48,109 nt of DNA from a virus. Below are positions 1 through 48,109 of this stretch, one piece after another; within the stretch, counting starts at the first letter, position 1, and each line of letters begins with the position of its first letter. The DNA is taken from positions 1 to 48,109 of IMG/VR virus record IMGVR_UViG_3300050015_000458; one strand, written 5' to 3'. Below the pieces are notes generated by a model. It was not told where the DNA came from and did no database searches. It saw only the letters and a program-made list of their open reading frames with translations. The position numbers and the translations under genes were made by a program.

Positions 1-212
1 TCTTCATCGGGATGACATCCACCATCGGGAAATTGGGCCTCTACAAGCGCGATGCAGGCACCAACACGCTGATCGCCTCAGAGGCTGGCCTGTCCCTATC
101 CACGGGCGCACTGCATCGGGTCGATATGCACGTCGTCAGCTACGGCGCCAGCGCCACGGTCAACGTCTTTCTCGACGGTGTGCTGCTCATCACGTTCACG
201 GGCGCGGTAAAC
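1..212. repeat. Terminal redundancy, copy 1
   Basis: These 212 bases equal 47898-48109 except for one position (85 C / 47982 T). They lie inside one gene whose frame is continuous across the joint. This is what a circular assembly gives when its ends overlap; a true direct terminal repeat is possible but would be expected to be identical and not to split a gene. Confidence 0.95.
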
Positions 213-719
213 GCATCCGGAGTCACAGACTTGGACCAGGTCTGGGATATCTTCGAGGGCAGTTATTCTCCCTGGATTTCTGAAGTGCTCGTGGCGGATG
301 AAGACACGCGGCCTTACCAGGGGATCGTGACCCACGCGCTGACGGGCGCCGGCACAACGGACTCCTGGACCGGAGTGTACTCGACGATCAATCAGACCGC
401 GATTTCGGACGCGACTCCCAACTATTCGAATACGAGCAACCAGGATCAGGGATTCAACATCACGGACATGCCTGCCGGCGTGTTCTCAATCGCGGCTTTC
501 CGCGCGGTCATGCGGGCGGCGAAGTCGGCCTCTCCCACGCCTGCACAGATCGCAATGGGCTTCAACTCCGGGGGCTCTGTCGCGGTGGGCTCCGATCAAG
601 CGATCACTACGTCCTATGCGACGTATGCACAGATATTTACGGTGAATCCGGTCACCGGCGTCGCGTTCACGCTCGCTGAGATGAACGCCCTGCAACTTTA
701 CGCGAGGTCCAAGGCGTAA
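1..719 (+). CDS. Tail fibre / lectin-fold protein, C-terminal part (5' end lies at window end)
   Basis: The reading frame is open from the first base; codons are in phase from position 3. It is the continuation of the gene starting at 47642, because positions 1-212 repeat 47898-48109 and the frames agree; the joined gene has 975 nt and encodes 324 aa. The first part looks like a concanavalin-A/LamG-type beta-sandwich (GKLGLYKRDAG, HRVDMHVV, VNVFLDGVLL strands). The second part is a phage-type virion domain ending in LAEMNALQLYARSKA. It is the first of several adsorption-type genes following the tail hub, so a role in binding the host surface is likely. The lectin-fold call is by pattern only. 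One base differs between the two copies of the overlap (85 C versus 47982 T, Ala to Val). Confidence 0.75.
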   Translation, partial: FIGMTSTIGKLGLYKRDAGTNTLIASEAGLSLSTGALHRVDMHVVSYGASATVNVFLDGVLLITFTGAVNASGVTDLDQVWDIFEGSYSPWISEVLVADEDTRPYQGIVTHALTGAGTTDSWTGVYSTINQTAISDATPNYSNTSNQDQGFNITDMPAGVFSIAAFRAVMRAAKSASPTPAQIAMGFNSGGSVAVGSDQAITTSYATYAQIFTVNPVTGVAFTLAEMNALQLYARSKA

Positions 720-1192
720 TGGCGATCCAGGTTGGAGTGAACATCTCGAAGCTGCTCGGCTACAGCGTGCTTGGGCTGCCTGCCGGCGTCAGTGTTTCGA
801 AGCTGCAGGGCTACTCCATTCTGGGACTGGTGCGGGGCGTCAATGTTTCGAAGCTGCAGGGCTATTCCATTCTGGGAACCGTAGTTGCCCCGGTATGGTC
901 GGGCTTCACATTCCCCGATGGAGTCGTGGGCACGCCGTACTACCAGGACTGGGATCTGAGCCCCGCAACGCCTCCGACGACGTATACGGTGACGGCCGGC
1001 GCGCTACCCCCCGGACTGAGCCTGACCAATATCTCGCAGGACCTTGGCAAGATCGACGGCACGCCGACCACGCCTGGCACTTACACTTTCACGCTCACTG
1101 CAACCAATGCTTTCGGGACGGTTGATAAGTCGTGCAGCATTTTCATCGGGGTGGGCGCCGGCGGTGCGAGCTCTGGCGCTGTGTTTTTTTAA
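719..1192 (+). CDS. Virion protein with three short N-terminal repeats and an Ig-like (He_PIG) domain
   Basis: 157 aa; ATG overlaps the stop of the fibre gene (TAATG). Residues 5 to about 52 hold three copies of a 17-18 residue unit of the type GV(N/S)(I/V)SKL(Q/L)GYS(I/V)LG. From about residue 58 to 145 it matches the putative-Ig (He_PIG/cadherin-like) pattern, with ALPPGLSL, GKIDGTPTTPGTYTFTLTA and ATNAFGT. Such domains are common adhesion modules on tail fibres and surface proteins. Position right behind the lectin-fold gene supports an accessory fibre or attachment role. The start is fixed by the overlap. The repeats are also near-identical at DNA level, suggesting recent duplication. Confidence 0.75.
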   Translation: MAIQVGVNISKLLGYSVLGLPAGVSVSKLQGYSILGLVRGVNVSKLQGYSILGTVVAPVWSGFTFPDGVVGTPYYQDWDLSPATPPTTYTVTAGALPPGLSLTNISQDLGKIDGTPTTPGTYTFTLTATNAFGTVDKSCSIFIGVGAGGASSGAVFF

Positions 1193-1194
1193 CC

Positions 1195-2445
1195 ATGACA
1201 ACTCCACAAGCGGCGGTCCGCATCCCGCCCGACTACGATTCGCTCAGGCCTCCGGCCGCCGGCGGCGCCGCATTCCTCGACCCGGCATTCGGAACGCCGA
1301 TCTGGCGCATCTCGGATGCGGCCGGAACGCGCAACGCCGACGGCGGCGGTAACCTCACCTGGGCCATGGTCGAGTACTCCACCATGTGCCCGTTCAACGA
1401 AGACGACTCGCTGCTCCTCCTGTTGCACCAGAGCTACTTCGCGCTGTACGGCTCGAGTGGACGATATTTGCGGGACCTTCCTCTCGAAGTCAACGCTTCG
1501 AGCGAACCGCGCTGGAGCCGGGCGAACAATCACGAGTTTTACTACGTCCACGGAAACCAACTGAAGGTTTTCGACGTAACGACCAGCCTGGCGCGCGTCG
1601 TCCGGACATTCGGCGAGTATTCCTCAATTTATGGCATGGGCGAGAGCGACATCAGCATGGACGGCGACCACATGGTTTTCGCCGGGGATCGTCGCTACAT
1701 CTTCGTTTATTGCCTGAGCACGGACAAGTGCTCGCCGGTGCTCGACGCTGCCGGCAGAGGCTTCGATTCGCTCTATTTGACTCCGCGCAACCGGGTGCTC
1801 GTTTCCTGGGCCTTGGATCTCACCACCAAGCTGGCGCCCATCGATCTGTACGACCCGAGCATGGCCTTCGTGCGCCAGGTTTTCCGCGTGAACGGCCACA
1901 GGGATGTTGCGCTGGACACGGATGGCAGTGAAATCCTGGTCATCACCAATTCGGCCGAGCCCGCGCCCACTGTCGGCAATAATGCCATCGTCAAAGTGAA
2001 TCTGGCGGACGCGAAACAGACCTGTCTCCTTGAGCTAGATTGGTCGCTCGCGCTGCACATCAGCACAGCAGACCACGCCGCCTTCTGTTACGTCTCAACC
2101 TACGCACCCGGCAACCCCGAGCCGCCGGCGGGATGGTTCCCTTATACCAACGAGATCCTGCGGGTGCCGTTCGATGGCAGCGCGCCACTGCGCCTGGCAC
2201 ACCACAGGTCGCGGCCGCACGATACAAACCAGTACGATTACGAGGCGTGGGCGTCGTGCAATCGGAAAGGCGACAAAGTTCTTTTCAGCTCCGACTTCGA
2301 CCTGCAGGCCCAGGACAAGCAGGTGGCTGACGAATACAGCGACGTCTATCTGATCGGCACGGAGGCCGCCCCAGCCCCGCCGCACCCGATCCCACATCCG
2401 ATCCCGCACCCACCGCCGCTCCCGCGGCCGCCGCGCCGGCGATAA
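1195..2445 (+). CDS. Beta-propeller-like protein, putative tail-associated binding or degrading protein
   Basis: 416 aa from ATG 1195, two bases after the preceding stop; an in-frame upstream start at 1132 would overlap the previous gene by 60 nt and is less likely. Repeating blocks of about 45-60 residues with aromatic and DG/DS turns (for example SEPRWSRANNHEFYYV, ISMDGDHMVFAGD, VALDTDGSEILVI, ASCNRKGDKVLFSSD) look like blades of a TolB/WD40-like propeller; the His-rich stretch near residues 325-350 recalls oligogalacturonate-lyase-type propellers. The C-terminus ends in a Pro-His/Pro-Arg tail (PHPIPHPIPHPP). No signal peptide. In the adsorption region it could bind or cleave a surface polysaccharide; no catalytic site is assigned. 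Confidence 0.55.
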   Translation: MTTPQAAVRIPPDYDSLRPPAAGGAAFLDPAFGTPIWRISDAAGTRNADGGGNLTWAMVEYSTMCPFNEDDSLLLLLHQSYFALYGSSGRYLRDLPLEVNASSEPRWSRANNHEFYYVHGNQLKVFDVTTSLARVVRTFGEYSSIYGMGESDISMDGDHMVFAGDRRYIFVYCLSTDKCSPVLDAAGRGFDSLYLTPRNRVLVSWALDLTTKLAPIDLYDPSMAFVRQVFRVNGHRDVALDTDGSEILVITNSAEPAPTVGNNAIVKVNLADAKQTCLLELDWSLALHISTADHAAFCYVSTYAPGNPEPPAGWFPYTNEILRVPFDGSAPLRLAHHRSRPHDTNQYDYEAWASCNRKGDKVLFSSDFDLQAQDKQVADEYSDVYLIGTEAAPAPPHPIPHPIPHPPPLPRPPRRR

Positions 2446-2544
2446 GCGGCAAAATCCGACACTTGCATAGGGCAGCTCCCACAGTTCTCGCAGCTTGGCG
2501 ACAGGTATCGCCTCAATCCAAGAACCCCCCAAAAGAAGGAACCC

Positions 2545-3015
2545 ATGAACTTCAGAAATCGCTTTTTGGCGATCTCCGCGATCGCCCTGCTCCTGATCTG
2601 CCTGGCCGGCTGTACCGGCTGCCTGCACAACCCCGCCGTTCCGGTCACGCCGGCGCAGCAAGTCCAACTCACACTTAACCAGTCGCTGTCCGTGGTTTCG
2701 ACCCTCAACAAGTCGGTCGCCCAGGATGTCATCGGCCTTAACGCGCAAGGCATCCTGTCGAAGGATCTAACCAACTCCATCCTGAGCTGGCAGCGGGCGA
2801 TCGCGGTCCAGATCCTGGCGGCCGAAACGGTCCAGAGCTCGACCCAAACTGACGCACAGAAGGCGGTCGCAATCAAGAACGCTTTCTCAACCTTCAACCT
2901 GCCGGCCGACATCAAGGCGCTGCTCGACAGCCCTCAGTCTGATGCGGCTGTGAAAGGGCTGGTCACAACGATCCAGTCCATTGTGGCACTGGTCCGATCA
3001 CTCCAAGGAGCGTAG
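2545..3015 (+). CDS. Small lipoprotein
   Basis: 156 aa. N-terminus has basic residues, a hydrophobic stretch and a lipobox L20-A21-G22-C23, so signal peptidase II processing and lipidation at Cys23 are expected; the mature chain is about 134 aa, alpha-helical and Ser/Thr/Gln rich. A good ribosome site (AGAAGGA) precedes the ATG. A phage lipoprotein can be an outer-membrane spanin (Rz1-type) or a superinfection-exclusion protein; it is longer than typical Rz1 and not Pro-rich, so neither is shown. It follows the fibre genes and precedes a short hydrophobic gene, the usual place for late lysis or host-surface functions. Confidence 0.75.
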   Translation: MNFRNRFLAISAIALLLICLAGCTGCLHNPAVPVTPAQQVQLTLNQSLSVVSTLNKSVAQDVIGLNAQGILSKDLTNSILSWQRAIAVQILAAETVQSSTQTDAQKAVAIKNAFSTFNLPADIKALLDSPQSDAAVKGLVTTIQSIVALVRSLQGA

Positions 3016-3019
3016 AACA

Positions 3020-3235
3020 ATGCAACTCATCGTCACGATTCTGCAAGGCATCAACGTTGTAGGCACGCTGCTTCCCTCGACCATGGAAGCCGCGCTGGCC
3101 ATTGTGAAAATGTTCCAAAACTCCGGGACCGATTTCACGGTCCAGGTCGCGGCGCTCCAGGACGGCGCGATTAAGTCGTCCCAGGAAACGATCGACCTGG
3201 TCGACGGCTGGAAAAAAGCCAACGGCTATGCGTAA
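3020..3235 (+). CDS. Small protein of unknown function
   Basis: 71 aa starting at ATG 3020, four bases after the lipoprotein stop, with AAGGAG 10 bases upstream. An in-frame ATG at 2981 would run into the lipoprotein gene and has no better ribosome site. Sequence is amphipathic with a hydrophobic first half (LIVTILQGINVVGTLLP) and a charged end. No family recognised. Tight spacing says it is co-translated with the lipoprotein. Confidence 0.6.
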   Translation: MQLIVTILQGINVVGTLLPSTMEAALAIVKMFQNSGTDFTVQVAALQDGAIKSSQETIDLVDGWKKANGYA

Positions 3236-3442
3236 ACCGCTCGCCACCGGCTGCCGGTCGCGGTCGCCTCCGTCTGCCCAACGTGCGCTGCGGGCAGCCT
3301 GGTGCGGGTAACCTACCAACCCAGGCGTCTCAACGTCGCAGCGGCAGCCCCGGGGCGGCAGGAGCCCGGGAACAATGCAAGAACCCAGCGAGGTGCGTTT
3401 ATGAAGTAGAACTTCAGCCATGTCCACCGGAACGTAACACAA

Positions 3443-3474
3443 CGGCGCGCCGTCGGCTTCTCCGCGGCGCGCCG
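3443..3474. repeat. Two copies of palindrome CGGCGCGCCG forming a hairpin
   Basis: CGGCGCGCCG occurs at 3443-3452 and 3465-3474, 22 bp apart centre to centre (about two helical turns). Each copy is self-complementary and the two together can fold into a 10-bp stem with a 12-base loop. A T-run (TTTT, 3481-3484) follows six bases later. It could be a paired operator or a weak terminator for the upstream small genes. Confidence 0.55.
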
Positions 3475-3503
3475 GAACTGTTTTATCCGGACAGCTGAAA
3501 ATG

Positions 3504-3535
3504 TTTGCACGGGTGGAAGTCTTTACACCTATGAT
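3504..3535 (+). promoter_or_regulatory. Possible sigma70-type promoter
   Basis: TATGAT (3530-3535) is a good -10; TTGCAC (3505-3510) is a possible -35 but the spacer is 19 bases, longer than ideal. It lies 33 bases upstream of the next start codon. Weak call. Confidence 0.25.
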
Positions 3536-3568
3536 GGAATCTGCGAGCGGGCCTCGGCCCGGACGATT

Positions 3569-3880
3569 ATGACAATTAACCTCAATATCACGGTCACCGC
3601 CGACGATAAACTGCAGGCATCGCTCGGGCGAATTGAGGTCGCGCTGCAGAAACTTCAAATTCAGGAGACAACTATCATGGCAAATCTCGACACTTTGACC
3701 GCCCAGGTGAAAGCCAACACAGACGTGGAAAGCAGCGCGGTCACGCTGCTCAACGGCCTCTCCGCGCAGCTGGCTGCGGTGGCAAACGATCCGGTCGCCG
3801 TTAAGTCGCTGGCAGACAGCCTCAAGACGTCGGCGGATTCTCTCGCCGCCGCCGTTGTTGCCAACACGCCGGCAGCCTAA
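3569..3880 (+). CDS. Small phage protein with Ala/Ser/Thr-rich coiled helix
   Basis: 103 aa. The first 35 residues (TINLNITVTADDKL...) form a short beta-like leader; from the internal Met at 3677 (MANLDTLTAQVKANTDVE) the rest is a helical, Ala-rich segment of a type common in phage virion or lysis neighbourhoods (alternating VKANT / LKTSADSL). A better ribosome site (CAGGAGA) precedes the internal ATG at 3677, so a 67-aa product is a real alternative start. No enzymatic function. It is the last gene before the terminator that closes this transcription unit. Confidence 0.6.
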   Translation: MTINLNITVTADDKLQASLGRIEVALQKLQIQETTIMANLDTLTAQVKANTDVESSAVTLLNGLSAQLAAVANDPVAVKSLADSLKTSADSLAAAVVANTPAA

Positions 3881-3910
3881 GCGGCAAACTGTAAAAACGC
3901 AATCGATGAA

Positions 3911-3983
3911 AGAGCACGGCCCGGGGCCGTGCTCTCTAGAACGGAAAGGGCGGGTCGGGCACGAAGCCTGGCCCGCCCTTTTT
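3911..3983. terminator. Double hairpin terminator between convergent genes
   Basis: First hairpin: AGAGCACGGCC / GGCCGTGCTCT, 3911-3935, perfect 11-bp arms. Second hairpin: AAAGGGCGGG (3945-3954) pairs with CCCGCCCTTT (3972-3981), extended inside by GGGC/GCCT pairing, followed by T3979-3983. This ends the plus-strand unit; on the minus strand the second stem is followed only by TTTCC, so bidirectional action is weaker. Confidence 0.85.
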
Positions 3984-3986
3984 GAG

Positions 3987-4226
3987 TTATTTGGCAGCAA
4001 TAGATCGCAAATGCTCGGGTACGAGTTCCAGCACTTCCGGGGGCGCCATCAGATCGCCGCCCTCCTGGTTGCTTTGCGCGTACTCGACCATGTAGCGAGC
4101 CGCGGTCGTCGCCGCGTCAAAGGGTGTGAGCCCGGCACGGCTGCCGGAGTGCCCACCGCCAAACCTGCCGGAGACATCCGAAATATAGCCGGCGCCGCGC
4201 TTGCGAATGATCACTGTCGTGCGCAT
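3987..4226 (-). CDS. Small conserved-looking protein of unknown function
   Basis: 79 aa. The start is the ATG at 4226 (minus strand), overlapping the previous stop as TAATG and preceded by a strong GGAGGTGATC; the longer open frame to 4463 lacks such a site. Sequence: basic beginning (MRTTVIIRKRGAG), Gly-rich centre, then a helical end (AATTAARYMVEYAQ). Last gene of the four-gene minus-strand cluster, reading into the terminator. Confidence 0.7.
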   Translation of the reverse strand: MRTTVIIRKRGAGYISDVSGRFGGGHSGSRAGLTPFDAATTAARYMVEYAQSNQEGGDLMAPPEVLELVPEHLRSIAAK

Positions 4227-4591
4227 TACTCGATCACCTCCACGGCCACTGCCGCCGACATTGGAGCCGGATGCACCGGCGGCGGGGCCGGAGGTGCGAT
4301 CTGCTCGATTTCGGCGCGGTATACGCCAATCGAATATTGCCCGAGATCGATGATCTGGCCGGCATCGTACATCGCTCGCGGAACCAATTCGTACCATGTG
4401 GTGTGGCCGGTCGGCGTATCCACGGGGATCGTCGAGCGGTGGATAATACGGTATTCCGTGCAATCAGCGATCCAATCCTTGCTGCCGCCTCGTTCAGGTT
4501 GCCAGCTCGCAAAAAGATCCTCTGGTTTGCACGTAAGCTTTACCGCCGCGAAAACATCGATCGGCGGCATGTAGTTGGTTTTGGTGGCCAT
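4226..4591 (-). CDS. Hypothetical protein with Pro-rich C-terminus
   Basis: 121 aa from the ATG at 4591 (MATKTNYMPPIDVFAAVKL). An in-frame start at 4687 would overlap the upstream gene, and the extra 32 residues do not look protein-like. The sequence has a Trp/Tyr-rich core (WIADCTEYRIIHR, HTTWYELVPRAMYDAG) and a Pro/Ala-rich tail (APPAPPPVHPAP). No family recognised. Translationally coupled to the next gene by TAATG. Confidence 0.6.
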   Translation of the reverse strand: MATKTNYMPPIDVFAAVKLTCKPEDLFASWQPERGGSKDWIADCTEYRIIHRSTIPVDTPTGHTTWYELVPRAMYDAGQIIDLGQYSIGVYRAEIEQIAPPAPPPVHPAPMSAAVAVEVIE

Positions 4592-4667
4592 GAGTGGCTG
4601 ACTTTCTCCTCGCCTCTGGTCGGCGGGGTGACCGTACCTTTCTGGTACACCACTATCTTCGCTCGAT

Positions 4668-4967
4668 TCAGCGCAAAGTCCAATCATTTTGCTGGTCGAG
4701 TGCGTTCTGGTCGTCGCGATCGACCTGGTCGCGCGCCTGCTCGAACGTCATGCCGCCTTTGCGTAGGCGCCGGATCCGGTCCAGACGTCCCCAGCCGACC
4801 TCGCGGCGTAGGCGCGCAAGGGTGATCGCTTCGCCTTCACTTAGGGTCCCGTCCGCCATGACGCCGCGCAGAAATCCGAGAAGCTCATCCACGGACCTCT
4901 CGCGGCGCCACCCTGCGTTTGTGGATTCGGGGGGCTGGCCTTCCGAATCCAGTGGGACATCCTGCAT
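4668..4967 (-). CDS. TerB-like helical protein, unknown role
   Basis: 99 aa from ATG 4967; GGGGGAAA lies just upstream. The longer frame to 5144 overlaps the upstream gene and is Arg-rich noise. The block SVDELLGFLRGVMADGTLSEGE is the helix-turn-acidic-loop pattern of TerB/tellurite-type helical domains also found beside BRCT domains in bacterial DNA ligase or exonuclease-like proteins; the second half is charged and helical. Identification is by pattern only. Confidence 0.5.
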   Translation of the reverse strand: MQDVPLDSEGQPPESTNAGWRRERSVDELLGFLRGVMADGTLSEGEAITLARLRREVGWGRLDRIRRLRKGGMTFEQARDQVDRDDQNALDQQNDWTLR

Positions 4968-5034
4968 GGTTTCCCCCGCTTCTCGCCTCAACCAAAATCC
5001 GACGCCGGCGGCTTCCGCGGTATCCGAAACGGGA

Positions 5035-5394
5035 TCACGGCGCACCGCTCTCGCGGCGTTGCTTGCCCGGGCGCTTCGCCTTGGGTTGCAAGCGGTTATG
5101 GAAAATGTTGATATTCGGCACGACCGCCTCGATCGTCTCCTCATCGCCAGAAGTCAGAATGTCCTCCAGCTTGCGATGCAGATCATGGTTGCCCGGTTCG
5201 CACCTGAAGACGCCAACCTCCTTAACCTGTTTAGGAATTGGGACTTGTAGAATGCCGCCGGAGCTCGCGAAGATGCGGTCCATGAGTTCCGCATAAGATG
5301 GCTCCCGACCTGTTGAAACACGCTCATCCAGTTGTGTTTTATCGAGCCACTGTCGTAGCTCGCCGGAAATCCTGATTGATCCTTTTTTGTCCAT
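5035..5394 (-). CDS. Ribbon-helix-helix-like protein, putative regulator
   Basis: 119 aa. The N-terminal 45 residues (a KGSIRIS strand followed by two helices, ELRQWLDK and SYAELMDRIFAS) fit a CopG/Arc ribbon-helix-helix DNA-binding fold; the rest is unassigned, with a His-rich segment (CEPGNHDLHRKLEDIL) and a basic end. First gene of the minus-strand cluster and divergent from another ribbon-helix-helix gene at 5468, so the 73-base gap is a likely control point bound by one or both proteins. No strong ribosome site is visible before the ATG. Confidence 0.55.
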   Translation of the reverse strand: MDKKGSIRISGELRQWLDKTQLDERVSTGREPSYAELMDRIFASSGGILQVPIPKQVKEVGVFRCEPGNHDLHRKLEDILTSGDEETIEAVVPNINIFHNRLQPKAKRPGKQRRESGAP

Positions 5395-5432
5395 AAATTG
5401 AACGACTTGGCTACACGGGTACCATTTTTTAG

Positions 5433-5461
5433 TTGACTACTGGACGAAGCGGCGACATGAT
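5433..5461 (+). promoter_or_regulatory. Candidate sigma70 promoter in the divergent gap
   Basis: TTGACT (5433-5438), 17-base spacer, CATGAT (5456-5461). Transcription would begin at about the GTG start codon at 5468, giving a leaderless message. It would drive the long plus-strand early region, or at least the regulator gene before the terminator at 5699. Confidence 0.4.
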
Positions 5462-5467
5462 TGTCTC

Positions 5468-5710
5468 GTGCCATTGCGTATACAGTCTAATCGAATCGTA
5501 CCTCCGACGAAACCGATACCGGTTCGTTTGCGGGTGGAACAATTGGACGCGCTTGACGAAATCAAACGGGAAACGAGCATTCCGCGTGGGATCTTGGTCC
5601 GGGATTCGGTCGATCTGTTGATCGCCCAATACGCGCGGATCAAAGCTGAGAAACCGGGCCGGCGTGGCAAATACGAGCTTGCAACGGAACTGACCAAAGC
5701 GGCGGGGTAG
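5468..5710 (+). CDS. Ribbon-helix-helix DNA-binding protein
   Basis: 80 aa from GTG 5468. After a short basic arm, PIPVRLRVEQLDALDEI / IPRGILVRDSVDLLIAQY is the strand-helix-helix pattern of CopG/MetJ-type repressors, with a basic C-terminus. No Shine-Dalgarno is visible, in line with a leaderless message from the promoter just upstream. It sits back-to-back with another candidate regulator and has its own terminator, so it is a good candidate for the switch between the minus-strand cluster and the early region. Confidence 0.7.
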   Translation: MPLRIQSNRIVPPTKPIPVRLRVEQLDALDEIKRETSIPRGILVRDSVDLLIAQYARIKAEKPGRRGKYELATELTKAAG

Positions 5711-5733
5711 GGGTAAATCCGCCGCTCTTTTTT
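5699..5733 (+). terminator. Rho-independent terminator
   Basis: GCGGCGG (5699-5705) pairs with CCGCCGC (5719-5725), followed by TCTTTTTT (to 5733). The stop codon of the regulator gene lies in the loop. It separates the regulator from the rest of the early genes, or acts as an attenuator. Confidence 0.8.
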
Positions 5734-5768
5734 CGAGTTCGAGAAACCAGTAGGGGAGAAGTGTGTTC

Positions 5769-6032
5769 ATGGTGGAGATTCTAAGCTTCGATGGTTACAG
5801 CCGCAGGTGCCGGATACGAGTCGGCGCGCTGGAACTCACTGATAACAGGAAAAATCGATTTTGCTATGCCAACGAGTGGCACAGCAGGCTGGCCTTGATC
5901 AAACAGTTCCGGCTCGGCGCCAGCGTGCGGACTCTCGGCAGAAAGCACCCCAAAGGCGAAGAGGGCATGCAGGCCGATTTGCGGGCGGCTCTGATGGGCG
6001 CGCCGGCATACGACATGAAGAAGGCGGCGTAA
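5769..6032 (+). CDS. Hypothetical early protein
   Basis: 87 aa from ATG 5769, nine bases after GGGGAGA; a GTG at 5763 is in frame but too close to the ribosome site. Sequence is Arg-rich with a mixed strand pattern (VEILSFDGYSRRCRIRVGALEL). No family recognised. First of the run of densely packed early genes. Confidence 0.6.
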   Translation: MVEILSFDGYSRRCRIRVGALELTDNRKNRFCYANEWHSRLALIKQFRLGASVRTLGRKHPKGEEGMQADLRAALMGAPAYDMKKAA

Positions 6033-6033
6033 A

Positions 6034-6255
6034 GTGCGAAACCTCGCGGAGATGGAGCAGGATGTCGCGAACTACCAAGACATCCAGTCGCTTAAGGATG
6101 AACTTCGTACCCGGACCCAGGCGCTCTGGGTCGTCGTATGCCTCTTTTTTCTCCTGCTGATCGCCGCGATCGTCCTGGTTTGCGTGGCGAACAAAACCTT
6201 GGCAAACCAAGCCCCGACCGACCTCGACAACGACTGTCCGGAGGTGCGCGGATGA
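6034..6255 (+). CDS. Small single-pass membrane protein
   Basis: 73 aa from GTG 6034 (an ATG at 6052 is possible). Residues 1-30 are charged and helical, residues 31-52 (LWVVVCLFFLLLIAAIVLVC) are one membrane segment, and a short polar tail follows. No family recognised; an inner-membrane role early in infection is likely. Confidence 0.6.
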   Translation: MRNLAEMEQDVANYQDIQSLKDELRTRTQALWVVVCLFFLLLIAAIVLVCVANKTLANQAPTDLDNDCPEVRG

Positions 6256-6851
6256 AGGCCGCAACCGCCGCGCCCAAAGCTGACCCCGCCCCAATCATCA
6301 CCTTCGCGATCAACCGCGAGCAGTACGTCTGCTTCCACCGCTCGCACGTCATCTCACTTATCCAGGAGCTTCAGATGTTGCTCGACGACACAATTGCCGT
6401 TCCCAGTGCCATCGCAGAGAAAGCCAAGGCCATCCCTTTGAGTTCCCGTGTTCGGACCGCCTCCTTTTCCACCGCGTCCGACACGGGCTGCGGGGACGTC
6501 GCTCCTGCGGTCGTCCCCGCCAATTCATCCGAGCCAAAGCCGTCGAAGGTCAGGAAGCCAAAGGCGCCGCACGGGTATCCCAACATGCGAAAGCTCATTT
6601 TGCCGGCCAAACCGCCGCGCGAGGGCAGCTTCGCCGAAGCGGTTCTCGCAACGATCACGGAAGCTGGCGAGCAGGGGCTCGACGTCGCCGGCATCGTTAA
6701 TGCGCTTGAGGCTGCCGAGGTCTCAATCGAGTCGGATGACGAGCAGAAGGCCGTCGCCAATGCAATCCACCAGACACTCAAGCCGCGCGGCCTGATCGAG
6801 CGCTGCGAGCGAACGGACCATCAGACGTACTGGAGGCGCGCGACGGCATGA
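6252..6851 (+). CDS. Protein with C-terminal winged-helix-like domain
   Basis: 199 aa from ATG 6252 (ATGA overlap; GGAGG 8 bases upstream); the longer frame to 6138 runs through the previous gene. The N-terminal third (ITFAINREQYVCFHRSHVISLIQELQ) is folded-looking, the middle is a Lys/Pro linker (SKVRKPKAPHG), and the last 85 residues (SFAEAVLATITEAGEQGLDVAGIVNALE ... LIERCERTDHQTYWRR) look like a winged helix with an acidic linker. DNA or RNA binding is inferred. Confidence 0.6.
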   Translation: MKAATAAPKADPAPIITFAINREQYVCFHRSHVISLIQELQMLLDDTIAVPSAIAEKAKAIPLSSRVRTASFSTASDTGCGDVAPAVVPANSSEPKPSKVRKPKAPHGYPNMRKLILPAKPPREGSFAEAVLATITEAGEQGLDVAGIVNALEAAEVSIESDDEQKAVANAIHQTLKPRGLIERCERTDHQTYWRRATA

Positions 6852-7189
6852 AAACACCAGGACAGATTTTGGCGGAGCTGCTGTACCCGCACATGAAATG
6901 GAAGACCCTCGACGGCGGGGCGTGCGCCAACTGGGAAGGGACCGCGGCCGCCTTCCTGGAGGCCTGCGCGACCTCGCCTGCCGGGACGGCCGTCTGGATC
7001 ACTACCGGGGACACGATCATGTGTGTCGCTTCCGCGGCGATCCAGCGAGTATGGTGCTCCGGAGACGGCTGGCACCTGGAGCTGCGCACCGGCTGGTACA
7101 AGAGCATCGACGAGCAGGAGGCCCGCCGCGCGGTGATTGCGATCGGCGGCGTCTGGCCGGCGCCCACCAGGGAGGCGCCCAAGCCATGA
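6848..7189 (+). CDS. Hypothetical early protein
   Basis: 113 aa, coupled on both sides by ATGA overlaps. Trp-rich, with strand patterns (AVWITTGDTIMCVAS, GWHLELRTGWYKS). No family recognised. Directly precedes the recombination gene, so a related role is possible but unproven. Confidence 0.6.
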   Translation: MKTPGQILAELLYPHMKWKTLDGGACANWEGTAAAFLEACATSPAGTAVWITTGDTIMCVASAAIQRVWCSGDGWHLELRTGWYKSIDEQEARRAVIAIGGVWPAPTREAPKP

Positions 7190-8217
7190 GCGCCGATGAA
7201 TACGTCTACGAGGACGAGGGTACGATCCCACTCGCAGAGTGGGCGGCGCCGCAGCTGGTCGCCTGGGAGCTGAGCGAGCCCTGTGACCTGCTCACGGCCG
7301 CAATCGTGGAGGCCGGCAAGACGCTGCGCAACCCGCCGCCCAATAAGACCGCCAACATCACCACGCGCGCCGGCGGAGCGTATTCGTTTAACTACAGCGA
7401 TTTGAGCGCCGTGCTCGATTGCCTTCGCGAGCCGCTTGCGGGCGCCGGCCTGGCACTCGTGCAGATTCCCTCGGTGCGGCCTGGCCTCGACGCCGGCGTG
7501 GTAGGCATCACCTCCTTACTCATACACTCCAGCGGTCAGCGGCTGCTGATGCGCCTCGAGCTGCCCTGCAGCCTGGCGGGCGAGCCGCGCGAGTTGTTTC
7601 AGCGCGTCGGCGGTCATATCACCTGGCTGCGTAGAGTGAGCGCGGGCTGCCTCTTTCCGGTCGCGGCGGAAACGGAATCCGACATCGGGCGCAACGAGCC
7701 TCCGCCGACGGCCGGCCCGCGCGCATCCGCACAGGACAGAAAGCAGCCGCCGCCTGCCAGCAGGCCTCTCCCTGGCCAGCCGCGCGCACAGAACGGCAAA
7801 GCCGCCGCGGTCCCTTCTCGAGCGCCCGCAGACGCGATTCCTCCGCGCGCCAGCGCCGCCCCAGGGACCGCGGCCGCGGCGCCGTCCGGCAAACCAGAGG
7901 GTACGCCGCCGCCCGTCGCTCATCCCGCCGACTGGCGGTCCGGATTCGAGACCAGGTGCGACGAAGCCCGACTGGTCGTCGGCCAGGAGAGCTACAGCCG
8001 GATCCTGGCCAACAACGGGTATACGAAACTGAGCGAGGTCTCAAGCCGCGAGCATGCGCAGACGATCGTAAACGATCTGCGCGAGGCGGCCAGTGCGATC
8101 CGCCGGCAGAAATCAGAGGAAACCGGCGTCGCGGCGCCAGGCGGCAAGTTTGTGAACGGCCACGGCGTCGAGGTCGACGACGGCGATGTGCCGTTCGGCA
8201 CGGGGGCGAAATCATGA
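7186..8217 (+). CDS. erf: ERF-family single-strand annealing protein
   Basis: 343 aa from ATG 7186 (ATGA overlap); a longer frame to 6898 is only an unstopped extension. Residues 35-165 match the ERF core: helix LLTAAIVEAGKTLRNPPPNK, then YSFNYSDLSAVLDCLREPLAGAGLALVQIP (the FxYxDL...VL...L...GL.....P pattern), LIHSSGQRLL, and the Tyr-less but aligned ELFQRVGGHITWLRRVSAGCL ending in acidic residues. Residues 165-255 are a long Pro/Ala/Arg linker; the C-terminal 85 residues form a separate small domain. ERF proteins anneal complementary single strands and circularise or recombine phage DNA. RusA and an HNH enzyme nearby fit this job. Confidence 0.85.
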   Translation: MSADEYVYEDEGTIPLAEWAAPQLVAWELSEPCDLLTAAIVEAGKTLRNPPPNKTANITTRAGGAYSFNYSDLSAVLDCLREPLAGAGLALVQIPSVRPGLDAGVVGITSLLIHSSGQRLLMRLELPCSLAGEPRELFQRVGGHITWLRRVSAGCLFPVAAETESDIGRNEPPPTAGPRASAQDRKQPPPASRPLPGQPRAQNGKAAAVPSRAPADAIPPRASAAPGTAAAAPSGKPEGTPPPVAHPADWRSGFETRCDEARLVVGQESYSRILANNGYTKLSEVSSREHAQTIVNDLREAASAIRRQKSEETGVAAPGGKFVNGHGVEVDDGDVPFGTGAKS

Positions 8218-8423
8218 GCGTCTATCCGGACGATGCATTCCATGGCCAGGCGCCGACCAGCGTCGAAGAGGAAGAGTTGTGCCTCGGGCCCCAGCCGGCC
8301 GCGTTGCTGCTCGATGCGGACCCGGATCCGGAGGATGGCGAGTTCCACTGCGAACGGGATGGAGAATTCTTTCTCGACGACAGCGATTCCGACGAGGACC
8401 TCTGGAGGGACATCTATGGCTGA
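8214..8423 (+). CDS. Small acidic protein
   Basis: 69 aa from ATG 8214 (ATGA overlap). Very acidic: PDPEDGEF, DDSDSDEDLWRDIYG. No family recognised. Acidic mini-proteins of this type often mimic DNA or inhibit host nucleases; nothing here proves that. Confidence 0.65.
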   Translation: MSVYPDDAFHGQAPTSVEEEELCLGPQPAALLLDADPDPEDGEFHCERDGEFFLDDSDSDEDLWRDIYG

Positions 8424-8655
8424 TACTGCGCTGGTCTGCTTCATTGCCGGCCTGGCTTGTCTGGCGCTGTGGGGCTTCAGCGGCCGCGATCCGCTGTGGT
8501 GGCTCATTCATGCTCTGATCTTCGTGCGCGCCGCCATCGCGCTCGCCTGGAGAGTACGCGGCGAGGCCTGGGCGCACTATCGCGGCGAACTGCCTGGAGA
8601 GGTCCGGAAGATGCGGGTAGATCTCATGGCGGACGATTTGCGGGAAGGGCTTTAG
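8416..8655 (+). CDS. Small membrane protein
   Basis: 79 aa from ATG 8416, overlapping the previous gene by 8 bases, with GGAGGGA upstream. Two hydrophobic segments (ALVCFIAGLACLALWGF and LWWLIHALIFVRAAIALAW) followed by a charged helix. No family recognised. Confidence 0.6.
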   Translation: MADTALVCFIAGLACLALWGFSGRDPLWWLIHALIFVRAAIALAWRVRGEAWAHYRGELPGEVRKMRVDLMADDLREGL

Positions 8656-8657
8656 CG

Positions 8658-8981
8658 ATGGCAGATAACGGCAAAAGAGGGAAGAGAATGGCAAAAACAC
8701 CAGCATCTAACGAGCGACCAGTGCTCGTAACGACAGTTCACCGCGGCGTTTTTTTCGGCTACGCCACCAAGACAGACGGCCCGACGATTCAGCTGCGCGC
8801 AGCTCGCCTGTGCGTGTATTGGACCGCAGACCTGCGAGGGTTCATGGGCCTCGCGTCCGCTGGCCCAAACAGTGGCTGCAAGATCGGCCCGGCAGCCGAC
8901 ATCGAATTGCGCGACATCACCTCAGTCAGCGAGGTATCTCCGGAGGCGGTTGCCAAATGGGAGCTTGCGCCGTGGTGTTGA
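8658..8981 (+). CDS. DUF6948-like phage protein
   Basis: 107 aa from ATG 8658; a second Met at 8691 (AGAGGGAAGAGA upstream) is an alternative start giving 96 aa. RPVLVTTVHRGVFFGYATK ... LRAARLCVYWTADLRGF ... GPNSGCKIGPAADIELRDITSVSEV ... EAVAKWELAPW is the whole DUF6948 pattern, a compact beta-rich protein widespread in phages of Gram-negative bacteria. Function unknown. It precedes an HNH gene with a 25-base overlap. Confidence 0.75.
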   Translation: MADNGKRGKRMAKTPASNERPVLVTTVHRGVFFGYATKTDGPTIQLRAARLCVYWTADLRGFMGLASAGPNSGCKIGPAADIELRDITSVSEVSPEAVAKWELAPWC

Positions 8982-9427
8982 AGTTCGGAGATAGTCGGCT
9001 GCCGGAACGATTCTGGCAGAAAGTGAAGCAACTGCCAGCCACATCCCTGCCGGAAGGCTGCTGGGAATGGACTGCGGCCACCAACAGCGACGGCTACAGC
9101 AGTTATTGGCATGAAGGGACGATGCGGTCCGGTTACAAGGTGTGCTTCGAGTCCCTGGTTGGCAGCGTCCCGAAAGGGCTCACGCTCGACCATTTGTGCC
9201 GTAACCGAAGATGTGTGCATCCTGCTCACCTTGAACCCGTCACAAATGTGAAGCGCGGAGACCTACCGGCACTGGTGGGACTGCGGCAGAGATCCAAAAC
9301 TACCTGTCCCCACGGTCATCCGTACTCCGGGGCCAATCTCTATGTGGAGATCGATGGATCGCGCGGCTGTAAGGCCTGCCGAAGCGCCCAATATCAAGCC
9401 TTTATAGCTAGAAGGAGGGCCTCGTGA
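8957..9427 (+). CDS. HNH homing-type endonuclease
   Basis: 156 aa from ATG 8957 (GGAGG ten bases upstream); GTG at 8972 or 8975 are alternatives. Core: CWEW (35-38), then LDHLCRNRRCVHPAHLEP with D78-H79, N83 and H88/H91 and the zinc pair C81/C86; a second metal-binding set is CPHGHPY (C117) with GCKAC (C138, C141). This is the HNH_3-type phage endonuclease that nicks or cuts DNA, often selfish. It lies directly before the hexamer-repeat gene. Confidence 0.85.
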   Translation: MGACAVVLKFGDSRLPERFWQKVKQLPATSLPEGCWEWTAATNSDGYSSYWHEGTMRSGYKVCFESLVGSVPKGLTLDHLCRNRRCVHPAHLEPVTNVKRGDLPALVGLRQRSKTTCPHGHPYSGANLYVEIDGSRGCKACRSAQYQAFIARRRAS

Positions 9428-10149
9428 CCAAAGATAGCTCCTTGGTGTTAACGCTATTCGGCACGCTGCCGCAGTGGACATCCGAAGCCTCCGGGTACGG
9501 GTCCGGGTCCGGGTACGGGTCCGGGTACGGGTCCGGGTCCGGGTCCGGGTACGGGTACGGGTCCGGGTCCGGGTACGGGTACGGGTCCGGGTCCGGGTAC
9601 GGGTCCGGGGACGGGTACGGGTCCGGGTCCGGGTACGGGTCCGGGTACGGGGACGGGTACGGGTCCGGGTCCGGGTACGGGTCCGGGTCCGGGTCCGGGT
9701 ACGGGTCCGGGTACGGGTCCGGGTACGGGTCCGGGTCCGGGTACGGGGACGGGTACGGGTCCGGGTCCGGGTACGGGGACGGGTACGGGTATTGGCGCAC
9801 CGTCTTCGCGGATGCCGTGCGCTCCTGGACAGCTAAGCAGCGCAAAAGGCTGGGCGAATTGGGCGGTGCATTCATCGCCTTCTGGAAGTCGGACAAAGAG
9901 GGCTTCCCGGCCAACGGGGGCAACCTCCCGAAGCCTGTGGTAGTTGGGACGATCCACGAGACGAGCGGTCCGCTGCGCCTCTGCAAACAAGGGACGCTGC
10001 ACGCCACGCTCGACCCGGGCAAGTGGAAGGGCGAGCGGCTCTGGGTGGTCGCTCTAATCGGCGACATAGGGGTAGGTAACGACAAGGTCGGTGCTCTTCA
10101 ACGCGAAGTGCTGGGAGAGGTAATTCAATCAACGAGAGGTTCTGATTGA
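9424..10149 (+). CDS. Gly-(Tyr/Ser/Asp) repeat protein with C-terminal DUF7666-like domain
   Basis: 241 aa from GTG 9424, overlapping the HNH stop (GTGA) and preceded by AGAAGGAGG. Residues 1-23 form a short leader. Residues 24-123 are fifty Gly-X dipeptides where X is Ser (25), Tyr (21) or Asp (4). Residues 124-241 hold a helix ([30 protein letters not shown]) and a small beta domain ([48 protein letters not shown]). That C-terminal pattern resembles the domain I know as DUF7666, found with such repeats in other phage and bacterial proteins; this is from memory. The low-complexity part, with aromatic residues spaced by Gly/Ser, resembles sequences that condense or form fibres, which is inference only. 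Confidence 0.8.
9493..9786. repeat. 49 tandem hexamers GGGTAC / GGGTCC / GGGGAC
   Basis: Forty-nine uninterrupted 6-base units: GGGTCC 25, GGGTAC 20, GGGGAC 4; a 50th unit (GGGTAT) ends it. Only one or two bases vary per unit and the third codon positions never vary. All frames on both strands are free of stops, which explains the long shadow frames seen here. Confidence 0.97.
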
Positions 10150-10151
10150 CC

Positions 10152-10838
10152 ATGGAGACCATTCTTTTTAGGGGCTTGCTGCTTCGCCACTTTGACCAGC
10201 GCCGCGCGGGCGAAGTCGGCGTGTTTTCGAGGATCCATTTAACCGCCGACGCATCGCAGCCGGTGTTCGACGCAATGGGCTGGGACTATGTGCCGGAATG
10301 CGTCAACTCGTGCGACCTGGTGGGCGCGCTCGTGGCCAGGAAACTGACGATCGTCCCAATCGATCCGGCGCTCCGGAAGCAGGGATTCTCACTCACATGC
10401 ATCGACGCCGACGACTTCCAGCTCGTCCGTGTGAAGGCCAAGGATGGTGAAAGCTCCTCCTTGGAATTGCGCTTCAACGTGCGCTCGCACGCCGCCGAGG
10501 CCGCGGCGCTGCTCGATAACTGGATGCGCACGATCGGCGAGGGCCGTGCGACGCTCCAGATCGACTATGAGTCTGCGACGCGCCCCGAAAAGCAGGAGAC
10601 TGCGCAGGATGACGCGCCGCTATTCGCCCAGGCGTCGAGCGAGCCGGCCGAGCTTGTATCAAAGGACGAGGAAGGCGACGTCGTCCGGCGCTTCGAAAGC
10701 AAAGAGGCGATGAAACTCGCGGGCGTGACGCCGGACCAGCCCGCGCTGCCCACCGCGCGCCAGGCAGCCGGCCGGACGCCGCATCTGGGAGCGCGCAAGG
10801 CGGGAAGGCCGGCCAAGGGGGATCGAGAAGTCCAATGA
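10152..10838 (+). CDS. Hypothetical protein with disordered C-terminus
   Basis: 228 aa from ATG 10152; TTG 10146 (TTGA overlap) is an alternative. Residues 1-135 look like a folded domain (METILFRGLLLRHFDQRR, LRFNVRSHAAEAAALLDNWM). The rest is acidic then basic and Pro/Ala-rich (AGRTPHLGARKAGRPAKGDREV), with an AT-hook-like GRPAKG near the end. Single-strand binding would fit the context of recombination genes but no motif proves it. Confidence 0.6.
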   Translation: METILFRGLLLRHFDQRRAGEVGVFSRIHLTADASQPVFDAMGWDYVPECVNSCDLVGALVARKLTIVPIDPALRKQGFSLTCIDADDFQLVRVKAKDGESSSLELRFNVRSHAAEAAALLDNWMRTIGEGRATLQIDYESATRPEKQETAQDDAPLFAQASSEPAELVSKDEEGDVVRRFESKEAMKLAGVTPDQPALPTARQAAGRTPHLGARKAGRPAKGDREVQ

Positions 10839-11074
10839 AGATCACGATCGAAAGCACCACGGAGGTCGTCTTGCTGAGCGCGACAGCGCTGGCTGTGCCG
10901 ATCGTCTGCCGTGTTTGGGAAGGGCTGTCGGAGGGCGGGGTTAAAGTCCAGTGCCTGATTCCACGCATTGCGGTTTCCCCGGGCGAGGATACGTCTGTAT
11001 TTGACGCCGAGTTGATCAAGCAGCGGGCGCCATCTGCTGAAGTGCGGGCCTTTCCGCTTCGCATGATTCTTTAG
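10835..11074 (+). CDS. Small phage protein of a common unnamed type
   Basis: 79 aa from ATG 10835 (ATGA overlap). The pattern MKITIESTTEVV ... VCRVWEGLSEGGVKVQCLIPRIAV is a frequent phage hypothetical family (beta-rich, often next to recombination or RusA genes). Function unknown. Confidence 0.65.
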   Translation: MKITIESTTEVVLLSATALAVPIVCRVWEGLSEGGVKVQCLIPRIAVSPGEDTSVFDAELIKQRAPSAEVRAFPLRMIL

Positions 11075-11088
11075 GAGCCGTGCAGAGT

Positions 11089-11517
11089 ATGCCGACGATC
11101 CTATGGGCGGGCAAAACCGCGCGCGGCGGCTTCCTATTCGTCCTCCCCGGCCGGACGCCGACCAAAGGCAATTCCCGGGTGAGCCGCCGCGAAATGAAAC
11201 CATCCAAGGCCTATCTGACTTGGATGGTTGAGACCGCTTATAGTGCGATCGCACTCGCAAACATGGTGAGGCGCGCTGGCGTGCGCTTGCCGATTGGCTC
11301 GCGCACGCTGGTGTCCCTGAATATCTACCTGCCGAATCTGGTGCGCGGCGACGCTGACAATTACCACAAGGCGGTCGGCGACTGGTTGCAGACAAACGCT
11401 TTCATCGCGAATGACCGGCTGATCCACTGGGGCCCGACGAAGTTGTACCTCGATCGGGCCGACCCGCGGCTGGAGCTGGTCGCAGAGCCCTACATTGCGG
11501 GGGAGGGCGAGCTGTGA
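11089..11517 (+). CDS. rusA: RusA-like Holliday junction resolvase
   Basis: 142 aa from ATG 11089 (TAGGAG eleven bases upstream; GTG 11080 is too close to it). Family landmarks: an N-terminal strand with P-G-x-P-x-x-K-G/N (LPGRTPTKGNSR), a strand (LVSLNIYLPN), and the metal-binding block GDADNYHKAVGDWL with D88, D90, N91, K94 and D98, followed by IANDRLIHW with D109. RusA dimers cut four-way junctions made by phage recombination, matching the ERF gene 3 kb upstream. Confidence 0.8.
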   Translation: MPTILWAGKTARGGFLFVLPGRTPTKGNSRVSRREMKPSKAYLTWMVETAYSAIALANMVRRAGVRLPIGSRTLVSLNIYLPNLVRGDADNYHKAVGDWLQTNAFIANDRLIHWGPTKLYLDRADPRLELVAEPYIAGEGEL

Positions 11518-11687
11518 AGGACGCCGGTACCGGTCCGGACAAAGCGGAGGCGCCTCGCACATGGCGCTGCGCGCATTGCGGCAAAGTGAACCCAGTTCGC
11601 ATGGTCTGGTGCAAGGGCTGCAGCAGCCAGCGCGAGGATGCGCCAGCGCCGGCGCCGGCAAACCCACAAACGGAAGGAAGACTCTGA
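11514..11687 (+). CDS. Zinc-ribbon mini-protein
   Basis: 57 aa from GTG 11514 (GTGA overlap with rusA) and joined to the next gene by TGATG. Contains CAHC (C19, C22) and CKGC (C33, C36), i.e. C-x2-C-x10-C-x2-C, a small zinc ribbon, followed by a Pro/Ala tail. Coupling on both sides and the intact knuckles make it a real gene. Partner unknown; it may help the RusA or DUF5131 protein. Confidence 0.75.
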   Translation: MKDAGTGPDKAEAPRTWRCAHCGKVNPVRMVWCKGCSSQREDAPAPAPANPQTEGRL

Positions 11688-12733
11688 TGGGCAGCGCACC
11701 AAGCATCGAATGGACGGACGCCAGTTGGAATCCTACAAGGGGGTGTTCGCGCGTCAGCGAGGGCTGCAAAAACTGCTATGCGGAGAAGTTCGCCGCACGA
11801 TTTGCAAGGCCAAAAGCTCCGGGCGCAGCGCCCAAATCTCCAGCCGGAATATATGCCGGATTTGTGCAGTTGACCTCGGCCGGCCCGCGCTGGACGGGCA
11901 AAGTTGAATTGGTGGAGTCAAAGCTCGAGGTGCCGCTGCACTGGCGAAAACCGCGCAGGATCTTCGTTGATTCGATGAGTGATCTGCTCCACGAGAAACT
12001 CTCGCGCCGGGATATCGTCGAGGTTTTTGCTTACATGTCCATCGCTGGATGGCACCAATTTCAAATTCTGACGAAACGTGCAGAGCGGCTGGCAATGCTG
12101 GATGAATCGTTTGGGCGCGCGGTGGCTGCCCGATGCGACGAACTGCGCGCGAAACACGGATGGGGAAACTGCGGCACAGACTGGCCGCTCCCCAACGTGT
12201 GGCTCGGCGTATCTTGCGAGAACCAGGAGACTGCCGATGCGCGGATTCCGCTCCTGCTCCAGACGCCGGCGGCGGTGAGGTTCGCGAGCGTGGAGCCGAT
12301 GTTGGCACCCATCGATCTCGACGGCAATGGGATAGACGATCTCCACGCTCTCGGTTGCGGAGATTCAGAATGCCCGACGCGCGATGTGCTGCCTGGTTGC
12401 CGCGGCCTCGATTGGGTCGTCCTTGGCTTCGAGTCCGGTCCTAACGCCAGGCCCGGACATCCCAATTGGGCTCGCAGGGTACGCGACGACTGCCAGGCGT
12501 CCGGCGTGCCATTCCTATTCAAGCAGTGGGGCGCTTGGGCTCAAGTTGGCCCGGAGTATACAGGCCGCACGCTCATCATGTCCTCGGCTGGCGAGATCTT
12601 CCCTGGGCCTGATCCAAATCCCAATCTGAACCGTACGCACATGATGATCCGCATGGGGCGTGTGGGCAAGAAAGCCGCCGGCCGCTTGCTCGATGGGCGT
12701 GAGTGGAACGAATACCCAGAGGTTTCCAGATGA
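11687..12733 (+). CDS. DUF5131 (phage Gp37/Gp68) radical-SAM-like protein
   Basis: 348 aa from ATG 11687. N-terminus SIEWTDASWNPTRGCSRVSEGCKNCYAEKFA is the family signature; Cys20, Cys27 and Cys30 are the expected iron-sulfur ligands. Later landmarks: RRIFVDSMSDLLHE, FQILTKRAERL, LPNVWLGVSCENQETADARIPLLLQ, RFASVEPML, LDWVVLGFESGPNARP, PFLFKQWGAW. The family is related to spore photoproduct lyase-like radical SAM proteins; its substrate is unknown. Common in phages and near DNA-modification genes. Confidence 0.9.
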   Translation: MGSAPSIEWTDASWNPTRGCSRVSEGCKNCYAEKFAARFARPKAPGAAPKSPAGIYAGFVQLTSAGPRWTGKVELVESKLEVPLHWRKPRRIFVDSMSDLLHEKLSRRDIVEVFAYMSIAGWHQFQILTKRAERLAMLDESFGRAVAARCDELRAKHGWGNCGTDWPLPNVWLGVSCENQETADARIPLLLQTPAAVRFASVEPMLAPIDLDGNGIDDLHALGCGDSECPTRDVLPGCRGLDWVVLGFESGPNARPGHPNWARRVRDDCQASGVPFLFKQWGAWAQVGPEYTGRTLIMSSAGEIFPGPDPNPNLNRTHMMIRMGRVGKKAAGRLLDGREWNEYPEVSR

Positions 12734-13533
12734 CCCAGCAACAGCGAATCGCGGAGTTGGAGGCCCAACTCGCGGCGAGCCAGGCGCGGGAATGCACGAT
12801 GCGGGAGGCACTGGGTCGCAATCACGAATGGCACCTGACGCAGGACGACTGCGAACCGTATCAGGAATCAGAGTTGTGGCAGGTGAACACGGCCGCCCTC
12901 GCCACCTCAGGGACGTGCCCTCATCAGCAGGAAGCGTGTCGGATGCGGGAGGCGCTGGTAATGTGGCGAAGATTCGCGGCAGAGTGCGAACAGCGCAAAA
13001 TTACCATCCCGCTTTGGGCTTCGATGTTGAACGAAACGGCAGTTGAACTGACGGAAGCCGCCCTCGCCACCTCAGGGACGTGCCCTCATCAGCAGGAAGC
13101 GTGTCGGATGCGGGAGGCGCTGGAAACCATCAAGACACGGCTAACGCTCGGCAGGTCAATTGAGGCGGGGATCTGGCTTGAGAAATACAAACGCTGGTCA
13201 TGGGAGCCCGAAGCTGTGATTGGCGAGTCGTTGGAATCGGTTGACGCAGCCCTCGCCGCCTCGGGGCCGTGCCCGCACGCTGCCGAACTCGCGGCGGCGA
13301 AGACGGAGCGGGACGGGCTGGCGGCGGCGCTTGAACCATTCCGTAAGTACATCGAATTGCGCTATGCCATTTTCTCAAAACATGCACTGGATTCAGTTCC
13401 CACTTTGCAGGTAAGCCACACCGGAAGATTTGGGGTGAGTGCAGCGGAGATAACGCAGGCTGATTGGGATCGTATCCGCTACGCATTGGTGCCCGGTGTT
13501 GGGGTGGATGCGGAGAAAGGCGGCAACGGATGA
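12730..13533 (+). CDS. Modular Cys/His-containing coiled-coil protein with internal duplication
   Basis: 267 aa from ATG 12730 (ATGA overlap). Starts with a coiled coil (RIAELEAQLAASQ). The block AALATSGTCPHQQEACRMREAL occurs twice (from about residues 55 and 110), and a diverged third copy (AALAASGPCPHAAELAAA) from about residue 176. Each has C-P-H and the first two a further Cys. Between them lie unrelated 30-35-residue segments. The end (ITQADWDRIRYALV) is separate. No family recognised; related in its ERDGLA segment to the next gene. Confidence 0.65.
   Translation: MTQQQRIAELEAQLAASQARECTMREALGRNHEWHLTQDDCEPYQESELWQVNTAALATSGTCPHQQEACRMREALVMWRRFAAECEQRKITIPLWASMLNETAVELTEAALATSGTCPHQQEACRMREALETIKTRLTLGRSIEAGIWLEKYKRWSWEPEAVIGESLESVDAALAASGPCPHAAELAAAKTERDGLAAALEPFRKYIELRYAIFSKHALDSVPTLQVSHTGRFGVSAAEITQADWDRIRYALVPGVGVDAEKGGNG
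12892..13123. repeat. 67-bp direct repeat inside the modular gene
   Basis: 12892-12958 and 13057-13123 are identical over 67 bases, 165 bases (55 codons) apart, in frame. Complete identity shows a recent duplication or gene conversion. Confidence 0.95.
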
Positions 13534-14081
13534 CTAAAGATGAAGTTGCCTTTCTTGCGCAGATTAAGATCTTACTCGCTAAAGTTGATCGCCTGACCGC
13601 CGAACTCGCGGCGCGGACGGAGGAGCGCGACGGGTTAGCCGTGATCGTGGAACTCATCCGGCCGCACGCTAAGGAAATGTCTGTCCACGTTCCTGGACGC
13701 GGCACGATGCCATTCCGGGACGTTGTTGATGCCTGCGGAGCACATGCCATCCTCGCCGCCCGCGATACACGCGTGAAGGCCGAAGGCCGGGCCGAGGGGC
13801 TGCGGGAAATCCAGCGCCAATGCAAGCTCGGGCTTGACTCCTACATGGTCTATCAGATGATCGACCGGCTATTGGCGCAGGCGAAGGGAGAAGCAGATGC
13901 CCGACGTCTGGCGGCTGCATCGTCCATCGTCCGAGAGGAGGAAAACCATGTGGCCGCGCGCGCTAAAGACGCGCCAGCGGATGGGACCGCCGAGGCCAAC
14001 ACACGCAAGGGGTTACTCAGCAACCAGGGCCGGCTTTCGGGGGAAAGTCTGCCCTCTTCAACGCAGCAGGAGCCAGATTGA
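13530..14081 (+). CDS. Coiled-coil protein related to the upstream modular gene
   Basis: 183 aa from ATG 13530 (ATGA overlap). QIKILLAKVDRLTAELAARTEERDGLAVIVELIRPH aligns with the ...TERDGLAAALEPFRK segment of the previous protein, so the two are partial paralogues. The second half is basic and low in hydrophobic residues. Function unknown. Confidence 0.6.
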   Translation: MTKDEVAFLAQIKILLAKVDRLTAELAARTEERDGLAVIVELIRPHAKEMSVHVPGRGTMPFRDVVDACGAHAILAARDTRVKAEGRAEGLREIQRQCKLGLDSYMVYQMIDRLLAQAKGEADARRLAAASSIVREEENHVAARAKDAPADGTAEANTRKGLLSNQGRLSGESLPSSTQQEPD

Positions 14082-14082
14082 G

Positions 14083-14496
14083 ATGGGACTCTACGGGTTC
14101 AAAAAGCGGTTCGTGCCCTACATCGTGGAGGGCAGCAAGACCCACGCCATTCGAGCGGTGCGCTGTCCGCGCGACAAGCCCGGCAACACGATGCACCTCT
14201 ACACTGGGCTCCGGCAGAAGGGAGCGGTCCTGCTGGGGCGCTTCCCCTGCATAAAAGTCGAGCAGAATCCCATAACCGAGGACCATCGCGTCTTCGTCGA
14301 CGAGGTCGAGCTGGACCGCGATGAGAAGGACCTGCTCGCCTGGCGCGACGGCTTCCGGCTCGACGCGACGGTCTTTGCCCTCACCGATCCTCCACTGCCG
14401 AAACATACCGGCTGCTTCGAAATGCTGATGATGGCGTTCTGGAGCGGGCGCCTGCCGTTCGAAGGCCATATCTACCACTGGAAGTGGAGCAAATGA
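14083..14496 (+). CDS. ASCH-domain protein
   Basis: 137 aa from ATG 14083 (CAGGAG upstream). GFKKRFVPYIVEGSKTHAIRAVR, then PGNTMHLYTGLRQKGAVLLGRFPCIKVEQ, is the ASCH (PUA-like) fold pattern: a loop with K-T-x-x-I/R and a beta barrel ending at a (L/V)G...C..V strand. ASCH/PUA proteins bind RNA or modified nucleotides; phage ones are poorly known, some being cytidine-type amidohydrolases. C-terminal half (DEVELDRDEKDLLAWRDGF ... MLMMAFWSGRLPFEGHIYHW) is typical of phage versions. Confidence 0.75.
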   Translation: MGLYGFKKRFVPYIVEGSKTHAIRAVRCPRDKPGNTMHLYTGLRQKGAVLLGRFPCIKVEQNPITEDHRVFVDEVELDRDEKDLLAWRDGFRLDATVFALTDPPLPKHTGCFEMLMMAFWSGRLPFEGHIYHWKWSK

Positions 14497-14723
14497 GTGA
14501 GTTGGCACCCAAGGTCTGCCCGACGTGCGGCCGCCCAATCACCACCGGGCCGCGGCGGATCTGTTTCGCCTGTGGCGGGCCGATCGGGCAGCACCACCGA
14601 TACCACTTCGAAGGCGGACGCGTGATGCACAACGACTGCAACGCTCCCAAGGGCTACGTGCGCGAGGAGAGCGCGCCCCTACTGGACGCGCAGAGAAATG
14701 AAAATTCGCTGGAGGGCAGTTAG
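14493..14723 (+). CDS. Small zinc-binding protein
   Basis: 76 aa from ATG 14493 (ATGA overlap); GTG 14484 is in frame upstream. CPTCGR, CFACGG and a later H-x-D-C (MHNDC) supply two or more metal sites. Acts probably with neighbouring nucleic-acid proteins; no family named. Confidence 0.65.
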   Translation: MSELAPKVCPTCGRPITTGPRRICFACGGPIGQHHRYHFEGGRVMHNDCNAPKGYVREESAPLLDAQRNENSLEGS

Positions 14724-15425
14724 GTGCCTCGCAGATTCTGGCGCATGGAGGAACTGGATCGACTCACCGCCCTGTACGCTGCTCATTCGACCAAGGAAGT
14801 GGCACAGGAGTTGGATCGGAGCGTCTCTGCCATATACGGCATGGCTGCTTCCCTTGGGCTGCAGAAGTCTCTGGAATGGCTTGCAAGCGAGGCATCTGGC
14901 CGTTTATTGAAAGGCCAAACTCGGCGAGGCACGGAACGAACACAGTTTCAAAAGGGTCATGTGCCGGCGAACAAGGGCTTGAGGCGTCCGGGCTGGCATG
15001 CCGGCCGGATGCAGGAGACGCAGTTCAAAAAAGGGGATCGATCCGGTATCGCCGCGAAGAATTGGAGGCCCATCGGCACGATACTCCCAGACGCCGAAGG
15101 CTACCTCCGGATCAAGGTCCGGGAGGCGGTGCATGGCAAAGAGCCGACGGGTTTTGGGAACACGAAAGTGTGGCCGCTGTACGGCCGTTATGTGTGGGAG
15201 CAGCACAAAGGCCCGATACCTCCAAAGCATCTGGTGCTGTTCAAGGACGGCGATCGTTCGCGTTGCGTGATCGAGAACCTGGAGCTGCTCTCCATGGCGG
15301 ACAATGCCCGCCGAAACAGCATGTGGAACCGTCTGCCGCCCGAACTGGCGAGGGTGATCCAGTTGAACGGCGCGCTGAAAAGGCAAATAAGGAGGTTAAG
15401 TGGCAGGAACGAAAAACACGATTAA
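14724..15425 (+). CDS. HNH endonuclease with N-terminal HTH
   Basis: 233 aa from GTG 14724, one base after the previous TAG; GGAGG lies upstream. Residues 1-50 hold a SANT/Myb or HTH-like motif (LTALYAAHSTKEVAQELDRSVSAIYGMAASLGL). Residues 60-105 contain two NUMOD-like TQFQKGHVPANKG / TQFKKGDRSG repeats. The C-terminal part (LYGRYVWEQHKGPIPPKHLVLFKDGDRSRCVIENLELL) is the HNH_3 core with the H-x-G-x-I and DGD...NL pattern. A selfish or packaging-type nuclease; second HNH gene of the region. Confidence 0.85.
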   Translation: MPRRFWRMEELDRLTALYAAHSTKEVAQELDRSVSAIYGMAASLGLQKSLEWLASEASGRLLKGQTRRGTERTQFQKGHVPANKGLRRPGWHAGRMQETQFKKGDRSGIAAKNWRPIGTILPDAEGYLRIKVREAVHGKEPTGFGNTKVWPLYGRYVWEQHKGPIPPKHLVLFKDGDRSRCVIENLELLSMADNARRNSMWNRLPPELARVIQLNGALKRQIRRLSGRNEKHD

Positions 15426-15705
15426 GGATCTGCGAGACCACCTGTTCGAGACCCTGGAGATGCTGAAGGACACCGAGAAACCCATGGAGCTGGATCGCGC
15501 GCGGGCCATCAACGAAGTGGCACAGGTGATCATCAACACCGCCAAAGTTGAGGTCGATCTGGTCAAGGCCGTCAGTGGCAGCGCTCCTGGCAGCTCTGCA
15601 TTTTTCAATCTTCCGGATGAGAGCAGAGATCCTCGCGGGACTCCACGTTTGATCGAGCGCCGGCAGGCTTCACCACTGCCGCGCGAAGGGAATGGCGACA
15701 GATAG
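15400..15705 (+). CDS. Small helical protein of a common phage family
   Basis: 101 aa from GTG 15400 (AAGGAGG upstream), overlapping the HNH gene by 26 bases. KNTIKDLRDHLFETLEMLKD ... RARAINEVAQVIINTAKVEVDLVKAV is a widespread phage family, usually 80-110 aa, all helical, found with replication genes. Function unknown. Confidence 0.7.
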   Translation: MAGTKNTIKDLRDHLFETLEMLKDTEKPMELDRARAINEVAQVIINTAKVEVDLVKAVSGSAPGSSAFFNLPDESRDPRGTPRLIERRQASPLPREGNGDR

Positions 15706-17499
15706 ATGAAACAGGAGCAGGAAGCCCGGGGTGAAATCGCACGGCTGGTGCAGCCGGCGTCGGTAACGCAGACCTTTGCAATTTTAGCTGTGAGGGGCGC
15801 CGGCAAGACGAACGCAGCGCGCGCGATGGCGGAGGCGATGTTCGACCTCAAGCTGCCCTTCGTGGCGATCGACCCGGTCGGATCCTGGTGGGGCCTGCGC
15901 GCCTCGCGCGGCGGCTCGACACCCGGGCTGGCCATCCCTGTATTCGGCGGCCGGCACGGAGACATCCCGCTCGACGTCAGCGCGGCGGTCCTACTGGCTG
16001 ACCTGATCGTCGAGAAGCGGCTCTCCTGCGTGCTGGACCTGTCTACGTTCGCCTCCGAATCGGAGAAGAAGAAGTTCCTCCTCTACTTCGCGCAACGGCT
16101 CTATGCCCGCAACGAAGACCCGCTTCACCTGTTTCTGGAGGAGGCCGACGACTACATTCCGCAGAAACCCTTCCGTGAGGAGGCGCAGCTCCTGCGTGCC
16201 TGGGAAAACATCGTGCGCCGCGGCCGGGCCCGCGGTCTGGGCATGACGATGATCACCCAGCGCTCCGCCAAAATCAACAAGGACGTACTCACCCAGGCCG
16301 AGACTCTGATCGCCATGCGCACCACGTCGCCCCAGGATCGCGCGGCCGTGGAAGCGTGGGTAAAATACCACAGTGCAAAAGCTGAAATCCTCGAATCGCT
16401 GTCCAGCCTCGAGGACGGGGAGGCCTGGGTTTGGTCGCCTCATTTCCTGGGCGATACCTTCCGGATGCGCTTTCCACTGAGCCGGACGTTTGACTCCGGT
16501 GCCACGCCGAAAAACGCGCGCGCCGGCGATCACCGGACTCCGGCAACCATGGCGGACATCGACCTCGGCGAGCTCCGCAAAAAGATGGAGGCGACACTCA
16601 TCAAGGCGAAGGAATCGGACCCGGCCGAGCTGAAGAAGGAAATCAACACGCTGCGCGCCGAGCTGCTCAAAGCGGGCCGGTCGAAGGTGGCGCCGGCGGC
16701 CGCCATCGATGAGGGCCAGATAACGCGCGCGATCGAGGCCGCGCTGGCTAAGGGAGAGAAAACCTGGCGCGAGCGGCTGCGCAAAACCGGCAGAGCGATT
16801 GAAACTGCTGCCCGGAGTCTTAACCAGATTTCCGCTCTCACTTTGGAGGTCCGCGGCAACCTTCTGAGCGCCCACCGGGACATCATGGACACGCCGATCG
16901 AAGCAATACCCGCTGCAGTCCTGGCCGGCCCGCTCGGTATCGACACCGCCACGGTCCAGCGCGACCTCGCCAAGGCCGACTACTGCGCGCCAGCGCCCAA
17001 GGCGGCGCCGCGATCGGCGGAGGCCTCCGGCGCCGGCTCGCTGACGGCTTCCCTTCGCAGGGTATTGACCGCCCTCGCGCAACATCCGGATGGTATGGAA
17101 ACCTCGCGGCTGGCGGCGCTCGCCGGCTACACGGTCAATGGGCACTTCAACAACTTGGTCGGCTCGCTGAGGTCCCAGGAGTACATCACGCCGGCGCGCG
17201 TCTTCCCGATCCAGATCACCGAGGGAGGACTGGCCGCACTTGGGACATTCGAACCTCTGCCGACCGGCGAAGGCCTGCGAACATACTGGCTCGACCGGGT
17301 CGGCCCGTCAAAAGCCAAGCTGCTGCGGGCACTGATCGAACTGTACCCGGGCGCCGCCGATACCGAGCAACTGGCGCAGCTCGCCGGCTATACGGTCAAC
17401 GGGCACTTTAACAACCTGGTCGGCTCGCTGCGCACGATGGGCCTGATCACGCCGCCGCGGCAACCGATTCGAGCCATGGATTACTTTTTCGAGAACTAA
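15706..17499 (+). CDS. HerA/DUF87-like ATPase with duplicated C-terminal HTH units
   Basis: 597 aa. P-loop A28-VRGAGKT35, a DPVGSWWGLR segment, and an acidic Walker B (LHLFLEEADD, E145-D149), then arginine-rich RRGRARGLGMTMITQR: the order of a HerA/FtsK-type DNA translocase/helicase ATPase. Residues about 290-330 are a coiled coil. Residues 460-597 hold two copies of a winged-helix unit with nearly the same core (LAGYTVNGHFNNLVGSLR at about 472 and 559). HerA-type motors pump or remodel DNA. No DnaB-type helicase gene is visible, so this may be the phage's own replication or recombination motor; that is inference. Confidence 0.8.
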   Translation: MKQEQEARGEIARLVQPASVTQTFAILAVRGAGKTNAARAMAEAMFDLKLPFVAIDPVGSWWGLRASRGGSTPGLAIPVFGGRHGDIPLDVSAAVLLADLIVEKRLSCVLDLSTFASESEKKKFLLYFAQRLYARNEDPLHLFLEEADDYIPQKPFREEAQLLRAWENIVRRGRARGLGMTMITQRSAKINKDVLTQAETLIAMRTTSPQDRAAVEAWVKYHSAKAEILESLSSLEDGEAWVWSPHFLGDTFRMRFPLSRTFDSGATPKNARAGDHRTPATMADIDLGELRKKMEATLIKAKESDPAELKKEINTLRAELLKAGRSKVAPAAAIDEGQITRAIEAALAKGEKTWRERLRKTGRAIETAARSLNQISALTLEVRGNLLSAHRDIMDTPIEAIPAAVLAGPLGIDTATVQRDLAKADYCAPAPKAAPRSAEASGAGSLTASLRRVLTALAQHPDGMETSRLAALAGYTVNGHFNNLVGSLRSQEYITPARVFPIQITEGGLAALGTFEPLPTGEGLRTYWLDRVGPSKAKLLRALIELYPGAADTEQLAQLAGYTVNGHFNNLVGSLRTMGLITPPRQPIRAMDYFFEN

Positions 17500-17500
17500 T

Positions 17501-17716
17501 ATGAACGCAAAATCACCTTCTTTAGCCCCAACGGCCGCCTTGGCGCAAGCGGAGAGCAGGGTGCCTATGGACGCGCGCGGAGACATATGCAGCAGCTGCT
17601 CGGAGGTGATAGGAGCGCTGGAGGACTGGACGTATGCGGCAAATCGGCCGAGCTGGGCATCGCTCCAACGCGAGCTGGGGCGGCGGCTCCAGATGGGAGA
17701 CGGTACGGCGAAATGA
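17501..17716 (+). CDS. Small protein of unknown function
   Basis: 71 aa from ATG 17501, one base after the ATPase stop, and overlapping the initiator start by ATGA. Contains CSSC (one knuckle only) and a basic end. It may be a linker cistron; no family recognised. Confidence 0.5.
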   Translation: MNAKSPSLAPTAALAQAESRVPMDARGDICSSCSEVIGALEDWTYAANRPSWASLQRELGRRLQMGDGTAK

Positions 17717-18684
17717 AGCGGGGCACTCTCGATCATCCAAAAACCAGAGCGCTTGCCCGACTGCTCCGCATCAACCGGGCCTGGGCGGGTGGAATTCTGG
17801 AAGCCTTGTGGCAATTTACAGCCGAGTACTACCCGGCCGGCGACGTCGGCCGCGCCACCGACACAGCGATCGCCGAAGCTCTCTATTGGCCCGAGGATCG
17901 ACCTGCTGAGGAACTGATCGGCGCCCTCACCGGCAACGATTCGAAATTCCTTGATAGAAGCGAACGGCATCGGCTCGTGGTTCACGACTGGCCGGATCAT
18001 TGTTCCGATTTCGTGCATATCAAGTTGGCCCGGGCCCGGCAGGATTTTGCGGATGGCCGCCCCGCAAAGTTATCCAGGTTGTCCAAGGGCGAGCGCGAAA
18101 AGATCGATAAGGAAGGTGACGAGCGCTCGGTTCTCCCAACTGTGCGCACAGAATGCGCAGAGGTCCTAGATTCGTGCGCACAAGCTGACCAAAGCGCACG
18201 GAACAGCGATTTGTGCGCACCACCCGGCCCGGCCCTACCCGGCCCGGCCTTAACCCGACCCAGCCTTAACCCGGCGGCGGCGAAAAGCGGTGGAGGGTTC
18301 GTAGAGCCGCCGCCGAAGAACGAAATTCCAGGATCGACGAACGGAAAACCGGAGAACGGAAAGCCGGAGAACGGAAAAACGGCAAGCGGCGAACGGCCGT
18401 GGTGGCAAACGCACTGGAAACACATCGGCGAGTGCCTTCTCGAGGTCCGGACGCATGCTGGGAATTTGCAGAACGGGCCGCCTCGCCACCCGGACGAGGC
18501 CATTTGCATCGAGATCGGCGCCTACTTCGCAACCGTCCAGGATTTTGACGATTGGATCCACGAGAAAGGCAAGGCGCGGCAGGGCGCCGAAGCGCGCCAC
18601 TGGAAATGGTTCGCTCATCTGGCGCAGGCTGAAGGCACTCGGAAAGGCCCTGATTCGAGTTGGTTGCCTGGAGGTGCTCAATGA
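17713..18684 (+). CDS. Replication initiator-like protein
   Basis: 323 aa from ATG 17713 (ATGA). Residues 1-110 (KRGTLDHPKTRALARLLRINRAWAGGILEALWQFTAEYYPAGDVGR ... HRLVVHDWPDH) match the winged-helix N-terminus of phage replication/DnaD-like proteins. Residues 110-215 are a low-complexity linker with five-residue repeats (PGPAL, PENGK). Residues 220-323 (WWQTHWKHIGECLLEVR ... HWKWFAHLAQAE) form a small C-terminal helical domain. As with lambda O, the linker DNA carries repeated sites (see 18142-18220). The DnaA-IV-like gene follows, so replication start is the likely role. Confidence 0.75.
   Translation: MKRGTLDHPKTRALARLLRINRAWAGGILEALWQFTAEYYPAGDVGRATDTAIAEALYWPEDRPAEELIGALTGNDSKFLDRSERHRLVVHDWPDHCSDFVHIKLARARQDFADGRPAKLSRLSKGEREKIDKEGDERSVLPTVRTECAEVLDSCAQADQSARNSDLCAPPGPALPGPALTRPSLNPAAAKSGGGFVEPPPKNEIPGSTNGKPENGKPENGKTASGERPWWQTHWKHIGECLLEVRTHAGNLQNGPPRHPDEAICIEIGAYFATVQDFDDWIHEKGKARQGAEARHWKWFAHLAQAEGTRKGPDSSWLPGGAQ
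18142..18220. other. Candidate replication origin: three GTGCGCAC palindromes
   Basis: GTGCGCAC at 18142-18149, 18174-18181 and 18213-18220 (spacing 32 and 39 bp), with partial copies TGCGCA at 18154-18159 and AGCGCAC at about 18193. The copies lie in different codon phases (GTG CGC AC versus xG TGC GCA C), so the repetition is in the DNA and not in the protein. Location inside the initiator gene parallels lambda ori. Confidence 0.55.
18223..18384. repeat. Tandem 15-16-bp repeats in the initiator gene
   Basis: Two sets. 18223-18269: three units of the type CCCGGCCCGGCCTTAA (15, 16, 16 bases). 18340-18384: three units of the type AACGGAAAACCGGAG (15 bases). They encode PGPAL and (N)GKPE repeats. 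They extend the iteron-like zone just before them. Confidence 0.8.
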
Positions 18685-18995
18685 CGGAATGCATTCTCTG
18701 CGATGGTCACGGACACCGCATGATTTACACGTTGCGGCCGATCCGCCGGCAGCCTGACGGCAAGCTGTTGAAGCTACGCCCGGAGGTGCTCAGCGAGGCC
18801 CAATACCTCGAGCTGTCGAAGCGCCTGCCGACCTCGCCGCTTGACTGGCGGCCGGAGCATGAAGGCGTTCTGAGCGTAGAGAGTTATCCCTGCGCCTGTC
18901 AGCCGCCGACACGCAAGCGGAAGCAGAAACGCGGTCCGGTGAAGCCTGCACAGAGGGCCAAAACTTCGCGCCGCGGTTACTGGTGGGACCGATGA
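18681..18995 (+). CDS. Small zinc-binding protein
   Basis: 104 aa from ATG 18681 (ATGA). N-terminal CILCDGHGH and a later CACQ could hold one metal, as in DnaJ-type or replication zinc proteins. The end is very basic (TRKRKQKRGPVKPAQRAK). It is coupled between the initiator and the DnaA-IV-like gene, so a replication role is likely; family unknown. Confidence 0.65.
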   Translation: MTECILCDGHGHRMIYTLRPIRRQPDGKLLKLRPEVLSEAQYLELSKRLPTSPLDWRPEHEGVLSVESYPCACQPPTRKRKQKRGPVKPAQRAKTSRRGYWWDR

Positions 18996-19411
18996 TGCCA
19001 GCGCGCGAGTTCGTCCGTGCGATTCTGCAACGCGTCTGTGAAGCCCACGAGATTCGGATCGAGGACCTGCGCAATCCTTCGCACGCGCAGTACCTGGTTT
19101 CGGCGCGGCGCCAGGCGGCCGTCGAGCTTCGGAATCGTGGCCTAAGCCTGCCTCATATCGGGCGGATTCTACATCGGGCGGACGGCACGCCGATGCACCA
19201 CACGTCGATCCTGCATCTGGTGGAAAGCCCGGGAAGAAAGACAGGCGCCGCGGTGGAAACGGTGCCAGACCACTCTTGCAACAACTCTGCGATCGCCGAC
19301 TTCCTCCCCGACTTTTTGGACTCGTCGAATGAGAACACGCGCAGAGTTCTGGACCCACGGCGGCTAATTCTTAACGGAAACCGTCAGTTGGCGGAAGACA
19401 GGCGAAGTTGA
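18992..19411 (+). CDS. DnaA domain IV-like protein
   Basis: 139 aa from ATG 18992 (ATGA; GTG 18983 in frame upstream). Residues 5-80 follow the C-terminal DNA-binding domain of DnaA: ILQRVCEAHEIRIEDLRN, then SARRQAAVELRNRGLSLPHIGRIL, then the signature region with HHTSILH in place of (R)DHTTVLHA, with a short ADGTPM insertion. It lacks the AAA+ ATPase part. In DnaA this domain reads the 9-bp boxes. It may direct initiation or block host DnaA sites. The remaining 60 residues are unassigned. Confidence 0.75.
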   Translation: MMPAREFVRAILQRVCEAHEIRIEDLRNPSHAQYLVSARRQAAVELRNRGLSLPHIGRILHRADGTPMHHTSILHLVESPGRKTGAAVETVPDHSCNNSAIADFLPDFLDSSNENTRRVLDPRRLILNGNRQLAEDRRS

Positions 19412-19419
19412 CCGCTGGT

Positions 19420-19448
19420 TTGCTTAAACAATTGTTTGATGATATGTT
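19420..19448 (+). promoter_or_regulatory. Candidate promoter with 12-bp palindromic operator
   Basis: TTGCTT (19420-19425), 17-base spacer, TATGTT (19443-19448). The spacer contains the perfect palindrome AAACAATTGTTT (19426-19437), AT-rich in a GC-rich genome, at the classic place for a repressor. It follows the early-region end and precedes the 19556 gene. Confidence 0.45.
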
Positions 19449-19555
19449 CACTGCAGCAGGCCTCCCCGCGAGGGGCGGAGCGATACGGGTCGCTTATAGC
19501 TGAACTGGCGGCGCTCCTCTCTACCAGATCCCGGTCTCAACTCCCTAACATTGCT

Positions 19556-19894
19556 ATGCCCAAACCCAGGCGGTTCAAGCGCCGCGTGGCCGTTTATCGC
19601 GGCGGCGGCGAGCTGTACTACGCCGCGCCGGCCGCGGCCGCGCACTTACTCGACTCGGGCCTGGCGACCGTCCGGCAGAAGTCGTCGAAGGTGATCGGAG
19701 AGATTCAGCTCGGCGGCGCCGCAGATGGCAACGCCGGCGGCAGAGTCGAGCTCGACCGGCTCGAACTACGGCCAGGCTCTTACGGGATCCGGCGCGAGCA
19801 CCTCGAGTTGAGCGGGCATTTGTGCTTCAGCCATCGGCGTCCGTGGGACGAGGTCATCTGTACGGAGGCGACCACTGGTGGCGTCGGCAACTGA
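19556..19894 (+). CDS. Hypothetical protein
   Basis: 112 aa from ATG 19556 (PKPRRFKRRVAVYRGGGELYYAAPAAAAHLL). The longer frame to 19436 begins inside the regulatory region and is less likely. No strong ribosome site. A beta-rich start and a charged end; no family recognised. Overlaps the next gene by 17 bases. Confidence 0.5.
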   Translation: MPKPRRFKRRVAVYRGGGELYYAAPAAAAHLLDSGLATVRQKSSKVIGEIQLGGAADGNAGGRVELDRLELRPGSYGIRREHLELSGHLCFSHRRPWDEVICTEATTGGVGN

Positions 19895-20663
19895 TTCATC
19901 ACGTGTGGTGGAGGACCAGTCGGCCGGCGATGGGAAGATTCGCACAGATCCGACGATTCTAACGACGCGGCAGCTCGTGCGGGAGATCGCATCTCTCAAG
20001 GAGCTTATTTTTACCCGGCTGGACGGCATGGACAAGGCCATCAGCCTGTTCAACGAGAACATCACCCGGGTACCGACGGACACAGACAAGCAGATTCAGC
20101 ACCTGAAGGAATTGCACGAAGTCCGTTTTGAGGAGTCGCACTCGGAAATCGAGTCGGTTCGGCAGGTCGAAGACGCGCGCATTGACGGGATGGACAAGGC
20201 GATCATCCTGCTGCAAAACATCGCGGACAAGTTGCCGGCGCGGATCGACGAAAAAATCGTTGCACTGCGCTCCGTTCACGAAGAAAAGTTCTCTTCCATT
20301 CAGACCCAGTTCCGCGAGCGCGACGTGCGGACAGAGCAGTCTAGCAAGGATTCCAAGGTCGCTGTGGATGCCGCGTTGCAAGCCGCTAAGGAAGCGGTGG
20401 GCGAACAGAACAAGTCCTCGGCGCTGGCGATCGCCAAGTCCGAGGCGTCCACGACGAAGCAGATCGACCAAATGGGTCAACTGATACAATCGGGCAACAA
20501 AGCGGTCGATGACAAGTTCAACGACGTCAAGGAGCGGGTTACGCGCATAGAAGGCATGGGCGAAGGCAAGCACGCCACGGGCGCTTTCATGTTCTCGATC
20601 TTGGCGGCTCTGGTTTCGATGGCCTCTCTGATCGTGGCGCTGGTGATCGCATTTCACAAATAG
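19878..20663 (+). CDS. Long coiled-coil protein with C-terminal membrane anchor
   Basis: 261 aa from GTG 19878 (CGGAGG upstream). Nearly all helical: two repeats of a (R)xDGMDKAI(S/I)L unit (LDGMDKAISLF, IDGMDKAIILL) with RLPAR/DEKI type heptads, then a final hydrophobic segment (FMFSILAALVSMASLIVALVIAF) as tail anchor. Phage proteins of this design sit at the inner membrane; holin partner, superinfection or replication tether are possible roles. Confidence 0.7.
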   Translation: MASATDSSRVVEDQSAGDGKIRTDPTILTTRQLVREIASLKELIFTRLDGMDKAISLFNENITRVPTDTDKQIQHLKELHEVRFEESHSEIESVRQVEDARIDGMDKAIILLQNIADKLPARIDEKIVALRSVHEEKFSSIQTQFRERDVRTEQSSKDSKVAVDAALQAAKEAVGEQNKSSALAIAKSEASTTKQIDQMGQLIQSGNKAVDDKFNDVKERVTRIEGMGEGKHATGAFMFSILAALVSMASLIVALVIAFHK

Positions 20664-20674
20664 ACCCGTAAACC

Positions 20675-20941
20675 ATGCAACCGATCTCCTGGAAGACTAC
20701 AGCTCTCGGACTTGTCTCCGCCGCCGCGGCTTTCGTACTCTTCTCGCCGGAACTGTTCGCGCAGTGGCAGTGGGTGGTCGCGCTGGCGAAGTTCATCATG
20801 GTCGGCGGTCTGGCGGGCCTCGGCCTGGCCGCGCGCGATACCGACGTGCATTACACGCCACCAAATAGCCTGCAGGCGATCGCCGAAGCGAAACAGAAGG
20901 AAGGCTTGCAGATCGTCGCGGACGAAAAGAAGGCGGGTTAG
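20675..20941 (+). CDS. Holin-like small membrane protein
   Basis: 88 aa. Starts QPISWKTTALGLVSAAAAFVL, has two hydrophobic helices (about residues 8-27 and 33-52) and the segment GLAGLGLAARDTDVHYTPPN, which recalls the GLxxARDNNVTS ends of many Gram-negative phage holins. Charged C-terminus. No endolysin lies nearby, so the call rests on topology. Confidence 0.55.
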   Translation: MQPISWKTTALGLVSAAAAFVLFSPELFAQWQWVVALAKFIMVGGLAGLGLAARDTDVHYTPPNSLQAIAEAKQKEGLQIVADEKKAG

Positions 20942-20959
20942 AAAGGATCGGTGTTCGCC

Positions 20960-21124
20960 ATGTTGTTGCTCTTGATAGTTCTCTTGCTGCTGTTCGGTTC
21001 GGGCGTCGGCTGGTACGGCTACTCCCGTTATGGCACGGGCGGTGGGGCGGGCATCGGGCTGGGCACCGTCCTGCTGGTCCTGCTCGTCGTCTGGATGCTG
21101 GGCGGCTTCCACGGGCGGCTTTGA
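20960..21124 (+). CDS. DUF3309-like membrane peptide
   Basis: 54 aa; ATG 20960, or GTG 20951 which is closer to GAAAGGA. Two hydrophobic stretches around a WYGYSRYGTGGGAG loop are the DUF3309 pattern (LIVLLLLFGSG ... GLGTVLLVLLVVWMLGG), a small bacterial membrane protein family. Function unknown; may join the putative holin. Confidence 0.65.
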   Translation: MLLLLIVLLLLFGSGVGWYGYSRYGTGGGAGIGLGTVLLVLLVVWMLGGFHGRL

Positions 21125-21149
21125 CTGCGCCGACTGGTCGGGTGCGTTC

Positions 21150-21163
21150 TATCGTATACGATA
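21150..21163. promoter_or_regulatory. 14-bp perfect palindrome TATCGTATACGATA
   Basis: Perfect dyad centred at 21156.5 in an otherwise GC-rich stretch, just after the stop of the DUF3309-like gene. Typical operator shape for a dimeric regulator. Confidence 0.5.
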
Positions 21164-21400
21164 CGGACGGCCATGCCCGGGCAGTCGCGCCACAACGGCA
21201 GCCGCGACGTCGACGGTGTAGGTGTAGGTAACGAGGCCAACCGCGGCGCGCGGCGCCCGGGAGCGGCAACGTGGCGCGCGCAGGCCAGGCCGCGGCGCTG
21301 GGGTGGCACGCGACGCCCCACAAAAAGCTTAGGTACTACCAGCGCGAGAATTCGCGAGAGGTAGCCCTGCTGCCGGATTTCGCTAGTCGCTGGCCGAAAA

Positions 21401-21433
21401 GTGGGATTTACAAGTGGGATTGACATGTGGGAT
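21401..21433. repeat. Three 13-bp-spaced direct repeats with GTGGGAT core
   Basis: GTGGGAT at 21401, 21414 and 21427, exactly 13 bp apart; units GTGGGATTTACAA, GTGGGATTGACAT, GTGGGATGATCGC. TTTACA (21407-21412) and GATGAT (21431-21436) with an 18-base gap could be a promoter running through them. Iteron or operator array. Confidence 0.65.
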
Positions 21434-21477
21434 GATCGCAGGTCCGGCGGCGCAGTTCGCTGAGCGCGCAACCATAA

Positions 21478-21502
21478 GAAAATCCGCCCCTTACGAGGCG
21501 GC
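21478..21502 (-). terminator. Rho-independent terminator (minus strand)
   Basis: On the minus strand CCGCC and GGCGG arms (21484-21488 / 21497-21501) enclose an 8-base loop and are followed by ATTTTCTT. It ends the gene at 21528. Confidence 0.75.
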
Positions 21503-21527
21503 TGGCTGCTCACTTGGACGGTCGGCG

Positions 21528-21908
21528 TTAGAGCGGGAGTCCGTATCCTTCCGGCAGGTCCTCGAGCAGTCGTCTCATGTCCGGCGCCCAGACTCGGCCG
21601 TTGTAGGAAACGCGAGCCACCAGTTCGCCGGCGTTCGATCGGATCTCGCCCGAGTCCCGTTTCAGATCGCTTCCCGCGAGTTCGTTCTTTTTCACGAAAA
21701 GCCACCAGATGGTGCTGGCCTGTTCCGCCGTCCTGACCGGCACTTTGATGGTCTTGAGGCCTCTGGCGGAGAGCACGATATATCCGCTGGCGTCTGTCGC
21801 GATCGGCTGGGCCGTCTCCAGCATGCTCTTCGCAGCGCTTTTGCTGATGGAATGCTGTCTGCCCAAGTCCGAGGCCGTGGTGTGATTGAGAAATTCAGAA
21901 AAGCTCAT
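21528..21908 (-). CDS. Hypothetical protein, single-gene unit
   Basis: 126 aa from ATG 21908 (SFSEFLNHTTASDLGRQHSISKSAAKSMLE). In-frame GTG at 21941 inside the shared upstream element would add 11 residues starting MIDV. The first 45 residues suggest a helix-turn-helix; the rest is mixed alpha/beta with Trp-rich WWLFVKK. It has its own terminator. Family unknown. Confidence 0.6.
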   Translation of the reverse strand: MSFSEFLNHTTASDLGRQHSISKSAAKSMLETAQPIATDASGYIVLSARGLKTIKVPVRTAEQASTIWWLFVKKNELAGSDLKRDSGEIRSNAGELVARVSYNGRVWAPDMRRLLEDLPEGYGLPL

Positions 21909-21929
21909 TATTTCTGCCGTCCTTCCACA

Positions 21930-21943
21930 CACATCAATCACTC
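21930..21943 (-). promoter_or_regulatory. Shared 14-bp element GAGTGATTGATGTG, copy 1
   Basis: Minus-strand GAGTGATTGATGTG, 22 bases upstream of ATG 21908. The same 14 bases precede the next minus-strand gene. It holds an in-frame GTG, so it may be a start region, a promoter part or an operator. Confidence 0.55.
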
Positions 21944-21982
21944 TGAACGCGACGCGGATCCACTCAATTGCGATCAACGGAC

Positions 21983-22010
21983 AAAGAAAAAGCCCGGCGC
22001 GTGGCCGGGC
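21983..22010 (-). terminator. Rho-independent terminator (minus strand)
   Basis: GCCCGGC and GCCGGGC arms (21992-21998 / 22004-22010), 5-base loop, followed on the minus strand by TTTTTCTTT. It ends the DUF3489 gene. Confidence 0.85.
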
Positions 22011-22037
22011 GTCTTCCTGGTGACCGCGATTGGGCGA

Positions 22038-22466
22038 TTATTCGGCGATCTGGTAGCACCGCTCGCCAGTCTCGTTCTTAAACGACCGGATCACGACGCC
22101 CTTCTTGCCCTGGGTGGAGATGAAACCGCGCACAGAGTGCTTCTGCCAGCCGGTATCTGCCATGATCTCGGACAGTTTGACGCCAGTCTTGCGGCGCAGG
22201 AGGCCCAGGATCAGCGCCGTTTTGGCGCCTTCGCGCGGCGCGGACGCATCCTTCTTCTCGCGTTTGACCAGCGTCTTGGCCACCTTCGCCGGCTGGTCGG
22301 CGGTTTTCTTGGCCTTCTTGCTGGCACCCGTGGGCTTTGGGGCCGTTTTGGAGGCCTTCCTGGCCTTACCTGTGGCCTTGGCGGTCGGCGTCGCGCCAGC
22401 GGCGGCCTGGGCGTCTTCGGCGCCGTCGAAGGGCGTCGCGGGCGTGGATTTGGAGCTGGGTTTCAT
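22038..22466 (-). CDS. Basic protein with C-terminal DUF3489 domain
   Basis: 142 aa from ATG 22466 (AAAGG upstream); an in-frame GTG at 22511 within the shared element would add 15 residues starting MIDV. Residues 1-75 are Lys/Ala/Pro-rich and histone-H1-like (KATGKARKASKTAPKP, KKAKKTADQPAK). Residues 78-140 (KTALILGLLRRKTGVKLSEIMADTGW, HSVRGFIS, KKGVVIRSFKNETGERCYQI) match DUF3489, a winged-helix-like DNA-binding family found in proteobacteria and phages. Likely a nucleoid-type or regulatory DNA binder. Confidence 0.8.
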   Translation of the reverse strand: MKPSSKSTPATPFDGAEDAQAAAGATPTAKATGKARKASKTAPKPTGASKKAKKTADQPAKVAKTLVKREKKDASAPREGAKTALILGLLRRKTGVKLSEIMADTGWQKHSVRGFISTQGKKGVVIRSFKNETGERCYQIAE

Positions 22467-22499
22467 AACGTGTTGAACCTTTCGATTGAGATCGGACAC

Positions 22500-22513
22500 C
22501 ACATCAATCACTC
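22500..22513 (-). promoter_or_regulatory. Shared 14-bp element GAGTGATTGATGTG, copy 2
   Basis: Second exact copy, 34 bases upstream of ATG 22466 on the minus strand, again with an in-frame GTG followed by ATT GAT GTG. See 21930. Confidence 0.55.
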
Positions 22514-22572
22514 AGATCCGATGCCCGATGCAAGCGAAGTCCGCGGCATTCTTGCCGCTTGAGCGAATTCCA

Positions 22573-23157
22573 ATGGCGAAACGTAAACCAATCACTCCCG
22601 ACAGTTCGGCGGGGATCCGCGACCAGCAGTACGAGATCGTCTCGATCGCCGCTATCCAGCCACACCCGCGCAACCCGCGCCAGGGAGACGTGAACGCGAT
22701 CATTGCATCGATCAAAGCGAACCAGTTTTTTGGCGCCTGCATCGTCCAGCGTTCCACGGGGAACATCCTGGCGGGCAATCACCGCTGGCTGGCGGCTCGC
22801 GAGTGCGGGCTCGCGGGCGTGCCAGTGATCTGGGTGGACTGTAACGACGCGGAGGCCTTGCGGATTCTCCTGGTCGACAACCGGACCAATGACCTGGCGG
22901 GCTATGACGACGCCGCGCTGGCGCAGCTCCTGCAGGAGGTCCAGGCGGAGGCCGGCACGCTCCTTGGGACCGGCTTCGACCTCGAGGCACTCGACGAGTT
23001 GCTTGCAGGTATTGCTTCCAGCACCGCTAGCGAGGCGATCACCGCGGACGACGCGGTACCGGAACCGAAAGCAAACCCAGTCACACGTCCCGGCGATCTC
23101 TGGCTGCTCGGCTCGCGGGTCATTTGCCCGCACTGCGGAACGGAAAACGATGTCTAG
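22573..23157 (+). CDS. ParB/sulfiredoxin-like domain protein with C-terminal zinc knuckle
   Basis: 194 aa from ATG 22573; the frame is open farther upstream (22486) but without a ribosome site. Residues 18-110 are the ParB N-terminal nuclease-like fold: YEIVSIAAIQPHPRNPRQGDVNAIIASIK, GNILAGNHRWLAA (the GxxRxxA-type box), LRILLVDNRTNDLAGYDDAAL. The end VTRPGDLWLLGSRVICPHCGTENDV is where other phages run on into a DNA methyltransferase (GDLWxLGxHRLLCGD). Here the frame stops and the methyltransferase starts with an 8-base overlap. It is probably its targeting or regulatory partner. Confidence 0.85.
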   Translation: MAKRKPITPDSSAGIRDQQYEIVSIAAIQPHPRNPRQGDVNAIIASIKANQFFGACIVQRSTGNILAGNHRWLAARECGLAGVPVIWVDCNDAEALRILLVDNRTNDLAGYDDAALAQLLQEVQAEAGTLLGTGFDLEALDELLAGIASSTASEAITADDAVPEPKANPVTRPGDLWLLGSRVICPHCGTENDV

Positions 23158-24118
23158 CCCACGCTGCACGAACTGCCACCGGTCGCTCGAGGCATTAGAG
23201 CCTCTGCGCCACCGGCTGCTGTGCGGCGACTCGCGCGACCCGAAGCAGGTCGATCGACTCTTTGATGGAACGCCGGCGAACGTTGTGATCACCTCCCCAC
23301 CGTATGCATCGCAGCGTCAATATGATGAGTCGAGCGGGTTCAAACCGATCGCAGTGGAAGAGTACGTCGCGTGGTACCGCGCGGTGGCGTCAACGATCGC
23401 CTCGCACCTGGCGCCGGACGGCTCGTACTTCCTCAACATCAAAGCCCACGCCGAGGATGGTGAGCGCAGCCTCTACGTCATGGACCTCGTCATCGCGCAC
23501 AAACGTCAGTGGGGCTGGATGTTCAGGGACGAGTTCATCTGGAAACACAGCGGCTTTCCGGGGGAGTATCGGTACCGGCACCGCAACCAGTTCGAGCCGA
23601 TCTATCATTTCACACGCGAGCACCACATCAAGCACCGGCCTCTCGCAGTCGGCCATGCTTCGGATCTGATTCGCGATAACGGCGGCGGCCGAGGCCACGG
23701 CGGCAGCCGCATGGTAGCCACTAATCAGGAAAACGATGCCGACGCCGGCAACTCGCTGCCCTTCAGGAGTGGAATTGCGCAGGTCGGAAACGTGATCGAG
23801 TGCGCTGTCAACACAGAGTCTACCGGCCACAAGGCTGCCTTCCCGAGAGGATTGCCAGAGTTCTTTGTGAGTGCGTTCACCGATCCCGGTGACGTGGTTT
23901 ACGACCCGTTCATGGGAAGCGGAACGAGCATGGCGGCGGCACACGTCCTCGGCAGGAGCGGGTTCGGCTGCGAGATCTCACCGGCCTACTGCGACGTGAT
24001 CCTGGAACGCCTCGCGCACCTGGGCGCCAGTTCAATTCGCCTGGCAGCCACCGGGCAAACTTTCGAGGACGTGGCGCAGCAACGGCAGGCCGCCGCTCAC
24101 CAGGAGGCAATCGCGTGA
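23150..24118 (+). CDS. DNA methyltransferase, beta class, SPPY motif
   Basis: 322 aa from ATG 23150. Starts with a zinc knuckle (CTNC, C6/C9), then RHRLLCGDSRD. Catalytic motif IV TSPPY (48-52) precedes the SAM-binding motif I DPFMGSGTS (252-260), the beta-class order; SPPY is typical of N4-cytosine enzymes. Other family blocks: FIWKHSGFPGEYRYRHRNQFEPI, LPEFFVSAFTDPGDVVYDPF, GFGCEISPAYCDVILERL. No restriction gene is near, so it is a phage-borne orphan enzyme that likely protects phage DNA. Confidence 0.9.
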   Translation: MSSPRCTNCHRSLEALEPLRHRLLCGDSRDPKQVDRLFDGTPANVVITSPPYASQRQYDESSGFKPIAVEEYVAWYRAVASTIASHLAPDGSYFLNIKAHAEDGERSLYVMDLVIAHKRQWGWMFRDEFIWKHSGFPGEYRYRHRNQFEPIYHFTREHHIKHRPLAVGHASDLIRDNGGGRGHGGSRMVATNQENDADAGNSLPFRSGIAQVGNVIECAVNTESTGHKAAFPRGLPEFFVSAFTDPGDVVYDPFMGSGTSMAAAHVLGRSGFGCEISPAYCDVILERLAHLGASSIRLAATGQTFEDVAQQRQAAAHQEAIA

Positions 24119-24963
24119 AGTGCGTCTGCTGGAAGTGCAAGCTGTCCTTCAACGCCCACGCCGGGCCCCGCCACGCTCTGCTGTGCGGGGACGCGACCCA
24201 GCCGGCGGCACTGACCGCGTTGATGGACAGCCAGAAGGCAGACATGGTCTGGACGGATCCACCGTACGGCGTCGCGTATGTGGGCAAGACCAAGGATGCG
24301 CTGACGATCGACAACGATGCGCTGGACGAGGCGGGCCTCGAAGTGTTGCTGCGTTCCTCACTGGTAAATGCTCTGGCCGCCACCCGGGAAGGTGGCGCCT
24401 GGTATGTGGCGGCGCCGGCAGGTCCACTCTTTCACATCTTCGCTGCCGTGCTGCGGGACCTTGGAGTCTGGCGCCAGACGCTGAACTGGGTAAAGAGCAC
24501 GTTCGTGATAGGCCGGTCCGACTACCACTATCGGCACGAGAGCATCTTTTACGGCTGGAAACCGGGTGCTACCCACTACTTTGTCGACGACCGCACGCTC
24601 GATACGGTTCTGGAGTTCGACAAGCCCAGCAAGAGCACCGAGCACCCGACGATGAAGCCGGTCGCGCTGGTCGCCTTTTGCATAAACAACTCAACGAAAC
24701 ACGGTGCCATGGTGCTTGACGTCTTCGCAGGATCCGGATCGACGCTGATTGCCTGCGAGAAGACTGGCCGGCGAGCCATGCTGATCGAACTGGATCCGGT
24801 GTACTGCGACGTGATCGTGCGTCGTTGGCAGAACTTCACAGGCAGCGAAGCGACGCTCGCCGGCGACGGGTCGACATTCGGCCACGTCGAGTTGGGCCGC
24901 ATGCAAGCGGCGGAAGACCACGACAAAGACGACGCGCTGCGGCTCCTGGAGGAGCAGGCGTAG
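24115..24963 (+). CDS. DNA methyltransferase, beta class, DPPY motif
   Basis: 282 aa from GTG 24115 (GTGA overlap; AGGAGG upstream). N-terminal knuckle CVCWKC, then RHALLCGDAT. Motif IV TDPPYGVAY (DPPY 48-51) precedes motif I DVFAGSGST (202-210); DPPY fits N6-adenine methylation. Blocks HESIFYGWKPGATHYF and KPVALVAFCINNST are typical of phage enzymes. Related to its neighbour but with a different target base predicted, so the pair may mark two bases. Confidence 0.9.
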   Translation: MKCVCWKCKLSFNAHAGPRHALLCGDATQPAALTALMDSQKADMVWTDPPYGVAYVGKTKDALTIDNDALDEAGLEVLLRSSLVNALAATREGGAWYVAAPAGPLFHIFAAVLRDLGVWRQTLNWVKSTFVIGRSDYHYRHESIFYGWKPGATHYFVDDRTLDTVLEFDKPSKSTEHPTMKPVALVAFCINNSTKHGAMVLDVFAGSGSTLIACEKTGRRAMLIELDPVYCDVIVRRWQNFTGSEATLAGDGSTFGHVELGRMQAAEDHDKDDALRLLEEQA

Positions 24964-24966
24964 CAT

Positions 24967-25635
24967 GTGGCAACCCCAAAAAGCGACCTGATAAGCGTCG
25001 CGCAACTCGCCGACGAATGGAAATGCACACGCCAGAACGCGAATGCACGCCTCGTTAGCTGGGGCGTCAAGTGGCAGGGCCGCGGCCTGGTCAGCCGGGC
25101 GGAGGCGGAAGAAAAACGCGCGCAACTCGGCAGCCCGCGCCAGGCAGGGAATTCGGCCAAGCGCTGGAGCAAGCCGGAACCCGCGGTTGAGCGGAAGACG
25201 AGCAACGGCGCCGGCGCAGGCAACGGCAGTGGATCCGGAAATGGGAACGGTGGCAGCAATGGCAAACGAAACGGCGCCGGTAACGGGCACGGCGACGAGT
25301 TCCGGCCTGACGGAAAGACGAAGGCAGAGGCCGAACGCACAGGGGCCTGGCTGCGTGTGGCTAAAGACCAGCTCAGTCTTCAGCGGGAGATGGGCGCGGT
25401 CGTCAAGGTCGAAGAAGTGAATGCCACATTCCAAACGATCGGACGCATTCTGTCGAGCAGCCGGGAAAACGGACCGGCGCAGCTCGCGCCGCTGCTGGTC
25501 GGCAAGACGAACATCGTGGAAATAGAAGCAATCCTGAGGCGCGAAAGGCGCGCGGAAGACGATCGTGTCGCCTCGGAGATTGCACTCAAATTAGGGACGC
25601 TCGGAAATGCCAACGGTAACGGAAATCGTCGCTGA
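24967..25635 (+). CDS. Small terminase subunit (Nu1-like)
   Basis: 222 aa from GTG 24967 (GGAGGAG upstream). Residues 8-35 are an HTH (ISVAQLADEWKCTRQNANARLVSWGV) of the Nu1/terminase-small type. Residues 75-108 are a Gly/Asn/Ser linker. The C-terminal half is helical (AWLRVAKDQLSLQREMGAVV, EVNATFQTIGRILSSSRENGPAQLAPLLVG), the usual oligomerisation part in this family. It binds phage DNA to start packaging; its gene overlaps the large subunit by 29 bases. Confidence 0.85.
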   Translation: MATPKSDLISVAQLADEWKCTRQNANARLVSWGVKWQGRGLVSRAEAEEKRAQLGSPRQAGNSAKRWSKPEPAVERKTSNGAGAGNGSGSGNGNGGSNGKRNGAGNGHGDEFRPDGKTKAEAERTGAWLRVAKDQLSLQREMGAVVKVEEVNATFQTIGRILSSSRENGPAQLAPLLVGKTNIVEIEAILRRERRAEDDRVASEIALKLGTLGNANGNGNRR

Positions 25636-27547
25636 CGCCTTCGTCATGGGCTTCCGGCCCGAACCCGAGATGACTGTCTCGGAATGGGCTGACCGCTACC
25701 GCTACGTCTCGAAACCGAGTCCGGAACCCGGCTTCTGGCGGACCTCGCGCGTGCCGTATATGAAGGAAATCATGGACCGGCTCTCGCCCTCCGACCCCGC
25801 TGAGATCATTGTGAACGTGAAAGCCGCGCAAGGCGCCGGCTCAGAGGGCGGCATTAACGCCGTTGGCTGCTGGATGCACCGGTACCCCGACTCGATCCAA
25901 TACGTGCTCGGCTCAATCCAGAGCGCGCGGCGCTTCGTGAGCCGGCGTCTGGATCCGATGATCGAAGCAAACGAAGTACTCCGGACGATCGTTTCCGCCA
26001 AGCGCTCGCGCGGCTCGTCGAACACCACCACGCTTAAGGAGTTCGGCGATTCGCAGTTGGTCATCTCGACCGCGGCGTCCACATCGGACGCCAGAGCAGA
26101 TTCCTACCGCTACCAGGTCCAGGACGAGGTGGACTCGTTCCCTGGGGATCTGAACAAGGAGGGCTCGTCGGTTGAGCTGTTCATGCAGAGGACCGCGTCC
26201 TATCGCAACCGCAAGGTGTATCTGGTTTCAACGCCGACGCTTTTGCATCTTTCTCAAATCTGGCACTGGTTCTTGCAGGGCGATCAGAACTATTTCAACC
26301 TGCCGTGCCCTCGGTGCGGCGAGCTGCAGGCACTGATCTTCGGCGAGGATAGGGCGCGCGTGGGCGACCTCGGAGGCCTGCGCTGGGACAAGGGCGACCC
26401 AGCCTCGGTGCGGTACCAGTGCGAAAAGTGCGGTGGCACATTCGAGGAGTGGGAGAAGGTTGCGCTGCTCCAGAGCGGAGTATGGATCCCGTCGGCGCCC
26501 GGCAACGGCGCCGCGCAGAAGATTCGCAGCTATCAAATCAACGCGCTCTATTACCCTTACGGCTGGCCCGGCAACTCCTGGCTGAATCTCGCGGCCGAGT
26601 GGGAGAAGGTCCACAAGGATCCCGTCAAGCGGAAGACCTTCGTGAACCTGAAGCAGGGCCTCCCATATTCCGACCCGGCAGAGACGCGCGCCGACGCCGA
26701 CACGCTGATCCAGAGGCGCGAGGCCTACGGGCCCGAGCTGCCCACCAAGGTCGCGGTGCTTACTGCTGGCGCAGACATCCACGCCGAGCGTATTGACGCC
26801 GTGTTGGTAGGCTGGGGCGCCGACGAAGAGTCCTGGCGCCTCGAGCGCCGTTCGTTCCTGGGCGATACCTCGGAGCTGGTATCGAAGGACCCGCTGCGCT
26901 TCTCGCCATGGGAGCAGCTCGAAGCCTGGGTGCACGCCGAGCGGTCTTCGGAACTGGGACTGACGCTCAGCGTTAAGGCGATCTGCATCGACTCGGGGTA
27001 CAAGACGCAGACCGTGGTGCAGTTCTGCGGCGAACGCAAGGGCAAGCGAGTCTGGGCGACCAAAGGCCACGAAGGCAACCGGCCGATCTGGGCAGTGCAG
27101 AACCGCAGGGCGCGCGGCAAGTTCCCACCGCCCAATATCATCGGAGTCGACGTCGCCAAGGAGCGCATTTACGCGCGCCTCCGGATGAGCGAGCCAGGCC
27201 CGGGCGCGATCCACTTCCCGCTTGCGCCGGAGTTCGACCGCGACTATTTCGAACAGCTGACCTCGGAAGTGCGCGTGCCCGACTACACAGGGCCCACGCC
27301 CAAATACGCTTGGAAGAAGCGCTCGCCGGGCGCAGCCAATCACATGCTCGACTGCGACGTGCAGGCCTATGCCGCCCTGATCGGGTGGCAGATTTCCTCC
27401 TCCTCCTCGCTGAACCGCGAAGTGGCGCGCGTCAGGAGTCTCGCTGCATCCTTCTCTCCCGCGGGCCGGCAGAACCAGCCCGTCCGCGATCCGGCGGCCT
27501 ATGCCGCGGCGTTCAAGGCGATCGTCTCCGACAATCCTTACCTCTAA
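25607..27547 (+). CDS. Large terminase subunit, GpA family
   Basis: 646 aa, the usual length. Motor domain: KAAQGAGSEGG (72-82) at the P-loop place, lacking the canonical Lys, as is common in GpA proteins; VQDEVDSFP with D173-E174 as Walker B; zinc ribbon C234/C237 and C272/C275. Nuclease domain: GADIHAERIDAVLVGWG (D390), CIDSGY (D462) and LDCDVQAYA near the end. It cuts concatemers and pumps DNA into the head. Homology to lambda gpA suggests cos-type packaging; no cos site was located. Confidence 0.95.
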   Translation: MPTVTEIVADAFVMGFRPEPEMTVSEWADRYRYVSKPSPEPGFWRTSRVPYMKEIMDRLSPSDPAEIIVNVKAAQGAGSEGGINAVGCWMHRYPDSIQYVLGSIQSARRFVSRRLDPMIEANEVLRTIVSAKRSRGSSNTTTLKEFGDSQLVISTAASTSDARADSYRYQVQDEVDSFPGDLNKEGSSVELFMQRTASYRNRKVYLVSTPTLLHLSQIWHWFLQGDQNYFNLPCPRCGELQALIFGEDRARVGDLGGLRWDKGDPASVRYQCEKCGGTFEEWEKVALLQSGVWIPSAPGNGAAQKIRSYQINALYYPYGWPGNSWLNLAAEWEKVHKDPVKRKTFVNLKQGLPYSDPAETRADADTLIQRREAYGPELPTKVAVLTAGADIHAERIDAVLVGWGADEESWRLERRSFLGDTSELVSKDPLRFSPWEQLEAWVHAERSSELGLTLSVKAICIDSGYKTQTVVQFCGERKGKRVWATKGHEGNRPIWAVQNRRARGKFPPPNIIGVDVAKERIYARLRMSEPGPGAIHFPLAPEFDRDYFEQLTSEVRVPDYTGPTPKYAWKKRSPGAANHMLDCDVQAYAALIGWQISSSSSLNREVARVRSLAASFSPAGRQNQPVRDPAAYAAAFKAIVSDNPYL

Positions 27548-27801
27548 TGACAAGCCCACTGTCCGGAATCTCGCTCGAGCAGGCCGCGGCCTGGCTCACC
27601 GAAGCCCTGCAGGCCAAGCACGACCTGCTCACCGGCAAGTCGATCGTTAGGGTGAACGGCCCATCGGCGCAGATCGAGTTCAATCGCTCCACGATTGGCG
27701 ATCTTGAAAAGCTCGACGCCTGGATTTCGACGCTGCAATCAATGCTGACTACGGGCAGCGCAGCGGCGCCGACGGTCCGGCCCATCTATTTCGGCTTCTG
27801 A
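27547..27801 (+). CDS. gpW-like head-tail joining protein
   Basis: 84 aa from ATG 27547 (TAATG overlap). SLEQAAAWLTEALQAKHDLLTGKSIVRVNG ... IEFNRSTIGDLEKLDAWISTLQSML is the helix-strand-strand-helix pattern of the gpW family, at the gpW place after the terminase. It seals the portal for tail docking. Confidence 0.75.
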   Translation: MTSPLSGISLEQAAAWLTEALQAKHDLLTGKSIVRVNGPSAQIEFNRSTIGDLEKLDAWISTLQSMLTTGSAAAPTVRPIYFGF

Positions 27802-27814
27802 ACGAAAGGAAATC

Positions 27815-28135
27815 ATGGCACTCAAGGACCAGGTCACCCGGGGCTTCACACCCGGCAGCCAGCCGTGGAACTACCGCCTCGCATTCGTGGCGGTCCCGCT
27901 GTCGCCTGAGGCAATTACTCTCGCCGACGCGAACATTGTCGGAATGCGCGTGCTGAACACAACCGGCGCGGCGTTGAATTTCACCTATCTTGCCGGGGAC
28001 GGCACGACCTTTACGGTTTCGGTCGAGCCTGGGCAGCCCTTCGGCGATGACACGGCTTGGGGCGTTCCGGCGATCGGAGGCTTTTCGATTTCGGCCTCCG
28101 GCGCCGGCTTGAAGTTTTCGGCAGCGCGGTACTGA
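27815..28135 (+). CDS. Beta-rich virion-like protein inserted between W and portal
   Basis: 106 aa, AAAGGAAA upstream. Strand-rich: YRLAFVAVPLSPEAITLADANIVGMRVLN, LNFTYLAGDGTTFTVSVEPGQPF, GFSISASGAGLKFSAARY. No family recognised. Lambda has no gene here. It overlaps the secreted protein gene by one base, so it is probably part of the same insertion or a small virion accessory. Confidence 0.55.
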   Translation: MALKDQVTRGFTPGSQPWNYRLAFVAVPLSPEAITLADANIVGMRVLNTTGAALNFTYLAGDGTTFTVSVEPGQPFGDDTAWGVPAIGGFSISASGAGLKFSAARY

Positions 28136-29907
28136 TGAAACTCCGCAATCTGCTTTCCCTGCTGCTGCTCGCCTGCGCAATCGCCGGCGCGCAGACCAAA
28201 TGGTATGCCACCAAACCGCCATGCACGGCCACCAAAACCGCCGACTGCACGCCCCACACCGACGCCTCTGGCAACCTTTTGGTGGGCGGTCCGTTGCCCC
28301 CGCTGACCCCCTTGCCCCTCGGCGCACCGAACGGGATTCTCGTCTCAAATACTTTCTATAGCCCAAATTTGGAACGCAACGTGAAAGCCTATGGTGCAAT
28401 CGGGGATGGTGGGCTACATCCTCTAAGCGATACTTTTTCCACTTTGGCCGCCGCGCAAGCCGTCTACCCTCATGCAACGAGTTTGACCCAGACAACCGAC
28501 TGGGCCGGGATTCAAGCCGCCATCAACACGGGCAAGCCGGTTTATTGCGCCAGGGGCTTTTACGAACTGACCACGGGCTTAGTTATAGCCACGAACAATC
28601 AACCCTTTCGCGGGACCATGTGCAGTCTTGAGGTCCAGCCGGGTTTCACTGGTCCGGTGATCTCAGCGACAAAAGGATCTAGCAGAATCGAGCAGGCAAC
28701 AATATCCGGCGTCAACATCATCATGAATCAGGGCGCATCGTCGGCAGTCGGAATCGCTGTGACCTACGGTTGGCTGACCACAATTGACAGTGTGCAAATC
28801 CAAACCACGCAGGGTGAGGCCACGAACAACGGGCAAACGGCCATTTCCATAGATGGTGGCTCGGGATTCTCCGCTTACACCCATATTAAACAGGCATACA
28901 TCGACGGAGACTTTCTGAAAGGTATCGTCTGTACCAACACTTGCAACGGCAACCTGATTGAGGGTGGCATGATCCTGGGGTTTTCCTTGGATAAGTCGGG
29001 TGTCGGGGTGACACTCGGCACCAGCAGCGATACCAACTCGATTCTTCGTACCGACATTGCCAGTTGGGGCATTGGTCTTAGCGTTGCAGGTCCGTCAAAC
29101 GGCCCGTTTTTCCCGCGATACGAGGGTAATACGCTGGATTGGATCGTGCAACCGGGAGCAACCAACAACTGGATGGGATCTGGATTCGCCACGTACCAGA
29201 ACTACGGGACGGGCACAACTTGGGAAACGCCGACAGTCGCCAAGCTTTCCAACAGTAATCAGATCGCGGACTATACGACGCTTGGCGCTGAATCCCTCTA
29301 TGCTCCTACTGCCGGGTTTTGGCTATACACCGGAGACTGTGCGTTTAGTACCCCAAATCAGACCTGCACCTACAGCACCGGGGCCGGAACAATAACACTC
29401 CAAACGACCCATTTCGCGCCAACTGCCCCAGTTGCCCTCAGTGAGCGGATGTATGCCTTCACCTACACTGTCAGCGCAGCTACGCAAGTGGGAGCAACAC
29501 TGACACTCACAACCACGTTTGCCAAGACTGCCACCGTGCTGTCATTGACCGCTGGAGCGCACACATATTACGTCGAATCAGCAAGCCCCGTCAGTAACTT
29601 TGTGTTGTCTTTGTCGGGCATGACATCAGGAGCTTTTACGCTTGGGTCGATGAGTCTGAAAGAAATCACAGGCGGACGGCTAATGGTCGGAAATGAAATC
29701 GTGGCGAATAACTTCACAGGCAAATGGAGCAAATCGGTTCCCGTCCTCACCGCCGCTTTACCCACATGCAATGCAGCCGCAGCCGGAACTAATGCCGCTG
29801 TATCTGATGCAACTACTCCTGCTATCGGCTCTGCCCTCACTGGCGGCGGCGCAGTCTTTGCGGCAGTGGTCTGCAATGGAGCGACCTGGAAAGTGAACGG
29901 GATCTAG
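28135..29907 (+). CDS. Secreted-type beta-helix (pectate-lyase-like) protein
   Basis: 590 aa from ATG 28135 (TGATG overlap). Clear signal peptide (KLRNLLSLLLLACAIAGAQ, cleavage near residue 19). Residues 82-130 (VKAYGAIGDGG ... DWAGIQAAINTG) match the pectate-lyase/tailspike superfamily entry segment, followed by a long series of short strands as in a right-handed beta-helix to about residue 330, then a beta-sandwich-like part (FTYTVSAATQVGATLTLTTTF) and an end (FAAVVCNGATWKVNGI) seen in fibre-like proteins. It may be a tailspike with an odd leader or, more likely, a cargo enzyme. DNA is less GC-rich than its neighbours. Confidence 0.75.
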   Translation: MKLRNLLSLLLLACAIAGAQTKWYATKPPCTATKTADCTPHTDASGNLLVGGPLPPLTPLPLGAPNGILVSNTFYSPNLERNVKAYGAIGDGGLHPLSDTFSTLAAAQAVYPHATSLTQTTDWAGIQAAINTGKPVYCARGFYELTTGLVIATNNQPFRGTMCSLEVQPGFTGPVISATKGSSRIEQATISGVNIIMNQGASSAVGIAVTYGWLTTIDSVQIQTTQGEATNNGQTAISIDGGSGFSAYTHIKQAYIDGDFLKGIVCTNTCNGNLIEGGMILGFSLDKSGVGVTLGTSSDTNSILRTDIASWGIGLSVAGPSNGPFFPRYEGNTLDWIVQPGATNNWMGSGFATYQNYGTGTTWETPTVAKLSNSNQIADYTTLGAESLYAPTAGFWLYTGDCAFSTPNQTCTYSTGAGTITLQTTHFAPTAPVALSERMYAFTYTVSAATQVGATLTLTTTFAKTATVLSLTAGAHTYYVESASPVSNFVLSLSGMTSGAFTLGSMSLKEITGGRLMVGNEIVANNFTGKWSKSVPVLTAALPTCNAAAAGTNAAVSDATTPAIGSALTGGGAVFAAVVCNGATWKVNGI

Positions 29908-29964
29908 GCAACCAGTTTGCCGCATTCCGTCACCTGATCCCCCCGCTTTTCCTAGGAAAACCCA

Positions 29965-30144
29965 ATGACGATTCACTATTCGCAGAAGGGCCGCACCGTG
30001 ACCGCCTGGCTCGAGCGCAAAGGCGTGCGCATCGCAGAAGCCTCCGGCAACTCGCTGGAAATGGCGATCGGCAGACTGGTTTACGCTTTTTCGCAGGGCG
30101 ACGACCCAGCGGCCACGCCGCGGATCCGCGTTGTGGAAGGATAG
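29965..30144 (+). CDS. Small protein before the portal gene
   Basis: 59 aa from ATG 29965 (CTAGGAAAA upstream). IHYSQKGRTVTAWLERKGVRIAEASGNSLEMAIGRLVYAFSQ is a compact strand-helix sequence and codon use fits a real gene. No family recognised. Confidence 0.65.
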   Translation: MTIHYSQKGRTVTAWLERKGVRIAEASGNSLEMAIGRLVYAFSQGDDPAATPRIRVVEG

Positions 30145-30198
30145 TTCGCTCCCGCAATCTCTGACCTCGCGCGACCTCCGGCCAATTCCAAAGAACTT

Positions 30199-31827
30199 AT
30201 GAAACAACCGCGCAAGCAAAAGCGCCTGGCGGCGCGCGCCGGCGGCGGCGCCTCCACGAGCATGTCGGCGTTCGGCAACTCGTATTTCGGCGCATCCGAC
30301 GCGAAGGAGTTCTTCAACTGGGCGCCGGGCTACGGCTCTGCCGACTCGGACCTGCTGCCCGAGCTGGTCACGCTGCGCTCGCGATCGCGCGATCTCGACC
30401 GCAACCATGGCCTCGCGCACGGGGGCATCCAGACCCTCACGGACAACATCGTCGGTACCGGGCCGCGGCTCAGCTCGACGCCGGACTACCGGACCCTCGG
30501 CAAGGACAAGGCGTGGGCCGAGGAGTGGAGCAACGATACGGAGGCAAAGTTTCGGACCTGGGCGGACACTACCGAGTGCGACGCGACCGGCCGGCTGAAC
30601 CTGCGCGGACTTACGACGCAAGTATTCCGCGGCGGCGCCATGAACGGAGAAGGCCTGGCACTGCCGATCTGGGACCCGCGGCCGGGCCTCAAGTGGTCGA
30701 CGCGGCTGCAGGTCATCGAGTCCGACCGGCTCTCTTCCCCGTTCGGCCAGCTCGACAGCCAGCTCCTGCGCGGCGGCATCGAGATCGACGAACACGGCCG
30801 CCCCGAGGCTTATTGGATCACGACCGTGCATCCGGGCGACTGGCTTTCGATCTTCGCGCAGAATGCCTTCGACTGGGAGCGCATCCCGGCGGAAACCGAA
30901 TGGGGCCGGAAGCGCGTGATCCACGTGCACGACGCGGAGCGCTGCGGGCAGAACCGCGGCAAACCGATCCTCGCGCCGGTGATTGGGCAGTTCCGGATGC
31001 TCGACAACTACCAGCGCACGGAGCTGCAGTCGGCGGTCATCAACGCGATGATCGCGGCGTACGTCGAAACGCCGCTGCCGCCCGAGACGCTGCTGTCAAT
31101 GTTCGGGGGCGACGACGGGGACCAGCGCGCCAAAGATTACATGGTGCAGAATCGGGAACTGATCGCGCCGCTCAAGGGCGCGGCCACGATCCAGCTGCCT
31201 CCCGGCACGAAGCTGAACCCCTTTATCCCGTCCAGGCCCAGCGCGCAGTACGAGGCTTACACGACCTCGCTGCTGCGCCACATCGCGGCGTCGATTGGGA
31301 TTCCTTACGAGCTGCTCGCGAAAGACTTCAGCAAAACGAATTACTCGAGTGCGCGGGCCGCGCTGCTGGAGGCCTGGCGCTTCTTCCTCAGCCGGCGCGA
31401 GTGGCTGACCTTCCTGTGGCTGCAACCGGTTTACGAACTGTGGCTCGAGGAGGCGATCAACGCCGGCGTGGTCGAGGCGCCCGACTTCTATGACAACCGC
31501 TACGCCTACTGCCGGTGCCGTTGGATCTGGCCAGGCCGCGGTTGGGTCGACCCGGTGAAAGAGGCCGACGCCGCGGTGATCCGCATGGACGCCGGGTTAT
31601 CCACTCTTGAGCGGGAGAGCGCGGAGCAGGGCGCGGACTGGGAAGAAGACATGGAGCAGCGTGCAGCCGAACTGCGCCGCGCGCTCGACATGGAAGTTGC
31701 AATGAACCTGCCGGCCGGCTCGCTGTCGAAGCTCCCGCCACGCGCGCCGGCAACGGGCGCACCGTACCCGTCCGACACGCCTAAAAACGTACCAGAGGCA
31801 CAACCCGCGGAAGGACAGCCCGCATGA
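30199..31827 (+). CDS. Portal protein, lambda gpB family
   Basis: 542 aa. Landmarks: RSRDLDRNHGLAHGGIQTLTDNIVGTGPRL, EGLALPIW, LQVIESDRLSSP, IEIDEHGRPEAYWI, HVHDAERCGQNRGKPILAPVIGQF, NAMIAAYVETPLP, HIAASIGIPYELLAKDFSKTNYSSARAALLEAWRFF, GRGWVDPVKEADA. This is the full lambda-type (Phage_portal_2) pattern at normal length. Twelve copies form the DNA gate at one capsid vertex. Confidence 0.95.
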   Translation: MKQPRKQKRLAARAGGGASTSMSAFGNSYFGASDAKEFFNWAPGYGSADSDLLPELVTLRSRSRDLDRNHGLAHGGIQTLTDNIVGTGPRLSSTPDYRTLGKDKAWAEEWSNDTEAKFRTWADTTECDATGRLNLRGLTTQVFRGGAMNGEGLALPIWDPRPGLKWSTRLQVIESDRLSSPFGQLDSQLLRGGIEIDEHGRPEAYWITTVHPGDWLSIFAQNAFDWERIPAETEWGRKRVIHVHDAERCGQNRGKPILAPVIGQFRMLDNYQRTELQSAVINAMIAAYVETPLPPETLLSMFGGDDGDQRAKDYMVQNRELIAPLKGAATIQLPPGTKLNPFIPSRPSAQYEAYTTSLLRHIAASIGIPYELLAKDFSKTNYSSARAALLEAWRFFLSRREWLTFLWLQPVYELWLEEAINAGVVEAPDFYDNRYAYCRCRWIWPGRGWVDPVKEADAAVIRMDAGLSTLERESAEQGADWEEDMEQRAAELRRALDMEVAMNLPAGSLSKLPPRAPATGAPYPSDTPKNVPEAQPAEGQPA

Positions 31828-33200
31828 ACTACCTGAACGTCGCGCATCGCGTCTTCAACACGCCTCTCATGATCGAGGAGTCCAAACTCCAGATCATTCT
31901 GGGCGTGCTCAGCCCGCGGCTTAACTTCGAAGTGCCCATGCTCACAGACCGCCAGGCGGAGACGGGCGAGCTCGCCGGCCGCCGCGGCGTCACGATGCAG
32001 GCCGTCCCGCTGTACGGGCGCGCGGTCGCGGTACCGGTCGACGAGCCCATGATGCCGACGGACGGAGATAACTCCGAGGGGAACACCGAGGAGAAGGCCG
32101 ACTCGATCATGCTGATCAGCGTCACCGGTACGCTGGTGAACCGGATCGCCATGGAGCCGCCCTCCTCGTTCGCCTCCTACGAGCGGCTGACCGGCTATCT
32201 CAAAACGGCGGCGGCCGACCCGAGCATCAAAGGGGTCCTGCTGCGCGTCGAGTCCTACGGCGGCGAGGTCTGCGGCGCCTTCGACTGCGCCGACGCGGTC
32301 AAGGCTGCCAACACGGTGAAGCCCGTCTGGTGTGCGATCGACGACAACGCTTACAGCGCAGCCTTCCTGCAGGCCTCCCAAGCGCGCCGGATCTACCTCA
32401 CTCGAACCGGCGGCGCCGGCAGCGTCGGAGTGATCGCTGTGCATTACGATTTTTCGCAGTTCGAAACGAAGCAAGGCATCAAGGTCACCGCGGTTTACGC
32501 CGGCGCGAAGAAAAACTGGCTCAGCCAGGACGAGCCGCTGAACAAAGAGGCCGCCGCCTGGCTGCGCGCCGAGATCGATAGATCCTATCAGCTGTTCTGC
32601 TCTTATGTGGCCTCCGGCCGCGCGATGAACCAGCAGGCAGTCCGGGACACCGAGGCGGCCTGCTACACCGGCCAGGACGCGATCGACGCCGGCTTCGCAG
32701 ACGAGATCGGCACCTTCGCACAGGCCTTAGACGATTTTCGCGTGGAGCTGCGCACCGCGCGGCCCGCGCCCGCTCTTGGCGGTCCCGCCGCCAATTCCAA
32801 GAAGGAGGGTCAAGCAGCAATGCAACCCAGTGTCGATCAAGCGGCGGGGAACACGCCCGCCGCTTCGCAGGTAGACATCGCGGCCGTTCGAACCGAGGCC
32901 ATCAAGGCCGAACGCAACCGCATTTCCGCAATTCTCACGTGCGAGCAGGCCCAAGGCAGGGAATCGCTCGCCCGGGCGCTGGCGCTCGAGTCCGACATGG
33001 ACGCCGAGGCCGCCGGCCGCATCCTCGCCATGGCGCCCAAGGACGCCGCGGTGGCGCCGCTGAGCCCGCTCGCCGCGGCCATGGCGCGCGTTCCAAACCC
33101 GCGCGTCGGAGCTGACGCCGGCGGCGCGGGCGCAGACGACGAACAGACTGAAATCCGGGCGATCCTGGTCGCCTCCGGAAACCTTCAAGGAGGCAATTAG
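31824..33200 (+). CDS. S49-family head maturation protease with C-terminal scaffold part
   Basis: 458 aa from ATG 31824 (ATGA). Residues 90-290 are the SppA/S49 fold: LISVTGTLVNR, IKGVLLRVESYGGEV, DDNAYSAAF with catalytic Ser178, GGAGSVGVIAVHYDFSQFETKQGIKVTAVYAGAKKNW (K229/K230). Residues 330-458 are helical and Ala-rich and correspond to lambda Nu3, with an internal start at 32820. It cuts capsid parts during maturation, as lambda gpC does. Confidence 0.9.
   Translation: MNYLNVAHRVFNTPLMIEESKLQIILGVLSPRLNFEVPMLTDRQAETGELAGRRGVTMQAVPLYGRAVAVPVDEPMMPTDGDNSEGNTEEKADSIMLISVTGTLVNRIAMEPPSSFASYERLTGYLKTAAADPSIKGVLLRVESYGGEVCGAFDCADAVKAANTVKPVWCAIDDNAYSAAFLQASQARRIYLTRTGGAGSVGVIAVHYDFSQFETKQGIKVTAVYAGAKKNWLSQDEPLNKEAAAWLRAEIDRSYQLFCSYVASGRAMNQQAVRDTEAACYTGQDAIDAGFADEIGTFAQALDDFRVELRTARPAPALGGPAANSKKEGQAAMQPSVDQAAGNTPAASQVDIAAVRTEAIKAERNRISAILTCEQAQGRESLARALALESDMDAEAAGRILAMAPKDAAVAPLSPLAAAMARVPNPRVGADAGGAGADDEQTEIRAILVASGNLQGGN
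32820..33200 (+). CDS. Nested scaffold protein (Nu3-like), internal start
   Basis: 126 aa, in frame inside the protease gene. ATG 32820 is preceded at 11 bases by AAGGAGG (32802-32808), far stronger than chance within a coding region. The product is acidic and helical (VRTEAIKAERNRISAILTCEQAQG). In lambda, Nu3 is made exactly so from the end of gene C and guides capsid assembly. Confidence 0.7.
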   Translation: MQPSVDQAAGNTPAASQVDIAAVRTEAIKAERNRISAILTCEQAQGRESLARALALESDMDAEAAGRILAMAPKDAAVAPLSPLAAAMARVPNPRVGADAGGAGADDEQTEIRAILVASGNLQGGN

Positions 33201-33875
33201 ATGCCAGCGAGCTTCAGCTCGTCTTCCATAACCCGGGACAATCTCCTGCTTGACGGGGAAGTTGTTTCGCGACCGGTAACGCTCCTGGCCGGCCAAAACC
33301 TTCTTCGAGGCTCAGTTCTCGGCAAGGTGAGTGGCGGCGGGGCAAGCTCGGCGCCTAAGGCCGGCGGCAACACTGCGCAGAGCGGGACGGCTGTCATGGA
33401 CGGCACGACACCGGTCCTCGCTAACGCGAAGGTCGGCGTCTATACCGTGCGCTGCATCGTGGCGACGGCGGACAAGGGAACCTTTGAGGTCAAAGACCCC
33501 CAAGGGAATTCCCTCGGCCAGGTCGTCGCGGCACTCACCACCGGCACGGTCTTCGCAGACCAGGTCAAGTTCACATTGACCTCAATCACCGGTCACGACT
33601 TCGTGGTCGGCGACGGCTTCGACATCACGGTCGCGGCCGGCGGCGGCGGCTACAAGTCCTCGCTGCTCGCTGCCGTCGACGGCTCCCAGGTGCCGGACTG
33701 CATTCTCATCGAGGATACGGACGCCACCTCGGCAGACAAGGCCACGATCGCGTATTTCAACGCGACCGTAAACCAGAACGCCCTGATCTTCGGGGCGGGC
33801 CAAACGATTGCCAACTGCATCGAAACGCTCAGAACCAAAGACATCCAATTGGTGGATGTGAAGACGACCTACTAG
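33201..33875 (+). CDS. Head decoration protein (lambda gpD-like) with insertion
   Basis: 224 aa; AAGGAGG upstream. The first 45 residues (FSSSSITRDNLLLDGEVVSRPVTLLAGQNLLRGSVLGKV) and the last 65 (SLLAAVDGSQVPDCILIEDTDAT ... ALIFGAGQTIANCIETLRTKDIQLVD) form the HDPD fold, as in lambda gpD (110 aa). Residues 60-150 are an inserted beta-rich domain. It clamps the capsid surface after expansion; the insert is exposed, perhaps for adhesion. Confidence 0.85.
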   Translation: MPASFSSSSITRDNLLLDGEVVSRPVTLLAGQNLLRGSVLGKVSGGGASSAPKAGGNTAQSGTAVMDGTTPVLANAKVGVYTVRCIVATADKGTFEVKDPQGNSLGQVVAALTTGTVFADQVKFTLTSITGHDFVVGDGFDITVAAGGGGYKSSLLAAVDGSQVPDCILIEDTDATSADKATIAYFNATVNQNALIFGAGQTIANCIETLRTKDIQLVDVKTTY

Positions 33876-33885
33876 GAGCACCACC

Positions 33886-34914
33886 ATGGATCTCTTTTCA
33901 ACCAACATCCTGACCGGGGTCGTGAACAGTCTCCTAAACGTTCCACCCCAATTCCTCGTCGACACCTTCTTCCCGGGCCTGCAAACAGAGACCTCGGAGG
34001 AGATTCACTTCGACGTGGAAGCCGACGTGATGGGCCTTGCCCCATTCGTCTCGCCATTCCGCGAAGGCCAGATTATGACCAATCTGGGCTACACCACCAA
34101 GACCTTCAAGCCGGCTTATGTCAAGCCAAAGAACGTCTGGAACCCGAACGCGGCGCTCAAGCGCATGCCCGGTGAAGCGTTGACCGGCTCGCTGAACCCG
34201 GCCGACCGCATGCGGGCGCTGGTGGCGCAGACCCTTATGACCCAGCGTGCTATGATCAGCCGGCGCCTGGAGTGGATGGCGGGCCAGATCCTGGCAACAG
34301 GCGGGGTCACTATTAGCGGCGACGCCTACGAGACAGTCGTCATCAGCTTCGGCCGCGACGGCTCGCTTACCGTCCCGCTGACCGGCGCCTCGCGCTGGGG
34401 CCAGGCGGGCGTCAGCCCGCTCGAGGATCTCCAAACCTGGGCAGACCTGGTGCAGGCAGCCTCCGGCTCCGCGGCCAAGAACGTCGTGATGAGCCTGGGT
34501 GCCTGGAAACTGTTCAAGAAAGACGCCGGAGTCACCGGTCGCCTTTACAACCGCCTGCCCGTCGCGGGCGCCCCGACGCTGCTCCAGGACGCTTCCTTTG
34601 GCGTCGGCGGCGAGTACAAAGGATCGATTGACGGCTTCGATATCTGGACCTACAGTGGGTTCTACAGAGACACCGCCGGCGCCGTCCAGCCAATCCTCCC
34701 CGTCAACACGCTGATCCTGACTGGCCAGCTTCAAGGCGTCAAGGCCTTCGGCGCCATCCAGGATCACGAATCGCTCGAGGCGGTCCCCTACTTCTCGAAA
34801 TCCTGGCTCGAGCAGGACCCGAGCCGGCGAATGGTAATGACGCAGTCTGCGCCATTGCTCGTCCCGTATCGTCCGAACGCGTCGCTTTGCGCGACGGTCA
34901 CAGCGGCGGCCTAA
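33886..34914 (+). CDS. Major capsid protein, lambda gpE family
   Basis: 342 aa (gpE 341). Landmarks: TNILTGVVNSLLNVPPQFLVDTFFP, EEIHFDVEADVMGLAPFVSP, KPAYVKPKNVWNP, RRLEWMAGQILATGGVTISGD, RWGQAGVSPLEDLQTWADLVQ, FDIWTYSGFYRDTAGAVQPILP, and the PYFSKSWLEQDPSRRMVMTQSAPLLVPYRPNA end. Forms the HK97-fold shell. Confidence 0.95.
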   Translation: MDLFSTNILTGVVNSLLNVPPQFLVDTFFPGLQTETSEEIHFDVEADVMGLAPFVSPFREGQIMTNLGYTTKTFKPAYVKPKNVWNPNAALKRMPGEALTGSLNPADRMRALVAQTLMTQRAMISRRLEWMAGQILATGGVTISGDAYETVVISFGRDGSLTVPLTGASRWGQAGVSPLEDLQTWADLVQAASGSAAKNVVMSLGAWKLFKKDAGVTGRLYNRLPVAGAPTLLQDASFGVGGEYKGSIDGFDIWTYSGFYRDTAGAVQPILPVNTLILTGQLQGVKAFGAIQDHESLEAVPYFSKSWLEQDPSRRMVMTQSAPLLVPYRPNASLCATVTAAA

Positions 34915-34916
34915 CC

Positions 34917-35150
34917 ATGTTCATCCACACACTCACCAGCGTCGGCGCCGGGGGCGGAATTCATCCCCCCGGCACCATCCTCGAGGTCCCGGACGAAACG
35001 GGAGAACACCTCATCAAGATCGGCTCGGCCGTCGAAACCGACGCGCCGCCCGCCGACAAACACGGCAAGCGCGTCGCGCCTGGCGAAAAGCCCGACCTGG
35101 GCAAGGCCGACTCACCCGAAGAAGAGAAGCACGCAGCCAAAAAGCGCTGA
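34917..35150 (+). CDS. Small head-completion-region protein
   Basis: 77 aa from ATG 34917. FIHTLTSVGAGGGIHPPGTILEVPDETGEHLIKIGSAVE is a common small phage pattern (beta, PPGTxxEVxD), followed by a charged Lys/Glu tail. It holds the place of gpFI in lambda, but resemblance is not shown. Confidence 0.65.
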   Translation: MFIHTLTSVGAGGGIHPPGTILEVPDETGEHLIKIGSAVETDAPPADKHGKRVAPGEKPDLGKADSPEEEKHAAKKR

Positions 35151-35494
35151 TGCCCAACCTGTTCGCAAAATTGTCCCCGCGGCTCCACGACGCATTGCGC
35201 CGCGGCCGCGGGGACATGGTTACTTTCCTGCCGGCCGGGGGCGCCCCGTTCGACCTTGAGCTGCTCGTGTCGTTCCCGGATCCGGAAGGGCAGAGGCCCA
35301 CTTCGCAGGTGGTTAATTTGTACGCGGAGTTGGCGGCGCTGCCACGCGTGCCGGTCGCACGCGATCAGTTCATAGTGCCGACGCCGGGCGTCGACGGCGC
35401 AGGCGCCGCGGTCGTTGAGGCGGTGACATACACCGTTTATCAGACGCGCTCCGATGAGTTGCTGGGCATCTGGATCGACTGCCGGAGGGCCTGA
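35150..35494 (+). CDS. Head-tail connector (gpFII-like by position)
   Basis: 114 aa, coupled to the previous gene by TGATG. Beta-rich (DMVTFLPAGGAPFDLELLVSFPDPE, LPRVPVARDQFIVPTPG, YTVYQTRSDELLGIWIDCR), of the size of gpFII-type connectors. Position between capsid and tail terminator genes supports the call. Confidence 0.65.
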   Translation: MPNLFAKLSPRLHDALRRGRGDMVTFLPAGGAPFDLELLVSFPDPEGQRPTSQVVNLYAELAALPRVPVARDQFIVPTPGVDGAGAAVVEAVTYTVYQTRSDELLGIWIDCRRA

Positions 35495-35497
35495 GCG

Positions 35498-36109
35498 ATG
35501 GCGAAGTTCATCTCTCTCTACGTCAAAAAACAGCTTAGGCTCGACCGGCTCACCTTTCCGCAGTTGGAGATGCAGCGCATCGGGCAATTCGCGCTTGACC
35601 AGGTCAAGCAGCGCCTCTTCAGCGCGACGGCTTTGCAGGATCAGCCGGCCAAGCCATTGTCAAAGGGCTATGCGATCTGGAAGATGCGGATGATCTCAGG
35701 CAACGCGGAGACGCGCCAGGCCGCGGGAGAGCGGGCAGTCGGGCGCATGGGGGAAGGCGGCCTCGGAAGGAAATTGCTCAAAGCGAAAAACCCGCGCCGC
35801 GCATCGGCGAGGAAACTCCGGACGCTGCTCACCCAGGCAAACCAGCGCATCCATTCGAACAAGCGCGACTATTGCGTGACCGGCGAGTTCCTAGACAACC
35901 TGACGCTGCGCAGCGTGAACGACAACCAGGCGATCGCGCGCTGGACCAAGGACGATCTGCGCAACCGGGCACTCGCGCTCAGCAACAAGGATGAGTTTTT
36001 TGGGTACTCGCCCAACGACCGCAAGGCGATTTACAACTTCACGCGTCCTGTTTTCCTCGCCATGTCGAAGCGGTTGGTGATCCAGAAGGAACTGAGCGCA
36101 CCGCTATGA
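35498..36109 (+). CDS. gpZ/HK97-gp10-like minor tail or connector protein
   Basis: 203 aa. Helical and very basic in the middle (MGEGGLGRKLLKAKNPRRASARKLRTLL). Its start (KFISLYVKKQLRLDRLTFPQLEMQRIGQFALDQVKQRL) fits gpZ/gp10-type proteins. Close to the tail terminator gene by ATGA overlap. Confidence 0.6.
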   Translation: MAKFISLYVKKQLRLDRLTFPQLEMQRIGQFALDQVKQRLFSATALQDQPAKPLSKGYAIWKMRMISGNAETRQAAGERAVGRMGEGGLGRKLLKAKNPRRASARKLRTLLTQANQRIHSNKRDYCVTGEFLDNLTLRSVNDNQAIARWTKDDLRNRALALSNKDEFFGYSPNDRKAIYNFTRPVFLAMSKRLVIQKELSAPL

Positions 36110-36579
36110 TCAACATCAATAGCCTCGTAACGGGCCTGACCGGGCTGCTGCGCCTCATTCCCGACCTGGTCGCTAACGAGATGGCGGGCGACGCCACGCG
36201 CATCAGGTCTTATTGCAACCGCTACCCGGACGAGAACAGCCTGATCGAAGCGGTGCATGACCTGCCGGCGCCCGGGATGCTGGTCGCGCATACCAGTACC
36301 GGCCCAGGCTCGGAGAGCGGCATGCCCTGCGTGCGCCACGAAGTGACCATTTATGTGCGCGCCCGGGCACAGAATCCGGGTGATGCACCCTCATACTGGA
36401 ACATTCTGCGGCTTGTCTGGAAGGGCGTGCCTACGGGTCACACAGAGGCGCTGGGCCTTATCTTTGTGGTGCCGGACTGCCTGCCGTTTGATTTACCCAC
36501 GATGATCCGGCAGAGCGACGTCGAGGGCCTCGATTATTTCGCGATTCAGACCGCTTTCAACGAACAAGGAGACTCTTAG
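36106..36579 (+). CDS. Tail terminator (gpU-like by position and pattern)
   Basis: 157 aa from ATG 36106 (ATGA). VTGLTGLLRLIPDLVANEMAG, then VRHEVTIYVRARAQNPGDAPSYWNILRLVWKGVP is a tail-terminator-like alpha/beta pattern. It caps the tail tube and joins it to the head. Confidence 0.65.
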   Translation: MININSLVTGLTGLLRLIPDLVANEMAGDATRIRSYCNRYPDENSLIEAVHDLPAPGMLVAHTSTGPGSESGMPCVRHEVTIYVRARAQNPGDAPSYWNILRLVWKGVPTGHTEALGLIFVVPDCLPFDLPTMIRQSDVEGLDYFAIQTAFNEQGDS

Positions 36580-36764
36580 TGACCTCAACCGTGTGGATGC
36601 AACAATACTCAAGCGGCGAACCGGATCCAACGGTTGAGCCGAAACAGGTGGAAGACCGCCCCGAGATCCTGCTGCCGCTCATGAACGCGGGCTGGCACCA
36701 GTGCGAGGCGCCCAACCAGAAGAAACCCGCCACGGCGGAAGTGAAGGAGAGCGACAATGCCTAG
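36579..36764 (+). CDS. Small protein between tail terminator and tail tube genes
   Basis: 61 aa from GTG 36579 (TAGTG overlap; AAGGAG 8 bases upstream). WHQCEAPNQKKPATAEVKESD end, no family recognised. Overlaps the tube gene by 8 bases. Confidence 0.6.
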   Translation: MTSTVWMQQYSSGEPDPTVEPKQVEDRPEILLPLMNAGWHQCEAPNQKKPATAEVKESDNA

Positions 36765-37797
36765 CCCAGCAAGAATTCTCGAAACTGGAATCGGCTTCGG
36801 CAAGAAGAAACAGGCCGCGATCGGCACGGCGAACGTGGTCGGCGACCTGTGGTCGTTCTGGAAGCTGAATCCCGAGCTCTCCGGCGTCGTGCTGAACACC
36901 GAAGACGACGCCGCGGAAATCGGCAAAGGCCACGAGTTCGCCACCGAGGTGTTCCCCGTCAGTTGGGACGGCAACTTCAAGCTCCAGAAGTACACCAGCT
37001 CGGAGTTCGCAGCCTGGGCCTTCGCCTTCGCCATGGGCAACGTCGTCAAAAGCGGCACCACGCCGAACTGGATCTACACCATCTCGCCGTTCTCGCCCAA
37101 CGCCGGCGACCCGGTCGAGCTGCCGTACTTCTCGTTCGTCGAGCAGGTCCGGACGACGCCCAATTCACTCATCGACCGCATGCTGGTCGGCTGCCAGGTG
37201 GAGGGGTTCACGCTACAGGTCAACTCCGGGCCCGGCAGGCAATCCTCGCAGCTCACCGTCGACGTGGTCGGCAGCGGAAAGCTGACCGAACCCTCGGCGC
37301 TGGTCATCCCGGCGCGCACGGCGGAGCATCTGCTGCTCGGCGCAAGTATGGCATTCAACGTTCATGCCGCCGATTACGTTGCGCTCAAAAACATCATCAG
37401 CGCGACGTTCACCTGGAAGAATAATATCGACCTGGCCGCCGGCTTCTATCCAGGGAGCGGCTTCCAGACTGGCGGCGACTCGACGACTGGCGCGATCCGC
37501 GGCCGGCTCGAGTACGGCGTGCGCGCGATCGGTCTCAGCTACGTCGTGCGGCTCAAGAGCGATTCCACGGAGTGGGCTGCATTGAAGGCTGGGACGTCCT
37601 TCACGGATGTGGCACTCTCCCTCAGCGCGGGCGCGAACGACAGCCTGGCCATCACGTTCCCGAAGGCGAAGTTCAAGGTCGTCAATTTCGCGGAATCGGG
37701 TGGCTGGATCGCGGCCAACTGCACGCTCGACCCTCTTTATAACGCGGGAATCGTCGGCGTGGTCGCACACTGCACCACGACGGACATCTGCCAGTAA
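36757..37797 (+). CDS. Major tail tube protein
   Basis: 346 aa. Alternating beta strands with conserved-looking segments (GTANVVGDLWSFWKLNPELSGVVLNTEDDAAEIGKGHEFAT, WDGNFKLQKYTSSEFAAWAF, LIDRMLVGCQVEGFTLQVNSGPGRQSSQLTVDVVGSGK). Strand-rich C-terminus. Its place just before G/GT fits lambda V. Forms the stacked rings of the flexible tail. Confidence 0.8.
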   Translation: MPSPARILETGIGFGKKKQAAIGTANVVGDLWSFWKLNPELSGVVLNTEDDAAEIGKGHEFATEVFPVSWDGNFKLQKYTSSEFAAWAFAFAMGNVVKSGTTPNWIYTISPFSPNAGDPVELPYFSFVEQVRTTPNSLIDRMLVGCQVEGFTLQVNSGPGRQSSQLTVDVVGSGKLTEPSALVIPARTAEHLLLGASMAFNVHAADYVALKNIISATFTWKNNIDLAAGFYPGSGFQTGGDSTTGAIRGRLEYGVRAIGLSYVVRLKSDSTEWAALKAGTSFTDVALSLSAGANDSLAITFPKAKFKVVNFAESGGWIAANCTLDPLYNAGIVGVVAHCTTTDICQ

Positions 37798-37805
37798 GGC
37801 GCGCC

Positions 37806-38456
37806 ATGGACACCCAGCCAATCACCACGGCCGCGGAAACGCAGGTCTTATTCGACGCCACGCGCCCGCTCGCTATCAAGCTCCCGCCAGACGGCGCCCG
37901 GGTGCTACACCTCCACTTCCCAACAGATGAGCAGTGGGTCGCGTTCCAGCACAAAAACAAGGTCATCCAGCAGAACCTGGGGCGCAACCGCTCCCAGACG
38001 AGAACCAACCGCGAGGTGGCCGCCAGACTGTCGGCGCTGCTGATCGAGGCCGTCCGGACAGATCCGGACGGACCGCCGATCGGGTCGGCCGAGGCAACTT
38101 ATGCGATGAAGGTCTTCAGCGAGTGCGACGTCACCGGCGTTACGCGCGGCGCCGACGGCTTTCGCGTGGAGATGCGCGTGCTCGGTGGCCTCGAAACCGC
38201 GCACGTTCTGCGCGGGCCCAATGCAGAGGAGATCGAGGAGTATCGCTTCGGGCTGGCCAGCGTGCTCGACCTGCCGCACGGCCAGCAGGAGATCACCATC
38301 AACCTCGAGGCGGCCGCGCGGACTTACGCAAAACTGAAAGTCTCTGCAGAGGGCTACGCCGGCGCGCCGCCGGTCACCCATCAGAACGCCGCGATCCGCG
38401 CGGCGATCGAGGAGCTTGAGATGTTCCTCCAAGGGGGAGAAGAGGCGGGAAACTGA
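37806..38456 (+). CDS. Tail assembly chaperone G-like
   Basis: 216 aa from ATG 37806. Beta start (LFDATRPLAIKLPPDGARVLHLHFPTDEQWVAF), then helical (EVAARLSALLIEAVRTDPDG, EEIEEYRFGLASVLDL). Ends at TGA 38454, right after the slippery heptamer GGGAAAC. Coats the tape measure with the GT product during tail assembly. Confidence 0.75.
   Translation: MDTQPITTAAETQVLFDATRPLAIKLPPDGARVLHLHFPTDEQWVAFQHKNKVIQQNLGRNRSQTRTNREVAARLSALLIEAVRTDPDGPPIGSAEATYAMKVFSECDVTGVTRGADGFRVEMRVLGGLETAHVLRGPNAEEIEEYRFGLASVLDLPHGQQEITINLEAAARTYAKLKVSAEGYAGAPPVTHQNAAIRAAIEELEMFLQGGEEAGN
38447..38453 (+). other. Programmed -1 frameshift site GGGAAAC
   Basis: The heptamer is in the correct phase (G GGA AAC), directly before the zero-frame TGA. 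Slipping by -1 enters the frame open from 38453 to 38800, as in the lambda G-T site GGGAAAG. Confidence 0.85.
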
Positions 38457-38800
38457 TCGGCGCGGAGTGGTGTCCGGAAAATCGCTCCGCGCGGGAATTG
38501 ATCCGGGACCTGGTGCGGCGCGAGGAGCTTTGTAACGATGATCTCGGCTGCATGGACACAGAAGAAGTCGGTCAGCATGGACCCAACTGCCCGCGTGCCG
38601 TGCTGGACGCCGAACTGGCCTCGACGGGCGCCGGCCGCCTCGTTCAGCGCGCGCTTCTGATTCGGCGGGAGATCCATTGCGCAAAGGTGCGCTACGCCGC
38701 GCGGGAGATCAGCTACGAGACACTTCTGGTGCTGGGCATGATCGAGGACGAAGAGGCGGCGTTTACGGACGAGAAGGGGAAGCGGCCTCCCCACGGCTAA
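38453..38800 (+). CDS. T part of the GT tail assembly protein (frameshift product)
   Basis: 115 residues read only by -1 frameshift: the joint reads LIGAEWCPENRSARELIRDLVRREELC. TTG 38498 is the first possible independent start, but it has no ribosome site. Helical and acidic at the end (LGMIEDEEAAFTDEKGKRPP). The GT fusion is 331 aa. Confidence 0.8.
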   Translation: MIGAEWCPENRSARELIRDLVRREELCNDDLGCMDTEEVGQHGPNCPRAVLDAELASTGAGRLVQRALLIRREIHCAKVRYAAREISYETLLVLGMIEDEEAAFTDEKGKRPPHG

Positions 38801-38824
38801 TGCAGATGCCAAGCAATGGTTCGT

Positions 38825-39310
38825 TCAGTTCGGCACGGAGCTCGCGGATGTCCAACAATGCTCGCCAGAATGCGCTCCGCTCTTAACCCAAACCTCGGCG
38901 AGCTTTCCCTCCATGCGGTACGGCAAGACATTGGTTCCCTTCACGAGCAGGAACACCTTTTGCTTTTCAAACAGGCTCTCGACACCGGCCCGATCACTGA
39001 GATTTGCAGCCTCAATCGCGCGCGTCAGATCCTGGACTTCCGGTGCGCACAATGCGGTCGCCGGAAGCATCTTTTCGACTTGCGGCTCTCTGGAAGAGTT
39101 GCCAGGCGAAACGCTGGCCTCCGCACCATTCCTGGAGAGCATCCACAATCCTATGCCACAGAGCACGAGGAGGGCCAAAACAAAGGCCGCCACGTGGGTC
39201 GTCTTATCGGGCAAAGCCTGCGCGGGCCGTTCTCGCAGGTCGAATCTATACCCGCAATCGCAGCGCTCGGCGCCGGCGGGGCTTTCCAATTTACACTGCG
39301 GGCAGTTCAC
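38825..39310 (-). CDS. Minus-strand zinc-ribbon membrane protein (cargo gene)
   Basis: 161 aa from GTG 39310 (GGAGGTGAAGA upstream). N-terminal zinc ribbon CPQC ... CDCGYRF (C3, C6, C17, C19), a membrane helix (HVAAFVLALLVLCGIGLWML, about 40-59), and an outer domain of about 100 residues with one helical and one strand region. The head-ribbon-plus-helix design is common in bacterial membrane proteins. Opposite strand inside the late operon, so it needs its own promoter; see 39363. Confidence 0.75.
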   Translation of the reverse strand: MNCPQCKLESPAGAERCDCGYRFDLRERPAQALPDKTTHVAAFVLALLVLCGIGLWMLSRNGAEASVSPGNSSREPQVEKMLPATALCAPEVQDLTRAIEAANLSDRAGVESLFEKQKVFLLVKGTNVLPYRMEGKLAEVWVKSGAHSGEHCWTSASSVPN

Positions 39311-39362
39311 TCTTCACCTCCACGCTAACTCGTTGATCTGACAACGTTTTCACTCCGGCCCA

Positions 39363-39389
39363 ATCATACCTCATGTCCGACACTAACAA
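39363..39389 (-). promoter_or_regulatory. Possible promoter of the minus-strand cargo gene
   Basis: On the minus strand TTGTTA (39384-39389), 15-base spacer, TATGAT (39363-39368). The -10 is good but the spacing is short. It would overlap the tape measure start codon. Confidence 0.3.
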
Positions 39390-42300
39390 GATGGAGCTCG
39401 TGGTCGAGCTGAACCCTCAGCAGGCCAACGCTGCGCTCGGCGGCATCAATAAGAACCTGAGCGAGGTGGAGCGCGCCGCGGTCCAGGCCGCGAGAAATAG
39501 CTCCACCGCTATGGACGGCATGACCGCCTCCATGGTCAAAGGCGCCACTGCCGGCAACCTGCTCGCCGACTCGATCAAGAACGTCGTGAACTGGGTCAAG
39601 GAGTGGTCGATCGGCGCCGCAGAAGCGACGGCACACGTCGAACGGCTGCAGGCCGGCATGATGGCTCTGTCGCGGGCTAATGGCGTGTCGGGGGAGAGCG
39701 CGCGCAAGGCGGTCGAGGCCATTAAGCTGGTCGGCTTCACGAGCGCAGATGCGGTCGCTGCTGTCAACCGCCTGATGATCTCGCGCATTGGGGTCCAGAA
39801 CGCTGGCCAGATCGCGCAGATCGCCAGAAACGCGGCGGGCGTCGGTAATGTTCCCGCGCCCGAAGCGCTCGAGGGCATTACCCGCGCGGTGGAGTTCGGG
39901 CAGGCACGCGGACTGCGCACGGTCGGAATCAATGTCAGCTTCACGAAGGAAATCGCCGCTGAAGAAGAAAAACTCGGTCGCACGCTGACGCAAAACGAGG
40001 AGGTCCGGACACGCTATAACGCGGTCGTGCGCGAGTCCGCCAAACTGACCGGCGTGGCAGCGGAGGTCGACAAGACGGCAGAGGGCCAGTTGGCCGCGCT
40101 CGGCCGCGAAGTGGATGCGCTCAAGGAGAGTCTCGGCGCATCCTTCCAGGAGGCTTTCAAAGGAGCGATTCAACTTGCGCGCGAGTTCGTGGGCTATTTG
40201 AAAGACAACCCCGACGTCGTCTGGAACTTCGTCAAGGCGATCATCGCGATCGGGGCGGCAATTGCGGGCGCTGCGCTTTACGAAAAGCTGGTCGGAATCA
40301 CGCTCGCGGTCAAAGGTCTAACCGTTGCACTTGCGGCAAATCCAATTGGCGCAGCGGTCGGCCTGGCCGTCATCGGGGGCGCGATGTTTTACTCCCAATA
40401 TTCGGACCAGCAGCAGGCATGGAAGGATCGGGAGGCCTCCCTGCACGATCGTGGATTCCTGAAGCAGCGCGGCGGCTTGGGTGAGCGGGCATCTGACAGC
40501 GACCTCGCATCAATTTCGAAGTTCACGATGGTCAACGGCGTGATCAGCATGAAGCCCGGCGCCGGCGTCGACCCGGGCGACGACCTGAGCGGAACGAAGA
40601 TCAAAGTCTCCGAAATGCGGAAGGCCGAAATCGAGACGGCGAAGCAGGCTGCCGAGGCGTGGGGCAAAGAACGCTCGGAACTGGCGAAGATCGGTGTGGA
40701 GCATGACTCGCTAATCGAAAAGTACAAGAAGGAGGGCCTGCTCAACGACACGATCCGCAAGAACATCGACTCCCGGATGATGGCCGAGTGGACCGGGATG
40801 AATAAGATCTGGAACCTCAAGCAGGCCCAATTGAACATGGAGAAGGGCGCCAAGGGCGCAGAGGACTTGCTCGGGATGTCCGAGATCAACGCCCGGGGCG
40901 GTCCGCTGGGGCCCGAGGGCTCGGCCGCCGCCGGCTACGGTTACGGAACATGGCAGGAGGCGCAAGCTGATAAAACCGGGCAGTTGCAAGTTGCCCGTGA
41001 CGCGCGGACGCGTTCTCTCGACCTGGCCCAAGCCCAATCGTTTAAACTCACGCTCGACCAAACAGTGAAGGGCAAGGTCGCCCTCGAGCAAGCGAAGCTG
41101 GACATCGAGATCGACTTCCTGAAGAAATCGCAGGCGCTGCAGGAGCAGGCCATCATCGCCCGTTATGGGGAAGATGCCAACGGCGCGGATCCGGCCATGC
41201 GCGCGGCAATCGAGGCCCGACGCGACCAGGAAGTCCAGCGCTCGCAAAGTGGGCTCACCGACGCGGTCAATGCGGCGCGCCAAAGTACGGCTGTCAAACA
41301 GGCGCAGGATGTGCAGAGCGAGTATCAGAAGCATTTCGACGCTATCAAAAACTCCGCGGGCACTCTGTTCGATGCTCTAATCAGCCACACCAAAACGTTC
41401 GGCCAGACACTGATGGCGACGCTGCGCACTGCGATCCTTACGCCAATCAAGGAGGCTGTCTCCACATGGATTGCCGGGATGCTGATGGGCAACCGCGCGC
41501 TGACGGGCGGAGGCGGCGGATCCGGCGGCGGCGGGGGCGGCATTCAGTCAGCCGCGCTCAGCGCGATGTTAGGCGGAGGCGCATCCGGGGGCGGCGGGTA
41601 CCCTGGCGGTATGGGCGGTGGCGGCGGCGCCATGACGCCGCCTTTCTGGGGCGGCGGGAGCGGATTCCTCTCCATGCTTAGCGGCGCTGGCGGGCTGATT
41701 ACGCCGGCCGGCACAAACGGTGGACTGACAACGCCTCCGTTCCTGCCCGGCTCGGGCGGCGACCTCGGCTATGCACAGGGGATGTATGGCGCACCATACG
41801 GCGCGATGGGCGCCGGTGGGACGGCCGGCGGCGGTGGCGCGATGGGCGGACTCGGGCAGATCGGCCTGCTCGCTAATCTGAAGGGCTCGCTGAGCAAGCT
41901 CGGCGGACTCGGCGGGGCGTTCTCCTCTGCGCACGGTGGCGTTAACGGCGCCTGGGGCGGCGCAATGCTCGCGGGCGGCGGGATGCTCGCATATGATGGC
42001 CTTCGCCGCGGCGGCGCTCTCGGCATGGTTGAAACCGCGGGTGGCGGCGCCCTCATCGGTGCAAAGTTCGGCGGCCCGATCGGCGCGCTCATCGGCGGCG
42101 CGATCGGCCTGGGTGCCGGCGCGCTGCGCTGGGCCCTTGGTGGCAAGTCGCCCGAAGACAAGATGAAGGACGATGTTAAATCCGCCTATGGGCTGAGCAT
42201 CGACACCGAGTACGCAAAATCGCTGGTGCAGCGCGCCGGCGGAATCGACTATCGGGTCTTTCTCCAGACGCCGGCGATTCAGCAGGAGATGCAACTTTAC

Positions 42301-42618
42301 CGGCAGATGACCAAGCAGGCGGGCGGCGGCAACCTCAACGTGGACAACGTCGCGCGCGGCGTGAACCTCACGGAGTCGGGTGGCTCGCTGTACCAGGCGC
42401 CCACCTATGGCGCTGGAGGCGCGTTCGGCTACCAGTCGACGCTGCAGAGCATGGGCGGCTTCCAAACGCTGACACCGAACGTCACGGTGGTCGCCAACAT
42501 GGACGGGCGCGCGACAACCAATTTCCTGGGCGGCGCCGCGGTGAACGCCACGGCACAGAGCCAGGGCCGGACGGGGCTCGCTTCGAACCTGCTGAGCCCG
42601 GCTATGGGGCCCATCTGA
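39373..42618 (+). CDS. Tape measure protein
   Basis: 1081 aa. N-terminal 300 residues are helical with alternating Ala and charged residues; residues about 275-340 are hydrophobic (FVKAIIAIGAAIAGAALYEKLVGITL, ANPIGAAVGLAVIGGAMFYS). Residues 700-860 are Gly-rich (GGGGGSGGG). The end is typical for lambda-family tape measures (KFGGPIGALIGGAIGLGAG). At about 0.15 nm per residue it predicts a tail near 160 nm. Sets tail length and helps DNA entry. Confidence 0.95.
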   Translation: MSDTNKMELVVELNPQQANAALGGINKNLSEVERAAVQAARNSSTAMDGMTASMVKGATAGNLLADSIKNVVNWVKEWSIGAAEATAHVERLQAGMMALSRANGVSGESARKAVEAIKLVGFTSADAVAAVNRLMISRIGVQNAGQIAQIARNAAGVGNVPAPEALEGITRAVEFGQARGLRTVGINVSFTKEIAAEEEKLGRTLTQNEEVRTRYNAVVRESAKLTGVAAEVDKTAEGQLAALGREVDALKESLGASFQEAFKGAIQLAREFVGYLKDNPDVVWNFVKAIIAIGAAIAGAALYEKLVGITLAVKGLTVALAANPIGAAVGLAVIGGAMFYSQYSDQQQAWKDREASLHDRGFLKQRGGLGERASDSDLASISKFTMVNGVISMKPGAGVDPGDDLSGTKIKVSEMRKAEIETAKQAAEAWGKERSELAKIGVEHDSLIEKYKKEGLLNDTIRKNIDSRMMAEWTGMNKIWNLKQAQLNMEKGAKGAEDLLGMSEINARGGPLGPEGSAAAGYGYGTWQEAQADKTGQLQVARDARTRSLDLAQAQSFKLTLDQTVKGKVALEQAKLDIEIDFLKKSQALQEQAIIARYGEDANGADPAMRAAIEARRDQEVQRSQSGLTDAVNAARQSTAVKQAQDVQSEYQKHFDAIKNSAGTLFDALISHTKTFGQTLMATLRTAILTPIKEAVSTWIAGMLMGNRALTGGGGGSGGGGGGIQSAALSAMLGGGASGGGGYPGGMGGGGGAMTPPFWGGGSGFLSMLSGAGGLITPAGTNGGLTTPPFLPGSGGDLGYAQGMYGAPYGAMGAGGTAGGGGAMGGLGQIGLLANLKGSLSKLGGLGGAFSSAHGGVNGAWGGAMLAGGGMLAYDGLRRGGALGMVETAGGGALIGAKFGGPIGALIGGAIGLGAGALRWALGGKSPEDKMKDDVKSAYGLSIDTEYAKSLVQRAGGIDYRVFLQTPAIQQEMQLYRQMTKQAGGGNLNVDNVARGVNLTESGGSLYQAPTYGAGGAFGYQSTLQSMGGFQTLTPNVTVVANMDGRATTNFLGGAAVNATAQSQGRTGLASNLLSPAMGPI

Positions 42619-43025
42619 TGCCCGGGACGCTCGCCTATGCCGCGCCGGCGACGGTATTACCGCAGTCGCTTTGGACCGCATTCGAGCTGACCAAAGCGTG
42701 GCCTACGATTCTGAACGCCTATCCAGATGGCAGTTATCAGCCGCGCGTCGATGGCGATTACCCACGCCACGCCTGGAAGCTGGCACGAAGGCCCACCTAT
42801 GCACAGTGGCTCGATCTGAAGGCGTTCTGGCTCGCCAGGAGAGGCGGTTTCGAATCGTTCTGGTTCTACCCCGATTTCGAGGATTGGGACGAGACGGGCG
42901 CGAGCGAGTACGGCCGTTTCACGGTCCGCTTTGATGGGCCATTTCCCACCACGATCAGCCTCTGCCGCTGGTCTCCCCAACTCGCGTTGATCGAGCTCGC
43001 CGCCGCAGATATGCTGCTCGCCTAA
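42618..43025 (+). CDS. Minor tail protein, DUF2460/gpM-like
   Basis: 135 aa, coupled by TGATG to the tape measure. LKAFWLARRGGFESFWFYPDFEDWDETG ... GRFTVRFDGPF resembles segments in the following hub protein and the gpM/DUF2460 tip proteins. Caps the tail tip. Confidence 0.7.
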   Translation: MPGTLAYAAPATVLPQSLWTAFELTKAWPTILNAYPDGSYQPRVDGDYPRHAWKLARRPTYAQWLDLKAFWLARRGGFESFWFYPDFEDWDETGASEYGRFTVRFDGPFPTTISLCRWSPQLALIELAAADMLLA

Positions 43026-43033
43026 TTACGCTC

Positions 43034-46000
43034 ATGGAAACCATCGTTCCGACCGGCGCCCGTGCGGCCCGGGTGACGTTGACCGCGACCTGGTCGTCGG
43101 GCGCTTACAACGACGGGTATGCCGACGATCTCAAGCTCACCATCAACGGCGGGCCAAACCTGATCGTCAACGGAAGCGCAGAGGCCGGCCTGGCGGGCTG
43201 GACTGTGGCCACCGGCGCCATGGAGGCCGCGGTTTACGGTGTCGAGGGCTCGTACGGCATGAATCCGAACGCGCCTTCGCCGTTAGTCGGCACTCACTTT
43301 TTCGGTGGTGGACTGGGCAGCGCATCGTCGGCGATCTACCAGACCATCGACATCTCGGCGCTGGCGACGGTGATCGACGCCGGCGCAGCGCGCTTCTTTC
43401 TTTCAGCGTGGCTGGGAGGCTTTCTCGCGGAAGCCGACGTCTCCACTGTGACGATCGAGTGGAAGGACGGCGCCGGCGGCGCGCTGGGCTCGACCGTTAC
43501 ACTGGGCCCGGTCGGACCGCTCGAGCGCAGCTACCGGACCTGTCTGCTCTTTGTCGCATACCTGAGCGATTTCCCGCTGCGCGTCGAGTACGGCAGTTCC
43601 GTCACATCCTCGCCCGAGATCATCGTTCACCGCTTCGGCCACGGCGACGCCTCTGCAGAGCAGCGCTTCATCCTGGGCGACGGTGTCACGCGGTGGTCTC
43701 TGTCCTTCGCGCGCCTTTCTCCTCTGCGCGCCGCGACGCTGCAGGCCTTCTACAATCAGCAACGGGCGGAGACGATCCCCTTCGTGCTGAGCCTGCAGAT
43801 GCCAGACGGATCGACCAGCACGTTCACTGCACGCTTCGACGGCCCGCTCTCAATCACGACTCTGGCGGGCGGAGTCTTTAAGAGCGCGACGGTCAAACTC
43901 TGCGAGGTTCCTCGGGAGCAGCCAGTCTACACCACAGTAACGGAGCTGACCCGCTTCCCCGATTCGGGTGCCCTGGCTGCGCTTCTCAACGACACGGTGG
44001 AAGTGATCCCGGCGCTGGTGATTGCCGGCACTGTATTCCTGAGCAACCGCGCGATGACACTGGACGGCCAGAACTATGAGCCGCGGATTCTCGACTGGTC
44101 CGAGATCACGCAAAGTATTGACGGGGCTGCAGATCAGTTTCAGGTGACGCTTGGCAATGCGGACCGCTTCTTCTCCACACTCGCACGTTCCCTGACGCTG
44201 TACGGTGCGCAACTCCAGTTCAGTCTTTTTATCGTGAATAACGGAACGCTCCTGAATCTCTGGTCGGGCGAAATCAACAACTTCGACGACGACCCGGCAG
44301 ATAAGTTCACCATCTCGGCCGGTGATCCGGTTTGGAACCTGCGCAAGAATTACCCGGTTCTGAGCGTCGACCGCAACGATCCACAGTTCCAGGTCCCAGA
44401 CCAGCCAGTTGCTGTGCATTCGGGCGGCAACCGGATCACGAGCACGAGCATCGCCTCGGACACGGTCTATGGCCAACCGGTCCAGGATGTCTGGTGCAAC
44501 GATTCCAAACACCCGCTCAAGGTTCCCTGCCAGGTGCTTTCCGGCCGCGACGAGAGCCAGTATTATGCGGCGCTGGGCATTGTCGGCCGCGGGCCGATCG
44601 GGAGTTTTTACCAGCTCTCCGACCATTGGCACACCCTCGACGGCCAGCCTTGGCACGGCGTGGGCGACAGCGACCCATCCAAGCGCAACTATGGCTTGCG
44701 GCGGTCCTATGGCGGCAACCCCGGCACGGGCGACCCGGCGAGCAAAGACAACTCTCCGGATCCGGGCAGCAATTACTTCGCGCTCGATTCGACGTCGACG
44801 ACCTGGCCGCAGAACGGGCAGCCGATCGACGGCGTAGCATTCCTCCAGATTCGCCGCACCGACGCGAGCGGGATTCAGCCGGTCGCGGTCTCGACGCATG
44901 ACATGGAGGCCTATATCGAGCAAGGGCTGGGCGGGTGGGTGTGGAGCGCGCCGGGAACAAAGAGCTGGACTCAGCACATCACAAACCCAATCTGGATCGC
45001 CGTCAATACGTTTCTGGTCTGGAAATCCGCACAGTTTGCCGGCAGCGCCCCCTGTGCGGCCATGCCGAGCCCTTTGCCGGGCAATTGGAGCAGCGGGTCG
45101 GGCGCCCCGACCTCGACGCCGGCCGACGGCGCGGTCTACATCGACAGCACGGCGAAAGTTTACTACTCCCGCTTGGGCGGGGCCTGGCAGGCGATGGGCG
45201 ATTACGCGGTGAACCTGGCCAAACTCTACTGGTACGCCACCGCGACGGCCGCGCAGCTCGAGGCCTGTTTCGATTGCGTCAAAGCCATCGCGGATGCCGC
45301 AATTTGCGACATCGCGGTCACTCCGCTGTTCGCGCGGAACGTGAACGTCAATTACAGCAATATCAGCGGACCGCCCTCTAATTTTCCACTGCCCTCGAAC
45401 TGGACGATCGGATCCGGCGCGCCCAGTTCCACCGCGGCCGACGGTACGATTTACATCGATGCGAGCACAGAACACCTTTATGCGCGCGAGGGCGGCGCCT
45501 GGGTTTTGATCGGGATCTACACACCGCAGGACCTGAGCCATCCGATCTACCAGCAGGGCGGCTACACGACCGTCTCCCAGGCCGTCACGAGCGAGCCGCA
45601 ATTCGCCTGCGCCGGCGTCATGGGCCCGGATGGAAGCGGCAACCCGCGGCCGCTGCGCGACGTGCTGCGGGACGTCCTCGGCTCGTGTCTGGGGTTCTTT
45701 AACTTCTGCTTTGGGAAACTGCGCACAGGGATCGCCTATAGCGCAAGCGTCACGGACGCATTCACTGTTGGAAACACGCTGTACAACTCGTATGGCGAGG
45801 GGAGCCGGGCTCCAGGATTCACCCGCCTCGAGGTGACCTTCAGCGATTCGGATTACAACTATTCCGACAACTCGCTCGGCTACGAGGACAAGGAAGTGCT
45901 GCTGGTCGCGGGTCGAAGCGTCAAGAAGGCGCGGGTTTGGGGTGTGACCACCAAGAGCCAGGCGGCGCGCATCACCGCGGTCAAAGCCCGGGAAGAGATC

Positions 46001-47182
46001 GGCGGGACGGGCACGACCGCCATGATGAACGCCCGGACGCACGAGCTGCGGACGACGGTGCTCGGACTCAGTGTAGAGCCCGGAGCGGTGGTCTCCTACA
46101 CCGGGCCCAAGACGGGCGGCGCCACTGTGAAGTTCCGCGTTACGAAGTGGAGCCTGGCGAAAGACTTCTCCCTCACCATCCAGGGCACGACGGTGGTCGA
46201 CGAAATGTACGATCTGACATCCGGTCCCAAGCCGGCCGACGTCGCGCCAGGCGCGATTCCCGGCCGGTCGCTCGCGGGGCTCAGGCCGTTGCCTGTGCTG
46301 CCGATTATCGTCTCGAGCGTCTCTTATCCTTTCCTGACCGCGCTCAGCACGGACGGCTCGAGCCTGATCATCAGCGGCGAGTACTGCCCGCCGCTCCCCG
46401 TGCACAACTTCATTGGCGTTACGGTTTACGTCGAAATTCCGACCGGTTCGGGCAGTATCGTCTGCGCGGGCGACTTTGACTACACCGGGGACCGCAATGC
46501 AACAGACGACCAGGTCTGGGGCGTGTTCTGCGCTCGATTCCCGCTGCCGGCAACAGACACCGAAACGTGGACGGTCTGGCTCGTGTCGCGGACTTCCGCG
46601 CTGCGCGCCCAGATCGATTCGACCGCTCCGCACGTGGTCATCACGCCTGGGGCCTCCGGCGTCTTTGCGGCACCGATTACGTCCTTCTCGATGACGGTGG
46701 AAATTGAGGGCACGCTCGCCGAGGGCGGCGGGGTCTTCACTGTGGATTCGGCGGGCGTACTCACCCGCACGGGCGACTCTACGCACCTGGTGGGCCACTC
46801 GACGCCCGGCGCGCAATCCTACCAGTGCACCTTCGACGTAGGCGTTCCAGCCGACGCGACAGTGCAAGGAATCTACGTCGTCCACGCTATTTTCCCGGAT
46901 GGCACCTTTGCCGCACCGGATCCGGCAACCGGCAGCGGCTGGTTTGGGGATGGTTTTGGAGTCATCATCAACCAGCCCGGGCCCACGCTCGGGGCGGTCT
47001 GCACCTGCCATAATGCGTGGCACGAGCTGCTCGCCGGCGTCTCCTACCAGGAATTCAGCGCGCGCACCTACAATTTCAACACGCCGCCCGTGAGCACAGC
47101 GCCGCCCTCGGGCATGATTCAAAAGGCCCAACTTCCGGCCGGCTTCTACCAGTCTCAACTCTTCCTGGTGAATGGAGCGTAG
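43034..47182 (+). CDS. Large multi-domain tail tip / hub protein
   Basis: 1382 aa. Residues 1-35 are the end of a jelly-roll (VPTGARAARVTLTATWSSG...NDGYADDLKL) and residues 42-160 its beginning (NLIVNGSAEAGLAGWT, YQTIDISALATVIDAG), a reversed order. Residues 205-300 are gpM/DUF2460-like (RWSLSFARLSPLRAATLQAFYNQQ), residues 320-450 DUF2163-like (MTLDGQNYEPRILDWSEI). Two repeats GSGAPxSTxADGxxYID... with xYxRxGGAWxxxG at about 690 and 790 look like fibre modules. The end is adhesin-like with Cys-rich CTCHNAWHEL. Fulfils the L/K/I/J parts in one chain and likely carries host specificity. Confidence 0.8.
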   Translation: METIVPTGARAARVTLTATWSSGAYNDGYADDLKLTINGGPNLIVNGSAEAGLAGWTVATGAMEAAVYGVEGSYGMNPNAPSPLVGTHFFGGGLGSASSAIYQTIDISALATVIDAGAARFFLSAWLGGFLAEADVSTVTIEWKDGAGGALGSTVTLGPVGPLERSYRTCLLFVAYLSDFPLRVEYGSSVTSSPEIIVHRFGHGDASAEQRFILGDGVTRWSLSFARLSPLRAATLQAFYNQQRAETIPFVLSLQMPDGSTSTFTARFDGPLSITTLAGGVFKSATVKLCEVPREQPVYTTVTELTRFPDSGALAALLNDTVEVIPALVIAGTVFLSNRAMTLDGQNYEPRILDWSEITQSIDGAADQFQVTLGNADRFFSTLARSLTLYGAQLQFSLFIVNNGTLLNLWSGEINNFDDDPADKFTISAGDPVWNLRKNYPVLSVDRNDPQFQVPDQPVAVHSGGNRITSTSIASDTVYGQPVQDVWCNDSKHPLKVPCQVLSGRDESQYYAALGIVGRGPIGSFYQLSDHWHTLDGQPWHGVGDSDPSKRNYGLRRSYGGNPGTGDPASKDNSPDPGSNYFALDSTSTTWPQNGQPIDGVAFLQIRRTDASGIQPVAVSTHDMEAYIEQGLGGWVWSAPGTKSWTQHITNPIWIAVNTFLVWKSAQFAGSAPCAAMPSPLPGNWSSGSGAPTSTPADGAVYIDSTAKVYYSRLGGAWQAMGDYAVNLAKLYWYATATAAQLEACFDCVKAIADAAICDIAVTPLFARNVNVNYSNISGPPSNFPLPSNWTIGSGAPSSTAADGTIYIDASTEHLYAREGGAWVLIGIYTPQDLSHPIYQQGGYTTVSQAVTSEPQFACAGVMGPDGSGNPRPLRDVLRDVLGSCLGFFNFCFGKLRTGIAYSASVTDAFTVGNTLYNSYGEGSRAPGFTRLEVTFSDSDYNYSDNSLGYEDKEVLLVAGRSVKKARVWGVTTKSQAARITAVKAREEIGGTGTTAMMNARTHELRTTVLGLSVEPGAVVSYTGPKTGGATVKFRVTKWSLAKDFSLTIQGTTVVDEMYDLTSGPKPADVAPGAIPGRSLAGLRPLPVLPIIVSSVSYPFLTALSTDGSSLIISGEYCPPLPVHNFIGVTVYVEIPTGSGSIVCAGDFDYTGDRNATDDQVWGVFCARFPLPATDTETWTVWLVSRTSALRAQIDSTAPHVVITPGASGVFAAPITSFSMTVEIEGTLAEGGGVFTVDSAGVLTRTGDSTHLVGHSTPGAQSYQCTFDVGVPADATVQGIYVVHAIFPDGTFAAPDPATGSGWFGDGFGVIINQPGPTLGAVCTCHNAWHELLAGVSYQEFSARTYNFNTPPVSTAPPSGMIQKAQLPAGFYQSQLFLVNGA

Positions 47183-47632
47183 ATGCCCGCGCCGCAAATC
47201 ATCAATCTCAGCGACAGCACGCCGGCGGCGCCGACCGGCCGCGTGAACGTCCATTGGCAGGCCGACTCGAGCGCGCCTCGGAACGTCTCGGCGAGCGTAC
47301 AGTCGCAGTTGAACGGCATCGTGATGTGGGTAAACGGGCCGCTTTCTGTCAACGCGGATGCGACGAATCATCTCCTGATGCCATCGACCAAGACATTCAC
47401 GCCCACGGGGGCTTCTGCCGAAGTGAAGACGGCACCGACCGGCAGCTCGCTCGTGGCCACCATCAACGTAAACGGCTCGCCCTGGCTGACGTTCACCTTC
47501 GCGGCCGGATCCACGACTGCGAGCGCCACACCGACTGGCACCATTGCCGCCGGCGATGTTGTTTCACTCGCGATCACAGCGATCGGCAGCACAGTCGCCG
47601 GTTCTGATCTCAGCCTCTCCGTTTTCAATTAA
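47183..47632 (+). CDS. Beta-rich tail accessory protein
   Basis: 149 aa, directly after the hub stop. Strand pattern VNVHWQADSSAPRNVSASV, TFTPTGASAEVKTAPTGSSLVATINVNGSPWLTFTFAAGSTT resembles phage tail-fibre or carbohydrate-binding beta-sandwiches. Last gene before the lectin-fold fibre gene. Function not proved. Confidence 0.65.
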   Translation: MPAPQIINLSDSTPAAPTGRVNVHWQADSSAPRNVSASVQSQLNGIVMWVNGPLSVNADATNHLLMPSTKTFTPTGASAEVKTAPTGSSLVATINVNGSPWLTFTFAAGSTTASATPTGTIAAGDVVSLAITAIGSTVAGSDLSLSVFN

Positions 47633-47641
47633 GGAGCACCC

Positions 47642-48109
47642 ATGAGTTTTATCTGGTTTGGCGGCGAAGACCTCGATTTTCCAAACGGCACAACGATCAC
47701 TGTGTCCACGAACGCGGCGTACTTTCGGACGGGATATTCGAGATGCGCGATACAACCCTCGTCGAGCGGCATCATCAAGAGCGAGACGTTCACGCCTGTT
47801 ACGAGCTGCTGGTTTTCCTGCCGCATCTGTCCCCCGAGTTCAGGCTCAAACTACAACGCCATTTGCGGCCTGGGCAAGTCGGGAACCAACTCCGGTCTCT
47901 TCATCGGGATGACATCCACCATCGGGAAATTGGGCCTCTACAAGCGCGATGCAGGCACCAACACGCTGATCGCCTCAGAGGTTGGCCTGTCCCTATCCAC
48001 GGGCGCACTGCATCGGGTCGATATGCACGTCGTCAGCTACGGCGCCAGCGCCACGGTCAACGTCTTTCTCGACGGTGTGCTGCTCATCACGTTCACGGGC
48101 GCGGTAAAC
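47642..48109 (+). CDS. Tail fibre / lectin-fold protein, N-terminal part (continues at position 213)
   Basis: ATG 47642 (AAGGAG 6 bases upstream) opens the gene; the window ends after 156 codons. It continues at 213 in the same frame. Start FIWFGGEDLDFPNGTTITV is typical for lectin-like phage fibres; Cys-rich part CWFSCRICPP follows. See 1..719. Confidence 0.8.
   Translation, partial: MSFIWFGGEDLDFPNGTTITVSTNAAYFRTGYSRCAIQPSSSGIIKSETFTPVTSCWFSCRICPPSSGSNYNAICGLGKSGTNSGLFIGMTSTIGKLGLYKRDAGTNTLIASEVGLSLSTGALHRVDMHVVSYGASATVNVFLDGVLLITFTGAVN
47898..48109. repeat. Terminal redundancy, copy 2
   Basis: Same 212 bases as 1-212, with T at 47982 instead of C. Marks the circular joint. Confidence 0.95.

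Follow-up and report, generated by a model that had tools for sequence, protein, structure and literature searches.

On the current view, spikes of tailed phages fold and join the virion in the cytoplasm. Lambda Lom, encoded among structural genes and bearing a signal peptide, is made in lysogeny and forms an outer-membrane beta-barrel. The closest described relatives of the protein reported here are the O-antigen tailspikes LKA1 gp49, phi297 gp61 and D3 orf27 (PDB 4ru4 and 4ru5). The LKA1 and phi297 tailspikes are encoded among tail genes, have no signal peptide and carry a particle-binding domain of 142-167 aa (residues 1-142 in phi297 gp61 and 1-167 in LKA1 gp49; PMC5701251). The nearest working parallel is bacterial: Pantoea stewartii WceF is an exported hydrolase of tailspike fold that acts on the bacterium's own exopolysaccharide, is encoded in a polysaccharide operon, bears a Tat signal and retains a P22-like head domain (PMC7949094). 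Bacillus phages SP10, NIT1 and SPG24 encode GH32 levan enzymes that descend from bacterial enzymes rather than from tailspikes; they lack a signal peptide, and action outside the host cell has been proposed for them (PMC4595243). A search of open-licence papers turned up no tailspike bearing a signal peptide.

We analysed a stretch of 48,109 nucleotides (the window), which is the whole of IMG/VR virus record IMGVR_UViG_3300050015_000458, classed linear. Its head genes follow a lambda-like order, namely TerS-like, TerL, gpW, a cassette, a 59-aa gene, portal, S49 protease, a decoration-type gene and capsid protein E. A preliminary description had reported that the W-B order is broken, and indeed both gpW and the lambda-type portal are real by Pfam. 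The interval between them holds three genes (106, 590 and 59 aa). The roughly 2.1 kb at 27815-29907, described earlier as coding one protein, comprises the first two of these, the larger being the beta-helix protein with the signal peptide. The features are as follows.

27547..27801, plus strand: head-tail joining protein resembling gpW, on the left of the cassette (Pfam gpW, E 4.1e-8; phrog_75, E 6.8e-11)
27815..28135, plus strand: 106-aa beta-rich protein without a signal peptide, with a Shine-Dalgarno-like AAAGGA before its ATG
27826..29963, plus strand: swappable cassette, flanked by the gpW and 59-aa genes and delimited by the ends of DNA homology to relatives L002 and L024
28135..29907, plus strand: 590-aa tailspike-like beta-helix protein, predicted to be exported (ORF; phrog, PDB 4ru5/4ru4 and fold matches)
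28135..28191, plus strand: signal peptide MKLRNLLSLLLLACAIAGA, predicted cleavage between AGA and Q20 (n/h/c rule, score 12.9)
28192..28371, plus strand: mature N-terminal segment, residues 20-79, Pro/Cys-rich, common to L002 (E 1.5e-6)
28372..28680, plus strand: tailspike helix-start module, residues 80-182, beginning VKAYGAIGDGGLHPLSDTF (sequence and AF2)
29965..30144, plus strand: 59-aa protein, right neighbour of the cassette, conserved before the portal (ORF; conserved in L024)
30199..31827, plus strand: portal, lambda family (Pfam Phage_portal_2, E 4e-108)

Elsewhere in the window, two adjacent ORFs (22889-24963) read as DNA methyltransferases, the first by a match to N6_N4_Mtase and the second by eye only, and a 241-aa ORF at 9424-10149 is abundant in Gly-Ser-Tyr repeats. 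ORFs are open at both contig ends (47642-48109 and 3-719, the left one matching phrog_6368); these are possibly halves of a single gene divided by linearisation, although their frames do not join directly.

The body of the 590-aa protein is related to tailspikes in both sequence and fold. The helix-start module is 62% identical over 67 aa to the tailspikes of phi297, PMG1 and D3 type; residues 80-182 match PDB 4ru5 (E 4.3e-19) and 4ru4 (E 2e-17), and with a profile built from 40 relatives the match to 4ru5 reaches E 1e-55. The protein also matches phrog_8649, phrog_13768 and phrog_29076, the last two annotated 'tail'. The full-length AF2 model was unusable (pLDDT 36). A model of residues 78-347 had a mean pLDDT of 67, with values of ~90-98 over its first 60 residues and low values beyond model residue 200, and its best fold match was LKA1 gp49 (Z 24.2, 3.4 Å over 238 residues); fold comparison with the O-antigen tailspikes gave Z 24.2 and 19.2. 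By these sequence matches and the partial model, the predicted right-handed beta-helix is derived from phage tailspikes. The beta-helix proposed in the preliminary description is borne out. There is no Pfam pectate-lyase match and the best relatives are tailspikes, so descent from a pectate lyase or polygalacturonase of the host was rejected. NCBIfam gave no match, the C-terminal 69 aa matched nothing in phages, and a direct search of viral and bacterial contigs returned no full-length relatives.

Compared with the LKA1 and phi297 tailspikes, the 590-aa protein has a signal peptide, sits in the head operon and is diverged over the rest of its body. The particle-binding domains of phi297 gp61 and LKA1 gp49 end about where homology to it starts. 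Ahead of the module it has 79 residues, including 19 of signal peptide, and residues 20-79 stand where tailspikes carry the particle-binding domain; no such domain is recognisable in its sequence. The 80 IMG/VR loci that share the module have other N-termini, with 26 to 496 residues before it, and none scores at least 9 for a signal peptide. Some virion spikes bearing the module have N-termini of only 26-41 aa, which counts against a free enzyme.

Scoring of the signal peptide relied on a simple in-house n/h/c rule, which looks for a positive n-region, a hydrophobic h-region and small residues at -3 and -1. The 590-aa gene, read from ATG 28135, scores 12.9, and QTKW are the first residues after the predicted cleavage of MKLRNLLSLLLLACAIAGA; the signal peptide claimed earlier thus stands, on this gene. 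The rule is crude: among ORFs of at least 150 aa in other viral contigs, 39/528 score at least 9 and 7/528 at least 12.5, real membrane proteins included. Among ORFs of at least 400 aa in other viral contigs, a score of at least 10.9 was reached by 4/318. The only other clearly positive gene in the window lies at 2545-3015 and encodes a 156-aa lipoprotein-like protein with a weak outer-spanin match.

The ten mature cysteines of the 590-aa protein fall into close consecutive pairs (30/38, 138/163, 266/270, 402/411 and 545/580; p = 0.008). Pairing was likewise seen in a 541-aa protein at the equivalent site of L002 (p = 0.004) and in an 898-aa protein of another phage group (p = 0.016), with a combined p of ~4e-6 over nine signal-peptide proteins. 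Cysteine counts are even in 11/12 mature signal-peptide proteins (12/13 with a 115-aa gene of L022, counted by eye), as compared to 26/53 signal-less spikes (Fisher p = 0.005-0.009). These tests are exploratory, the set having been assembled along the way with some members related, and signal-less spikes are also slightly paired (8/53 with p < 0.05). Cysteine richness as such was dismissed as a hallmark (1.75% against 1.3% +/- 0.4 in signal-less spikes); pairing and parity alone differ. Even, closely paired cysteines would fit folding outside the cytoplasm. Use of the signal would place its folding in an oxidising compartment, where disulfides presumably form. Taken together, the signal peptide, the missing particle-binding domain and the paired cysteines make export statistically well supported as a prediction. 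This agrees with that part of the earlier proposal of a host-exported polysaccharide enzyme, and a polysaccharide target fits the fold.

Just after the signal peptide, at 28216-28254, is the motif PPC[ST]AT.T..CTP. It occurs in six viral-contig stretches, one in the L002 contig and the other five in L018-L022, contigs of a second phage group, where it heads the 898-aa fibre-like signal-peptide protein near a capsid gene. A looser pattern gave 69 further matches in viral contigs, 0/69 with a signal peptide; 15 matches of the PPC...CTP pattern itself in bacterial genomes were all judged chance. L018-L022 contain a cluster of five genes with signal peptides, set among structural genes (L022 916-9856, for instance): the 898-aa fibre-like protein, a 171-aa protein, a 389-aa laminin-G lectin, a 115-aa protein and an 846-aa pectate-lyase-type spike. 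Two further arrangements were observed. At L120 906-3166, signal-peptide genes of 164 and 589 aa follow one another immediately upstream of two signal-less spike genes; in L014, a distant low-GC relative (TerL 27%), a 193-aa signal-peptide protein (4774-5355) lies in the terminase-portal interval.

The cassette is bounded almost to the base, each border coming from a different relative. DNA homology to L002 (TerL 93% identical) stops at 27825 and homology to L024 (portal 90% identical) begins at 29964, and these breaks define a swappable cassette. The terminase-portal distance is ~2.65 kb in the window; across 60 IMG/VR portal relatives with a terminase upstream its median is 455 bp and it never exceeds 1,666 bp (one further row, with a gap of -4031, was an artefact and was excluded); none of the 60 has a signal-peptide gene in this gap. 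L002 is the only close relative with a similar arrangement, having 132-aa and 541-aa proteins there, both with signal peptides. The 541-aa beta-protein (12617-14242) convincingly shares only the N-terminal segment with the 590-aa protein (E 1.5e-6, residues 4-67). The 106-aa protein, for which Pfam, PHROG and NCBIfam gave no family match, is 26% identical to its 132-aa counterpart (12209-12607); this small partner has a signal peptide in the L002 version and none in the window version. A low-GC stretch of L002 (14242-21103), with a serine recombinase and a D5-like primase and no portal, is either an inserted element or a chimeric assembly.

The different composition noted earlier applies to the 590-aa gene (GC3 0.61) and not to the 106-aa gene (0.77); all other genes checked fall at 0.70-0.85, and the 541-aa gene of L002 is at 0.47. 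Insertion by a mobile element was discarded, as flanking repeats were only chance-level matches. Acidobacteriota were considered as host and rejected: full-length TerL relatives are only 29-38% identical, none of them carries a convincing signal-peptide gene between terminase and portal, and 396 genomes yielded no spike match.

Occurrence that varies among close relatives and a differing composition are traits of morons and auxiliary genes, and both are present. A further trait of such genes is a promoter and terminator of their own; in 27300-30400 no promoter-like site was found (the scan covers sigma-70 sites), and terminators were at chance level. Only 13 bp separate gpW from the 106-aa/590-aa gene pair, and the stop of the 106-aa gene overlaps the ATG of the 590-aa gene, so that the two are probably translationally coupled. 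Given the lack of a promoter-like site, the 13-bp gap and the coupling, the two genes are most likely expressed as part of the late head operon, which speaks against an auxiliary gene expressed independently.

The reading that we favour, at a probability of about 0.5, is that the 590-aa protein is a late, host-exported depolymerase or lectin derived from a tailspike and free of the virion. A tailspike beta-helix would have lost its virion-attachment domain, gained a Sec signal peptide together with a short segment rich in Cys and Pro, and been placed, export-tagged, in a late-operon cassette. Expressed late within the head operon, in coupling with the 106-aa gene, the protein would cross the inner membrane, lose its signal peptide and fold with disulfides in the periplasm. 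It may then cut or bind surface or matrix polysaccharide around the infected cell or at lysis, and this presumed activity, by a presumably free protein, could help progeny leave or spread. Compared with WceF, which also places a tailspike-like beta-helix behind an export signal, it is phage-encoded, has a Sec-type signal and has neither a head domain nor a polysaccharide-operon context. With the GH32 enzymes it would share phage encoding and proposed extracellular action as a candidate polysaccharide enzyme, and in contrast to Lom it is a predicted beta-helix whose expression most likely goes with the late operon.

Three other readings were weighed. The protein may be a receptor-binding protein of the virion with a periplasmic maturation step: it would be exported and disulfide-bonded before joining virions at lysis, the Cys/Pro segment serving as attachment peptide. 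We regard this as rather unlikely. The 106-aa and 590-aa genes do sit in a virion operon, and the PPC...CTP segment is common to the fibre-like protein of L018-L022. Furthermore, the first 180 aa of L242 3293-5671 and L022 916-3456, signal peptide included, are 93% identical, the body is replaced and the flanking DNA is ~95% identical. In such G003-type phages, which are unrelated to the window, the signal peptide and ~160 further residues are kept as the body swaps. An N-terminus kept while the body swaps is the usual evolution of virion receptor-binding proteins; this counts against a free enzyme, and the in-gene swap is our main reason for keeping the virion hypothesis alive. On the other side, the searched open-licence literature held no precedent for a Sec-routed tailspike, and the 590-aa gene is not beside the tail genes of a phage that has another receptor-binding candidate, a J-like tail tip protein (43034-47182; weak match, E 8e-4), which we counted in favour of a free exported protein.

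We consider it unlikely that the product is a membrane-anchored surface lipoprotein altering or masking the infected cell surface, for example as a superinfection block or adhesin. By eye, LLAC at residues 11-14 fits the lipobox pattern and could allow processing by signal peptidase II; ALGC is at the same place in the 898-aa relative, and exported phage surface proteins such as Lom exist (PMC12309495). However, the cysteine at position 14 is just short of the usual range, the AGA/Q site is also present, and the L002 protein has no lipobox and only an AIA/Q type of site. Late expression suits release more than exclusion. Least probable is an ordinary virion tailspike with a hydrophobic N-terminus that is unused as a signal. 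The helix module does occur elsewhere in tailspikes, but n-, h- and c-regions are all present here, 0/80 relatives look alike, the cysteines are paired, and several unrelated bodies bear the same kind of N-terminus. The different signal-peptide beta-protein at the same site of L002 was counted for export.

The infected cell thus probably exports the 590-aa spike, an unusual fate for the tailspike of a phage. More speculatively, and with a low probability in our estimate, the spikes or fibres of some phages may be Sec-exported, form disulfides in the periplasm and join the virion only at lysis, with interchangeable signal-peptide N-terminal modules (the window, L002, the L018-L022 group and L242). 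An export signal in place of an attachment domain, recurring on different bodies and in different phages, would, if true, show a second route for spikes. The finding also bears on a debate about polysaccharide-lyase genes in environmental viruses, namely whether they encode tailspikes or auxiliary enzymes that are secreted, as features of both are here in one gene.
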